From NCBI GenBank assembly GCA_903813345.2, contig CAIIXF020000012.1:2583318-2647317 (forward strand): a stretch of 64,000 nt of DNA, in the 5' to 3' direction. This document shows, in pieces, positions 1 to 64,000 of this stretch. A program made the translations under genes and the position numbers. Every line of letters starts with the position of its first letter. Position 1 is the stretch's first letter. Below the pieces are notes generated by a model. The model had not been told where the DNA came from, did not search any database, and was given only the letters and a program-made list of their open reading frames with translations. This DNA comes from Owenia fusiformis (taxonomy: Eukaryota; Annelida; Polychaeta; Sabellida; Oweniidae).

Positions 1-933
1 CTAATGCTTTATATATAGCGATGCAACGAAAACCGGAACAAAGTAAAACCAATTTTTTAGCTTAGTTCTTCATTGATTTCTACAACTGGCTGAATTTTCT
101 CAGCTACAGTATATGTATAGTGTTTTTTGAGGTCCTCTTTTTTCATAATTCAATCAGTACCTAGAATTCTCATGATGTTGTCATAACAACTTACAAAACA
201 ATGTCTCATTAGCCTACAATGATTATTTTATTTTACCTCCTTTTTTGAAGAGTTCTACAAGTTAGATAAGATGAGTAGAAGACAGTGTAGATTTACATTT
301 AGCATCGAAATATGAAGAAATCATGGTGAAATGCTACAAAAGTTACCTCCTTTTGGGGGCGTTTATGGTGGCCATACTTATTCGTGGCTTGTCCACACAA
401 CATATAAAAGCAATATAAACATTGTATCTATATTGTAAATTTGGAGAATCATATACATCTCCGTTTTATGGTATATATTTTGTGTATTGGAATATTGTAT
501 TCGCAACTTGTACGTTGACTGCAAGTTTATTGCCCGCGCTGGTCACAATTTGATCCTCGAATAAATTGTATCGGTGGGCTTGTTTTCAAAACTTGGAATT
601 AGTGAGGAATATGTGTAGAAATTCCTACTTACGGTGTGTAATACTGGCACCTATCAGTTTTGAAATGAGATTGCCACCTTTCAGTATATTTGAAGGGCAT
701 ATTACGCTGCGGACAATTACACTTAAAATGGCTGGAATTTAGTACCAATGTTAATATATAGAGGGAGTCTGTAGTATATTGTCGCACAATTTCTCTAGGT
801 TTATCACAGTAGGGTTTTTAACACAAATGTACTTAGGAAAAACAATGTTTTTGTAAATTTTTGATGAGATGGCTATACTGTACATTATCTATTCATTGTT
901 ATTTATTACTGTTTTGTATATATATATATACAG
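1..933. other. No recognisable gene
   Basis: AT-rich sequence with frequent stops in all frames. I see no exon I can name. If the candidate exon at 934 is real, this stretch would include the intron before it. Confidence 0.5.
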
Positions 934-1071
934 GAGAACTTAGAAGATAACATCTGTGAACTTGAAAAGTTACAAGAGGTCTTGCTTGCTATTTTAACCC
1001 AGTTTACTATTGTAGTTTTATGTCTTGTCATGACAGGATTAGATATGCCAAATGACGTTTTCTTGTCATGA
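934..1071 (+). CDS. Candidate terminal exon: coiled-coil plus hydrophobic tail, gene unknown
   Basis: A pyrimidine/TA-rich tract ending in CAG at 931-933 is followed by 45 open codons to a TGA at 1069-1071. The encoded tail starts with an acidic, heptad-like segment (ENLEDNICELEKLQE) and continues into a hydrophobic run (VLLAILTQFTIVVLCLVM) that could be a C-terminal membrane anchor. I do not recognise the protein, and upstream exons would lie outside the window or unseen in 1-930. The only support is the splice acceptor and the amphipathic-then-hydrophobic pattern, so this may be chance. Confidence 0.22.
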   Translation, partial: ENLEDNICELEKLQEVLLAILTQFTIVVLCLVMTGLDMPNDVFLS

Positions 1072-4000
1072 AAGCCAAAATGGACGCCAAACACAAGAAA
1101 ATATCAAATTTTCATCTGGCTTGTCATGGCAAGGTATTCTTACATTTTAACAAAGCTATTTTTATATAGGATGGGAAGTTGTGCGAGGCTGTATTGCGAC
1201 CTTTTAGTGTAAAGTTAGGACAAATGATGATGTACACAGTGTAAAAAGTTCACAACATATATAGTATATACTAACATATATTGAGCATATATTTATGCCC
1301 GATCATTATGCATCATAATATTTACTTCTTCATCAATCGCATAACTTATCTGGTTATTTATAATATTATTTTAAATTAAGTAAATGGGTTAAAGGTGATG
1401 TGAGATTTTGAACAAATGTTTTTCCTCTTTTTGCATTGTTCAGAGAGCATATTTGTTATGTACAGAAACTAAGCTTAAAGTGTACAGTATAGGGTAGCTA
1501 TAGTGTTAGGTTTAGGTAGGGCAATTATGAGCATCATGGCCAGGAATAATCCAAGACTCACATATGGCGTAAAAGAATTCCATTTAGCCCCAACGGTGGA
1601 TCAGTTAAAACAAGACATTGGTTTTGAAGAAATCGTCATGTTACGTTATTGTTTGACTGTAAGGCCCGATTGTACAACGAGTCTGCCTATGTGTCGGGAA
1701 TTTTTGTCTGGCTCAATCACTGCTATGAGATTTTACGTTTGGGGTGAAACCCAAGCAATCATTTTGTTGTTTTCACATCCCATTCTAGATTCAAGGGGGT
1801 CATGCATTCTCTCACATCCTTCATTTGAAAAAATTAATCCTAATTTGCCTTTATTTTTTCCATACTTCATTTCGAGATCATATTTTAAACACAAAATGTG
1901 AAAGGAGATGTCCTTTATCGGCAATTATCATGAAGTAATAGCCTAATTTCGAAGGTGAATTTCTCAATTTTGACCTCAATTAGACCTAATTTTCAGATTT
2001 CCTTATCTTTGATTGGTTGAGAGAAGGCATGATCTCAAATGGATCCTTGTGTCTCATTCAATGCTACCTCTACATGAATATTAAGATCTACTCTCGCAAA
2101 ATGTTTCATGACACTTTTAACAATTTTTAATTTTTAGGCATTTCGACGTCTCTGGTTAATCTTGATGAACCGGGGAATGTCAGCCATTTTGAATTTTTAC
2201 GGTGAATGAACAAACTGCATTTCTGTCGGAGCGATGTTAAATTCATGAATTTTAAAAAAGAGCTTTTATATATACGTATCATACACGCACTTTTACTAGA
2301 ATTTTTAGATTTCATTTTTTGTGATTGTACAACAAAGTGATCGAAATGTTAATATGCATAAAAACGCAAGCATTTGTTATTTTTTGTTCAATGCACAAGT
2401 TGTTTTAGATAGTGCACCAGATTATTTACGATTCTCCGTCTTGTCTTTTAAAAATTTTAAGTGACTGTGTAAAATGCAATAATTCGTAATAATAATATGT
2501 TATATAGTTGTATTCACGAAATCCGACCTAGTATAATGTGATTCTGGTTACATTCAAAGTTGTGGGTGATGCAATCTCTCAACTTGTAATAAATTATGAA
2601 GAAAGATTGAGGTATTTTATCCTCTGCACTTTGCCGTAACTGGTTATATGAAGTAATAATAATAGAGTTATCTGTAACAGTGTCAAAAATGTAATATGAA
2701 AAAAGCAATGTAAAATTTATCAAAATCGGGTATATATATGTATGTCCTAAGTCTATTTATAAAGAAGGTAGTTAATGTCTCTACTGTAAACAGTGTATTT
2801 ATGTATAAAGATATCAACAGATCTGTTAGCTAATAGATGGACATAGCGTAGTGATGTCACCATGGTTACGCTCGCACACCAAGGTCCTCTGGTGTCAGTT
2901 TTCCGTACTATATTAGATTTAGTTCTGACCTAACACAGCACGTAACACCTTAACCAAAACATGTGCCAAATTAGCATTCATATTGCATATAGAGACATCT
3001 ATTGAGACGTTTAAGATTGTGCGATGTCGGCAGATATCAGGTCACAAACTATGAACTAGTGTACAGTTAGTTTGGGCCTTGAAGGCCATTGTAAGTACGT
3101 ACAGGGTCTAAGTTATATTGTATACATTAATTATTGAAATATTTAAGGCTTTAATATAGGTAGAATCCCTAGGCTAGTTTGAGTGTACAGTTAGATAAAG
3201 GACTCCGGGGGGAAGGCGAACAATTCTGTGCCCTTTGGCTTAATTTGGCAATAATTACTTTTATCCATGAAAGATGGCACTGAGGAGTTTGTTATTATGG
3301 TTTATATGGTGCTTCAGCAAATCACCATGGTGACCATCAGTTATGGATAATAGTGGATTGATTTCGTCCAGTAAGGTTAAGAATATAAGCTTACTATTTG
3401 TACTTAGTTCACCTTCATATAGAAGTCCTTGGTTTTCATATATCTTTTCATAAATCCCATGTTTTCACGAATCTTCAAATTTTTGTATAAAGATGCCATT
3501 GAATTTATGTAAAATCCCAAAATTAGTAGTGTGGATTTGATATACATTCATGGGTTTTGATGCGAAATGAAGTATTGTGAAGAAAATGGTGTTTTTCTGG
3601 AGATAGGAGGTGCATTTATAGAGGGCGTTTTCCTCCCGTGTTCAGGTCAGTTGATTATATATGCAACTTAATATATTTATGACAAAAATGTATTGGATTT
3701 AATATTATCAGATTGTATTTCAAACTGTTCAAAAGATGTCTCTGAATGCAATGTTTATAATTGGTGTGTCCGGGTCAGTTGAATGAACATACAGAATATT
3801 GGGGACACCTGCCCAACCTTGCACCCCTCCATGGTGCTAAGATGGACTCTTCTAAAGTGGTCATGGTTCATTTATTGTTTACACCAAGGGGTGATAGGTT
3901 AAAGATTTATTGAAATAAAATGTCCATGTGTAAATTGTGCAAGAACGAGCAATTATTAAAAATAAAAATGTTTGGAAAATGTATATAAAATATAACTTGT

Positions 4001-5487
4001 TTTTGTTATGTTATTAAATCAATGTGATGATCCCAAAAATGAAACTACTTTTCATGAAAAAATATTCGGCAGTCTATGCAGATTTCATCAAGACCCTGTT
4101 GTCAATGGACCCAGCCAAATACCTGCTAATACCTGCCAAACTGAAACTCACTGATACACCCCCCTTCATAAGTATAGCAAGTGGATGTTTTCATTCACTA
4201 ACATATCATAGTCTGTCAATGTTTGAAGCTTAATTTTGTTCCTTAAATACAATATTTCAAAATATATGACAAAGATGATTTTTCCTGAATCGGCAAACAC
4301 AAATAAGTTTTTAATAAGTCATCCAAAAGGAGACTTCTGCTTGCCAAACTTATTGAGGGTAGTGTACTTAACATTAATATGCAACATATACTACTGAGCC
4401 CTACTGGATTGGGAATTGCTATATATAATATGAAACAGACTCGTCTATTGTCAAAGCTTGTGACATTTTGATGTAAAAACAGATATATCAAAAATGGCTC
4501 ATTGCATAGTAACCATCAAATTGTAGAACTGTAGCAGAAATTTCTTTACAAGTTTGAGAAAAGAATCACAACTTGTCCCCTACCCCTATGACAGAAAAGG
4601 TGGCAAATATAACAAACAAAATCAGATGTGTGTGACCATGAAAATACAAAATGTATTTGTAGTGTTTTAATTCATCAACATAAAAATACATGTATACATG
4701 TATTAGCCCAGATTAAGATTTAAAAGGTTTCAGTTTCTCACCTCATTAACTTGGATAAAATAAATAGTACCATGGGTACTGGGCTCACATAGTATAGTAA
4801 TTTCAGTCTTATTGAAAGCATGTACATTCCAAGTACACTACCATTTAATCTAAATTGATTTGTTTAAAGCTGTTCATAATGTTGTTTATAATATCATCTT
4901 TAATTTGTACAAGTTCAATGTCAGACACCACCACAACAGACAGGCGGATATCTGGAGATACTTGAATTGATGAAAAGCTAAACAAAGACACAAATAATGT
5001 TGAAAAGGTTGTTGACATAGAATTCATGACCAGTGACAAGATAAGAGAGCCACTAGAGGTGATATTATCACTCTTTGACTCTATGAGAGACTTATGCTTG
5101 GTTATTGGTGCTGTACTATTTATGCACAAGGGAACATCTCATAGTGCTATCTATGTTTGAGTGAAATAAGGCAGTGTAGTCACATCTGAAGAAAAAATAT
5201 GTTTCAGAACAGTGTTTTTGACTTTTGAAAACATCCACTGGTCACATGAGTCATTTTAAAAATAAAACATATCATAGACTTTATATTCCTCGAACATCCA
5301 ATGATAAAAAGGACCTGCAACTGACAAATCCTGCAACACAATTGGCTAACATTCATCACATGATAGCAATCCCCAGTGCATGATGGTAACAACAGACAGT
5401 TCCCTCTGCTGCTCAAAAGCTATCAAATCATATGATGTAAAGAACATACAATAAAGCTTTTTCAGTCTATGAGCCCATCAGGCAAAC
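1072..5487. other. Non-coding region, no recognisable gene
   Basis: About 4.4 kb of AT-rich DNA. Short open frames exist (for example around 1503-1901 and 4024-4233) but show no family motif, no splice-supported extension and no conserved pattern. An AATAAA-containing stretch near 3910-3990 could be a polyadenylation site for a plus-strand transcript, which would fit a long 3' UTR after the candidate exon at 934. This is not demonstrable from sequence alone. Confidence 0.4.
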
Positions 5488-8400
5488 ATGGCTAGAAAAG
5501 AATTGCTGCTACTCCAGATCATCCTGGTGGCTTTTCTGGCCCCAGGGGTGCAGCCTCAGCCTCTGACCCCAGAGGAGAGGACGCGTGTGGATGAGTTTAT
5601 GAGAGAGGTGAGGGAGTGCTCCAGCCACACAGGCATGATTGTAAGCATGGTGCGTGGGGGAGAGACTGTCTTCACAGGAGGTAGGTTCACTTTTCAACAG
5701 TATCCAGGGGGGAGGTTCAAACTTGGGGGAGAGACTGTCTTCACAGGAAGTAGGTTCACTTTTCAACAGTATCCAGGGGGGGGGAGGTTCAAACTTGACA
5801 ACCACAGGCCAAAATCACTTGAAAAATCCTCAAAATGGTGAAAAATGCATGATTTTGTAAAAAATTATTCAGGACCCTCGAACGCCCCAAATGGCTATGG
5901 TCTGGTGTCTAACCTTTAAGAAACATTTTTTTAGCTTATGGATTAGCAGTAGATAATGAGGGCACAGAGAATGACATCCCTGCTACTACTTCCACTGTGT
6001 TTCCTATAGCTTCCTGCTCTAAGCACTTCACAGGAACCATTATTGGACATGTCTTGCAGAACACCAAGTATGAAATATATTCAGAAATTAATAAATAAAC
6101 TAGATAACAGCAATACCAAGGTGTAATAAATCCCATTAATGAAAATAGCCAATGTCAACAAAATCTTTCTACTTTTCCAGTACAGTAAAAAATTTCATTT
6201 TCGAGATTCCTGCCAATTAGTCAAATTGTCATTAGACAGTAAATATGTTTCAAGTATTCACACATTTAAGAATAATATAATCGCTCCACTACCACTACTA
6301 TCCAGTTAAGTATAATAAAAATGTGAAATATCACGACGCATAATTAATAAAGTAGAACACCAATTTATAACACAATACACGTATAACATTAATCATTTAA
6401 CACATTAATTGTTGCTTATCAATGCAGCTACGACTGGGATACTCCAGTGCACCAAATACTGAGAGATCAGGGTGAGGATGTATATTTCATTGATATGCTA
6501 CGGACCAATGAGATGAGTCTGAGAGACCTGTTGGCCCACAGGCATGGTATACCAGGCCATGATGTCATCCTGGCAGCAAACACATTCAGCAGAGAGGAAC
6601 TCATGCAGTATGTACCACTTTTACACATGAAATGATAATCAATGCAAAACTAAAGTTTGTTCAACCCACTCATCTCTAAAATGGTATCACCCATAGGTCA
6701 AGGAACATGTATTGTATTTGACTTTAATTTGGCGATCATTTTTGGTGAGCATGTTTTTCGTTCAGTGCATTTTCAAGATGGCCCGGCCGTTTAAATTGAT
6801 AGAAACAAAAAGAAATATTGAAGAAATTGTTTATCAACAACACTGAAACTGAATTTTAAATTTTGTATGTACTTCTTGTGTACATGAAACTCAATCTAAA
6901 ATGGTATCACCTGTATGTTTCTTTTCACATTGGATTATGGTTTGGGATAGTTGGGGTTTGTTTTTCCTTATGACTGGTGTACACTTAGATAATTTATTTT
7001 TCTTGTTAGGTTCTGGAACAATTTTTGGTCCTTTTCCTTTGGAACTTGTGCGCTCATTCAAGGGAGAAACCTTTGCAGTTTTTAATTTACACATGTAATG
7101 ATATCTCTCTTACCTATCGCTTTTTTCAATTCACTTAGATGTTTTCTTTTTCTTGTTGGGTTCTGAAACATTTTTGGTCCTTTTCCTTTGGCACTTGTGC
7201 ATTCATTCAAGACAGAAACCTTTGCAGTTTTTTATTTACACATTTAATAATATCTTTGCTCTCAACAGACAACACTCACAGAATTCAAGAATCAATCTAA
7301 AATGATATCTATTTCATTAGAAACTTTTTCATTTGTCTCAACCAATCAAATCACATCTCTATTGTTCTTTATAACTCAAAAATGAATGACCTCAGGATTG
7401 TACCAGCTAGTCCAGTAAAAGTAAGAAAATAAGTTATTAACCTTGAATCATATACAAAAAGTCTACAAAAATGAAAGTTATGTGGTGGAATAAGGTTAAA
7501 ATTTGATTCAAATATACTCCCTACCATACCGACTAAAACTATTAATTTTTCCTTAAATCACTGTTACTTGTAGACGAATCCGCTTCCTGAAACCGACATC
7601 ACCAATAAGAAATAACTACGATTACAATAACATCCTCTATGGACTAGCAGCTTATGTTGTCGAGAAAATCTCTGGAAAAACATGGGACCAACTTCTCAAA
7701 GAAGAATTCTGGGATAAATTGGGGATGACCAGGACATCAACATTGTTGCTTGGGAATAGTACTGGCTATGATGGGTGGGCTAGAGGGCATGTGAGCCTCC
7801 TGGGAGAAAGCATCCTTGGACCACTGGACATGGCACGATTTGGGTGAGTTAACATTACAGGAGGCATTTTGGAATACTTTCTTGCTGTGTTTCTGTACCC
7901 ATTTTGATACCATCATATATATGTATGATGATGGAGATTATTCTTAGTCGATGAATCCGCTTGAAAAATCCTTGGTACGTCTCTGGAGTTGTTGGAGAAC
8001 TTGGATATGCATTGCGACAAGATATGCCACATTTCTTATAATAATAATGTACCAATGTACAAGAAAACAAGCATTAAAATATGCAAACTTGTTTAATAAA
8101 CTGTATTATAACTGAACCTATTCCCAATGTAGGATTTAATAAAAATGGGTCACGTCATGAAGCCGTTTTGTTGATTATAGAGGGGTTGCCCGTGGAGCTG
8201 CTGGTGCTGGGGGAGTAGCAATTACAGCAGAGGACTGGGGGCGCTGGATGAACTTCCAGATGCACAACATACAAGAAGAAATTACACATCCTCAGATCAT
8301 TGATGATGTCAGGAGTACTTCACAAATTACGAGGCGACTAGTGAGACGTGGCAGCACGAAGCCTGACAGACCATGGTTCAGGGGCAATGTAGGCTACGGA

Positions 8401-10919
8401 CTGGGTTGGGGCATGGGCTGGTATAGAGGTAAGAAAGACCATGGTTTAATGGGTGTTATAAAGAAACCATACCAGCTATAGTAGATAATGGATTGGGAAT
8501 TAATGTGAATTTTCGTCATTTAACTTTTAATGAGGTATCGATAGCTGAATATATAAATCATATCTTCAATTCATAGACCATGCATCACTAGTTGATTAAA
8601 ATGACAATAACTTATTCATATTTAAGGCAACCCAACAGTATCACATGGAGGAAGTCTTCTGTTCTATACATCAAGCATGGGAATGCTTCCATATAGGAAC
8701 ATAGGGGTGGGCATGGCAGTTAACAACCCAGGCAGTCCCAGTAGGGCCTCCCAGTTTGCCATGGATATCCTTCTTGGGGTAGAGCCAACTGTTAACATAT
8801 CTACAGTGTGTGGCCTTATACAGAAAGACAAAGAGGAACAAGAGGCTGATCTTGAAAATGAAGATGGAATGGTGAGACAATTAGCCAACCATTTGTTTTA
8901 TGTAATCCCTTGTGCTTTTTCACTTTAAGGTAATCCATCTGTATCACACGGTGGCAGCTTGTTATTCTACAGTTCAAGAACACAGATGTTGCCATACAGG
9001 AACATAGGAGTTGGCATGGCAGTTAACAACCCGGGCAGTCCAAGTAGGGCTTCGAGGTTTGCCATTGATATCCTTCTTGGGGTGGAACCAACTGTTAATA
9101 TCTCCTCTGTGTGTGGTCTCATACAGAAAGACAAAGAGAATGAAGACATTGAAGATGAAGCTGAGGCTGTAATGGTGAGGCAACCCTGCCCCCACCTGTT
9201 GTAATGACAGCACTATAGAGAACTCTCACGCATCGAAGCATCTTGGAGTTTAGCATCATTAAAATTAAGCTGCCTTAAATCCAGTTCAAAATCCATTTGC
9301 TCCAAGCTGATCATGGTTAAAATTTAAAATACTGCAGCATATATCAAGGAGGCCGAACCATCTGCTATTATAAATCTTTAGTTAACTGAAGAGAATGTAT
9401 TCATGAATCATGTACTCATGTTTTTAATATGCAAACATTTCCATAAGTTTTGTTGGAATCCTTATTTCAATAATAGAACTGAGAACAACTGAATAATGTC
9501 TTAGAACCCTGGGTTCTATAACCCAACTGATACCACAGAAGTGAATGTATTACTTATGCTTCTAGGATGAAGACTTCCCAGGGATGAAACTAATGCTGCA
9601 GGGAATCATCCGCAATCTCCCTAAAGATGAACTCAACCAACTAAAAAAGGCAGTCAAGCAAAAGAAAACACATAATCTATTTATGGATAAACACATGAAC
9701 AAGCTCTTCAAAGCTCTGGCTGATATGGATGAAAATCCACGACGTAAGGTGAAAAAACTTAGGAAACGTCGTCAGGCAGGGCGCCCTCTGGATGCCTACA
9801 CAGGGACCTTCGGTAACTTTGCCTATGGGAATGTGACCATTTCTATATACCCTGATGATCCCGATGATGACTTCACAGGTAATACATATTAGCTGTGGAT
9901 GGCTTGTACATGAATTAAGATTTTAAGCACTGAACTCAATACTTTGTTGGTAAAACATATCACAAGTGGATTGTTCCTTCCTTACGCCAAAACCAAAGGT
10001 TGAGTATTTCATGTTAGGTTAGTGATTGTGCTACATATCAAACAATCCGAAAAAAATAAAAATTTTCACAAGACAGCATTGCAAAATCTTACATTAATGA
10101 ATGTTGGAATCTATGGTTTATAAATTGTTGGAAATTACATCAAACTTCATAAAGATCTAGACTTCCTTAGTATATTTCTTTGAACTCAATATCCCGAAGA
10201 CAATCTACAATAGATTACCTACATACCAAGTGTTCATTTACAACAAGTGACATCTATAAAATGAAAGTGTATTATTTTAACACATATGGGAAGGGAAGAG
10301 AGTAAACCATGTAAGTATCTTTCCATTTCCAGGTGACCTTATGTTGACATATGGCCAGATAGAGTTGACTCTAGATAGAGATGAAGAAAACCCTGATAAG
10401 TTTGACATCAGTATCCTGGGCCTAGTTGAAATATTTGGTGACCAGGTAATCGTTAAAATGAGCTACATTGTATAGTGCGATGGTTATGGCCATGTCTGAA
10501 TGATTGAACTGAGCCAGTATTATATAAAGTGATGACAGTACTAACAACATATAGACAGTTTGTTTGCCCTTTTAATACCAATATTAAGTTTTGTTTTGAA
10601 ACCCTTATTATCATTTGTTGATACCAAGTTAGACTCATTTGTGACACTTATATGCAGATAAACTTCAATCATAATTGATGTCTCAATATTTAAATTCTTA
10701 ATAATCTTAATAATATATCTCATTTCTCAGCAACGGAATTTCATGTGTTTACAGGTTACATTCTGGGGCTCTGGGCCTGATGGAAACATAGACAGGGCAG
10801 AGATCCCTCTTGACCCCAGGGATGGGCCATACAGCTATGCTAGGGACCGTATGTTTTCAGATGCTCCGCCACCAAACACAGGAAACTGTCCAAACCCTCC
10901 GGTTTGCTTAGAGACATAA
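5488..10919 (+). CDS. Secreted beta-lactamase-related serine hydrolase (class C fold)
   Basis: Coding exons: 5488-5680, 5935-6067, 6428-6607, 7574-7843, 8181-8428, one of 8627-8871 or 8930-9174, 9566-9878, 10333-10445 and 10755-10919. With one copy of exon 6 they total 1860 nt (619 aa plus stop) in unbroken frame with GT-AG junctions. The start is the Met that opens a clear signal peptide (LLLLQIILVAFLAPGVQPQ). Family landmarks are the SxxK nucleophile motif S91-C-S-K94, the YxN motif Y186-N-N188, and H348-G-G in the place of the KTG box. After the catalytic domain comes a C-terminal beta domain with GTFGNFAYG, like the small domain found after bacterial and animal serine beta-lactamase-like proteins. 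The family includes carboxypeptidases, esterases and LACTB-like peptidases, so substrate and reaction cannot be named. Extracellular location is inferred from the signal peptide and the absence of a later membrane segment. Exon 1 and exon 6 both carry tandem duplications, listed separately. Confidence 0.85.
5649..5795 (+). repeat. 69-bp tandem duplication across the exon 1 splice donor
   Basis: The last ~26 nt of hydrolase exon 1, its donor and ~40 nt of intron are repeated once, with a 69-bp period (agagactgtc at 5661 and again at 5730). The first copy reads ACAGGAG|GTAGGT. The second reads ACAGGAA|GTAGGT, so a second usable donor may exist at about 5750. Only the first donor keeps the frame to exon 2 (phase 1). 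Using the second would add 69 nt (23 codons). This addition is also frame-neutral, and the frame stays open through it. Confidence 0.85.
6895..7255. repeat. ~150-bp tandem duplication in hydrolase intron 3
   Basis: Two imperfect direct copies with a ~150-bp offset (ttctggaaca at 7011 against ttctgaaaca at 7161), both ending in a run resembling aaacctttgcagttttt. The rest of intron 3 (6608-7573) shows nothing recognisable. Confidence 0.7.
8627..8871 (+). CDS. Hydrolase alternative exon 6a
   Basis: 245-nt exon encoding the H-G-G active-site strand (SHGGSLLFY) and the following helix-rich segment through KDKEEQEADLENEDGM. It is flanked by TTTAAG|GC and AATG|GTGAGA. It enters in phase 1 and leaves in phase 0, exactly like its neighbour 6b, so either one can join exon 5 to exon 7. 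Both encode 81 full codons plus the split glycine codon. The 6a-specific residues cluster at TSSMG just after the H-G-G motif and in the acidic tail. Confidence 0.8.
8930..9174 (+). CDS. Hydrolase alternative exon 6b (tandem copy of 6a)
   Basis: Also 245 nt, with closely similar protein sequence over its first ~70 codons (MLPYRNIGVGMAVNNPGSPS is identical). It differs after SHGGSLLFY (SSRTQ in place of TSSMG), at SRFAI and in the acidic tail (ENEDIEDEAEAVM). The intron between 6a and 6b (8872-8929) is only 58 nt. Including both exons would shift the frame because 245 is not a multiple of three. Both copies look under coding constraint: there are no stops and the splice sites are intact. Confidence 0.8.
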
Positions 10920-11045
10920 GCAGATGATGGTGGGAATGTATTACAGCTGAACAAAAGACACCCTTATACTCATATAGTGCAGCTAATAAATGATAATGTT
11001 TATAACTTACCATTTCTAATTTAGGACAGGACTATATATATGTCA

Positions 11046-11051
11046 AATAAA
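11046..11051 (+). terminator. Candidate polyadenylation signal of the hydrolase gene
   Basis: AATAAA 127 nt after the stop codon at 10919. A second AATAAA-like site follows at about 11079. The position fits a short 3' UTR. Confidence 0.5.
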
Positions 11052-11364
11052 TGTACATTGACTTTTTAAATCAAGAAAATAAATATAATGGCTATTAAGC
11101 TCTGGACATTTCTTTGAAAGAATAAAGAATATGTGTTTGGTTTCTTGACTTGTTTCACAATGTGGCACAATAATTTGTTATCATTAATATAATTTATTTT
11201 GTTTCTAATTTTCTCCTCCAACAAACGCTGACCTTGAGTACACCTACATACATATCTCGCCAATGAATCAAAGGTATGTCTAAAACAAGGCATTTACATG
11301 ACAAAATGTCACCACCTAGTTGCTCACAATATTATTAGTTCAACCTTAAGTCAGTTGTCAAATC

Positions 11365-11640
11365 TTATAAGACCCTTAGAAGGTCAGTGAAGGTCAAATA
11401 TTTTTTGACCTTGTGAATGTCATTGAAGGTCAAATCTATAGTCAGATTTGAACTTTTGAGAACTTCTAGACGATTTTGAAAAAGAAATTGGTCAATTTGA
11501 AGCAAGTTGAAAAAAACAACTTTTTTACCTTTTTTTACCTTGAAAAGGTCGCCGAAGGTCAAATCTTAAATATAAAGTCAGATTTGAACTTCTGAAAACT
11601 TGTAGAAGATTTTGGAAAACACCAAAGTCAGTCTAAACAG
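11365..11640. repeat. Degenerate 'gaaggtcaaat' repeat
   Basis: Several diverged copies of a motif around gaaggtcaaatct and cagatttgaacttctgaaaac, in direct and partly inverted arrangement. No coding content. It forms the left edge of the repeat-rich block ending near 13060. Confidence 0.5.
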
Positions 11641-11786
11641 TATTTGAGCCTGGCCATAGGAAAACCAGTCTTATCACAAAAATTAGCATTAGTGCTACAG
11701 AGGCAAAAGTGTGCTAAATTCAAATCAGACTTTTTGGTCTATATATGCAAGGGAAAATGTTAAGACACAAGCCATGGCTCATTATC

Positions 11787-12955
11787 CCAACGAACGAAGT
11801 TCGTTAGGGATATAGTGAAGCCCTCCGTCCGTCCGTCCGTCCGTCCGTCCGTCAGTCTGTCAGTCCGTCAGTCAGTCAGTCAGTCAGTCAGTCAGTCAGT
11901 CCGTCCGTCTGTCCGGAAGATAACTCAAATACTAGTTGACAGATTTTTTTCATATTTAGTGGAAAGATGTATATTGGTGAATAGTTTTACGCAAAAAAAA
12001 TTTTTTTCAAGATGGCCGCCGCTTTAAAAATGACGGGACTTTTTCGCAAAAATCATAAATTTTTCATTCTAAACCAAAGTAATTAATATTATTGTTTGAA
12101 ATTTTGGTAGTGTATTCACAACATTTATCTATTTCACATATATTCCGTGTTTTTCATCCTGACCCCCAGGGGCCATGTATGGGGGGACAGGAAAACAGAA
12201 ATTTTCGCTAATTTTTAGATCTTTCTGAAGTATAGCTTTATTATACTCAAATGAAAGGCAATTAAGAGTAGATTGCAAATATTGTATTTTTTTCTGATTG
12301 GAGCCTCGTAAAATTCAAAATGGCCGTCTAATGTACGATTTCGCAATAATTTTTCGTTCCCTTCAAAGTATGGCTATATTATACTCAAATTGAAGGAATT
12401 TTGGAGTAGATCACAATTATGGTATTATTTTTCAGATTTGTACCTCAGAAAATTCAAAATGGCTGCTTTGCAGGAATTCGCAATTCTAAAATCTAATTTT
12501 TTCATTTTCAACCAAAGTAATGAGTATAATTGATTGGAATTCGGTAATTGATATTTTGTTCGTTGGGATTTGCTACTCCGCGGAGTTGCCGTTATTATAC
12601 TCAAATAAAAGGCAATTAAGAGTAGATTGCAAATATTGTATCTTTTTTCTGATTCGAGCCTCGTAAAATTCAAAATGGCCGTCTAATGTACGATTTCGCA
12701 ATAATTTTTCGATCCCTTCAAAGTATGGCTATATTAAACTCAAATTGAAGGAATTTTGGAGTAGATCACAATTATGGTATTATTTTTCAGATTTGTATCT
12801 CAGAAAATTCAAAATGGCTGCTTTGCAGGAATTCGCAATTTTAAAATCTAATTTTTTCAATTTTAACCAAAGTAATGAGTATAATTGATTGGAATTCGCT
12901 AATTGATATTTTGTTCGTTGGGATTTGCTACTCCGCGGAGTTGCTGTTATCTAGT
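11787..12955. mobile_element. Non-autonomous repeat element with (CCGT)n/(CAGT)n microsatellite and 354-bp internal duplication
   Basis: Begins with a small palindrome (aacgaacgaagttcgtt), followed by a CCGT/CAGT tetranucleotide run at 11822-11913. Two direct copies of a ~354-bp module follow (ggcaattaag at 12257 and 12611). Each module closes with ttgttcgttgggatttgc and tactccgcggagttg. The module contains repeated 'caaaatggc' tracts. No open frame of useful length is present. The same cgttcgttgggat signature at both ends suggests one element family, but I could not define a clean target-site duplication. Confidence 0.55.
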
Positions 12956-13261
12956 TTGAAAGGTCTCTTTTTGCTTTTTAAGATAAACAAAAAATCGGAA
13001 TATTGAAAAAATCTGTGATAAGACCCCTTTTCCTGTGGCCTGGCTCATTTATTAAGTTATTGGAAGTTTTAAGAATTTGTTACAGACACCAAGCACCAAC
13101 CGCCGATCTCCAAATGCCGTCACAAAAAATGGACATCATAACCCCGTTTTGGTGGTAAAATGATAATAAAAAATAATAAAATGTCTGAAATGAGACCAAA
13201 CCCTTGAAACATGAAAACTCATCACAAATCTGTGTGATCTATAAAATCAGCAAAATTCATA

Positions 13262-13612
13262 GTGGCCAGCGAAAACTATAACTTACAACTAATTTTCAGA
13301 GGGGGTGGCACTTGGCAACCATTTAAAACTGGCAGTCATTTTCGAAATTGGCTTTTGAGCAGAACTTGTACTCACATAGGGCATATGCATATAAATTATA
13401 TTGGGTCAGCGGAATTCAAATTATTATGGTACGGATGGATGGACAGAGGGATTGCCATACAAACAAGTGGGTAAAAACATTTGAATTGATTGCGAATAAT
13501 TTCAAATGAGCCATCAATGTGTTGACAGACAGACAGAAGGACATCCACACAGGCGGATGGACAGACAAGTGGGTGATAATAATAACTCACACTATGTGAG
13601 CTAAAAACCATA
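13262..13612. other. Degenerate GACAGACA/GGATGGA microsatellite tract
   Basis: Decayed tetranucleotide repeats (gacagacagacagaaggaca, ggatggacagacaag) followed by an inverted-looking 'tcacactatgtgagc'. Probably the tail of an old interspersed repeat. No gene. Confidence 0.4.
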
Positions 13613-13673
13613 ACAACCTACAATTAGCATTATGGATACAGAATATATATTATGTGCGACAAAAATAAATAAC

Positions 13674-13858
13674 TACAGTGAAACCTGTGTAAGTTGAAAA
13701 TCGTTGGTTCCACTAAAAGTGTTCCACTTGGGATGTGGGTGTTCCACTTTCAGAGGTTTTATTAACCTTAAACCAATGGCTCACTGGACATAAAAGTGTT
13801 CCACTTACAAAGGGGTTCCACTTAGTGAGGTATTTCACTTAACAGGTTTTACTGTATC
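13674..13858. mobile_element. MITE, copy 1 (TIR CAGTRAAACCTGT, TA flanks)
   Basis: The ~180-bp element starts CAGTGAAACCTGT and ends ACAGGTTTTACTG, and is bounded by TA on both sides as in Tc1/mariner-type insertions. The interior repeats 'gtgttccactt' in both orientations. No transposase. Confidence 0.75.
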
Positions 13859-14132
13859 TAACTAACTAAAACTAAATGGTGACATAAAATTATAATGACT
13901 GGCATATTTTGTCCAATATTGGTCAGAACTGTATAAAATATTCAATCATGCTCCAAAGAAAGAATTGATAGGTGAAAATATCTACTCAATGATGCTTGGA
14001 TTCTGAAGCAAATTCCCTTGGTTGTGTGCTTCCTCTTGAATCTTAAAGTAAGTCCATGGTATCATATCTCTTCATATTATTTGACAATGGGCGATGGGGA
14101 CATCATGTCCTTTCACACCACACAGCCTGCAT

Positions 14133-17441
<3,309 letters not shown>

Positions 17442-18074
17442 GATTATAGCGGCTCAACTTCTCATCAGTTATACACTTTATTCAGCTTCTGAAAAAATGT
17501 CAAATGTTGTAAAACTTGAACTGAAAAAACTGAAATAAAAAATGTAAACTTTAGATTTAGATCTAACTTTGTCAAGAAATCATCTAATTTGAAAGTGTAG
17601 TACGTGATTTATGCTATATGTTTGTGTTCTTAGTCGAGTTTCGTGATCAATATTCTTCTAAATAATGAGTAATGTTACTTTCTCCATGAGGGCAGTCTTA
17701 CCAAACTTTTTAACATGTAAATACAGATAAGGGAGCAGCTGGTATTAATAACCCAGAGTGCATTACAACTTGTCAATTAATTTATATTTGATTTCAAAAG
17801 GAACTTCCACAAATAAGACAAACGATGAAAGTCTTAAACATAAAGCTTTATCTTTAAATTGAGAGATGATTGATATAAAGTAAACTTTTGACTATCTTTG
17901 AAAATTTAATAACACATGCTCTCATGAAGGACTTCCGGTTTTCAGCTTCCTGTAAATTTTAACAAATTTTTAATTCATCACAAATTACCGTTTATTCAGT
18001 CGCACTAAGCTCGAGGATACTCTAAAAGGGACTCTATATGTAGATATGTTCATGGGCTACCGTAATCACTTCAG
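17442..18074. promoter_or_regulatory. Divergent QPRT/BRAP promoter region with ETS-type site
   Basis: The QPRT start (minus) and the BRAP start (plus) are 633 bp apart, head to head. ACTTCCGGT at 17931-17939 is the reverse complement of ACCGGAAGT, the strong ETS/GABP consensus. It sits about 135 bp before the BRAP ATG, a typical position for housekeeping promoters. No TATA box is obvious for either gene. Shared regulation is an inference from geometry. Confidence 0.6.
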
Positions 18075-21000
18075 ATGTCTGTCTCCTTAGTAGTTGTAAG
18101 GCTAGAAATAGCTGCAAAGGCAGAACCAATTCAATCTGAAATAAATTTTACAGGTGAATTTTTTTATTTTATTGTTTACCTTTTTCAAAGAATGATCTGT
18201 ATTATTCTGCAGTCCTTTGTGTCTTGTATGAGATCCTGAGATGACACCAATAGTGACATAAAGTAAATAATAATGAATAATGAAGTAATAATAAGGAGGT
18301 GACAAAGCATTGTTGTCGGTGATATCATCATGAAAAATACAAAGATAGGCCTAAAAAATGACATCATAGGAAAAGAACAATAGATTTTTGGTTTTCTTAA
18401 CTTTACAAAGTTTCTGCTAGTGAAATTAATTTCTTCATAAAACTGAATTGATTTCAGCTACTGCATTCTACGAGTCCCTGGGGGAAGAGTCGGATACTCA
18501 TCCTAAAGCAACATACGCAGAAGCTGTTAATAATACACAACATAATTTCCCACAAGACCTCATAGAATGCCATAGAGGGCGCCGGTATATGCATGAAATA
18601 ACCATAGAAACAATCCCCTTTGAATGTGAGTATTCTTTGTTTTGCTTGGTCTTATAAGTGCATTTATTATTATACTAACTAAAGTCCAGATGTTTCTATC
18701 ATACTTGTTTTTAATTTCAAGATATATTGGCTTTTCATATTGAAGTACATTGAAAATGAATGTACTGCATTATAGTGTTGTCGCGATGTGCCATAATCGT
18801 ACATCGATGCATCGGCAATTTTCAGTAGTAAACATCGATGCACATCGCGATGTACATCGAGAAAAAGTCCGAGAAAAGTGCACTGAAATACCGAACGCTA
18901 ATGCACTAAAATACCGAACATCCGGTACATCCGGGAACTTCTAGAAAGGTGAAATGAAAGTAAAGTAATTTTTTTACGGATTAATGGTTCATTTCGAATA
19001 GCTAAAACAGTTTTAAAGCGAAAGAATATCAGTAAACATTGGAAAATGAAATAAGACATGAGAAAGGTAAGCGATTTGCGTCAAAATAAGATAAGAAAGG
19101 GTGATTTTTAGCAAATTAATTTTTTTCAAAAACATCGATGTTTTGTTTCAGACATCGATGCATCGCCAGAATCAGCTTTGGCGATGTATATCGCGATGTA
19201 TCGATTAATCGCTACTGCATTATAGTTGCATTATAGATCAGAATTGACTCGCAAGAAACCTGTGGTCATTATCTGCTTACTTTTTCCTTTACTTGTGTAG
19301 TATAGAACATAAAAAGGTAAGTTAGTATAAGGTGTTGGTTTGACACAAAATTATACCATAAAAGAGAAAAATTCCTTTCCATAAGCTCTACATGTGTTGA
19401 TTTCCTTTTTTCCTTTGTAGTACTGGAGCCAGACTCTGATAACAAAACTACCAACAACAAAATGGCTGACAGATCTGACCTTGAGGGTGAAGCTAGGAAC
19501 ATTTTGGAATCTTTCATAGCTCAAGAGAAGTCAAGGGAAAATACACCCAAGGATAAATCAGTTGAAATAAATAAAGACATGGCTATTGCTAAAGCTGGCC
19601 GTGAATTAACCATAATAGATAATGAAGTCCATCTTAAACAGTTAAAACAATATGGGAAATCTCTTGGTAAAATGGTGACTGAGTTTGAGGAACTTGGACT
19701 TTTAGAAAATCCTGATGATGATGTCACTGATGGTGCTAAAGAGGCCAGTATTGATGTCTTTGGTGCAGATGATTCAGAGACGAGAGATGAACCCAAAATG
19801 TCCTATGCCTCAAAGGTGAAAGGAGAAGCAGGTATGTGTAAGGGTTCACCTTCAGGATTTAAGACCTTTTGGTAACAGGATTTTTTCTCTAGTCAGTTTT
19901 GATTGTACCTTGGTATATAAGTCTAGATGTAAGAACAGTCATTTTTAGGCATGATAAGTAAATTTTTATTTACAGGTATGTAATTTATCACTTTTTCCTT
20001 TGGTATATCGATTCATTATATATGAATATATTAGTAGACGTTTTGACCATATAAGAGTTTCAGCTTATTTCTTTTTTAATTCACCTTTATATTATCTTAC
20101 TAAGATTCTGTGTTACTTCAGGGACATCAAGATCTCGAAACACTAGCACGAGTAGTGCAAAGGGCCTACGTCAGTCCCCCATCCCAGCAAGATTCTCACC
20201 GATTGATAATCGTAGCTCCCCAGTGACATTCTCAGATGATAATCACCGCCCAGGCAGTGGAGGTACAAGACCTAAGAGCAATAGCCCTTCAGGGTCTGGA
20301 GTGATCCATTTTAGATCGGGCAACCCAATGGCCGAAGTCACTGAAGGAATTTTACATCTCTATAAAGACAAGTAAGTCTAACTGTTACATAACAGCTAAA
20401 GGTTTCCTATTTTTCCATTTTAATGCCACCACAATTTTCCATTTTAATGCCACCACAATTTTCCATTTTAATGCCACCACAAAAAGTGATAACATATTGT
20501 GGCCAGTTTTTGGCATTTTCATCCAACACTTGGGCCTTTAACTGAAGTAATGACAACTTGTCAATGCTTTATATACAACTACATGTAATATAAATATGTA
20601 AACCTATTGAATTATCATCTAGGATTTCTCTCTTCATTCTTCCTATTTCATGGTTAGTTCACTGAAATCCACCATGTATATATTGTAAATTCTTATGATT
20701 AAAAGCAGCCTTTTAGTCTGTATTCCTATTTCTAAAAGAAATAGTTGATATGATTATTACATGAATTAAAGTGATTAGATAAAGGTCCTCGTCCTTTGAA
20801 AAGTCCTCTCTAAGTAGATAGTTGATAAACTGAGATTTTATGTGATTTTCAATGAAAAAATGAATTCCTATTAAAACTTATTTATTTGTCTTATAAACAT
20901 TTTCATTACTTTCATTTCAGTCATGTGACTTCCCTAAATGAGGATTTCCCACGTAGTGAGATGATTTGCATATTGGCCGTTCCCGCTTCAATGTCAGTAC

Positions 21001-24000
21001 AGGATTTACTGGACTTCACAGCTGGTGTAGGGTAGGATATGGCTTTATATATGAGTTCACATGAGATCTATTGGCAAGCCATACTTTTATGATTTCTGAT
21101 ATGACCTGCATTCTGATTAAAAATCTGTTAAAAATGTTGATTCTATTTTATTTGTATGTTTGATTGGATTTGCAGTCCAGGTATTGACACATGAAAAATA
21201 TAGGATATACCACACATTATTGATGTACCAGGTATTATATCTAATTTACATGCATTGTACTCGTTTGCATTTCCAGTCCAGAACATATGAAGGTACGAGA
21301 CACCACGCATCGCATAGGTACGAGACACCACAAATCATATTGTCTGATTCACATTTACATGTTTGTTTGTATTTTCAGTCCTGGGATAGAGCATATGAAG
21401 ATTATACGCGACAACACACCAAGTCAATACCTAGTCTTAGTAAAGTTTAGAAGCCAGGTAACTATAGTAACCCATACAAAGTTAAGTCATTTATGTTTGC
21501 AATTACATTTATTCAATTCTTCAATGGCATGTGGTGACATTTTGCAAGTTAATGCCTTGTTGAACCATATTTCCTGTTCAGGACCATAGAAAATCTGCCA
21601 AGAGCCGACTTATCTTTAATATTCTTTTTTGGCTTTGGAAAAGTCAGCAATATTAATTAATCTGATGCAAGGACTAATATATAAATTATATCAAGATATT
21701 ACATTCTATATCAATTGTTATATAATATGAAAAGCAACACACTTAAACACAAAGTGAATAAAAACAATAAGTTTAGTATGCATTGAAGGTAAATATTGAA
21801 TGTACAGAATGAGATGATTGCATAACAAACTTCAAATTAATACAGTATGAATCAGTTTGTCAAAATGAATTGAATTTTATTATTTTATATCTATTTTTTA
21901 TTTTCAGAAATTATCAGATGAATTCTACAATACTTATAATAATGTGCCATTTAACTCAATCCTTCCTGAAATCTGCCATCTTGTATATGTAGCTAAGGTA
22001 GAGACTGTCAAGGATACAGAGGTATTTATCATTTAATTCTATTTTTGATAATTTACTTTACTTCTGTGTTACTCTATAATTAGGCTAGCGACAATGTAAA
22101 AAAACAAATGGTCGTAACTCTGCTCCTTCTGAACCATTCTTTCATTAAATTTAAAAAGAGCATATTGTTTAAGATACATAAGGTTTGTTTGTCCTCATAG
22201 GTTTATTACACCTTTTGTCTGGCATGCTATTAACTGCTATAACTTTTGGCCTCTTATCTTACAATACACTATATATGTAAGTTTTAAATACATGAACAAT
22301 AAAATCTGTCATCAATGGACCAAATGAAAATGTTCAGATAGGCAGATGTTCACATTTCGTGAAATTATTTTACAATGATTGTTTGTTTGTTTTCCAGGGT
22401 GCTTGTCTGCCAGTTGTTGGGCTCACAGAATTACCAGTATGTACAGTGTGTTTGGAGAGAATGGTAAGCACTAATAATATGATGAAACATTCTTAACCTC
22501 TTGACTACCTGGAGTGACGAGATAACTCATCACCTCAGAAATGACCTTAAAACCCAGAGTGACGAGAAAATCCGTCACAAAATATTTCACTAAATTGCTC
22601 TTATTTGAACAATTTTCATCCAATTTACACAAAACTTGTTTTAAAATTTGTAGAAATGATCCCCGCTGGGATTCAAGAGGTTAAAGATCTTCAGCATGGT
22701 AAATCATATGGTAGCCATTTTGGATTTTCCCTCCAAAAATAACTAAGCAATAAAGAGTAGCATGTTATACAAGATATGTTGATAGAAGTGGTTTGTTAAG
22801 AAATATATTGCAGATGGTTTACCTATTAGAACTATCTCTGCAATGGTAGATGTAGAAATGTGACAAAAACAAAAATACAATTTGTTTTTTTGGATCTCAT
22901 ATTGTATAAAAGCATCTCAACTTTGTGATAAATAATTATTTTACTTTATAATTTATGAGGTTTTGAATTGTTCTTGTTTTTCTAATGTTGCTCTTTGTAC
23001 CTTTTTAGGACGAGTCTGTGGAAGGGGTGCTAACAATTCTATGTAACCATAGTTTCCATGGCTCCTGTCTCAAACAATGGGGAGATACAAGGTAGGTTGT
23101 CATATATCATATTGTCAATATCTAACAATTCTGCGTAACTGCAGTTACCAAGACTTCGTCTCAAACAATCAGGAGATACAAGGTAGGTTGTCATAGCAAT
23201 ATGTTATAATAACAACTCTATGTAATCACAGTTTCCATGGCTCCTGTCTCAAACAATGGGGAGATACAAGGTGGGTTGTCATAGCAATATGTTACAATAA
23301 CAACTCTATGTAATCACAGTTTCCATGGCTCCTGTCTCAAACAATGGGGAGATATAAGGTGGGTTGTCATAGCAATAACTGATACTTGATTTACTTTTCT
23401 TTCTCTAAACTGTATCATGTACTATATGAAATCTCCTATATTGAATTTGGCTACAACATGATATGGTGATCTGCTAACCTACGTATATTGAGGGACTGTA
23501 AAGTTAACCCGTAACCTCTTAAAATAAAGAGACTTGACTGTGATCATCTTCAGATGTTTGATTGCACATCTTCATCATATTGTAAGAAAAGCGTGACATA
23601 AAAATACAACCTCTAACGTTCGAATGAGACTCAAGTATGATAAACACTCTATCAATATTCCAAAACGAGGCCGGCATTTTTGTATCACCCTATATTTATA
23701 TCACTCTGTATTTGTATCACCCTATATTTATATCACTCTGTATTTGTATCACCCTATATTTGTCTCACTCTGTATTTGAATCTGTATTTGAATCACCCTG
23801 TATTTTGGGTCTGAAAGTGCCTCCCTAAATTGGTCCATCAATTGGTTTATTGTTTTCATTCATGCAGCAAAGATGATCGGGTCTCATAGTAAGTCCTGGC
23901 TATACTTTTCTGTATCCCATATTGTATATGCTACGTGTTCCCTATTCATTTTATTTATCATGTGTATCATTGTGTATATATATAAATATAATAAATACAG

Positions 24001-27000
24001 TCCTGTTTGCTATTTTATGCTATTTAGATGTGACATTGGTACAGCTACTTTTTATTAGCATTCAGCTGCGTTTATTTAATTTCTTAATATATATTTAAAT
24101 ATTAACAAGGGGAGTAAGTCACCGAGCCCCTTCCTCCTTTATGTGTACCTATATACTAACACATATTAGTACATTAGTACATAAACACATATTAGTACAT
24201 TTATATAGATGACTAGCTCTCCATGTACAGTAAATCTGTCTAAGTGGAACACATTTGGTACCTGTAAAAAGTGTTCCAATTGGGAGGTGTTTCACTTATA
24301 GAGGTTCATTTAACAATAAGTCAATTAGTCCTGGGAATCTGAAAAGTGCTTCACTTACAGAGGTGTTCCACTTTACAGGTTTTACTGTATATAGAATTGA
24401 CCACACTAATGGTTATGTTATGAAAATGATTCATGTAAATTGTTATGATATGGCTCTGTTGGCAGTTGTTGATGGTATGTATTGTATAAGTGAATGTATA
24501 ATTTTCATATATTGTATATTTAACTTGATTATTGTGGCTTTTTGCTTAATACAGTTGCTTTTTCGTATTTTCAAAATTGAAGCATTTTGTCAAACTTGGC
24601 TTTGATACCTTAACCATGTTATCTGACCCTGAATGAATGTTTCCTTCAATTCAGTGATTCAAACACATTCATTGATTTCATTTAAATACATTCAAAGTAT
24701 TTGAATTGTTCTAAATGAGGCTAAAAGTAATGATAACTCTTTAATAGGACCAATAAATTATACAGTTTTGTATTGTATGTTTTTGAAAAATTTCTTTCTT
24801 ATAAGGGGTCTTTGAATTTCAGTTGCCCAGTATGTAGATATGTGCAGACCCCTGAGGTGGCAGCAGATAACAAATGTTTTCAGTGCAGTTCACAAGAGGT
24901 TAGGCATGAAAAAGTTTATTTACTAATTGTTTTTAATAGAAATCTCTATACATTGTATAGTTTATGCATAAAACTGGTTTTAAATATGTTTTAGTATAAG
25001 TGTCAATATGTAAATGTTTAAATGGACACACACAATATTGTTGTACCACTATTACAAAAACGTAGATTTCAAATCAAAAAAAGAAAAATACTTGTATTTA
25101 GAACCAGGTCAATATTTTGATAACAATTTCCAAAATCAATGTACCCAATCAAATTTTCGATCACAGCACACTAGTTCTCTACAGCATTGATATTTCTCCT
25201 TGCAGAGTCTTTGGATATGTTTAATATGTGGCTATGTTGGCTGTGGGAGATATGTAGGAGGACATGCATACAGGTATGTGACATGAGTCGTTTCAATATA
25301 TTAACTTCACTGGTGATCCACTCGATTACGCTGGTTACCGAAACGGTTCGTTTTGGTAACAAAATGTCGGAACGTCGAAGGTACGATTTTTCTCTTTTCC
25401 TTATTTCATATGTTGTAGGCAGAATTCCCACGACATTTTTTAACACAGACGTGTATCAGTATCATATGTTTAAGAAAATGTACATATGTGCGAACAAATA
25501 GTTCAGAAGACAACAGAATCGTCGATTTAATTCTTCACTTAAGTTACATAAACGGTTTTTCGAAAAACAGTTAAGATCTGCACTTTTAACCAAAACCGTT
25601 TATGTAACTTAAGTGATGAATTAAATCGACGATTTTGTTGTCTTCTAAGCTATTTTTTCGCAAACATGAACATTTTCTAAAACATATGATGCTGATATAC
25701 GTTTGTGAGAAAAAGCGTCGTGGGGATTCTGCCTACAACGCGTGAAATATGGAAAAAAGAAAAATCGTACCTTCGACGTTCCGACATTTTGTTACCAAAA
25801 CGAACCGTTTTGGTAACCAGCGTAATCGAGTGGATCACCAGTGAACTTGATGTTTCATCAAAATATTGATGTAATACCATAATCGTTGTAGCTTCCAGTC
25901 ACCCATTATAGGCACTAATGCTACCTTTTGTGGTTATTCAACATTTGTTATTTTATTTTGACATGGTCTATGATTTACAATTGACCCAACCATTGAATTC
26001 TGTAGATGTGCATCTATTAAAGTCAGTAAGTATAATTATTAATTAAGAAATTCCAGTCATTTCAAAGATAATTTCACCATATTTCCAGTATATTTCCCCC
26101 TATTCCAACATATTTCCCCATATTCCCTGTATATTATCCCATTTTTCCAGTATATTTGACCATATTTCCAGTATATAATCCCATATTTCTACCATATTTC
26201 CCCAAAGTTCCAGTGTATTTTCCCATGTATTCAACATATTTCCACTATAAAACCACCTTAACATTAATTTTTCCAGTCATTTCCAAGAAACAGAACACAC
26301 ATTCTCCATGCAGCTAGGGAACAACCGAGTTTGGGACTATGCAGGGGACAATTACGTTCATAGACTGGTGCAAAATAAAGGTGATGGGAAACTCGTCCAA
26401 GTTGACGAGAGAGGGAATGTCGTTGATAATGATGAAAAGATTGATTCTTTGACGTTAGAAGTAAGTTGCTTTGTTAGTCACCACCACTGTCACCACTACA
26501 AGTAGTGACATATTGTTATAGTCTCCAACTTTTTTTGTAGACACTGTTCGGCATTTGGTAGTCGACGTTTGGTGTCTGTAACAAATGGCAGGTGGTGACA
26601 TTTTGTTGGATTTTGTAATGTGTATCAAGATATTCTTCAATAAAGAAATAGTTTACATGATTCTATTTGACAAATTTTCTTTTGTTTGGCCCATTTATCA
26701 GTAATTGAACAACAATTCCAATATATTCTTTCCCAAAGTTTATTTTCCAATTTGTCCAGTAGATGTATATATGATGCATTTTCACTTACTTCTGGTAAAC
26801 TTCCCATGTAAACTTTATATTTGGTTATTTCCAGTATTTTGTCCCATATTTCAAGCCTTTTTCCCATATTTCCACCATATTTTGGCTTTCTAGACATTTC
26901 ACCCCCTGGACGTTTCACCCCTAGACTGTTCACCCCTTAGACGTTTCACCCCCTGGACATTTCACCCCTTAGACATTTCATCCCCTGGACATTTCTCCCC

Positions 27001-30000
27001 CTGGACGTTTCACCCCTAGACATTTCATCCCTTAGACATTTCACCCCCTGGACACTTTACCCCCTAGATGTTTCACCCCTAGACATTTCACCCCTAGACA
27101 TTTCACCCCTTAGACATTTCACCCCCTAAACATTTCATCCCTTAGACGTTTCACCCCTTAGAAATTTCACCCCTTAGACGTTTCACCCCCTAGACATTTT
27201 AGCCTCAATTTTTTACTCCTACATATTTCATTCAAGTATTTCTCTTTATTAGAACTGAATACCCTTGGTATAAATGGTATATATTATGGTACATATTACC
27301 TATTGACAGTAACTTAAGTCAGTAACTTAAGTGAGTTTAAGTTAGATGATTTTATGTCATAGGGTTTAGCGTGGGCTTAATTAATTAAAATCAGAATTTA
27401 ATTACCAAGTGTTCCTAGTAGCATAATCAAATAACAAGTACTCTAAGTTAGAATTAACGCAGAGGCGACTAGGCAGTTACCAGTTTCACCACCAGGTGGC
27501 TCGTTCAGGTCAGATAACATGGCGGGTATAGTAGAAAGTTCCCTTTAACTTAAATTACATCTGTTTAATTTTCATATAACCTTTATACATCTAATAGTTA
27601 TGCAAATTAAAATATATACAATAAAAGAAAATGATATTTCACTTTTGTGATTTTGTAACATGGGGTTTCTGGGGAATCAACCCGAACTGGAAATCACATT
27701 TTCAAACAAATTAAATTTTCAAAGTTGAAAAGCAATTTTAATCCAAATTTCTAGATGTACAGGGTGATCCAGAAGTAACGTCAAAGACATTGTAATTTCA
27801 AAAGTATTCATCAGATCTTCATGAAATTTGGTATACATGTACCCACAACATTTCTGAGTTACCATCTCAAAGATTGGAATTCAATCATTTCATTGGTTGA
27901 AATTATGGTTGCTATAGTAACCCGATATCGCGTAACCCGGGGCAAATTGAAGAGAAACCATAACGTTTTTGTGAATTTCTCTAATTTAAAAAGTCAGTAA
28001 CATTTGAAAATGTTCATTGTTTGTTTTCTATGATTTTTATATTTGTTGCCATGGTAACAAATATGTAATAGTTGTGATGTCACAATAGGCATTCATAAAA
28101 AGCTTTCAATTTCTTTGAATTGCTTCCATCATCCATGACAAATACTAACATGACCAAGGACACTAACCCACCCAATTCAAGATGGCGCCAAGTCAGAGTA
28201 AAATAGAGCAAAGAACAAACATTAAGTTCTGTGTAAAGTTGGGGAAAGGTGTAAAAGAGACTATAAGACAGATAAAGAAGGCATATGGTAAAGCTGCCAT
28301 TGCTGAGAGAAACATTTACAGGTGGTTTAACAAGTATTCCAGTGGATATGATGAAGTGGTAGACAAGCAGCGAGGAGGCAGGCCAGTGTCATCATTCGAT
28401 GATCAAACCATCAAAGCAATTGAAGCTGATGTTATGGACAATAGGCAAATTTCTATCAGAGAATTGGCTGAAAAACACGATCTGAGCTATGGGACTGTGC
28501 AACGGATACTGACAAAGAACTGTCTGTTAAAGAAGGTGTCTGCTAAATGGGTGCCGCATGACTTGACACAGGAGCAGAAAGACTGGCGTGTTAAGGCTTC
28601 AAGGGACTTTCTTGCAAAATATCGGAGAGATGGAGATGACTTTCTTAACAAGATCATTACAAGTGATGAATCATTGCTATCATTCTACATCCCAGAGACC
28701 ACGCAACAAAGTTCATCGTGGAAACATGACAACTCCCAACACCAACCAAGCCTAAAATAGTACCAGGAATTCCACAAAAGAAACAAATGGTTGTGACATT
28801 CTTTGACATTAGAGGAATGGTGTTAACCCATTTTGTTCCCATTGGCCAGAGAATTAATGCCGTTTACATTGCAAAGGTAAGATATCATTTGTTCTAATAA
28901 TACATCATACTGTGAATTTTATTTTTAAATTAAAGTATTTAAATGTTGTTCACTGTCAATATAATTATAACTCCATGGCCATGATTCAAATCCAAATCCA
29001 ATCAATGAAACAACTGGTTTAACAACCATTAAACATTTGTTTTTCAGGTTCTGAAGCGTGATCTTCAACGTTCCCTGAGGAAAAAGCGTCCCGGACATCT
29101 GCAGCAGTTTATCTTGCATTGGGACAATGCCCCTACGCACACTGCAATCCTGACCAGCAACACAGTCCAAACACTTGGATTTCAACAACTTGAACATGCC
29201 CCTTATTCACCTGATCTTGCCCCCAGTGACTTTTATTTGTATGGGGAACTAAAAAGAAACCTTAGTGGAAATAATTTTCAATCCTGTGAGGAATTGAAAA
29301 ATGCCATAGTACTAGCCCTACAAGGAATGAGTTCTAATGGATTTAATTCTGTGTTCAAGGAATGGGTATCCAGACATGAGAAATGTGTTGCAAATGGTGG
29401 CAATTATGTAGAATGAACTATTATTAGTAACTGTGCAATAGTATGATTTATATTGTTGTGAAATAAAATGTTGAGGATATAACAATTTCAGATCTTGTTG
29501 ATATTTTGAGATTACGCATTACACGTTAAGTAATTTGCCCCGGGTTACGCGATATCGGGTTACTATAGCAACCATAATTTCAACCAATGAAATGATTGAA
29601 TTCCAATCTTTGAGATGGTAACTCAGAAATGTTGTGGGTACATGTATACCAAATTTCATGAAGATCTGATGAATACTTTTGAAATTACAACATCTTTGAC
29701 GTTACTTCTGGATCACCCTGTACTTTTACATGTAGATTTCAAATATGACATCGGAATATTTAATGGCGTAAATCAAGATTATTTCTACTCGCATCTAGTC
29801 TATTCACTTGTTTTTTCAAATTCAGTTTTCAGGGTTTTGAAGTGAGGTCCAGTCAGGAAATCTCCAATCGAAAATCTTATACAATTCTTATTAATTTCAC
29901 ATCTAATTAATCTAATTGTTTCCCATTAAACAAATGCTTTTGTATCATTATAAATACTTTTGTGCACACATGAAAAACATGTTACCTCATGTACCTACAA

Positions 30001-33000
30001 GAAGAAAAAACAATTGGATTAATTTTCTAAATCTAAAAAATAATAATGAATCGGTTTGTTGCTTTTTAATAATGCAATTGATCACAAGGGAAGGGATTAT
30101 TTAGGCAATTAAGAGACTAGCATCTTTAATCAGTGCAAAGTGCAAACTCTTTTTAAACTTATTTGTACCAATATTGTTGTGGTTTTATACACCATGACCT
30201 TTTCCAGTCAGTGTTACTTGGAAAAGAAATAAGTATACATGTACTCATGTAAAGGACGATTCTCGGTTTGGAGAACGAAGTTCATCAATCTAAATTAGCA
30301 TTATCCCTACTTCGGACAAATTAGATTTTTTTTACATAATATAGATCTGAATGTCTTCTTTTGAATAGTCATAATCTAATTTGGGTTATATTTCTAGATT
30401 ATTCGCAAAAAAATATTAGCTCAGTACACTGATGAACTTCTTTCCCCAAATCGAGACTTGTATTTTATTGTATCGGTCTAATTGAGCGTTATCCCTGCTT
30501 CAGACCAATTTGTTATTTTTACATCTTGTAGATTTAAATGTCCTCTTTTGAATATTCATAGTTTAATTTGGGTAATATTTCTATATTGTTCATGAAAAAA
30601 ATTATTAGCCCAGGAGACTGTTCTCCAAACCGAGAATCGTCATTCAGTCAAAGTTCACTATTAACCCAACCCATCACATTATACAATACACAGACTGTAT
30701 ATGAAATGTCTAGGGGGTGAAATGTCTAAGGGGTGAAACGTCTAGGGGTGAAACGTCTAAGGGATGAAAAGTCTAGGGGTGAAATGTCTAGGGGGTGAAA
30801 CATCCAGGGGGTGAAACGTCCAGGGGGTGAAACGTCTAGGGGTGAACCGTCTAGGGGTGAAATGTCCAGGGGGTGAAATGTCTAAGGGGTGAACAGTCTA
30901 GGGGTGAAACGTCCAGGGGCTGAAACATCTTGATACCATATTTTGTCATATTTCCATTGTATTTCTCTATATTTCCAGTATACGTATCTACTCACAAGAG
31001 AGCTGGAATCTCAGAGGAGGTATTTTGAAGAAAAGCTTGCAGTTGTGGAGTCAAAGGCACAAGAACAGGTTAGGTTTTGAAAGTTATATTAACTAGTATA
31101 TAATTAAGCTATTTTGAAGAGAAGCTTGCAGTTGTGGAGTCAAAGGCACAGGAACAGGTGAGGTTTTAAAAGTTATATTAACCAGTATATAATTAAGCTA
31201 TTTTGAAGAGAAGCTTGCAGTTGTGGAGTCAAAGGCACAGGAACAGGTGATGTTTTCAATGTTATATTAACCAGTATGTAATTAAGCTATTTTGAAGAGA
31301 AGCTTGCAGTTGTGGAGTCAAAGGCACAAGAACAGGTTAGGTTTTGAAAGTTATATTAACCAGTATATAATTAAGATATTTTGAAGAGAAGCTTGCAATT
31401 GTGGAGTCAAAGGCACAAGAACAGGTTAGGTTTTGAAAGTTATATTAACCAGTATGTAATTAAGCTATTTTGAAGAGAAGCTTGCAATTGTGGAGTCAAA
31501 GGCACAAGAACAGGTGATGTTTTCAATGTTGTATTAACCAGTATATAATTAAGATATTTTGAAGAGAAGCTTGCAGTTGTGGAGTCAAAGGCACAAGAAC
31601 AGGTGATGTTTTGAATGTTATATTAACCAGTATGTAATTAAGATATTTTGAAGAGAAGCTTGCAGTTGTGGAGTCAAAGGCACAAGAACAGGTTAGGTTT
31701 TCAATGTTATATTAACTAGTATATAATTAAGATATTTTGAAGAGAAGCTTGCAGTTGTGGAGTCAAAGGCACAAGAACAGGTGATGTTTTGAATGTTATA
31801 TTAACCAGTATGTAATTAAGATATTTTGAAGAGAAGCTTGCAGTTGTGGAGTCAAAGGCACAAGAACAGGTTAGGTTTTCAATGTTATATTAACTAGTAT
31901 ATAATTAAGATATTTTGAAGAGAAGCTTGCAGTTGTGGAGTCAAAGGCACAAGAACAGGTTAGGTTTTCAATGTTATATTAACTAGTATATAATTAAGAT
32001 ATTTTGAAGAGAAGCTTGCAGTTGTGGAGTCAAAGGCACAGGAACAGGTGATGTTTTGAATGTTGTATTAACCAGTATGTAATTAAGCTATTTTGAAGAA
32101 AAGCTTGCAGTTGTGGAGTCAAAGGCACAGGAACAGGTGAGGTTTTCAATGTTATATTAACCAGTATGTAATTAAGCTATTTTGAAGAAAAGCTTGCAGT
32201 TGTGGAGTCAAAGGCACAAGAACAGGTGATGTTTTGAATGTTATATTAACCAGTATGTAATTAAGATATTTTGAAGAGAAGCTTGCAGTTGTGGAGTCAA
32301 AGGCACAAGAACAGGTTAGGTTTTCAATGTTGTATTAACCAGTATATAATTAAGATATTTTGAAGAGAAGCTTGCAGTTGTGGAGTCAAAGGCACAAGAA
32401 CAGGTTAGGTTTTCAATGTTGTATTAACCAGTATATAATTAAGATATTTTGAAGAGAAGCTTGCAGTTGTGGAGTCAAAGGCACAAGAACATGTTAGGTT
32501 TTCAATGTTATATTAACCAGTATGTAATTAAGATATTTTGAAGAAAAGCTTGCAGTTGTGGAGTCAAAGGCACAAGAACAGGTGATGTTTTCAATGTTGT
32601 ATTAACCAGTATATAATTAAGATATTTTGAAGAGAAGCTTGCAGTTGTGGAGTCAAAGGCACAGGAACAGGTTAGATTTTGAAAGTTATATTAACCAGTA
32701 TATAATTAAGATATTTTGAAGAGAAGCTTGCAGTTGTGGAGTCAAAGGCACAGGAACAGGTTAGATTTTGAAAGTTATATTAACCAGTATATAACTAAGA
32801 TATTTTGAAGAGAAGCTTGCAGTTGTGGAGTCAAAGGCACAGGAACAGGTTAGATTTTGAAAGTTATATTAACCAGTATATAATTAAGATATTTTGAAGA
32901 GAAGCTTGCAGTTGTGGAGTCAAAGGCACAGGAACAGGTGAGGTTTTCAATGTTATATTAACCAGTATGTAATTAAGCTATTTTGAAGAGAAGCTTACAG

Positions 33001-36000
33001 TTGTGGAGTCAAAGGCACAGGAACAGGTGATGTTTTCAATGTTGTATTAACCAGTATGTAATTAAGATATTTTGAAGAGAAGCTTGCAGTTGTGGAGTCA
33101 AAGGCACAGGAACAGGTTAGGTTTTGAAAGTTGTATTAACCAGTATATAATTAAGATATTTTGAAGAGAAGCTTGCAGTTGTGGAGTCAAAGGCACAGGA
33201 ACAGGTGAGGTTTTCAATGTTATATTAACCAGTATGTAATTAAGCTATTTTGAAGAGAAGCTTACAGTTGTGGAGTCAAAGGCACAGGAACAGGTGATGT
33301 TTTCAATGTTGTATTAACCAGTATGTAATTAAGATATTTTGAAGAGAAGCTTGCAGTTGTGGAGTCAAAGGCACAGGAACAGGTTAGGTTTTCAATGTTA
33401 TATTAACCAGTATATAATTAAGCTATTTTGAAGAGAAGCTTGCAATTGTGGAGTCAAAGGCACAGGAACAGGTTAGGTTTTCAATGTTATATTAACCAGT
33501 ATGTAATTAAGATATTTTGAAGAGAAGCTTGCAGTTGTGGAGTCAAAGGCACAAGAACAGGTGAGGTTTTCAATGTTATATTAACCAGTATATAATTAAG
33601 ATATTTTGAAGAGAAGCTTGCAGTTGTGGAGTCAAAGGCACAAGAACAGGTGATGTTTTGAATGTTATATTAACCAGTATGTAATTAAGATATTTTGAAG
33701 AGAAGCTTGCAATTGTGGAGTCAAAGGCACAAGAACAGGTTAGGTTTTGAAAGTTATATTAACCAGTATATAATTAAGATATTTTGAAGAGAAGCTTGCA
33801 GTTGTGGAGTCAAAGGCACAGGAACAGGTTAGGTTTTCAATGTTGTATTAACCAGTATATAATTAAGATATTTTGAAGAAAAGCTTGCAGTTGTGGAGTC
33901 AAAGGCACAGGAACAGGTTAGGTTTTGAAAGTTGTATTAACCAGTATATAATTAAGATATTTTGAAGAGAAGCTTGCAGTTGTGGAGTCAAAGGCACAAG
34001 AACAGGTTAGGTTTTGAAAGTTGTATTAACCAGTATGTAATTAAGATATTTTGAAGAGAAGCTTGCAGTTGTGGAGTCAAAGGCACAGGAACAGGTTAGG
34101 TTTTCAATGTTATATTAACCAGTATATAATTAAGATATTTTGAAGAAAAGCTTGCAGTTGTGGAGTCAAAGGCACAGGAACATGTTAGGTTTTCAATGTT
34201 GTATTAACCAGTATATAATTAAGATATTTTGAAGAGAAGCTTGCAGTTGTGGAGTCAAAGGCACAGGAACATGTTAGGTTTTCAATGTTGTATTAACCAG
34301 TATATAATTAAGATATTTTGAAGAGAAGCTTGCAGTTGTGGAGTCAAAGGCACAAGAACAGGTGAGGTTTTGAATGTTATATTAACCAGTATATAATTAA
34401 GATATTTTGAAGAAAAGCTTGCAGTTGTGGAGTCAAAGGCACAGGAACAGGTTAGGTTTTCAATGTTATATTAACTAAGTATATAATTAAGATGTTTTGA
34501 AGAAAAGCTTGCAGTTGTGGAGTCAAAGGCACAAGAACAGTTGAGGTTTTCAATGTTATATTAACTAAGTATATAATTAAGATGTTTTGAAGAAAAGCTT
34601 GCAGTTGTGGAGTCAAAGGCACAAGAACAGGTGAGGTTTTGAAAGTTATATTAACTAGTATATAATTAAGCTATTTTGAAGAGAAGCTTGCAGTTGTGGA
34701 GTCAAAGGCACAGGACGGGTTAGGTTTTGAAAGTTGTATTAACCAGTATATAATTAAGCTATTTTGAAGAGAAGCTTGCAGTTGTGGAGTCAAAGGCACA
34801 AGAACAGGTTAGGTTTTGAAAGTTGTATTAACCAGTATGTAATTAAGCTATTTTGAAGAGAAGCTTGCAGTTGTGGAGTCAAAGGCACAAGAACAGGTTA
34901 GGTTTTGAAAGTTATATTAACTAGTATATAATTAAGCTATTTTGAAGAGAAGCTTGCAGTTGTGGAGTCAAAGGCACAGGACGGGTTAGGTTTTGAAAGT
35001 TGTATTAACCAGTATATAATTAAGCTATTTTGAAGAGAAGCTTGCAGTTGTGGAGTCAAAGGCACAGGAACAGGTGAGGTTTTCAATGTTATATTAACCA
35101 GTATGTAATTAAGCTATTTTGAAGAAAAGCTTGCAGTTGTGGAGTCAAAGGCACAGGAACAGGTTAGGTTTTCAATGTTATATTAACCAGTATATAATTA
35201 AGATGTTTTGAAGAGAAGCTTGCAATTGTGGAGTCAAAGGCACAGGAACAGGTGATGTTTTCAATGTTGTATTAACCAGTATATAATTAAGATATTTTGA
35301 AGAGAAGCTTGCAGTTGTGGAGTCAAAGGCACAGGAACAGGTGATGTTTTCAATGTTATATTAACCAGTATGTAATTAAGCTATTTTGAAGAAAAGCTTG
35401 CAGTTGTGGAGTCAAAGGCACAAGAACAGGTGATGTTTTCAATGTTATATTAACCAGTATGTAATTAAGCTATTTTGAAGAAAAGCTTGCAGTTGTGGAG
35501 TCAAAGGCACAAGAACAGGTGATGTTTTCAATGTTGTATTAACCAGTATATAATTAAGATATTTTGAAGAGAAGCTTGCAGTTGTGGAGTCAAAGGCACA
35601 GGAACAGGTGAGGTTTTCAATGTTATATTAACCAGTATGTAATTAAGCTATTTTGAAGAGAAGCTTGCAGTTGTGGAGTCAAAGGCACAGGACGGGTTAG
35701 GTTTTGAAAGTTGTATTAACCAGTATGTAATTAAGCTATTTTGAAGAGAAGCTTGCAGTTGTGGAGTCAAAGGCACAAGAACAGGTTAGGTTTTGAAAGT
35801 TATATTAACTAGTATATAATTAAGCTATTTTGAAGAGAAGCTTGCAGTTGTGGAGTCAAAGGCACAGGAACAGGTTAGGTTTTCAATGTTATATTAACCA
35901 GTATGTAATTAAGCTATTTTGAAGAGAAGCTTGCAGTTGTGGAGTCAAAGGCACAGGAACAGGTGAGGTTTTCAATGTTATATTAACCAGTATGTAATTA

Positions 36001-39000
36001 AGCTATTTTGAAGAGAAGCTTGCAGTTGTGGAGTCAAAGGCACAGGACGGGTTAGGTTTTGAAAGTTGTATTAACCAGTATGTAATTAAGCTATTTTGAA
36101 GAGAAGCTTGCAGTTGTGGAGTCAAAGGCACATGAACAGGTTAGGTTTTGAAAGTTGTATTAACCAGTATATAATTAAGATGTTTTGAAGAGAAGCTTGC
36201 AGTTGTGGAGTCAAAGGCACAGGAACAGGTTAGGTTTTCAATGTTATATTAACTAAGTATATAATTAAGATGTTTTGAAGAGAAGCTTGCAGTTGTGGAG
36301 TCAAAGGCACAGGAACAGGTTAGGTTTTCAATGTTATATTAACCAGTATATATTTAAGCTATTTTGAAGAGAAGCTTGCAATTGTGGAGTCAAAGGCACA
36401 GGAACAGGTTAGGTTTTGAAAGTTGTATTAACCAGTATATAATTAAGATGTTTTGAAGAAAAGCTTGCAATTGTGGAGTCAAAGGCACAAGAACAGGTGA
36501 GGTTTTCAATGTTGTATTAACCAGTATATAATTAAGATATTTTGAAGAGAAGCTTGCAGTTGTGGAGTCAAAGGCACAAGAACAGGTGATGTTTTGAATG
36601 TTATATTAACCAGTATGTAATTAAGCTATTTTGAAGAAAAGCTTGCAGTTGTGGAGTCAAAGGCACAAGAACAGGTGATGTTTTCAATGTTATATTAACC
36701 AGTATGTAATTAAGCTATTTTGAAGAAAAGCTTGCAGTTGTGGAGTCAAAGGCACAAGAACAGGTGATGTTTTGAATGTTATATTAACCAGTATGTAATT
36801 AAGATATTTTGAAGAGAAGCTTGCAATTGTGGAGTCAAAGGCACAGGAACAGGTGAGGTTTTGAATGTTATATTAACCAGTATATAATTAAGATATTTTG
36901 AAGAGAAGCTTGCAGTTGTGGAGTCAAAGGCACAGGAACAGGTTAGGTTTTCAATGTTGTATTAACCAGTATGTAATTAAGATATTTTGAAGAGAAGCTT
37001 GCAGTTGTGGAGTCAAAGGCACAAGAACAGGTGAGGTTTTCAATGTTATATTAACCAGTATGTAATTAAGCTATTTTGAAGAAAAGCTTGCAGTTGTGGA
37101 GTCAAAGGCACAGGAACAGGTGATGTTTTGAAAGTTGTATTAACCAGTATGTAATTAAGCTATTTTGAAGAAAAGCTTGCAGTTGTGGAGTCAAAGGCAC
37201 AGGAACATGTTAGGTTTTGAATGTTATATTAACCAGTATATAATTAAGATATTTTGAAGAAAAGCTTGCAGTTGTGGAGTCAAAGGCACAGGAACAGGTG
37301 AGGTTTTCAATGTTATATTAACCAGTATATAATTAAGATGTTTTGAAGAAAAGCTTGCAGTTGTGGAGTCAAAGGCACAGGAACAGGTTAGGTTTTGAAA
37401 GTTGTATTAACCAGTATATAATTAAGATATTTTGAAGAAAAGCTTGCAGTTGTGGAGTCAAAGGCACAGGAACAGGTTAGGTTTTCAATGTTATATTAAC
37501 TAAGTATATAATTAAGATGTTTTGAAGAAAAGCTTGCAGTTGTGGAGTCAAAGGCACAAGAACAGGTGAGGTTTTCAATGTTATATTAACCAGTATATAA
37601 TTAAGATGTTTTGAAGAAAAGCTTGCAGTTGTGGAGTCAAAGGCACAAGAACAGGTGAGGTTTTCAATGTTGTATTAACCAGTATGTAATTAAGATATTT
37701 TGAAGAGAAGCTTGCAGTTGTGGAGTCAAAGGCACAGGAACAGGTGATGTTTTGAAAGTTGTATTAACCAGTATGTAATTAAGATATTTTGAAGAGAAGC
37801 TTGCAGTTGTGGAGTCAAAGGCACAGGAACAGGTGATGTTTTCAATGTTATATTAACCAGTATGTAATTAAGCTATTTTGAAGAAAAGCTTGCAGTTGTG
37901 GAGTCAAAGGCACAAGAACAGGTTAGGTTTTCAATGTTGTATTAACCAGTATGTAATTAAGATATTTTGAAGAGAAGCTTGCAGTTGTGGATTCAAAGGC
38001 ACAAGAACAGGTTAGGTTTTCAATGTTATATTAACTAGTATATAATTAAGATATTTTGAAGAGAAGCTTGCAGTTGTGGAGTCAAAGGCACAAGAACAGG
38101 TGAGGTTTTCAATGTTATATTAACCAGTATGTAATTAAGCTATTTTGAAGAGAAGCTTGCAGTTGTGGAGTCAAAGGCACAAGAACAGGTTAGGTTTTCA
38201 ATGTTATATTAACCAGTATATAATTAAGATATTTTGAAGAGAAGCTTGCAGTTGTGGAGTCAAAGGCACAAGAACAGGTGATGTTTTGAATGTTATATTA
38301 ACCAGTATATAATTAAGATATTTTGAAGAGAAGCTTGCAGTTGTGGAGTCAAAGGCACAGGAACAGGTGATGTTTTCAATGTTATATTAACCAGTATATA
38401 ATTAAGATATTTTGAAGAGAAGCTTGCAGTTGTGGAGTCAAAGGCACAGGAACAGGTGAGGTTTTCAATGTTATATTAACCAGTATATAATTAAGCTATT
38501 TTGAAGAGAAGCTTGCAGTTGTGGAGTCAAAGGCACAGGAACAGGTGATGTTTTGAATGTTGTATTAACCAGTATATAATTAAGATATTTTGAAGAGAAG
38601 CTTGCAATTGTGGAGTCAAAGGCACAGGAACAGGTGATGTTTTCAATGTTATATTAACCAGTATGTAATTAAGATATTTTGAAGAGAAGCTTGCAGTTGT
38701 GGAGTCAAAGGCACAAGAACAGGTTAGGTTTTCAATGTTATATTAACCAGTATGTAATTAAGCTATTTTGAAGAGAAGCTTGCAGTTGTGGATTCAAAGG
38801 TACAAGAACAGGTTAGGTTTTCAATGTTATATTAACCAGTATATAATTAAGATATTTTGAAGAAAAGCTTGCAGTTGTGGAGTCAAAGGCACAAGAACAG
38901 GTAAGGTTTTCAATGTTGTATTAACCAGTATGTAATTAAGATATTTTGAAGAGAAGCTTGCAGTTGTGGAGTCAAAGGCACAGGAACAGGTTAGGTTTTC

Positions 39001-42000
39001 AATGTTGTATTAACCAGTATGTAATTAAGATATTTTGAAGAGAAGCTTGCAGTTGTGGAGTCAAAGGCACAAGAACAGGTAAGGTTTTCAATGTTGTATT
39101 AACCAGTATGTAATTAAGATATTTTGAAGAGAAGCTTGCAGTTGTGGATTCAAAGGCACAAGAACAGGTTAGGTTTTCAATGTTATATTAACCAGTATGT
39201 AATTAAGATATTTTGAAGAGAAGCTTGCAGTTGTGGATTCAAAGGCACAAGAACAGGTTAGGTTTTCAATGTTATATTTAGAGGTTATGTCACTATGACG
39301 TGAAATATGCCTGAGTTCTCCCAATATAGGCCGACCTTGGGAGGCTCTATATTTGGGCAAGAACGAAGGCATATTTCACGTCATAGTGACATAACTGATG
39401 TATAACATGCCTTTGTTCCCATGGTTACTTTGTATCAATGACGCGACGTCATGATATTATCATGGTTATTAAAGAAATCTAATATCAAAACGAGGTAAGC
39501 GGGCTATATCGGGGTAATCGGGCAATATCGGTGGATATAGCTCGCTAACTTTCCCATTGACTTCCATACAAATGCTTCGCTAGGTATGTAATACTAACCA
39601 GTATGTAATTAAGATATTTTGAAGAGAAGCTTGCAGTTGTGGAGTCAAAGGCACAGGAACAGGTTAGGTTTTCAATGTTGTATTAACCAGTATATAATTA
39701 AGATATTTTGAAGAGAAGCTTGCAGTTGTGGAGTCAAAGGCACAAGAACAGGTTAGGTTTTCAATGTTATATTAACCAGTATATAATTAAGCTATTTTGA
39801 AGAGAAGCTTGCAGTTGTGGAGTCAAAGGCACAAGAACAGGTAAGGTTTTCAATGTTATATTAACCAGTATGTAATTAAGCTATTTTGAAGAAAAGCTTG
39901 CAGTTGTGGAGTCAAAGGCACAGGAACAGGTGATGTTTTCAATGTTGTATTAACCAGTATGTAATTAAGATATTTTGAAGAGAAGCTTGCAGTTGTGGAG
40001 TCAAAGGCACAAGAACAGGTGATGTTTTCAATGTTGTATTAACCAGTATGTAATTAAGCTATTTTGAAGAGAAGCTTGCAGTTGTGGAGTCAAAGGCACA
40101 GGAACAGGTAAGGTTTTGAAAGTTGTATTAACCAGTATGTAATTAAGATATTTTGAAGAAAAGCTTGCAGTTGTGGAGTCAAAGGCACAGGAACAGGTGA
40201 TGTTTTCAATGTTGTATTAACCAGTATGTAATTAAGATATTTTGAAGAGAAGCTTGCAGTTGTGGAGTCAAAGGCACAAGAACAGGTTAGGTTTTCAATG
40301 TTATATTAACCAGTATGTAGTTAAGCTATTTTGAAGAGAAGCTTGCAGTTGTGGAGTCAAAGGCACAGGAACAGGTGAGGTTTTCAATGTTGTATTAACC
40401 AGTATATAATTAAGATATTTTGAAGAGAAGCTTGCTGTTGTGGAGTCAAAGGCACAAGAACAGGTTAGGTTTTCAATGTTATATTAACCAGTATGTAATT
40501 AAGATATTTTGAAGAGAAGCTTGCAGTTGTGGATTCAAAGGCACAAGAACAGGTAAGGTTTTCAATGTTGTATTAACCAGTATGTAATTAAGATATTTTG
40601 AAGAGAAGCTTGCAGTTGTGGAGTCAAAGGCACAAGAACAGGTTAGGTTTTGAAAGTTATATTAACCAGTATGTAATTAAGCTATTTTGAAGAAAAGCTT
40701 GCAGTTGTGGAGTCAAAGGCACAAGAACAGGTTAGGTTTTCAATGTTGTATTAACCAGTATGTAATTAAGCTATTTTGAAGAAAAGCTTGCAGTTGTGGA
40801 GTCAAAGGCACAGGAACAGGTGATGTTTTGAATGTTATATTAACCAGTATATAATTAAGATATTTTGAAGAGAAGCTTGCAGTTGTGGAGTCAAAGGCAC
40901 AAGAACAGGTGATGTTTTCAATGTTGTATTAACCAGTATGTAATTAAGCTATTTTGAAGAGAAGCTTGCAGTTGTGGAGTCAAAGGCACAGGAACAGGTT
41001 AGGTTTTCAATGTTGTATTAACCAGTATATAATTAAGATATTTTGAAGAGAAGCTTGCAGTTGTGGAGTCAAAGGCACAAGAACAGGTTAGGTTTTCAAT
41101 GTTGTATTAACCAGTATATAATTAAGATGTTTTGAAGAAAAGCTTGCAGTTGTGGAGTCAAAGGCACAGGAACAGGTGATGTTTTCAATGTTATATTAAC
41201 CAGTATGTAATTAAGCTATTTTGAAGAGAAGCTTGCAGTTGTGGAGTCAAAGGCACAGGAACAGGTTAGGTTTTGAAAGTTGTATTAACCAGTATATAAT
41301 TAAGATATTTTGAAGAAAAGCTTGCAGTTGTGGAGTCAAAGGCACAGGAACATGTTAGGTTTTCAATGTTATATTAACCAGTATATAATTAAGATGTTTT
41401 GAAGAAAAGCTTGCAGTTGTGGAGTCAAAGGCACAGGACGGGTGAGGTTTTCAATGTTGTATTAACCAGTATATAATTAAGCTATTTTGAAGAGAAGCTT
41501 GCAGTTGTGGAGTCAAAGGCACAGGAACAGGTGAGGTTTTCAATGTTATATTAACCAGTATATAATTAAGATATTTTGAAGAGAAGCTTGCAGTTGTGGA
41601 GTCAAAGGCACAGGAACAGGTTAGGTTTTGAAAGTTGTATTAACCAGTATGTAATTAAGATATTTTGAAGAGAAGCTTGCAGTTGTGGAGTCAAAGGCAC
41701 AAGAACAGGTTAGGTTTTCAATGTTATATTAACCAGTATGTAATTAAGATATTTTGAAGAGAAGCTTGCAGTTGTGGAGTCAAAGGCACAGGAACAGGTG
41801 ATGTTTTCAATGTTATATTAACCAGTATGTAATTAAGATATTTTGAAGAGAAGCTTGCAGTTGTGGAGTCAAAGGCACAGGAACAGGTGATGTTTTCAAT
41901 GTTATATTAACCAGTATATAATTAAGATGTTTTGAAGAAAAGCTTGCAGTTGTGGAGTCAAAGGCACAGGAACAGGTGATGTTTTCAATGTTATATTAAC

Positions 42001-45000
42001 CAGTATATAATTAAGATATTTTGAAGAGAAGCTTGCAGTTGTGGAGTCAAAGGCACAGGAACAGGTGATGTTTTCAATGTTATATTAACCAGTATGTAAT
42101 TAAGCTATTTTGAAGAAAAGCTTGCAGTTGTGGAGTCAAAGGCACAGGAACAGGTGATGTTTTCAATGTTATATTAACCAGTATGTAATTAAGCTATTTT
42201 GAAGAGAAGCTTGCAGTTGTGGAGTCAAAGGCACAGGAACAGGTGAGGTTTTCAATGTTGTATTAACCAGTATGTAATTAAGCTATTTTGAAGAAAAGCT
42301 TGCAGTTGTGGAGTCAAAGGCACAAGAACAGGTTAGGTTTTCAATGTTATATTAACCAGTATGTAATTAAGCTATTTTGAAGAAAAGCTTGCAGTTGTGG
42401 AGTCAAAGGCACAAGAACAGGTGAGGTTTTCAATGTTGTATTAACCAGTATATAATTAAGCTATTTTGAAGAGAAGCTTGCAGTTGTGGAGTCAAAGGCA
42501 CAGGACGGGTTAGGTTTTGAAAGTTGTATTAACCAGTATGTAATTAAGCTATTTTGAAGAGAAGCTTGCAGTTGTGGAGTCAAAGGCACAGGAACAGGTT
42601 AGGTTTTGAAAGTTGTATTAACCAGTATGTAATTAAGCTATTTTGAAGAGAAGCTTGCAGTTGTGGAGTCAAAGGCACAAGAACAGGTTAGGTTTTCAAT
42701 GTTATATTAACCAGTATGTAATTAAGCTATTTTGAAGAAAAGCTTGCAGTTGTGGAGTCAAAGGCACAGGAACAGGTGATGTTTTGAAAGTTGTATTAAC
42801 CAGTATGTAATTAAGCTATTTTGAAGAAAAGCTTGCAGTTGTGGAGTCAAAGGCACAAGAACAGGTGAGGTTTTCAATGTTATATTAACCAGTATGTAAT
42901 TAAGCTATTTTGAAGAAAAGCTTGCAGTTGTGGAGTCAAAGGCACAGGAACATGTTAGGTTTTGAATGTTATATTAACCAGTATATAATTAAGATGTTTT
43001 GAAGAGAAGCTTGCAGTTGTGGAGTCAAAGGCACAGGAACTGGTTAGGTTTTCAATGTTGTATTAACCAGTATGTAATTAAGCTATTTTGAAGAGAAGCT
43101 TGCAGTTGTGGAGTCAAAGGCACAAGAACAGGTGATGTTTTCAATGTTATATTAACCAGTATATAATTAAGATATTTTGAAGAGAAGCTTGCAGTTGTGG
43201 AGTCAAAGGCACAAGAACAGGTGAGGTTTTCAATGTTATATTAACCAGTATATAATTAAGCTATTTTGAAGAGAAGCTTGCAGTTGTGGAGTCAAAGGCA
43301 CAGGACGGGTTAGGTTTTGAAAGTTGTATTAACCAGTATATAATTAAGATGTTTTGAAGAGAAGCTTGCAGTTGTGGAGTCAAAGGCACAGGAACAGGTG
43401 ATGTTTTGAAAGTTGTATTTACCAGTATATAATTAAGATATTTTGAAGAGAAGCTTGCAATTGTGGAGTCAAAGGCACAGGAACAGGTGATGTTTTGAAA
43501 GTTGTATTAACCAGTATATAATTAAGATATTTTGAAGAGAAGCTTGCAATTGTGGAGTCAAAGGCACAGGAACAGGTGAGGTTTTCAATGTTGTATTAAC
43601 CAGTATATAATTAAGATATTTTGAAGAGAAGCTTGCAGTTGTGGAGTCAAAGGCACAAGAACAGGTAAGGTTTTCAATGTTGTATTAACCAGTATATAAT
43701 TAAGATATTTTGAAGAGAAGCTTGCAGTTGTGGAGTCAAAGGCACAGGAACATGTTAGGTTTTCAATGTTGTATTAACCAGTATGTAATTAAGATATTTT
43801 GAAGAGAAGCTTGCAGTTGTGGAGTCAAAGGCACAAGAACAGGTTAGGTTTTCAATGTTGTATTAACCAGTATGTAATTAAGCTATTTTGAAGAAAAGCT
43901 TGCAGTTGTGGAGTCAAAGGCACAGGAACAGGTGAGGTTTTCAATGTTATATTAACCAGTATATAATTAAGCTATTTTGAAGAGAAGCTTGCAGTTGTGG
44001 AGTCAAAGGCACAGGACGGGTGAGGTTTTCAATGTTGTATTAACCAGTATATAACTAAGATATTTTGAAGAAAAGCTTGCAGTTGTGGAGTCAAAGGCAC
44101 AGGACGGGTGAGGTTTTCAATGTTGTATTAACCAGTATATAACTAAGATATTTTGAAGAAAAGCTTGCAATTGTGGAGTCAAAGGCACAAGAACAGGTTA
44201 GGTTTTGAAAGTTGTATTAACCAGTATGTAATTAAGCTATTTTGAAGAGAAGCTTGCAGTTGTGGAGTCAAAGGCACAGGAACAGGTTAGGTTTTGAAAG
44301 TTGTATTAACCAGTATATAATTAAGCTATTTTGAAGAGAAGCTTGCAGTTGTGGAGTCAAAGGCACAGGAACAGGTTAGGTTTTCAATGTTATATTAACC
44401 AGTATGTAATTAAGATATTTTGAAGAGAAGCTTGCAGTTGTGGAGTCAAAGGCACAGGAACAGGTTAGGTTTTGAAAGTTGTATTAACCAGTATATAATT
44501 AAGCTATTTTGAAGAGAAGCTTGCAGTTGTGGAGTCAAAGGCACAGGAACAGGTTAGGTTTTCAATGTTATATTAACTAAGTATATAATTAAGATATTTT
44601 GAAGAGAAGCTTGCAGTTGTGGAGTCAAAGGCACAAGAACAGGTGATGTTTTCAATGTTATATTAACCAGTATATAATTAAGATATTTTGAAGAAAAGCT
44701 TGCAGTTGTGGAGTCAAAGGCACAAGAACAGGTGATGTTTTCAATGTTATATTAACCAGTATGTAATTAAGATATTTTGAAGAGAAGCTTGCAGTTGTGG
44801 AGTCAAAGGCACAGGAACAGGTTAGGTTTTGAAAGTTGTATTAACCAGTATATAATTAAGCTATTTTGAAGAGAAGCTTGCAGTTGTGGAGTCAAAGGCA
44901 CAGGAACAGGTTAGGTTTTGAAAGTTGTATTAACCAGTATATAATTAAGATATTTTGAAGAGAAGCTTGCAGTTGTGGAGTCAAAGGCACAGGAACAGGT

Positions 45001-48000
45001 TAGGTTTTGAAAGTTGTATTAACCAGTATATAATTAAGCTATTTTGAAGAAAAGCTTGCAATTGTGGAGTCAAAGGCACAGGAACAGGTTAGGTTTTCAA
45101 TGTTGTATTAACCAGTATATAATTAAGATATTTTGAAGAGAAGCTTGCAATTGTGGAGTCAAAGGCACAAGAACAGGTGAGGTTTTCAATGTTATATTAA
45201 CCAGTATATAATTAAGCTATTTTGAAGAGAAGCTTGCAGTTGTGGAGTCAAAGGCACAGGAACAGGTTAGGTTTTCAATGTTATATTAACTAAGTATATA
45301 ATTAAGCTATTTTGAAGAAAAGCTTGCAGTTGTGGAGTCAAAGGCACAAGAACAGGTTAGGTTTTGAAAGTTGTATTAACCAGTATGTAATTAAGCTATT
45401 TTGAAGAGAAGCTTGCAGTTGTGGAGTCAAAGGCACAGGAACAGGTTAGGTTTTGAAAGTTGTATTAACCAGTATATAATTAAGCTATTTTGAAGAGAAG
45501 CTTGCAGTTGTGGAGTCAAAGGCACAGGAACAGGTTAGGTTTTCAATGTTGTATTAACCAGTATATAATTAAGATATTTTGAAGAGAAGCTTGCAGTTGT
45601 GGAGTCAAAGGCACAGGAAAAGGTTAGGTTTTCAATGTTATATTAACTAAGTATATAATTAAGATGTTTTGAAGAGAAGCTTGCAGTTGTGGAGTCAAAG
45701 GCACATGAACAGGTTAGGTTTTGAATGTTATATTAACCAGTATATAATTAAGATATTTTGAAGAGAAGCTTACAGTTGTGGAGTCAAAGGCACAGGAACA
45801 GGTGATGTTTTCAATGTTGTATTAACCAGTATATAATTAAGATATTTTGAAGAGAAGCTTGCAGTTGTGGAGTCAAAGGCACAGGAACAGGTTAGGTTTT
45901 GAAAGTTGTATTAACCAGTATGTAATTAAGCTATTTTGAAGAAAAGCTTGCAGTTGTGGAGTCAAAGGCACAAGAACAGGTTAGGTTTTCAATGTTGTAT
46001 TAACCAGTATGTAATTAAGATATTTTGAAGAGAAGCTTGCAGTTGTGGAGTCAAAGGCACAAGAACAGGTTAGGTTTTCAATGTTGTATTAACAAGTATG
46101 TAATTAAGCTATTTTGAAGAGAAGCTTGCAGTTGTGGAGTCAAAGGCACAAGAACAGGTTAGGTTTTCAATGTTGTATTAACCAGTATGTAATTAAGCTA
46201 TTTTGAAGAGAAGCTTGCAGTAGTGGAGTCAAAGGCACAGGAACAGGTGAGGTTTTCAATGTTGTATTAACCAGTATATAATTAAGATATTTTGAAGAGA
46301 AGCTTGCAGTTGTGGAGTCAAAGGCACAAGAACAGGTTAGGTTTTGAAAGTTGTATTAACCAGTATATAATTAAGATATTTTGAAGAGAAGCTTGCAGTT
46401 GTGGAGTCAAAGGCACAGGAACAGGTTAGGTTTTGAAAGTTGTATTAACCAGTATATAATTAAGCTATTTTGAAGAGAAGCTTGCAGTTGTGGAGTCAAA
46501 GGCACAAGAACAGGTTAGGTTTTGAAAGTTGTATTAACCAGTATATAATTAAGCTATTTTGAAGAGAAGCTTGCAGTTGTGGAGTCAAAGGCACAGGACG
46601 GGTTAGGTTTTGAAAGTTGTATTAACCAGTATATAATTAAGCTATTTTGAAGAGAAGCTTGCAGTTGTGGAGTCAAAGGCACAGGACGGGTTAGGTTTTG
46701 AAAGTTGTATTAACCAGTATATAATTAAGATATTTTGAAGAGAAGCTTGCAATTGTGGAGTCAAAGGCACAGGAACAGGTGAGGTTTTCAATGTTATATT
46801 AACCAGTATATAATTAAGATATTTTGAAGAAAAGCTTGCAGTTGTGGAGTCAAAGGCACAGGAACAGGTGAGGTTTTCAATGTTATATTAACCAGTATGT
46901 AATTAAGCTATTTTAAAGAAAAGCTTGCAGTTGTGGAGTCAAAGGCACAGGAACAGGTTAGGTTTTGAAAGTTGTATTAACCAGTATGTAATTAAGCTAT
47001 TTTGAAGAAAAGCTTGCAGTTGTGGAGTCAAAGGCACAAGAACAGGTGAGGTTTTCAATGTTGTATTAACCAGTATATAATTAAGATATTTTGAAGAGAA
47101 GCTTGCAGTAGTGGAGTCAAAGGCACAGGAACAGGTGAGGTTTTCAATGTTGTATTAACCAGTATGTAATTAAGCTATTTTGAAGAAAAGCTTGCAGTTG
47201 TGGAGTCAAAGGCACAGGAACAGGTGATGTTTTGAATGTTATATTAACCAGTATGTAATTAAGATATTTTGAAGAAAAGTTTGCAGTTGTGGAGTCAAAG
47301 GCACAAGAACAGGTGAGGTTTTCAATGTTATATTAACCAGTATATAATTAAGCTATTTTGAAGAGAAGCTTGCAGTTGTGGAGTCAAAGGCACAGGAACA
47401 GGTTAGGTTTTGAAAGTTGTATTAACCAGTATATAATTAAGATATTTTGAAGAAAAGCTTGCAGTTGTGGAGTCAAAGGCACAGGAACATGTTAGGTTTT
47501 CAATGTTATATTAACCAGTATATAATTAAGATGTTTTGAAGAGAAGCTTGCAGTTGTGGAGTCAAAGGCACAGGAACAGGTGAGGTTTTCAATGTTATAT
47601 TAACCAGTATATAATTAAGATATTTTGAAGAAAAGCTTGCAGTTGTGGAGTCAAAGGCACAGGACAGGTTAGGTTTTCAATGTTATATTAACCAGTATAT
47701 AATTAAGATGTTTTGAAGAGAAGCTTGCAGTTGTGGAGTCAAAGGCACAGGAACAGGTGATGTTTTCAATGTTATATTAACCAGTATGTAATTAAGATAT
47801 TTTGAAGAAAAGCTTGCAGTTGTGGAGTCAAAGGCACAAGAACAGGTTAGGTTTTGAAAGTTGTATTAACCAGTATATAATTAAGATATTTTGAAGAGAA
47901 GCTTGCAATTGTGGAGTCAAAGGCACAAGAACAGGTGAGGTTTTCAATGTTATATTAACCAGTATATAATTAAGCTATTTTGAAGAGAAGCTTGCAGTTG

Positions 48001-51000
48001 TGGAGTCAAAGGCACAGGAACAGGTTAGGTTTTGAAAGTTGTATTAACCAGTATGTAATTAAGCTATTTTGAAGAGAAGCTTGCAGTTGTGGAGTCAAAG
48101 GCACAGGAACATGTTAGGTTTTGAATGTTATATTAACCAGTATATAATTAAGATATTTTGAAGAAAAGCTTGCAGTTGTGGAGTCAAAGGCACAGGAACA
48201 GGTGAGGTTTTCAATGTTATATTAACCAGTATGTAATTAAGCTATTTTGAAGAGAAGCTTGCAGTTGTGGAGTCAAAGGCACAGGAACAGGTTAGATTTT
48301 GAAAGTTATATTAACCAGTATATAATTAAGATATTTTGAAGAAAAGCTTGCAGTTGTGGAGTCAAAGGCACAGGAACAGGTGAGGTTTTCAATGTTATAT
48401 TAACCAGTATATAATTAAGATATTTTGAAGAAAAGCTTGCAGTTGTGGAGTCAAAGGCACAGGAACAGGTGAGGTTTTCAATGTTATATTAACCAGTATG
48501 TAATTAAGCTATTTTGAAGAGAAGCTTGCAGTTGTGGAGTCAAAGGCACAAGAACAGGTTAGATTTTGAAAGTTATATTAACCAGTATATAATTAAGCTA
48601 TTTTGAAGAGAAGCTTGCAGTTGTGGAGTCAAAGGCACAGGAACAGGTGAGGTTTTCAATGTTATATTAACCAGTATATAATTAAGATATTTTGAAGAAA
48701 AGCTTGCAGTTGTGGAGTCAAAGGCACAGGAACAGGTTAGGTTTTGAAAGTTATATTAACCAGTATGTAATTAAGCTATTTTGAAGAAAAGCTTGCAGTT
48801 TTGGAGTCAAAGGCACAGGAACAGGTGAGGTTTTGAAAGTTATATTAACCAGTATGTAATTAAGCTATTTTGAAGAGAAGCTTGCAGTTGTGGAGTCAAA
48901 GGCACAAGAACAGGTTAGGTTTTGAAAGTTATATTAACCAGTATGTAATTAAGCTATTTTGAAGAGAAGCTTGCAGTTGTGGAGTCAAAGGCACAAGAAC
49001 AGGTTAGATTTTGAAAGTTATATTAACCAGTATGTAATTAAGCTATTTTGAAGAGAAGCTTGCAGTTGTGGAGTCAAAGGCACAGGAACAGGTGAGGTTT
49101 TCAATGTTATATTAACCAGTATATAATTAAGATATTTTGAAGAGAAGCTTGCAGTTGTGGAGTCAAAGGCACAGGAACAGGTGAGGTTTTGAAAGTTATA
49201 TTAACCAGTATGTAATTAAGCTATTTTGAAGAGAAGCTTGCAGTTGTGGAGTCAAAGGCACAGGAACAGGTGAGGTTTTGAAAGTTATATTAACCAGTAT
49301 ATAATTAAGATATTTTGAAGAAAAGCTTGCAGTTGTGGAGTCAAAGGCACAGGAACAGGTGAGGTTTTGAAAGTTATATTAACCAGTATATAATTAAGCT
49401 ATTTTGAAGAGAAGCTTGCAGTTGTGGAGTCAAAGGCACAGGAACAGGTGATGTTTTCAATGTTATATTAACCAGTATATAATTAAGATATTTTGAAGAG
49501 AAGCTTGCAGTTGTGGAGTCAAAGGCACAAGAACAGGTGAGGTTTTGAAAGTTGTATTAACCAGTATATAATTAAGCTATTTTGAAGAGAAGCTTGCAAT
49601 TGTGGAGTCAAAGGCACAGGAACAGGTGAGGTTTTCAATGTTATATTAACCAGTATATAATTAAGCTATTTTGAAGAGAAGCTTGCAGTTGTGGAGTCAA
49701 AGGCACAGGAACAGGTGATGTTTTCAATGTTATATTTACCAGTATGTAATTAAGCTATTTTGAAGAAAGCTTACAGTTGTGGAGTCAAAGGCACAGGAAC
49801 AGGTTAGGTTTTGAAAGTTGTATTAACCAGTATGTAATTAAGCTATTTTGAAGAGAAGCTTGCAGTTGTGGAGTCAAAGGCACAGGAACAGGTGAGGTTT
49901 TGAAAGTTATATTAACCAGTATATAATTAAGATATTTTGAAGAGAAGCTTGCAGTTGTGGAGTCAAAGGCACAAGAACAGGTGAGGTTTTGAAAGTTATA
50001 TTAACCAGTATGTAATTAAGATATTTTGAAGAAAAGCTTGCAGTTGTGGAGTCAAAGGCACAGGAACAGGTGAGGTTTTCAATGTTATATTAACCAGTAT
50101 GTAATTAAGCTATTTTGAAGAGAAGCTTGCAGTTGTGGAGTCAAAGGCACAGGAACAGGTTAGATTTTGAAAGTTATATTAACCAGTATATAATTAAGAT
50201 ATTTTGAAGAAAAGCTTGCAGTTGTGGAGTCAAAGGCACAAGAACAGGTTAGATTTTGAAAGTTATATTAACCAGTATATAATTAAGCTATTTTGAAGAG
50301 AAGCTTGCAGTTGTGGAGTCAAAGGCACAAGAACAGGTTAGATTTTGAAAGTTATATTAACCAGTATGTAATTAAGCTATTTTGAAGAGAAGCTTGCAGT
50401 TGTGGAGTCAAAGGCACAGGAACAGGTGAGGTTTTCAATGTTATATCAACCAGTCAATTTGTAATGTATTTTCAGTTGGAGGATATCCTTTATCCTAGAT
50501 TTGAACCTTTGAGGCTTTCTCTTTGATATATATGGATTGATGTTTTTTTTACTTCAGGAATTTCTATTTGTGATATTTAGGGTAATAGTTGTTTTATGAT
50601 TCTTGGTAAAAGTGTTAATTTGTTAGACACTCATTGGGTAGTGTTTTTTGAATTTTTGGTACCTTGAATAACTAATCTAGTCAAGCTGATATTATAGAGC
50701 TTTTATTTTGGTAGCTTTTCCATCTATTAATCAAAACCATCATTCTCGAAAATGGTAAAATATGCCTGGAATATTATAGTTCAACAAGTTAAACCCAATT
50801 TCCAGCTTAATTTATTATCCTTGCAATACATTCATGTTAGTGAACTTTGGATGGGTCCAATATCCCTCTGTAATATTGGGCTACGTAAGAAATGTCAGAT
50901 AATAAATAAGACCCAGACCGAAGGTTTGATTTGTTGAACTAGGAATATTATTGCATTCACTTCATAAATTTGATAGGTTCCCTGAGTCTGTTAGAGACCA

Positions 51001-54000
51001 TTAGTTTTGACCCTGAATGTTTTTATTATTGATTAATACTTATGGATTAAAACTTAATCAAGATTTTTTAAAAATAAACTTAAAGTGTCTCACATATTCG
51101 ATCAAAACTTGCCATGCAAACATGTTAGTCTACTTTACTGGCCCCCCTTGCTGTAACAAGGAACCCAAAACACATTAAAACGTTAACATAAACCAATTAG
51201 TCACTTCACTATGAAAGTGAGGGGTGCATGGACTAACACAATATCAGTGGTCATTCACTGTAATCAACTTAGTAACCCTTGCATATCGTGCTCACTCAAG
51301 TATTGAATAATTTTTTTATGATCTAAATGTTTGGGGTTTATAAAAAAATGTGATATATTTTAGTTAGAAATACATTAATTAATATATTCATTCAAACAGC
51401 ACTAGAATGCGGGAAGAAAGAGCAATGGTGACAAAATGCAGACAGGATTTTCCGTAAGGGTTTCAAACATTTCTGAACACAATTATACATGTACTTCATG
51501 TGTACTGTTATTTTTAGTGCTGTATTTATAGATATAATTTCACGTATTAAAATCATATTTTCCAGCAATGACTTCAAATTCGGAACCACACCCATATCAC
51601 ATTTTCTTCAATAACTCCAAACATGTGTAAACATTGACCATGTGCATATAAATTCAGATTTCACGAGCTCTTTCCTATTAGAGTACCTCAAACACCCCTG
51701 CGTGGATTTGAGTTGGATTCGCCTTTTATACGTGAGCCGACACACTCGCAAACGCTGATTGGATAAAGATTGCAAGAATCTTTAAGTCAACATTTTTGTA
51801 AATCAATATTTGAAAAATTCTTCATGTACTTGTTTGTAATATATATTAATTGTTCTGTATATATTATAAACTAATATGTATGAAATGAAAACTTAATATT
51901 TTCAGCATTAATGAGTAAATATCAAATCAAATTAGGTTGTGCTAAGGAGCCACAGTGTGGCTGTTTTCATTTATCTTTGGCTCTCTGATTACATGAACTT
52001 GTATAGGTTTAGCTAGTGACAAGAAACAACATACCATAATGCACATCTTATTATTCTCAGAATATTTGTATTTCAACCTTATTCAAGTATTGGATGCTGA
52101 CATATTGATCTATATGCAGTTGCAGGATTTTGTGAAATCCAATCAAAATAATGTGCAATACTTCCATGATTAGCATCATACAATGCCATTGCTGTATAAG
52201 AGTTAGGATATCCTGGTATCCACTTAGTGAAGTTGAAAGGTTCCCCAGTTGTTTGCCACTCCCATGTTGTACCATCTCTCATTTTGTTTCCACTTGTCCA
52301 ATATCCCCAATACTGTCCAGCCGGTACCCTGAGATCTAGGAATTAGTATTGAGAGGGTCAAAAACAAATGTTTATCTAGAATACATTATGGATGCAATGT
52401 ACCGTAATTGGAATTTTTGTTGGCATGAATGAATTAAATGATTTCAAGTGTTTTAAATCTAGATTGTTTGTATGAAAATGACTTATATGAAATATAAATA
52501 TTTATGTGTTTTGGAGTTGGCTCAGATCACTAGATATTCATACAGTTAAATCTATCTCGTAAGTGATGTATAGATGGCACAAGTGCAAAGGTGAGTTAAT
52601 TTACATAGATCATGTGACAAGGTTGAAATGTCACGTGACTACAACTGGCGGGAATCAGTTTGCGAGGTTTTATTGGCAGGGGTTTAGTTCCAAATATTAC
52701 TGAACTTTATAATTATATAGTACGTTGTGATAAATGGAGTCATATCACTGGAACATTTATTTAACCATACTTGTATCTGTTCCAAGATATCCCACAAAAA
52801 CTTCCTGTTCTTCATAGCTCTCTACTGTTACCAGTCCAAACCCAAAATATGATTGACAGAAATCTGTAGCTTCTTGCCATGATTTGGTTGTTGTCACAAA
52901 CATATAGCACGTGTCATTCCTGTGTATGCCTTTTAGGAAACCAGCGAAGCAGTCTTCTGATTCTCCTGAAAATAAGAAAAGTAATTTATAAGGCTGTAAT
53001 AAGATCTTATCAATTGATATTTCAAATCTTAAATATGATTCATGTACATTGTAATTTTAAGTTCATATTTTATCAGATGTATATGGATTGTAGACGTCAC
53101 AACCAAGAATTTGTGGCAACATCATGTTTCATACTTGGTATATGTAGCTACTATACTGATAATAGAAAGGCCAGGTGCAAAAGTTGTTTTCTTTAAACTA
53201 CTGATTACTGAATTTGATAACTATTGGTGCCAGTGTTCAATGTCAGTAACAAAGTGTTACACTTTTGTTAATTGCAACCATATGGTGACATGTTAATGCC
53301 TAATAATGTTTCCAGGTAATGTAAATAAATCTTGAAAAAAGAATAAGTAGTACTCTCAAAATGTTGTGAATGATTGAGCCCAATGATAATAGCCATTAAA
53401 TTTAGGTTTAATCTGGTAAGCATGTATTGTATAAGGATGTGTATAATAATCCCCTGATGATTTTATGCCTTCCTTATAGAATCCTTCAGAAAGGCTGGTT
53501 GCTCATTACTAATAGATAAGACATTTTAATTTTGAAAACTTAAAAATGCATGTACATGTATACAATAATATGTTAGGTAAGCCATTTTATCTTTTGAAAG
53601 AATTTATACATAATTTATACATAATTTATACATAATAATCTTACTGAAGAGAGCTGATGGTTTGTTATACACCTCCACATATTCATCTCCCCATTTTATC
53701 TTAGCAACATAGTTTGCCACATCACTTGCACCAAGGAATGCAGAACAGCTCAGTAGGACCACCAGGATGGAGAGTTGTAGAGTCATCTTCATTGTTTCTC
53801 AATATGTTACATAAATGGTTAATTCAGATTTATATAATATATTTGTGACTTAGATTGTTATATGTTGCCTTGTTTTTATCAGATAAAGACTTTATTTATG
53901 AGCATTTATGACCACCATGTTATTTTTGAGTCTCTACCCTGCTGTAGTTTCCCATGCTTAGTTTCTTTTCTAAAGATCTACCACCGACTAAATGAGAAAA

Positions 54001-57000
54001 TTCACAACAATGAAGAAAACAATTTTTTGAATAGTGAACAAATCAGCACAAAATCAGGGCAGCTACATATTTTTGCTTAGTTAGAATATTATATTAAAAT
54101 CATAAACTAGGCTGTCTTCAAGTCAAGTCAAGCTCAATGAAGACCATAGAAGAATATACTCAACTGTATCATTGCTGTATTTTCAGTGTACTGAGTTAGA
54201 GTCAAGGTCAAGAAGACCATAGAAGAATATACTCAACTGTATCATTGCTGTATTTTCAGTGTACTGAGTTAGAGTCAAGGTCAATGACGACCATAGAAGA
54301 ATATACTCAACTGTATCATTTCTGTATTTTCAGTGTACTGAGTTAGAGTCAAGGTCAAGAAGACCATAGAAGAATATACTCAACTGTATCATTGCTGTAT
54401 TTTCAGTGTACTGAGTTAGAGTCAAGGTCAAGAAGACCATAGAAGAATATACTCAACTGTATCATTGCTGTATTTTCAGTGTACTGAGTTAGAGTCAAGG
54501 TCAATGACGACCATAGAAGAATATACTCAACTGTATCATTTCTGTATTTTCAGTGTACTGAGTTAGAGTCAAGGTCAAGAAGACCATAGAAGAATATACT
54601 CAACTGTATCATTGCTGTATTTTCAGTGTACTGAGTTAGAGTCAAGGTCAAGAAGACCATAGAAGAATATACTCAACTGTATCATTGCTGTATTTTCAGT
54701 GTACTGAGTTAGAGTCAAGGTCAAGAAGACCATAGAAGAATATACTCAACTGTATCATTGCTGTATTTTCAGTGTACTGAGTTAGAGTCAAGGTCAATGA
54801 AGACCATAGAAGAATATACTCAACTGTATCATTGCTGTATTTTCAGTGTACTGAGTTAGAGTCAAGGTCAAGAAGACCATAGAAGAATATACTCAACTGT
54901 ATCATTGCTGTATTTTCAGTGTACTGAGTTAGAGTCAAGGTCAATGAAGACCATTGAAGAATATACTCAACTGTATCATTGCTGTATTTTCAGTGTACTG
55001 AGTTAGAGTCAAGGTCAAGAAGACCATAGAAGAATATACTCAACTGTATCATTGCTGTATTTTCAGTGTACTGAGTTAGAGTCAAGGTCATTGACGACCA
55101 TAGAAGAATATACTCAACTGTATCATTTCTGTATTTTCAGTGTACTGAGTTAGAGTCAAGGTCATTGAAGACCATAGAAGAATATATTCAACTGTATCAT
55201 TTCTGTATTTTCAGTGTACTGAGTTAGAGTCAAGGTCAATGAAGACCAAAGAAGAATATACTCAACTGTATCATTTCTGTATTTTCAGTGTACTGAGTTA
55301 GAGTCAAGGTCAATGAAGACCAAAGAAGAATATACTCAACTGTATCATTTCTGTATTTTCAGTGTACTGAGTTAGAGTCAAGGTCAATGAAGACCAAAGA
55401 AGAATATACTCAACTGTATCATTTCTGTATTTTCAGTGTACTGAGTTAGAGTCAAGGTCAATGAAGACCAAGAAGAATATACTCAACTGTATAATTTCTG
55501 TATTTTCAGTTTATTGAGTTAGAGTCAAGGTCAATGAAGACCAAAGAAGAATATACTCAACTGTATCATTTCTGTATTTTCAATGTACTGAGTTAGAGTC
55601 AAGGTCAATGAAGACCAAGAAGAATATACTCAACTGTATAATTTCTGTATTTTCAGTTTATTGAGTTAGAGTCAAGGTCAATGAAGACCAAAGAAGAATA
55701 TACTCAACTGTATCATATTTCTGTATTTTCGGTGAACTGAGTTAAAGTCAAGTTCTGAGTTCTAAAGACACATCCCTTGGGAGTTTTCAATTATCCTGTT
55801 CTCTCTGATTACATGAACCTGAATTGGTTTTTTTGGCAATGGATTAAGCAAAGAATGTCTCAATATTTTCAGAATATTATTTTTTATTTCAAAACCTTAT
55901 TCAAATATTGGGTGCTGACATATTGATCTGTGCGCAGTTGCTGGAGGATGTGAAACCCAATCAAAATACCATGCATAGTTTCCACTATTATCATCAAACA
56001 ATACCATTACTGTATTAGAGTCGGGATGCCCTGGTATCCACTTTGTGAAGTTGAAAGGTTCTCCAGTAGTTTGCCACTCCCATGTCGTACCATCTCTCAT
56101 TTTGTTTCCACTTGTCCAATATCCCCCGCGCTGTCCAGCCGGTACCCTGAGATCTAGGAATTAGTATTGAGAGGGTCAAAAACGAATGTTTAATAAAGTT
56201 CTATTATGATAATATCTAGAATACATTATGGATGCAATGTACTGTAATTGGAATTTTTGTTGGCATTTTTGTTGGCTAGAATTAAATGATTTCAAGTGTT
56301 TTAAATCTAGATTGTTTGTATGAAAATGATATGAAATATAAATAATTATGTGTTTTGGAGTTGACTCAGATCACTAGATATTCATACAGTTAAATATATC
56401 TCGTAAGTGATGTATAGATGGCAGAAGTACATAGGTGAGTTAATTTACATAGATCATGTGATAAGGTTGAAATGTCACGGGACTACAACTTGCGAGAATC
56501 AGTTTGTGAGGTTTTATTGGCAGGGGTTTAGTTCCAAATATCACTGAAACATTTATTGAACCATACTTATATCTGTTCCAAGATGTCCCACAAATACTTC
56601 CTGTTCTTCATAGCTCTCAACTGTTACCAGTCCAAACCCAAAATATGATTGACAGAAATCTGTAGCATCTTGCCATGATTTGGTTATTGTTACAAACATG
56701 TAGCATGTGTCATTTCTGTGTATGCCTTTTAGAAAACCAGCGAAGCAGTCTTCTGATTCTCCTGAAAATAAGAAAAGTGATTTATAAGGCTGTAATATGA
56801 TTTTATCAATTGATATTTCAAATCTTAAATATGATTCATGTACATTGTAATTTTAAGTTCATATTTTATCAGATGTATATGGATTGTAGACGTCACAACC
56901 AAGAATTTGTGGCAACATCATGTTTCATACTTGGTATATGCAGCTACTTTACTGATAATAGAAAGGCCAGGTGCAACAGTTGTTTTCTTTAAACTAGTCT

Positions 57001-60000
57001 ACTGATTACTGAATTTGATAACTATTGTTGTGTTCAATATCAGTAACAAAGTGTTACACTTTTGTTAATTGCAACCACACTGGTGATCCACTCGATTACG
57101 CTGGTTACCAAAACGGTTCGTGAACCACATGGTGACATGTTAATGCCTAATAATGTTACCAGGTAATGTAAATAAATCTTGAAAATACAATAAGTAGTAC
57201 TCTCAAAATGTTGTGAATGATTGAGCCCAATGATAATAGCCATTGAATTTAGGTTTAATCTGGTAAGCATGTATTGTATAAGGATGTGTATAATAATTCC
57301 CTGGTGATTTTATGCCAGAAAGGCTGGTTGCTCATAACTAATAGATAAGACATTTTAATTTTGAAAACTTAAAAATGCATGTATATGTATACAATAATAT
57401 GTTAGGTAAGCTATTTTATCTTTTGAAAGAATTTATACATAATAATCTTACTGAAGAGAGCTGATGGTTTGTTATACACCTCCACATACTCATCTCCCCA
57501 TTGTATCTTAGAAACATAGTTTGCCACATCACTTGCACCAATCAGTGTGATGAAGCTCAGCAGAACTATCAAAATGCAGAGTTGCAGAGCCATTTTGCTG
57601 TTTTTCAATATGGAGCACCAATGGTAAATGGTGATTCAGATTTATATAATATATTTGTAACATTAGATTGTAATATGTTGCCTTGTTTTTATCAGATAGG
57701 CCTAAAGACTTTATTTATGACTTCCGACAATTTATGACCACCATGTTATTTTTGAGTCTCTACCCTGCTGTAGTTTCCCATGCTTAGTTTGTTTTCTAAA
57801 GATCTACCAAAGACTAAATGAGTAGATTTACCACAATGAAGAAAATGATTTTTTGAATAGTGAACAAATCAGCACAAAATCAGGGCAGCTACATATTTTT
57901 GTTCGTTAGATTATTCTATTAAAATCATAAACTAGGCTGTCTTCAAGTCAAGTCATGATCAATGAAGGCCATAGAAGAATATACTCAACTGTATCATTTC
58001 TGTATTTTCAGTGTACTGAGTTAGAGTCAAGGTGAATAAAGACTATAGAAGAATATACTCAATTGTATCATTTCTGTGTTTTTAGTGTACTGAGTTAGAG
58101 TCAAGGTGAATAAAGACTATAGAAGAATATACTCAAATGTATCATTTCTGTGCTTTCAGTGTACTGAGTTAGAGTCAAGGTGAATAAAGACTATAGAAGA
58201 GTATAGTCAATTGTATCATTTCTGTGTTTTTAGTGTACTGAGTTAGAGTCAAGGTCAATAAAGACTATAGAAGAATATACTCACATATATCATTTCTGTA
58301 TTTTCAGTGTACTGAGTTAGAGTCAAGGTCAATGAAGGCCATAGAAGAATATACTCATCTGTATCATTTCTGTATTTTCAGTGTACTGAGTTAGAGTCAA
58401 GGTCATTGAAGACCATAGAAGAATATACTAAACTGTATCATTTCTGTATTTTCAGTGTACTGAGTTAGAGTCAAGGTGAATAAAGACTATAGAAGAATAT
58501 ACTCAATTGTATCATTTCTGTGTTTTTAGTGTACTGAGTTAGAGTCAAGGTGAATAAAGACTATAGAAGAATATACTCAAATGTATCATTTCTGTGCTTT
58601 CAGTGTACTGAGTTAGAGTCAAGGTGAATAAAGACTATAGAAGAGTATACTCAATCGTATCATTTCTGTGTTTTTAGTGTACTGAGTTAGAGTCAAGGTC
58701 AATGAAGACCATAGAAGAATATACTCAAATGTATCATTTATGTGCTTTCAGTGTACTGAGTTAGAGTCAAGGTCAATGAAGACCATAGACGAATATACTC
58801 AACTTGAGAAGAAACTAACTGATGTAACAAAGGAGAAACAAGCACATGAAAAGAAGGCAGTGCAGGTAAATGAAATGGAAAATAAAAGAAGTTGATAACC
58901 AAATGTGTCGTTTTAATTCAGACATTAGACAGCCAGATGTTTATAGACAGGCATCATCCATTGAATATACAAGTACAAAAAGTTTCTTTTTTCTAACTTC
59001 TTGAACCTGATTGTACCTGTTACATGCACACATGCATTGGTGTGTAGTGTAAGTTCACAAAGTTGCAAATTGTTATCAAACCACTAATTTTGTGTTCACT
59101 TTTTATTTATAAACATAATATATGAAATGAGTTCTTCATTCTGTTGTGAGTGGAAAGAATGGGCTTTGTAAAAGTGCAAAATACCTCCCCTTGTATTATG
59201 ACATGTTACAATAACAAAAAGGAAAAGTTGTTATTGTTCATACATTATATCGAATCGCGGAACTAACCACTTGTTACCAGTTTGAATAATGATTAACCAG
59301 AATAAACAACTTTATTTTCAGTTATCTATAAAAGTTGCCAAACTAACAAAAGAGTTAAAAGAGGAGAGAGAAATGAATCAATGCTTACGGGAGAACCAGA
59401 AAGACTGGGTGAAACGAGTAGAAGAACTGGAAACAAAGTTTAACCATTCCATAGCCTCTAAAGACAAGGTATAAAGAATTGAATATAATCATTTTAACTC
59501 ATTTCATTACATCATTTTAGGATCTGCATATTAATAAGGCAGTTTTTTGTTTAACATAGTCCTTTTAGATACATGCAGTTTTAAATCTTAGACTATTTCA
59601 GAATGTAAATATTACCACAATATTAAATTATTTCATCATTGTCCCTAACCTCGTTTTAAGTGGCAGAAAATTTCAGAAAACATACTCTATCACAACAGTA
59701 AATTATTTTTGTTTAATAAAATCTCTTTATGTAGTCTAAAGTTACAGAATATTTCAGAATACAGATTGCAAAATTGCCACAACACTAAAAAAATATTTTT
59801 GTTTTACATTATATTTTACATAGTTTTAAGCACATAATATGTACAGTATATCAGAATACACCACAACACTTATCTATTTTTGTGTCACATAAATAAAAGT
59901 GCTATCTCTTATAACATGATCTCTCATTACAGAAAGATCTTTTTGATATTATAAGGTGGTCTTATATGTACTGGATCCCTCTAAACCTGTTTTCATACTA

Positions 60001-60825
60001 ATTTTCTTGGAGCTCCAAGATGTTCAGGAACAATTGAGAGATGTCATGTTCTCTATAGAGGCGCAACAGAAACTTTCAAAAATGTAATGAATCATTCTTA
60101 ACCCATTTTATACTTGATTTCTAGGAGCTCCAAGATGTCCAGGAACAATTGAGGGATGTCATGTTCTACATAGAGGCGCAGCAGAAACTTTCAAAAACAA
60201 CAGAGGTAAGAAACCATTTATCTCAATTGTTTTGGTTTTGTAAAATGAGCACCAGTCTTGGTCCGTACTTGCCTTGTCACTATGACACACACTTGCCCCC
60301 TTGCTATTAATCTTAATTGTTATGTCACTACCAAAAGTGGTGACATTTTGTTATAGAGACTCCTAGTCAACTTTTTGTTGGTATTTGGCATTTGGTGTTC
60401 AGCGATCAGTGGTCCATGTCTGTAACAAATGGCAGGTGGTGACATGTTAATACCTGTGTGTCTTGTCACACTTGCACCAGTCTTGTACCACCCTTGCCTT
60501 GTTACCACATGAAATAATCATTAATAGTCTTTATTGTTCAGCTGGGTATCTTTCAATGGAAAAAATTGTGATCATAATGGCTGAAAACTTGTTTCTTGCT
60601 TTAATATTTACACAAGCTCTGTAGTGTATCCACAATTTTAGTAACACATTTCCACAATATTCCTGTTTTTAAACTTGAAAAGTTTATCTTTATTATTGTT
60701 TACGTCATTCTGTATTTTCATACTTCCAGGTATCCCAGGCTGAGATACAGGGTGGTCACGTGATAGTTGGAGAGGCAGCATCAAAACCTGCAGACAGGAA
60801 AAAAGGACGAACAAAGAAAAGATGA
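18075..60825 (+). CDS. BRAP: BRCA1-associated protein (BRAP2/IMP), RING-type E3 ligase
   Basis: Coding exons: 18075-18153, 18458-18625, 19421-19831, 20122-20371, 20921-21031, 21379-21457, 21908-22021, 22398-22463, 23009-23091, 24823-24898, 25206-25273, 26277-26460, 30979-31068, 58752-58865, 59322-59468, 60125-60205 and 60730-60825. The total is 2217 nt, 738 aa, with every phase closing. The start is supported by the N terminus [13 protein letters not shown], which matches vertebrate BRAP. Domains in order: BRAP2 (RRM-like) about 285-400 ([32 protein letters not shown]); RING from C419 ([26 protein letters not shown]); ZnF-UBP about 460-540 ([39 protein letters not shown]); coiled coil about 560-705; basic tail (KKGRTKKR). 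Known role: cytoplasmic Ras-responsive E3 ligase that retains NLS proteins and restrains KSR/MAPK scaffolding. It is longer than human BRAP (592 aa) because of a larger N-terminal region encoded by exons 3-4. Introns 9, 12 and 13 are heavily invaded by repeats. Confidence 0.95.
18765..19222. mobile_element. Non-autonomous hAT-like element in BRAP intron 2
   Basis: 442-bp element (18773-19214) flanked by a perfect 8-bp duplication, ctgcatta, at 18765-18772 and 19215-19222, the length typical of hAT insertions. The ends start TAGTGTTGTCGCGATG and, inverted, TAGCGATTAATCGATAC. Both sides carry repeated acatcgatgcatcg motifs that can fold. No transposase. Confidence 0.8.
20414..20485. repeat. 24-bp tandem repeat, three copies
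   Basis: Three near-identical copies of ccattttaatgccaccacaa plus tttt, with a 24-bp period (starts 20415, 20439, 20463), shortly after the exon 4 donor. Confidence 0.9.
21172..21345 (+). pseudogene. Two decayed copies of the BRAP exon 6 acceptor and 5' half
   Basis: True exon 6 starts after tttcag at 21379 with TCCTGGGATAGAGCATATGA. Upstream, tttgcag|TCCAGGTATTGACACATGAA (from about 21177) and tttccag|TCCAGAACATATGAAGGTACG (from about 21277) repeat the acceptor plus the first ~45 nt in degraded form, about 100 bp apart. The second copy itself contains an internal repeat of 'ggtacgagacacca'. In frame, the first copy meets a stop (TGA after GGTATTGACACA) and has lost exon function. Confidence 0.6.
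22493..22684. mobile_element. TTAA-flanked MITE (piggyBac-type) in BRAP intron 8
   Basis: 184-bp element with ends CCTCTTGA and TCAAGAGG, bounded by TTAA on both sides. TTAA target duplication is characteristic of piggyBac-like transposition. The interior repeats 'gagtgacgaga' and has no coding capacity. Confidence 0.7.
23030..23375 (+). repeat. Four-copy tandem array of the BRAP exon 9 / intron 9 donor junction
   Basis: The RING-encoding 3' part of exon 9, its donor and the first ~30 nt of intron 9 are repeated. The motif ggagatacaa occurs at 23081 (true exon), 23172, 23260 and 23348 (as ggagatataa), giving periods of 91, 88 and 88 bp. Copies 3 and 4 are almost identical to each other and still encode [16 protein letters not shown] in one frame. 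Copy 2 is the most diverged. Donors read AAG|GTAGGT in copies 1-2 and AAG|GTGGGT in copies 3-4. Confidence 0.9.
23684..23805. repeat. ~20/40-bp minisatellite in BRAP intron 9
   Basis: Alternating 'tatcaccctatattt' and 'tatcactctgtattt' units, about seven in all. The open frame through it is a by-product of the repeat. Confidence 0.75.
24226..24389. mobile_element. MITE, copy 3 (TIR CAGTAAAtCTGTC, TA flanks)
   Basis: 160-bp third member of the family at 13674 and 15874, from CAGTAAATCTGTC at 24228 to ACAGGTTTTACTG ending at 24387, with TA on each side. It lies in BRAP intron 9. Confidence 0.75.
25303..25848. mobile_element. 536-bp foldback transposon with 5-bp target duplication
   Basis: Near-perfect inverted repeat whose arms (25308 onward and back from 25843) are each more than 200 nt, closing around 25570-25600. 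It begins CACTGGTGATCCACTCG and ends with the complement. Both sides carry AACTT (25303-25307 and 25844-25848). The short open frames in the two arms are mirror images and do not encode a transposase. It lies in BRAP intron 11. Confidence 0.85.
26050..26250. repeat. Degenerate 'catatttccagtatat' repeat before BRAP exon 12
   Basis: About ten diverged 16-20-bp units containing atttccag, each resembling a splice acceptor. At 26051, ttccagtcatttcaaaga closely matches the true exon 12 acceptor region ttccag|TCATTTCCAAGA at 26271, so one unit may be a copy of that junction. Similar units recur at 26740-26885 and 30935-30978. Confidence 0.6.
26480..26606. repeat. Interspersed 'gtggtgacat' repeat, copy A
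   Basis: About 130 bp, shared with 60318-60450. Both contain tgacat-ttgttatag, ggcatttgg, and ctgtaacaaatggcaggtgg followed by tgacat. The family is unknown. Confidence 0.6.
26892..27200. repeat. 15-16-bp minisatellite, forward orientation
   Basis: About 20 units of the type gacatttcaccccctg / gacgtttcacccctta. The same unit in inverted orientation makes up 30703-30925, so the two arrays bracket the mariner element. Confidence 0.9.
27489..27500. promoter_or_regulatory. CTCF core-motif match
   Basis: CCACCAGGTGGC fits the CTCF core CCASYAGRKGGC at all 12 positions. It lies in BRAP intron 12 between the two inverted minisatellites. A single match of this kind can occur by chance. Confidence 0.3.
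27758..29722. mobile_element. Mariner-family transposon with long terminal inverted repeats
   Basis: 1961-bp element (27760-29720) flanked by TA at 27758-27759 and 29721-29722. The terminal inverted repeats begin CAGGGTGATCCAGAAGTAAC and extend about 190 bp, through gtaacccgatatcgcgtaac. That is long for mariner. The element carries one transposase gene (next entry) and lies in BRAP intron 12, in the same direction as BRAP. Confidence 0.95.
28182..29416 (+). pseudogene. Mariner transposase, frameshifted
   Basis: DD34D transposase. The N-terminal part has a helix-turn-helix (residues about 60-110, with GRPVS and SYGTVQRIL). The first catalytic Asp is in TSDES. After the break come WDNAPTHT with the second Asp and [10 protein letters not shown] with the third Asp, exactly 34 residues later. 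A one-nucleotide frame change lies around 28731-28740, just after the WKHDN segment, so the reading frame is broken. A GTAAGA...TTTTCAG interval (28877-29047, 171 bp) interrupts the second half and behaves as an intron, since coding similarity resumes in frame at 29048. The element is therefore probably inactive in this copy. Confidence 0.85.
30256..30640. mobile_element. 385-bp terminal-inverted-repeat element with internal tandem halves
   Basis: Ends ACGATTCTCGGTTTGGAGAAC and its complement (30620-30640). The interior consists of two diverged direct copies of about 190-215 bp sharing 'agcgttatccctgcttc'-like, 'gatttaaatgtcctcttttg'-like and 'taatttgggt-atatttcta' segments. No coding capacity. 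Confidence 0.65.
30703..30925. repeat. 15-16-bp minisatellite, inverted orientation
   Basis: About 14 units of gaaatgtctagggggt / gaaacgtccagggggt, the reverse complement of the array at 26892-27200. It ends about 55 bp before BRAP exon 13. Confidence 0.9.
31021..50455 (+). repeat. ~215-copy, 89-bp satellite made from the BRAP exon 13 / intron 13 donor junction
   Basis: The unit is 48-49 nt of the exon 13 end (TATTTTGAAGARAAGCTTGC to GCACARGAACAG), then the donor and about 40 nt of intron (ggttttcaatgttatatt, aaccagtatataattaag). The period of 89 bp was read directly from successive units (gaagcttgca at 31121, 31210, 31299 and 31388). The copy number is array length minus one insertion, divided by 89. 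The first unit is the genuine exon end at 31021-31068. Each unit contains an AG before TATTTTGAA and a CAG|GT donor, so it has the layout of a tiny exon. Variants affect chiefly donor position +3 and nearby (GTTAGG, GTGAGG, GTGATG, a few GTAAGG), occasionally -1 (CAT|GT), and a one-base-shorter caggacggg class. Reading on from exon 13 meets a stop within the intron part, and 89 is not a multiple of three, so the array is not translated as a repeat protein. Confidence 0.97.
39279..39594. mobile_element. ~316-bp insertion inside the 89-bp satellite
   Basis: The only foreign sequence I see in the array. It contains an inverted repeat (gttatgtcactatgacgtg and its complement near 39367-39395) enclosing about 55 nt, then about 190 bp of unique sequence with 'gggctatatcggggtaatc'. 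The array resumes at aaccagtatg. It is not repeated elsewhere in the satellite. Confidence 0.8.
50456..51974. other. BRAP intron 13 unique segment
   Basis: About 1.5 kb of AT-rich unique DNA between the satellite and the first lectin segment. No exon, RNA gene or mobile-element ends recognised. The open frame at 50752-50937 shows no family features. Confidence 0.6.
52079..53792 (-). CDS. Secreted C-type lectin-like protein 1 (nested in BRAP intron 13)
   Basis: Minus-strand exons 53792-53645, 52965-52771 and 52335-52079 give 199 aa plus stop in one frame. The signal peptide is [19 protein letters not shown]. The C-type lectin-like domain begins at EDC in exon 2, with CYMF and WQEATDFC, and ends with [20 protein letters not shown] is the typical strand before the ligand loop. 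The usual Ca2+/sugar motifs are absent: the EPN/QPD position reads YPN, and no WND follows (FDWIS). Only one cysteine lies in exon 3, so the loop disulfide is missing. I infer a secreted, probably calcium-independent CTLD protein; its ligand is unknown. It resembles the perlucin-type small lectins of molluscs. It runs antisense to BRAP. Confidence 0.85.
53828..53837 (-). promoter_or_regulatory. TATA box of lectin gene 1
   Basis: On the minus strand the sequence reads ATTATATAAATC about 35-45 bp upstream of the ATG at 53792. The same element and spacing are kept in lectin gene 2. Confidence 0.55.
54112..55745 (+). repeat. ~22-copy array of the BRAP exon 14 acceptor junction (block A)
   Basis: The 73-74-bp unit joins about 52 nt of the exon 14 start (TGTACTGAGTTAGAGTCAAGG to AATATACTCAACT) to a 21-nt pyrimidine-rich acceptor tract (gtatcatttctgtattttcag). 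Starts were read at 54187, 54260, 54334 and onward. Sub-families differ by caagaag/caatgaag (one base) and by gctgtatt/tctgtatt. The true exon has ATAGACGAATA where nearly all units have ATAGAAGAATA. Every unit keeps TTTTCAG, apart from one TTTTCAA and one TTTTCGG near the distal end. Confidence 0.96.
55897..57608 (-). CDS. Secreted C-type lectin-like protein 2 (tandem copy)
   Basis: Exons 57608-57452, 56761-56567 and 56153-55897 give 202 aa plus stop. Same architecture and splice phases as lectin 1. The signal peptide is [20 protein letters not shown]; a second in-frame Met at 57593 (MALQ) may be the real start, since it aligns with copy 1's second Met (MTLQ). Exon 2 is nearly identical to copy 1. 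Exon 3 differs most in the ligand-loop region ([19 protein letters not shown] against [19 protein letters not shown]). The loop motif reads HPD instead of QPD, WND is absent, and the loop cysteine is missing. Intact and probably expressed; function unknown. Confidence 0.85.
57078..57122. mobile_element. 45-bp mini-insertion related to the 536-bp foldback element
   Basis: Sequence CACTGGTGATCCACTCGATT onward to ACGGTTCGTG matches the first 43 or so nt of the 25308 element. It is bounded by AACCA at 57073-57077 and 57123-57127. The paralogous intron of lectin 1 has a single AACCA and no insert, so this is an empty/filled site pair. Confidence 0.85.
57641..57650 (-). promoter_or_regulatory. TATA box of lectin gene 2
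   Basis: ATTATATAAATC on the minus strand, about 35-45 bp before the start at 57608, conserved with lectin gene 1. Confidence 0.55.
57952..58751 (+). repeat. ~10-copy array of the BRAP exon 14 acceptor junction (block B), ending at the true exon
   Basis: Same 73-74-bp unit as block A but more diverged: 'gtgaataaagactatag' replaces 'gtcaatgaagaccatag' in many units, and acceptors read tttttag or ctttcag. The last unit is the functional exon 14 at 58752, which alone continues into CTTGAGAAGAAACTAAC. Confidence 0.93.
58866..59321. other. BRAP intron 14
   Basis: 456-bp intron, GTAAAT to TTTTCAG. No element recognised. Confidence 0.6.
60010..60084 (+). pseudogene. Dead upstream copy of BRAP exon 16
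   Basis: GAGCTCCAAGATGTTCAGGA through AAACTTTCAAAAATG copies exon 16 (60125-60205), 115 bp upstream, with few changes. The acceptor position reads tttcttg instead of tttctag, so the AG is lost. The 3' end runs into TAA where the true exon has ACAACAGAG|GT. The true exon's upstream pyrimidine tract is also copied (about 59985-60009). Confidence 0.85.
60318..60455. repeat. Interspersed 'gtggtgacat' repeat, copy B
   Basis: Second copy of the repeat at 26480-26606, in BRAP intron 16. It shares gtggtgacattttgttatag and ctgtaacaaatggcaggtgg. Confidence 0.6.
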
Positions 60826-60884
60826 AATCATGCTTGCAATTTTAGTGAATAATATTTCACATTGTGGGATCCACAGCCAGTATT

Positions 60885-60965
60885 CCTTAGCTCAACCTCT
60901 GATTATATCCGTGATGTAATCAAGAGGTTGTAGCCTTGTAGGTTCAATTCCCGCCGAGATGGAGT
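60885..60965 (+). mobile_element. tRNA-derived SINE head in the BRAP 3' UTR
   Basis: Contains an RNA polymerase III A-box-like TTAGCTCAACC (60887) and a B box GGTTCAATTCC (60941) at tRNA-like spacing. Between them lies a potential anticodon-type stem (cctct...agagg). The 3' part (to about 61080) would be the SINE body. Confidence 0.5.
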
Positions 60966-61107
60966 GACTTTTTCACATCAGCCCTTAGCGTAGGATTTGA
61001 TCATGTGTTTCTGATAAAACATTGTGTGACCCTACACAGTCGATATTCCTTGGAAAAGACATAGAGAGACTGATAAATTAGAACATGTATATCAATAGCC
61101 CAATTTA

Positions 61108-61468
61108 CACTACACACGACATTCTAAGACGTCTTGGCTAAAACGTTTTAGAAAAATTATGTTGACTACATCAGCACTTTCAAGACGTCTTACAAAATAT
61201 GATTGAGTTGACATCTGTTTACCTAAGACGTCTTGTAGTTATACATGTAATAGGGAAATACCAGTTCAGTTCAGGAACAATGGTTTGGACAAAAGAAAGG
61301 ACCATGTGACACATATAAACAGAAAGTTTCAATTTTTCGTTCAATGCAACGCACAAAATCGGGCTAAGAGCTCTTGAAAAAATCTGGATTTACATTACAT
61401 TTGTAAACTGTTTTAACGCTAAAACGTTTTACCCAAGACGTCTTAGCGCTCTAGTGTAAATCCATCAA
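61108..61468. mobile_element. ~360-bp foldback element with 'aagacgtctt' repeats
   Basis: The left end ATTTACACTACACACGACA and the right end, inverted, ATTTACACTAGAGCG share the outer and several inner blocks (ctaagacgtctt, taaaacgtttta). Palindromic aagacgtctt occurs at least four times. No coding capacity. Possibly a TIR transposon inserted in the BRAP 3' UTR. Confidence 0.65.
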
Positions 61469-62818
61469 GTATAAATAAATGTATTGAACCTCGTGGTTGG
61501 CTTATGAGACTGCTGAAGCATAAGTGTTGAATAGGAAAGATACATGTTGCTTACATGTGGCTACATCCAACTGTCTCCTGAGCTAAAGAAAGAATGGAAT
61601 CAGTGTGATGCCTCGTTGCATAGCGACCCTTGTCAAAAACCTTAATGAAATAGAAGTAGACCTTTCCACCAAACTCTGCCACTTTTGGCTTCACCAAAAA
61701 TGCTTGGACAGATTCATGATGTCGTAGGATGAAGATAGCAATGCTTACAAATAAAATTCTGAGACGTCTTCAGAATTAGCAATAAATATTCTTGGTTTCT
61801 TTGTTGTTGCAAAAGTAGCAAAAAGGCAGGGTTTATTGGAAATTTCTTTTGTTCGACACTAAATATTGTTGTGAGGAAGGGATGCTGCAGCATGTGTAGA
61901 TTCTAATGCTTTTAAAAGGCAGTGCCTAATTGTGGACCTTAATAAATCAACGTTTAATAGTGTCTTACTTGCATCATCAGTAGACATATTATTTTTCGAA
62001 AATTTGAAAATGAAAGTTTAAAAAACTCAACTAGTAAGCAGTATGACAAGTTGCTTTTTAAAGACAATTAATTCACTATTTAGAGACAAGCAATTTATTT
62101 ATGTGATCCAGGATTCCGTTTTTGAAATCATTGCATTTTGTTGCAAGTCATTGTTCATCTTGTCTTGTATTATACAATGGTTTTCTTAGAATCATAACTT
62201 ATGATTGTTCGAAAATGGATCCAGGGTCGTAGAATGTTTTGTACATGTATGTACATGTATGTATGTTTTGTATATGTACATGTTTGAGATTATTGTATAA
62301 AATACATAATGAAACAGTGAAGATAGGATTACATCTGAAATAAAAGAATTATGACCAGAAGGCCCTAAATATGAATTGTGATTTGATGGTTCAGTATTTG
62401 GTTTTTAGATTCTTGCGTGTATTAATATAAGATAAAAAGATAGAGGTCGTGGCCGTTGATGAACTATGAGGCAGGTTAGACGTTTAAGTTTTCCACATGA
62501 CAATAATATGAAAATGATATCTGTAGTAATATAATATCCTCCGTGCCTCATCCTTTGCCTCACCTATTGAAATTTTCCTCACCAAATTTTGAATTCACCT
62601 TGTAGATAATTTCATATTTAAAAAAAAAAGTGTATTTTGTTTAAAGAATCCTATCTTTATATTAGATATTTGGTCACTGAAAGGGCAGACTTTAATTATT
62701 TTTGTTTAATGTAAGGGCCGATTTTCCTTTCAGCATAATCTTTGGATTAACCGATTAAGTATATATTTGGACCGCTGTCATATGTCATACTTCGTTGTGA
62801 CTTTTCTATATGTTATGC
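61469..62818 (+). other. Probable BRAP 3' UTR, no gene seen
   Basis: AT-rich plus-strand sequence with no open frame of note, between the foldback element and the AATAAA at 62819. Confidence 0.45.
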
Positions 62819-62824
62819 AATAAA
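62819..62824 (+). terminator. Candidate BRAP polyadenylation signal
   Basis: AATAAA about 2 kb after the BRAP stop, followed by a T-rich stretch. Earlier weak sites exist, so the true end is uncertain. Confidence 0.45.
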
Positions 62825-63360
62825 CCTTATGTTTTAAACAACTAATCTTTTCTAATGGGGTGTCATTTAGTTCACTCAACCTTTCGCTGGGTGTTCACAC
62901 TGATATATCCTTCTTATACATCATAAGTGTAACGAAAGGTCTTAGTTAAAAGCAAAAACTGGAGGTTTCTTAGTATTTTTACGTAAAAAGATTGGTTCAC
63001 TATCGCAGACAGATAAATCCACAATTCCACTCCGGGATTATAATATCAAGCAAAAAAGGAAAAATCCAACCTTAAGTTCATATATTGCATATATCTATTT
63101 TGCTATTTTGCTTGGGCTTAATTTACTTTGATATAGTTTATATGTTTGTATTGTCATATGTTCATTCACCCCACTACGTGCCACGTCCTTCCCATTAGGC
63201 GCTTTATCTTTTTTAGTGTTATTTTATAACGTTATGTAACTCGATTAATAACAGCAATATAAAGGCATACATTTTCTAATGATACTGTTACCTATAAATA
63301 TTTATTACAGGTCATGATGAAGTATATCCCCACTGCTTGATATATAGCGAAAAGCACATT
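62825..63360. other. Intergenic, nothing recognised
   Basis: AT-rich spacer between the BRAP poly(A) site and the possible next promoter. Confidence 0.5.
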
Positions 63361-63382
63361 GATGACGTTACGCATGCGCCAT
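63361..63382. promoter_or_regulatory. CRE half-site and NRF1-like site
   Basis: TGACG at 63363 is followed by ACGCATGCGCC, one or two changes from the NRF1 palindrome GCGCATGCGC. Both are typical of TATA-less housekeeping promoters and would suit the candidate first exon 420 bp downstream. Confidence 0.4.
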
Positions 63383-63795
63383 TTCAACAATTTTCGTATC
63401 TCAAAATTGTTGCAGTTAAAGATTCGTAAGGTCTAACATATTTTACAAATCGTAAGCGTTTTAATTGTAAACTTTCTCATGAAAAGATTCTTGCAGCTTT
63501 GTTAAAATTTTCTTGCAAAAATACACTATCCCCTTTACAAATTTTATTAATTTTACGGGGGTGATGTTAGGAGCTTTGATGATTTATAAGATATATTTTC
63601 GGAACTTGTCAGTAGAAACAGTTTTAACATTTTTTGGAAGCGATCTGTAATGAAATATAATAACGTCATGTTGCAATTCATCTTGAGCATGCCAAAAATA
63701 AAAATAAATTGTGTGCTTAATACTCAATTTCTCCGATTTGCAAACGGTTTTGTCCGTAATTCAAGTGTCAAAATAATGTTTACGGAGCATGAAAC

Positions 63796-63876
63796 ATGGA
63801 GGATAAAACGGGTATTTTGAACGTGGGGAGTGAAAAGAGGAAATCAGAAACATTGAGGATGAAACAGATTCTTCAG
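63796..63876 (+). CDS. Candidate first coding exon of the next gene (partial)
   Basis: ATG followed by 26 further codons, MEDKTGILNVGSEKRKSETL then RMKQILQ, to a possible donor CAG|GTTATG. The frame stays open further to 63987, so the exon could also be longer. Highly charged, no known motif; not recognised. The rest lies beyond the window. Confidence 0.35.
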
Positions 63877-64000
63877 GTTATGGATATCTATGTCTTAAAG
63901 TGTGTAGCTGTACGACGGAAAAAAACAAATTTGGTACATCCACTGCTCACTGGTGTCCTCTATACAGTTACCCATGTGTCGAAATAATGTTTTGAATTGA

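Follow-up and report, generated by a model that had tools for sequence, protein, structure and literature searches.

How can a gene be spliced correctly when one of its own splice junctions stands in about 215 copies in the intron that follows? The question is raised by the BRAP gene of Owenia fusiformis, which lies in the 64,000-nt stretch of contig CAIIXF020000012.1 analysed here (the window); with several copies of a junction present, a normal mRNA would depend on the choice of a single one among them. We located the gene by tblastn with human BRAP as query. Joined by script, exons 1-16 give 707 codons with zero stops, separated by GT-AG introns, and the product matches the Pfam families BRAP2 (E=4.3e-30), zf-UBP (E=1.5e-23) and zf-RING_2 (E=1.3e-8); exon 17, which lies outside this join, is in phase by length. 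Both genome matches found with the BRAP2 profile fall within this gene, and the reconstructed exons agree with the exon numbering of the first-pass annotation of the window. All 16 introns are at least 290 nt long, and intron 13 spans 27.7 kb. The open, conserved frame suggests that the exon 13 junction is live.

Table 1. Features of the BRAP locus (window positions) and junction arrays found in other genes.
Feature	Position	Strand	Evidence
BRAP gene, 17 coding exons (BRAP2, RING, zf-UBP)	18075..60825	+	tblastn, exon join, Pfam
Four copies of the exon 9 (RING) donor junction, at intervals of 91, 88 and 88 bp	23031..23377	+	TRF, repeat family D4, sequence
Exon 13, 90 nt; final 48 nt = unit 1 of donor array	30979..31068	+	sequence, frame
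Donor-junction array of about 215 units of 89 bp, each with the last 48 nt of exon 13, the donor and about 41 nt of intron	31021..50454	+	TRF, unit extraction
Insert in one unit, palindromic MITE-like arm pair; limits approximate, by eye	39280..39590	.	sequence
Tandem segmental duplication of ~3.8 kb in intron 13 (51939-54075 vs 55759-57901)	51939..57901	.	repeat families D3-D9, D11-D13, D16, D18, D19, spacing 3796-3848
Acceptor-junction array A, 74 bp x 22: intron end + exon 14 acceptor + exon 14 start	54126..55752	+	TRF, copies listed
Acceptor-junction array B, 74 bp x 11; final copy = true exon 14 start	57971..58802	+	TRF, copies listed
Exon 14, 114 nt; frame runs on directly from exon 13	58752..58865	+	sequence, exon join
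Exon 16 acceptor junction + most of exon, 2 copies 115 bp apart	59991..60197	+	repeat family D10, sequence; absent from TRF list
Exon 17 with stop codon	60730-60825	+	in phase by length; outside 16-exon script join
USP L053, donor array, 98 bp x 6.9, complete exon first			
VPS4-like L077, donor array, 45 bp x 24.7, complete exon first			
USP L048, acceptor array, 150 bp x at least 10.8, complete exon last			
Kinesin L061, acceptor array, 159 bp x 18, complete exon last			
Katanin-like L081, acceptor array, 118 bp x at least 13, complete exon last			

The end of exon 13 is the first unit of a tandem satellite or minisatellite, as judged from its head-to-tail layout (TRF period 89, 217.9 copies, 88% matches) and a mean pairwise identity of 0.94 (214 aligned units, one assembly). 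An anchor search recovered 214 units, with 213 spacings of 89 bp (192), 88 bp (12), 90 bp (7) or longer (two). By eye, one long gap holds a unit at ca. 49756 whose anchor is deleted and which the search hence overlooked, and the other is a single unit split by an insert. These counts bear out the estimate of about 215 copies in the first-pass annotation, and its statement that the first unit is the exon itself also stands. Unit anatomy and a genome search with a 30-base unit core, which gave 128 exact matches, 128/128 of them inside the window, support the further claim that the satellite is built from the BRAP exon 13 donor junction and is still attached to it. An array so large excludes chance. 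Exact matches to the acceptor core of the arrays described next are equally confined to the window (10/10), and on these exact core matches we rejected a satellite family dispersed genome-wide.

The acceptor junction of exon 14 has likewise been copied: 33 copies (22 + 11) close intron 13, in two arrays that lie one behind each half of a segmental duplication, with the AG retained in 20 of the 22 copies in array A and in 11/11 in array B. Exons 9 and 16 complete the list of BRAP exons with duplicated junctions (9, 13, 14 and 16). The first of the exon 9 copies is the end of that exon (23009-23091) and the second is the most diverged; the upstream copy at exon 16 is without the acceptor AG and reads into a stop.

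From the reading frame, a normal BRAP protein would need splicing from donor 1 to the final acceptor. Reading on from donor 1 to donor 2 adds VRF and then a stop, after three codons, in keeping with the stops that, in the first-pass annotation, prevent translation of the copies. Splicing to the neighbouring acceptor on the upstream side, at 58678, likewise brings in a stop (one alternative examined per side). Donor 1 reads CAG/GTTAGG, while 56/214 units, unit 2 among them, read CAG/GTGAGG or CAG/GTAAGG, for which the calculated pairing with U1 is -11.6 or -11.5 kcal/mol, versus -8.0 for donor 1. We therefore rejected the idea that donor 1 is the strongest donor. RNA structure that hides the inner donors was rejected too: among the 212/214 donors folded, predicted accessibility is 0.399 for donor 1 against a mean of 0.397, and 72/211 others score higher. 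In human data (PMC9225289), sites nearest across the exon are preferred where the flanking introns are long, and the stronger 5' site is dominant in 86% of events. The same data have acceptors favouring the upstream site, a preference that long introns merely reduce, and this counts against use of the last acceptor in BRAP.

The copies might instead be used in plural, with alternative donors and acceptors yielding isoforms or deliberately unproductive BRAP mRNA. In favour, the copied sites are intact, many of them outdo donor 1 in strength, and the VPS4-like array of Table 1, with a period of 45 nt, can be read without a stop through its first copies; against this, the one inner donor and one inner acceptor examined in BRAP each add a stop, and the periods of 89 and 74 are not divisible by three. 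We regard such use as unlikely. Still less credit goes to a function for the ca. 213 surplus GT donors, which would gather U1 snRNP and so shield the 27.7-kb intron from premature cleavage, or would tune BRAP splicing. The GT is kept in 213/214 aligned units, and the 56 that outpair the functional donor speak for this proposal, but donor positions -2, -1, +3, +5 and +6 all belong to variable columns of the unit alignment, which gives no hint that the donors are maintained beyond the similarity common to whole units, and the acceptor arrays are left unexplained. A function of this kind is, in our judgement, highly improbable. As to possible selection on the exon half of the units, an idea we did not retain, rare variants number 11 in the 48 exon columns versus 20 in the 42 intron columns.

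The variants also bear on how the array grew. Nine common variant sites, scored in 214 units, are near-unlinked past about 5 bp and show little spatial order: mean r2 is 0.35 at 1-5 bp (3 pairs), 0.047 at 6-10 bp (6 pairs) and about 0.02 at 11-40 bp (20 pairs), and variants are common to units all along the array. A higher-order repeat of three units, suggested by a 267-bp TRF row, was rejected, identity by lag being near-flat (0.948, 0.944 and 0.938 for lags of 1, 3 and 39). In a toy model, the observed near-unlinkage was reached in 0/24 runs of unequal exchange and in 30/30 runs of short-tract conversion. The pattern would fit short-tract conversion; recurrent mutation or errors in the assembly consensus could also yield it. 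An assembly artefact, in which the assembler expanded a short true duplication or shuffled its variants, would draw on this same near-unlinkage, as random consensus calls would give it. However, the 214 aligned units hold 150 distinct sequences, so the array is not a run of exact copies, and one unit harbours an insert of a type scattered through the genome, with 692 exact matches to its terminal arm (347 forward + 345 reverse). Like arrays of just 0.7 to 3 kb occur in other genes, and in the 3-kb kinesin array linkage is likewise weak past 20 bp (mean r2 about 0.07, n = 18). We think an artefact very unlikely.

The first-pass annotation had described a single junction of a single gene. That the phenomenon is peculiar to it is not supported, given the 33 copies of the exon 14 acceptor, the two more BRAP junctions and junction arrays in five further genes: two ubiquitin hydrolases (USP), a kinesin, a katanin-like gene and a VPS4-like gene. 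The geometry recurs, in that the complete exon heads the donor arrays, as it also does at BRAP exon 9, and closes the acceptor arrays, as at BRAP exon 14. Coarse screens looked for a repeated profile range without inspecting sequence, with clusters picked by eye, and they overlook units as short as the ones at L053 and L077. Among the matches listed, the kinesin screen covered 144 places and gave one cluster, the junction array of 18 places; the kinase screen, also with 144 places among the matches listed, gave one pair, and the myosin screen one cluster of 12 spaced matches among 92 places listed. The USP screen (73 places) gave one cluster of 11, and no cluster was seen among the matches listed for Cpn60 (60 places) and DEAD (52 places). 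The candidates scored were 124/877 for kinases, 122/218 for kinesin, 65/210 for myosin, 19/154 for AAA, 47/149 for DEAD, 98/98 for USP and 76/76 for Cpn60.

At the DNA level, 4/79 control loci carry a junction array. These loci comprise 57 (60 minus L058-L060, which are overlapping copies of L048) plus all 22 AAA loci; arrays counted if they reached at least 5 bp into the profile match at the 57 loci, and anything no more than 30 bp away was listed at the 22. Among the 57, TRF arrays touch the match at L040, L043, L048, L050, L053 and L054. Inspection of the sequence established junction arrays at L048, L053, L077 and L081, and at L040 an intronic array extending up to an acceptor. The matched intervals of L043, L050 and L054 contain stops and therefore include intron, and we took their arrays as intronic on that ground. 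At L017, by position, the array stops 29 bp short of the kinase match.

Ordinary tandem-repeat growth might hit junctions by chance, with splicing and exon borders irrelevant. Arrays with periods of at least 30 cover 6.1% of the 171 kb of control flanks at the 57 loci and 8.6% of the 66 kb at the 22, and only 4/158 control exon edges lie in arrays versus about 10.7 expected from the flank bases, a rough count whose edges are those of profile matches instead of mapped exon ends and which includes several kinase loci that are long open frames. Junctions are therefore rarer in arrays than flank bases, and we find no support for junctions as preferred array targets. The same shortfall of control edges implies that junction arrays are tolerated incompletely. 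On the other side, units hold exon sequence and splice sites at four BRAP junctions and in five other genes, so that the arrays bear on splicing whatever their origin; this objection concerns what the arrays are and not where duplications arise. BRAP, picked for its array, also has 4/32 internal junctions duplicated versus 4/158 control edges (Fisher p = 0.029), a comparison of methods not quite alike, as exon 16 came from the repeat search and is unlisted by TRF. Chance growth strikes us as somewhat unlikely.

We consider it fairly probable that satellites develop from tandem duplications across exon borders and are tolerated through exon-side site choice, with BRAP the extreme case. As the anatomy of the array shows, a short tandem duplication across the exon 13/intron 13 border left exon 13 complete and placed an extra copy of its 3' end and donor in the intron. 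At the joint between units, TATTTT is common to the exon and to the intron just past the last unit, at an equal distance from a common word, which would fit an original duplication joint formed where a short word was held in common; by eye, the 12 nt between TATTTT and the common word match poorly. The spare copies may then have multiplied to about 215, swapping short stretches among themselves, as the variants suggest. The far end of intron 13 went the same way, its spare copies standing upstream of the complete exon 14. The splicing machinery would take the sites nearest across each complete exon, namely donor 1 directly behind exon 13 and the acceptor directly ahead of exon 14. Such duplications would survive because normal mRNA is still made through these sites, and exon-side choice would in this way make junction arrays tolerable. 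Long flanking introns are expected to favour exon definition, and the arrays stretch intron 13 further. With five other genes affected, the process presumably acts on many genes in the genome, BRAP being the likely extreme of a genome-wide habit whose frequency is only roughly estimated.

If BRAP mRNA is normal, a single donor must be chosen among about 215 and a single acceptor among 33, a natural test of site choice without a sequence cue. Should the outer sites be used, proximity across the exon would outweigh U1 pairing by a wide margin; should they not be, BRAP would be heavily mis-spliced in this organism. Exon-side choice predicts junction arrays beside exons flanked by long introns. 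The further genes suggest that border-crossing tandem duplication is a recurring route of intron growth. More tentatively, and at less than even chance, a few per cent of coding exons may carry junction arrays under a near-strict exon-side rule, by which splicing takes the donor directly behind and the acceptor directly ahead of a complete exon although many copies are equal or stronger, so that the arrays would form a natural genome-wide experiment in splice-site choice as well as a route of intron growth.

Intronic minisatellites and VNTRs are head-to-tail intron units of tens of base pairs. The BRAP array shares their layout, but its unit has coding sequence and a splice site, and its first unit is exonic. 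In tandem exon duplication, including mutually exclusive exons, exon sequence is tandemly repeated within a gene. BRAP falls outside that class: one junction and part of an exon are copied, the 89-bp unit having 48/90 nt of exon 13 and the donor, without the exon's acceptor, and the 74-bp unit the acceptor and part of exon 14. We found no description of splice-junction satellites among the matches listed in a literature search, which leaves their absence unproven. As described in PMC4974935, a tandem genomic duplication across an intron-exon boundary produced a new intron in the potato RdRp gene. Both cases are border-crossing duplications that copy a splice site and flanking exon; the potato gene had one duplication, whereas here the copies reach about 215, occur at donors as well as at acceptors and in several genes of one genome, and no new intron is seen. 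The giant introns of Drosophila Y genes contain megabases of simple satellite repeats and are transcribed, according to PMC6508621, and like BRAP intron 13 they are largely tandem repeats; the BRAP unit differs in being the gene's own splice junction, in an array of 19 kb. Closest to the question of site choice are the experiments of Reed and Maniatis, as outlined in PMC9225289, in which splice sites likewise compete in cis. There, in that outline, preference went to the inner site, the one with the shortest distance to its partner across the intron, whereas the competition in BRAP is natural and about 215-fold, and its normal product would need the outer sites.

The array lies in a BRAP gene whose exons 1-16 join into an open frame of 707 codons, with GT-AG borders at every intron between them, and which has BRAP2, RING and zf-UBP domains by Pfam. 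Both BRAP2 matches found in the genome (498 Mb in 525 contigs, with the window on contig CAIIXF020000012.1) fall within this gene. The first-pass annotation had described a satellite of about 215 copies of the exon 13 splice-donor junction at 31021-50455. This array is real: an anchor search recovered 214 units of 89 bp, and one more, with a deletion in the anchor, was recognized by eye. The proposed origin is also correct: each unit joins the 3'-terminal 48 nt of exon 13 to the donor and some 41 nt of the intron that follows, and the first unit is the end of exon 13 itself. The donor GT is retained in 213 of 214 aligned units, and a 30-base core of the unit has 128 exact matches in the genome, with 128 in the window. 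An insert within the array (39280-39590) carries a palindromic arm with 347 forward and 345 reverse matches genome-wide; its arms are 84 bp apart in most of the 100 genomic places listed.

Junction arrays and the BRAP gene (plain positions are those of the window; L-numbers are loci elsewhere in the genome)
Feature	Position	Strand	Basis
BRAP gene	18075-60825	+	exon joining, Pfam
BRAP exon 17, with stop codon	60730-60825	+	in phase with preceding exons
Donor-junction array, 89 bp x 217.9	31021-50454	+	TRF
Acceptor array A, 74 bp x 22	54126-55752	+	TRF, copy listing
Acceptor array B, 74 bp x 11; final copy is part of exon 14 itself	57971-58802	+	TRF, copy listing
USP donor junction, 98 bp x 6.9, 98%	L053		TRF, sequence
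USP acceptor junction, 150 bp x at least 10.8, reaches locus end	L048 (G000:C9:8170398-8173571)	gene on -	sequence
Kinesin acceptor junction, 159 bp x 18	L061		separate profile screen, sequence
Katanin-like (presumed) acceptor junction, 118 bp, at least 13 copies, runs off locus	L081		TRF, sequence
VPS4-like (presumed) donor junction, 45 bp x 24.7	L077		TRF, sequence

A restriction to one junction is not supported, however, for the acceptor end of intron 13, exons 9 and 16, and other genes share the pattern. Intron 13 is 27,683 bp long, and exon 14 begins at 58752. Upstream of it, arrays A and B repeat a 74-bp unit that spans the intron end, the acceptor and the beginning of exon 14, with the AG retained in 31 of 33 copies; each closes one half of a 3.8-kb duplication within the intron. 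Thus, about 215 copies of the donor junction stand at the start of intron 13, and 33 copies of the acceptor junction at its end. The donor junction of exon 9, which encodes part of the RING domain, is present in four copies, and one extra, broken copy of the acceptor junction lies upstream of exon 16.

Several other features were observed in the window. Minus-strand open frames nested in intron 13 (52082-53056 and 55900-56852), doubled by the 3.8-kb duplication, presumably resemble a C-type lectin gene; two tested pieces of them gave no Pfam match. Repeats of 21 bp with TTTCCAG motifs lie directly upstream of the exon 12 and 13 acceptors (26071-26242 and 30948-30990), and at a locus elsewhere (L040) a 22- or 42-bp array precedes an acceptor. 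Two arrays of a 16-bp repeat in opposite orientation, ca. 3.5 kb apart (26890-27199 and 30702-30930), flank a frame encoding a Mos1-transposase HTH domain (28167-28757, Pfam). A neighbouring beta-lactamase-like gene (5473-9889, + strand; Pfam match at 7557-7844) has a 69-bp duplication at 5655-5797 that leaves the frame open, and two similar, adjoining exon-like frames (8626-8925 and 8929-9201).

Reading on past the first BRAP donor to the second, the one alternative donor tested, gives VRF and then a stop; splicing to the nearest acceptor 5' of the true exon 14 site, the one alternative acceptor tested, leads to a stop after some exon 14 sequence. Given these stops, normal BRAP mRNA would, as judged from the sequence, need the first donor together with the last of the acceptors. 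Sequence does not account for this choice, because 56 of the 214 units, the second included, pair with U1 better than the first donor, whose predicted RNA accessibility is about the same as that of the others. Proximity across the exon may select the two sites, and would explain the choice, since all 16 BRAP introns are longer than 250 nt, the bound for short introns in PMC9225289, and the human data in that paper have the sites nearest across the exon favoured when both flanking introns are long. The same paper also counts against such selection, because the stronger of the competing 5' sites was usually the one used and acceptors showed a preference for upstream sites (PMC9225289).

Junction arrays of the BRAP anatomy also occur at exons of other families, namely at USP, kinesin and AAA loci. 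In the kinesin array, the last copy alone runs on into the rest of the exon, and in the spare copies a stop follows KNKPVAL or, as read by eye, KNKPVVL. At 150 bp, the period of the USP acceptor array is divisible by three, and no stop interrupts the frame across the copies that the locus contains, so the array could alternatively be read as a coding repeat. The names katanin-like and VPS4-like given to L081 and L077 are presumed from their motifs. Elsewhere, 12 matches to myosin motor residues within ca. 18-84 lie on one strand, 0.3-1.9 kb apart (G000:C9:37986009-37994334), apparently arranged as in a large alternative-exon cluster. Two diverged tandem exons of the same kinase segment, which we take to be GSK3-like, are 178 bp apart (L062, G000:C10:2256500-2257600) and look like an alternative exon pair.

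Among the control loci, 4 of 79 have a junction array at the DNA level (kinase 0/30, USP 2/27, AAA 2/22), a count outside which the kinesin array falls, as it came from a separate profile screen. Tandem arrays with a period of at least 30 make up 6.1% of the flanking sequence in one set of control loci (171 kb) and 8.6% in another (66 kb). From these flanks, ca. 10.7 of the 158 control exon edges would be expected in arrays, versus four observed; taken literally, this puts junctions in arrays less often than flanks. Most simply, arrays would be common throughout and tolerated at junctions to some extent, though not fully.

Mean identity among the 214 aligned 89-bp units is 0.94 and scarcely drops with distance, and nine common variant sites show nearly no linkage past ca. 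5 bp. In a toy model, whose arbitrary start (two unit types, randomly ordered) allows it only to rank the two processes, this unlinked state was reached in 0 of 24 runs by unequal exchange alone versus 30 of 30 by short-tract conversion. Recurrent mutation or consensus error is another possible source of the unlinked variants. The other arrays are short and say little on linkage: beyond 20 bp the kinesin array resembles the 89-bp array, the 150-bp USP array keeps some linkage to ca. 40 bp, and array A, unlike the 89-bp array, has strong spatial order.

Thus, the BRAP array is real and arose where the first-pass annotation placed its origin, and the phenomenon is more general than one junction. 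It is a tandem duplication across an exon border, in a new variant. One such case is already in print for potato (PMC4974935), but with a single duplication, as against the ca. 215 assembled copies in BRAP.

Follow-up and report, generated by a model that had tools for sequence, protein, structure and literature searches.

In the marine annelid Owenia fusiformis, DNA from the edges of exons is repeated head to tail in dozens to hundreds of copies in several genes, and in the BRAP gene such splice-junction tandem arrays are found at both ends of a single intron, intron 13. Within the window (the whole stretch of 64,000 nucleotides that was analysed), the array on the exon 14 side is probably a mirage, that is, a junction-spanning minisatellite that grew from a short tandem duplication and that is ignored by splicing, and the array on the exon 13 side probably arose separately by the same route. 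Mirages have been known from a few lancelet genes and now appear in several gene families of this annelid, with up to hundreds of copies.

Two unrelated arrays in intron 13

The exon numbers 13 and 14 used in the earlier note are correct when counting begins with the exon 1 that carries the ATG at 18075, in agreement with the start of the deposited protein. The features of this region are:

30979..31068, plus strand: BRAP exon 13, with its donor at 31068/31069, the sole donor copy with an open frame
31018..50472, plus strand: array of the exon 13 donor, about 215-218 copies of an 89-bp unit that holds 48 nt of the exon and 41 nt of intron
31021..31026, plus strand: TATTTT at the start of the first donor unit in exon 13; the same six bases stand after the last unit (50467-50472)
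39284..39595, no strand assigned: insertion of about 0.3 kb inside the donor array, bearing an inverted repeat of 36 nt close to one of its ends
51963..54125 (limits approximate), minus strand: first of two segments that hold a C-type lectin-like gene (copy 1), a paralogue of 55783-57950 (alignment; Pfam Lectin_C on hand-joined ORFs)
54126..55755, plus strand: distal block (block 1) of the acceptor array, with 22 acceptor copies of 73-74 bp (one of 76), among them a degenerate copy at the edge (55733)
55783..57950 (limits approximate), minus strand: second segment that holds a C-type lectin-like gene (copy 2), lying inside intron 13 (alignment; Pfam Lectin_C on hand-joined ORFs)
57951..58804, plus strand: proximal block (block 2) of the acceptor array, with 11 copies of 74 bp that end in the working acceptor of exon 14
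58752..58865, plus strand: BRAP exon 14, the sole acceptor copy with an open frame, in agreement with the deposited protein P0001

The acceptor array had been described as one interval, 54112..58751, with about 32 units. The array is real and the number nearly right, with 33 acceptor copies including the working one, but these copies fall into two blocks. Each unit of 73-74 bp consists of the last 22 nt of the intron, with the acceptor, and, as had been claimed, of the first 52 nt of exon 14. Both blocks were scored by TRF far above chance (2928 with 96% match for block 1, 1363 with 92% for block 2). The AG is kept in 31 of the 33 copies, the remaining two reading AA and GG, respectively. Units diverge by 7.4% and 7.9% within the blocks and by 11.1% between them, and diversity is scarcely lower in the exonic halves (pi 0.073) than in the intronic halves (pi 0.081).

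The blocks lie about 2.2 kb apart, and the DNA between them carries a C-type lectin-like gene on the minus strand. This spacer repeats the segment directly upstream of block 1 (84-94% identity in four aligned pieces). Since this spacer is paralogous to the upstream segment and both copies adjoin the acceptor array via identical sequence, the unit of lectin gene plus array start was itself tandemly duplicated, and this event would have cut the acceptor array in two. The identity between the lectin segments fits a block duplication later than the origin of the array. The founding event of the acceptor array can no longer be read, since the lectin segment has taken the place of the array's left end.

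No tandem repeat of the window is longer than the donor array (217.9 copies by TRF, 215 by anchor), in which 214 of the 215 donor copies keep their GT. Its unit divergence of 6.5% is close to that of the acceptor blocks; in the comparison proposed in the earlier note as a way to learn which array expanded first, the values are too close to tell. Here the exonic half has a pi of 0.032 versus 0.088 for the intronic half, a lower exonic diversity that a purely neutral array would not predict and that the acceptor array hardly displays. The TATTTT at both ends of the donor array is likely to be the microhomology of the founding duplication. As had been claimed, the donor and acceptor units are unrelated in sequence, their local alignment score being matched by 55% of 500 shuffles, and common ancestry of the two units is ruled out by a score no better than that of shuffled sequences.

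Long, near-identical arrays are difficult to assemble, and repeats might have been misjoined or over-expanded. We regard such an artefact as very improbable, as variants are ordered among the units, a unique insertion lies inside the donor array and the same pattern occurs at loci on several chromosome-sized contigs. That a dispersed satellite or transposable element landed in the intron is more improbable still, to the point of being negligible. In the 498-Mb assembly neither unit was found outside the locus: all 34 matches of the acceptor unit (among the best candidates scored) and all 93 matches of the donor unit (best 1 of 2 candidates scored) lie within these arrays, so that the dispersed satellite which the earlier note had named as a refutation was sought and not found. 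Moreover, each unit holds an exon part of BRAP itself.

Splice sites that keep the reading frame

Only the first of the 215 donors and the last of the 33 acceptors, in each case the copy nearest its exon, give an open reading frame. Every other copy leads to a premature stop, and this includes all 214 other donors when joined to exon 14. Over the joint of exons 13 and 14 the protein deposited for O. fusiformis matches with 100% identity; it joins the first donor to the last acceptor and contains a D residue that is encoded by the last acceptor copy only. From these sequences we infer that splicing passes over the arrays and that the outermost sites alone would be used in RNA. With the first donor spliced to the last acceptor, all other copies would therefore leave with the intron.

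The earlier note had also considered selection for redundant splice sites. Such sites might, for instance, act as decoys that tune unproductive BRAP splicing. The retention of GT and AG in nearly all copies might be taken in its favour. So might the composition of the donors: GTGAGG and GTAAGG are closer to the usual donor consensus than GTTAGG, and one or the other is present in 59 donor copies, which thus look stronger than the working donor with its GTTAGG. However, homogenisation accounts for the identity of the copies, the other copies bring premature stops, unrelated genes carry the same kind of array, and the exonic halves of the acceptor copies show hardly any extra conservation, although the less diverse exonic half of the donor array leans towards such selection. 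The claim is unsupported, and we consider this explanation very improbable. The human 6-16 (IFI6) gene possesses a minisatellite with repeated donors at one exon end that are used as alternative splice sites. BRAP resembles it in the repeated donors at one exon end but differs in that all the other donors lead to a premature stop.

Junction arrays in other exons and genes

Further duplications over splice junctions are present in the window, in BRAP and in a neighbouring gene:

5655..5797, plus strand: 69-bp duplication, two copies, over the exon 1 donor of the neighbouring beta-lactamase-like gene
21150..21306, plus strand: two degraded copies of the acceptor region of BRAP exon 6, identity 50/67 and 50/65, the second weak against shuffles (35 versus a maximum of 31)
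23030..23384, plus strand: array of the donor of BRAP exon 9 (RING exon, 23009-23091), with about 4 copies of an 88-bp unit
59984..60082, plus strand: copy of most of BRAP exon 16 together with its acceptor region, 87/99 identical, without AG at its start

In total, six of 15 local-duplication clusters span a junction versus 1.45 expected (P 0.0017), in a window that had been pre-chosen for its arrays. The earlier note would have been weakened by many arrays away from junctions; within the window the six clusters speak for it, but the other nine do not span a junction, and non-junction duplications thus do occur.

We also surveyed 26 kinesin loci (222 kb) and counted arrays with a unit of at least 50 bp, at least 3 copies and 90% match. 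Of the 11 arrays obtained, 10 hold a splice junction, with the working copy at the exon edge, as judged by eye from the sequence rather than from annotation. The automated test, whose exon annotation is incomplete and overlooks exons outside the kinesin profile, places a junction in 5 of the 11 versus 1.84 expected (P 0.02). Junction arrays or duplications, of both donor and acceptor kinds, were seen by eye in seven of the 26 loci. Four of the 11 arrays sit in one gene, L036, in which one intron consists almost entirely of 34 donor and 5 acceptor copies and is thus amplified at both ends. When all local duplications are pooled, there is no enrichment at exon cores: over 20 loci a duplication affects 5 of 61 cores, versus 14% of control intervals. 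In the array of L011, 18 kinesin matches are copies of the array, one of which was entered, a distal and not the working copy; exchanging it for the working copy leaves both 5/61 and 5/11 unchanged. Eight phosphatase loci (27.7 kb) have no such array, but they are a weak control because four of the eight lie in open frames of more than 860 codons.

A process specific to intron 13, as had been suggested, does not hold, given that other BRAP exons, the beta-lactamase-like gene and the kinesin loci are affected as well. Nevertheless, the arrays at both ends of intron 13 had rightly been taken as a hint at splice sites rather than as a meaningless coincidence, and the recurrence of this pairing in a kinesin intron makes a genome-wide process tied to junctions likelier than selection on intron 13. 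Random neutral founding alone does not by itself explain why 10 of 11 kinesin arrays lie on junctions. It is possible, though we hold this only tentatively, that a mutational or recombinational process, for example breakage linked to transcription, R-loops or splicing, targets splice junctions in this genome and starts duplications there. The by-eye and automated kinesin counts, the clusters of the window and the concentration in L036 favour such targeting, whereas the pooled duplications and, weakly, the phosphatase loci argue against it. An equally tentative reading is that founding is random, but that arrays with exon sequence in them survive and expand more readily, since exons differ little between haplotypes and thereby favour unequal exchange. 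Better persistence would account for an enrichment that is seen in multi-copy arrays but not in local duplications as a whole, and it is in line with the less diverse exonic half of the donor array, but not with the about equally diverse halves of the acceptor array.

Proposed origin and comparison with lancelet mirages

For the origin of the BRAP arrays by tandem duplication, which we prefer, a short duplication, perhaps through microhomology, would by chance have spanned the exon-intron junction and founded an array, which unequal exchange or slippage would then have expanded and homogenised. The donor array would have originated separately in the same manner, the lectin duplication would have come later, and exon 13 would be joined from the donor copy nearest to it to the acceptor copy nearest exon 14. 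Going further, a process acting preferentially at splice junctions throughout the O. fusiformis genome might multiply donors and acceptors until whole introns are junction arrays; we advance this with less than even confidence. If true, introns would grow, and might even be created, by a route at which lancelets and O. fusiformis arrived convergently, and out of hundreds of almost identical sites the spliceosome would reliably settle on the one nearest the exon. The arrays offer a natural test of this choice. They also allow a direct count of how junction-bound duplications originate and how introns grow by tandem duplication, in a genome that is assembled to chromosome level and has published RNA data.

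Among the matches listed in a literature search, no report of junction arrays outside lancelets was recognised, and the accessible parts of the Owenia genome paper report none (PMC9977687). Earthworm metallothionein has repeats in the first intron and duplications of exon 4, which the accessible text does not describe as junction arrays (PMC12783039). Introns can be gained when a genomic segment that carries splice signals is duplicated in tandem within a gene (PMC4974935), and a model leading from mirage to intron has been proposed (PMC3087553). In O. fusiformis, in contrast, existing junctions are multiplied and the intron grows, with no new exon or intron position seen.

Lancelet mirages, minisatellites across exon-intron boundaries, are described for Adh3 (10-72 bp), the globins BflGb6 and BflGb9, troponin C and PGBD5, and splicing is reported to be undisturbed (PMC3087553; PMC3902484). 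The BRAP units likewise contain an exon-intron boundary on either side of the intron, and 5' and 3' boundaries are both amplified (in BRAP at the exon 13 donor and the exon 14 acceptor, in kinesin by eye). In mirages the extra copies are intronic and regular splicing is kept; in BRAP this may be so as well, the open frame arising from the outermost copies only and the deposited protein having that joint. The O. fusiformis arrays differ from those of lancelets in that two genes have an intron with arrays at either end (intron 13 of BRAP and the kinesin intron) and that several gene families of one genome are affected. They also differ in size, with at most 7 copies in the accessible parts of the published lancelet accounts versus 215 and 33 copies in one haplotype of O. 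fusiformis BRAP.

Arrays at both ends of BRAP intron 13

The joined exons of the gene studied in the window (G000:C12:2583318-2647317, from an assembly of 498 Mb in 525 contigs) matched the Pfam families BRAP2, zf-RING and zf-UBP, and in a protein search a 572-residue BRAP query was 100% identical to a 738-residue BRCA1-associated protein of the annelid Owenia fusiformis. According to PMC9977687, RNA-seq was used for the gene models of this species, to which the deposited BRAP protein may belong. Both ends of intron 13 carry tandem arrays.

Arrays of BRAP intron 13 (window coordinates)
31018-50472, plus strand: donor array, copies of the exon 13 donor
54126-55755, plus strand: acceptor array, distal block 1, including a degenerate edge copy at 55733
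57951-58804: acceptor array, proximal block 2

The donor unit, with 48 nt from exon 13 and 41 nt from the intron, is present in 215 copies by anchor count or 217.9 by TRF, with a mean pairwise divergence of 6.5% among 214 aligned copies, the copy preceding a 0.3-kb insertion being left out. This insertion (39284-39595), which contains a 36-nt inverted repeat, is a useful unique marker for an assembly check. TATTTT occurs in exon 13 at the start of the array and directly after the last donor unit, which suggests that the array was founded by a microhomology-mediated tandem duplication.

The acceptor unit combines the last 22 nt of the intron (for example tgtatcatttctgtattttcag) with 52 nt from the start of exon 14. 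The earlier note had described about 32 such units in one interval; the unit and the array stand, with 33 copies in total, and the single interval gives way to two blocks. Mean unit divergence amounts to 7.4% in block 1 (a figure that takes in the degenerate copy at 55733), 7.9% in block 2 and 11.1% between blocks. The 2.2-kb segment between them carries on its minus strand a C-type lectin-like gene (Lectin_C, E 2.1e-5, ORFs joined by hand), and a paralogous lectin segment (Lectin_C, E 9.7e-5) lies directly upstream of block 1, the two segments aligning in four pieces with 84-94% identity. Since both adjoin the array through an identical junction sequence, the acceptor array is older than the duplication of lectin segment plus array.

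The best local match between donor and acceptor units comprises 10 bases and its score was reached in 55% of 500 shuffles, in agreement with the earlier view that the units are unrelated. A dispersed satellite elsewhere in the genome, raised there as possible contrary evidence, was not borne out, and a dispersed repeat was rejected as unit source: at least 34 matches to the acceptor unit (2 of 2 candidates scored) and at least 93 to the donor unit (1 of 2), lower bounds as the search scores best candidates only, all fall within the intron 13 arrays.

The 33 acceptors were joined one at a time to exon 13, and exon 14 likewise to every one of the 215 donors; in these joins the frame stayed open for the last acceptor (58752) and the first donor (31068) only, and all remaining copies reach a stop. 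The exon 13-14 joint of the deposited protein corresponds to these two outermost copies, the D of KTIDEYTQ being encoded by the last acceptor copy only. Selection for redundant splice sites, set against these stops on the one side and the retention of AG in 31 of 33 acceptor copies and of GT in 214 of 215 donor copies on the other, is unlikely. GTGAGG or GTAAGG is found in 59 donor copies, and the working donor is GTTAGG.

Other duplications in the window

Six of 15 local-duplication clusters (unit separation 40-600 bp) in the window span at least one of the 48 splice junctions of BRAP and a beta-lactamase-like gene, where 1.45 would be expected (P 0.0017), a figure biased because the window was picked for its arrays; block 1 of the acceptor array enters this count as a separate, non-junction cluster.

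Junction-spanning clusters
Beta-lactamase-like gene, exon 1 donor
Beta-lactamase-like gene, exon 6, whole exon
BRAP, exon 9 donor
BRAP, exon 13 donor
BRAP, exon 14 acceptor
BRAP, exon 16 acceptor

Decayed copies of the BRAP exon 6 acceptor represent an extra case. In the beta-lactamase-like gene, exon 6 is doubled together with both flanks (8621-8880 and 8924-9183, 207 of 260 positions identical), possibly forming a mutually exclusive exon pair. A transposon-like element in BRAP intron 12 (27752-29728) has inverted ends of 197 nt that are 98% complementary, and contains a transposase-like frame, by eye putatively mariner-like; in the same intron, a 16-bp minisatellite lies in opposite orientations at 26890-27199 and 30702-30930, towards the intron ends near exons 12 and 13. 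A minus-strand gene at 14200-17440 presumably resembles quinolinate phosphoribosyltransferase.

Junction arrays at kinesin loci and their possible origin

A kinesin family search gave at least 144 matches (122 of 218 candidates scored), from which 26 loci (222 kb) were examined for arrays with a period of at least 50 bp, at least 3 copies and 90% match. Eleven arrays were found, 19 of the 26 loci having none by these thresholds. An array edge fell inside a profile-matched exon core in 5 of 11 arrays by automated test (1.84 expected, P 0.02), and by eye a splice junction lies within 10 of the 11.

Kinesin junction arrays read by eye (L numbers, stretches around the matches)
L011, L014, L016: acceptor arrays
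L026, 4458-4836: acceptor array
L036, 1-437, 5382-5700 and 7687-8865: acceptor arrays
L020, L030: donor arrays
L036, 2772-3706: donor array

In these junction arrays the exon-side edge copy runs on into the exon (read from the adjoining stretch for L036 1-437), and the eleventh array (L026, 3613-3872) stops no more than about 8 bases from an acceptor AG. No arrays passed the same thresholds in eight phosphatase loci (27.7 kb, two overlapping), which make a weak control, as four of them are situated in open frames longer than 860 codons. Exon cores were not enriched among all local duplications of the first 20 kinesin loci (5 of 61 versus 14% of control intervals), and the junction bias is therefore a property of multi-copy arrays, not of duplications in general. 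This preference might be explained, tentatively, by a founding of duplications targeted to junctions; that units with exon sequence persist better is a similarly tentative possibility.

The accessible parts of PMC3087553 and PMC3902484 describe tandem repeats across exon-intron boundaries, termed mirages, in lancelet globin, Adh3, troponin C and PGBD5 genes, in 2 to 7 copies, at either boundary and with splicing reported as regular; intron gain is proposed there as an outcome. The Owenia arrays satisfy this structural definition but differ in host phylum, copy number and extent within one genome. No annelid report of such arrays was recognised in the literature searched, in which subscription journals are thinly covered. 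In the best-supported reading, a tandem duplication across a splice junction would be founded neutrally, the array would grow via unequal exchange or slippage, and splicing would use the exon-proximal copies.

A second intron amplified at both ends

In L036, the kinesin intron behind the exon that ends in AAGGATTATCAGAG opens with a 39-bp unit, beginning with GTAAGG, in about 34 copies. Immediately after these comes a 145-bp unit (5.3 copies) with the acceptor of the next exon, into which the last copy runs on. The pairing of donor and acceptor arrays, which the earlier note had considered hard to ascribe to chance, thus recurs in the Owenia genome. A process particular to BRAP intron 13 is not upheld, as other BRAP, beta-lactamase-like and kinesin junctions also carry arrays or duplications. 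L036 holds 4 of the 11 long-unit arrays of the 26 kinesin loci, which could mean that some genes attract clusters of arrays. In the kinesin gene covered by L045 together with L036, a 46-bp repeat (2.3 copies; reverse strand, 2545-2651 of the joined stretch) is located at the donor of the next exon.
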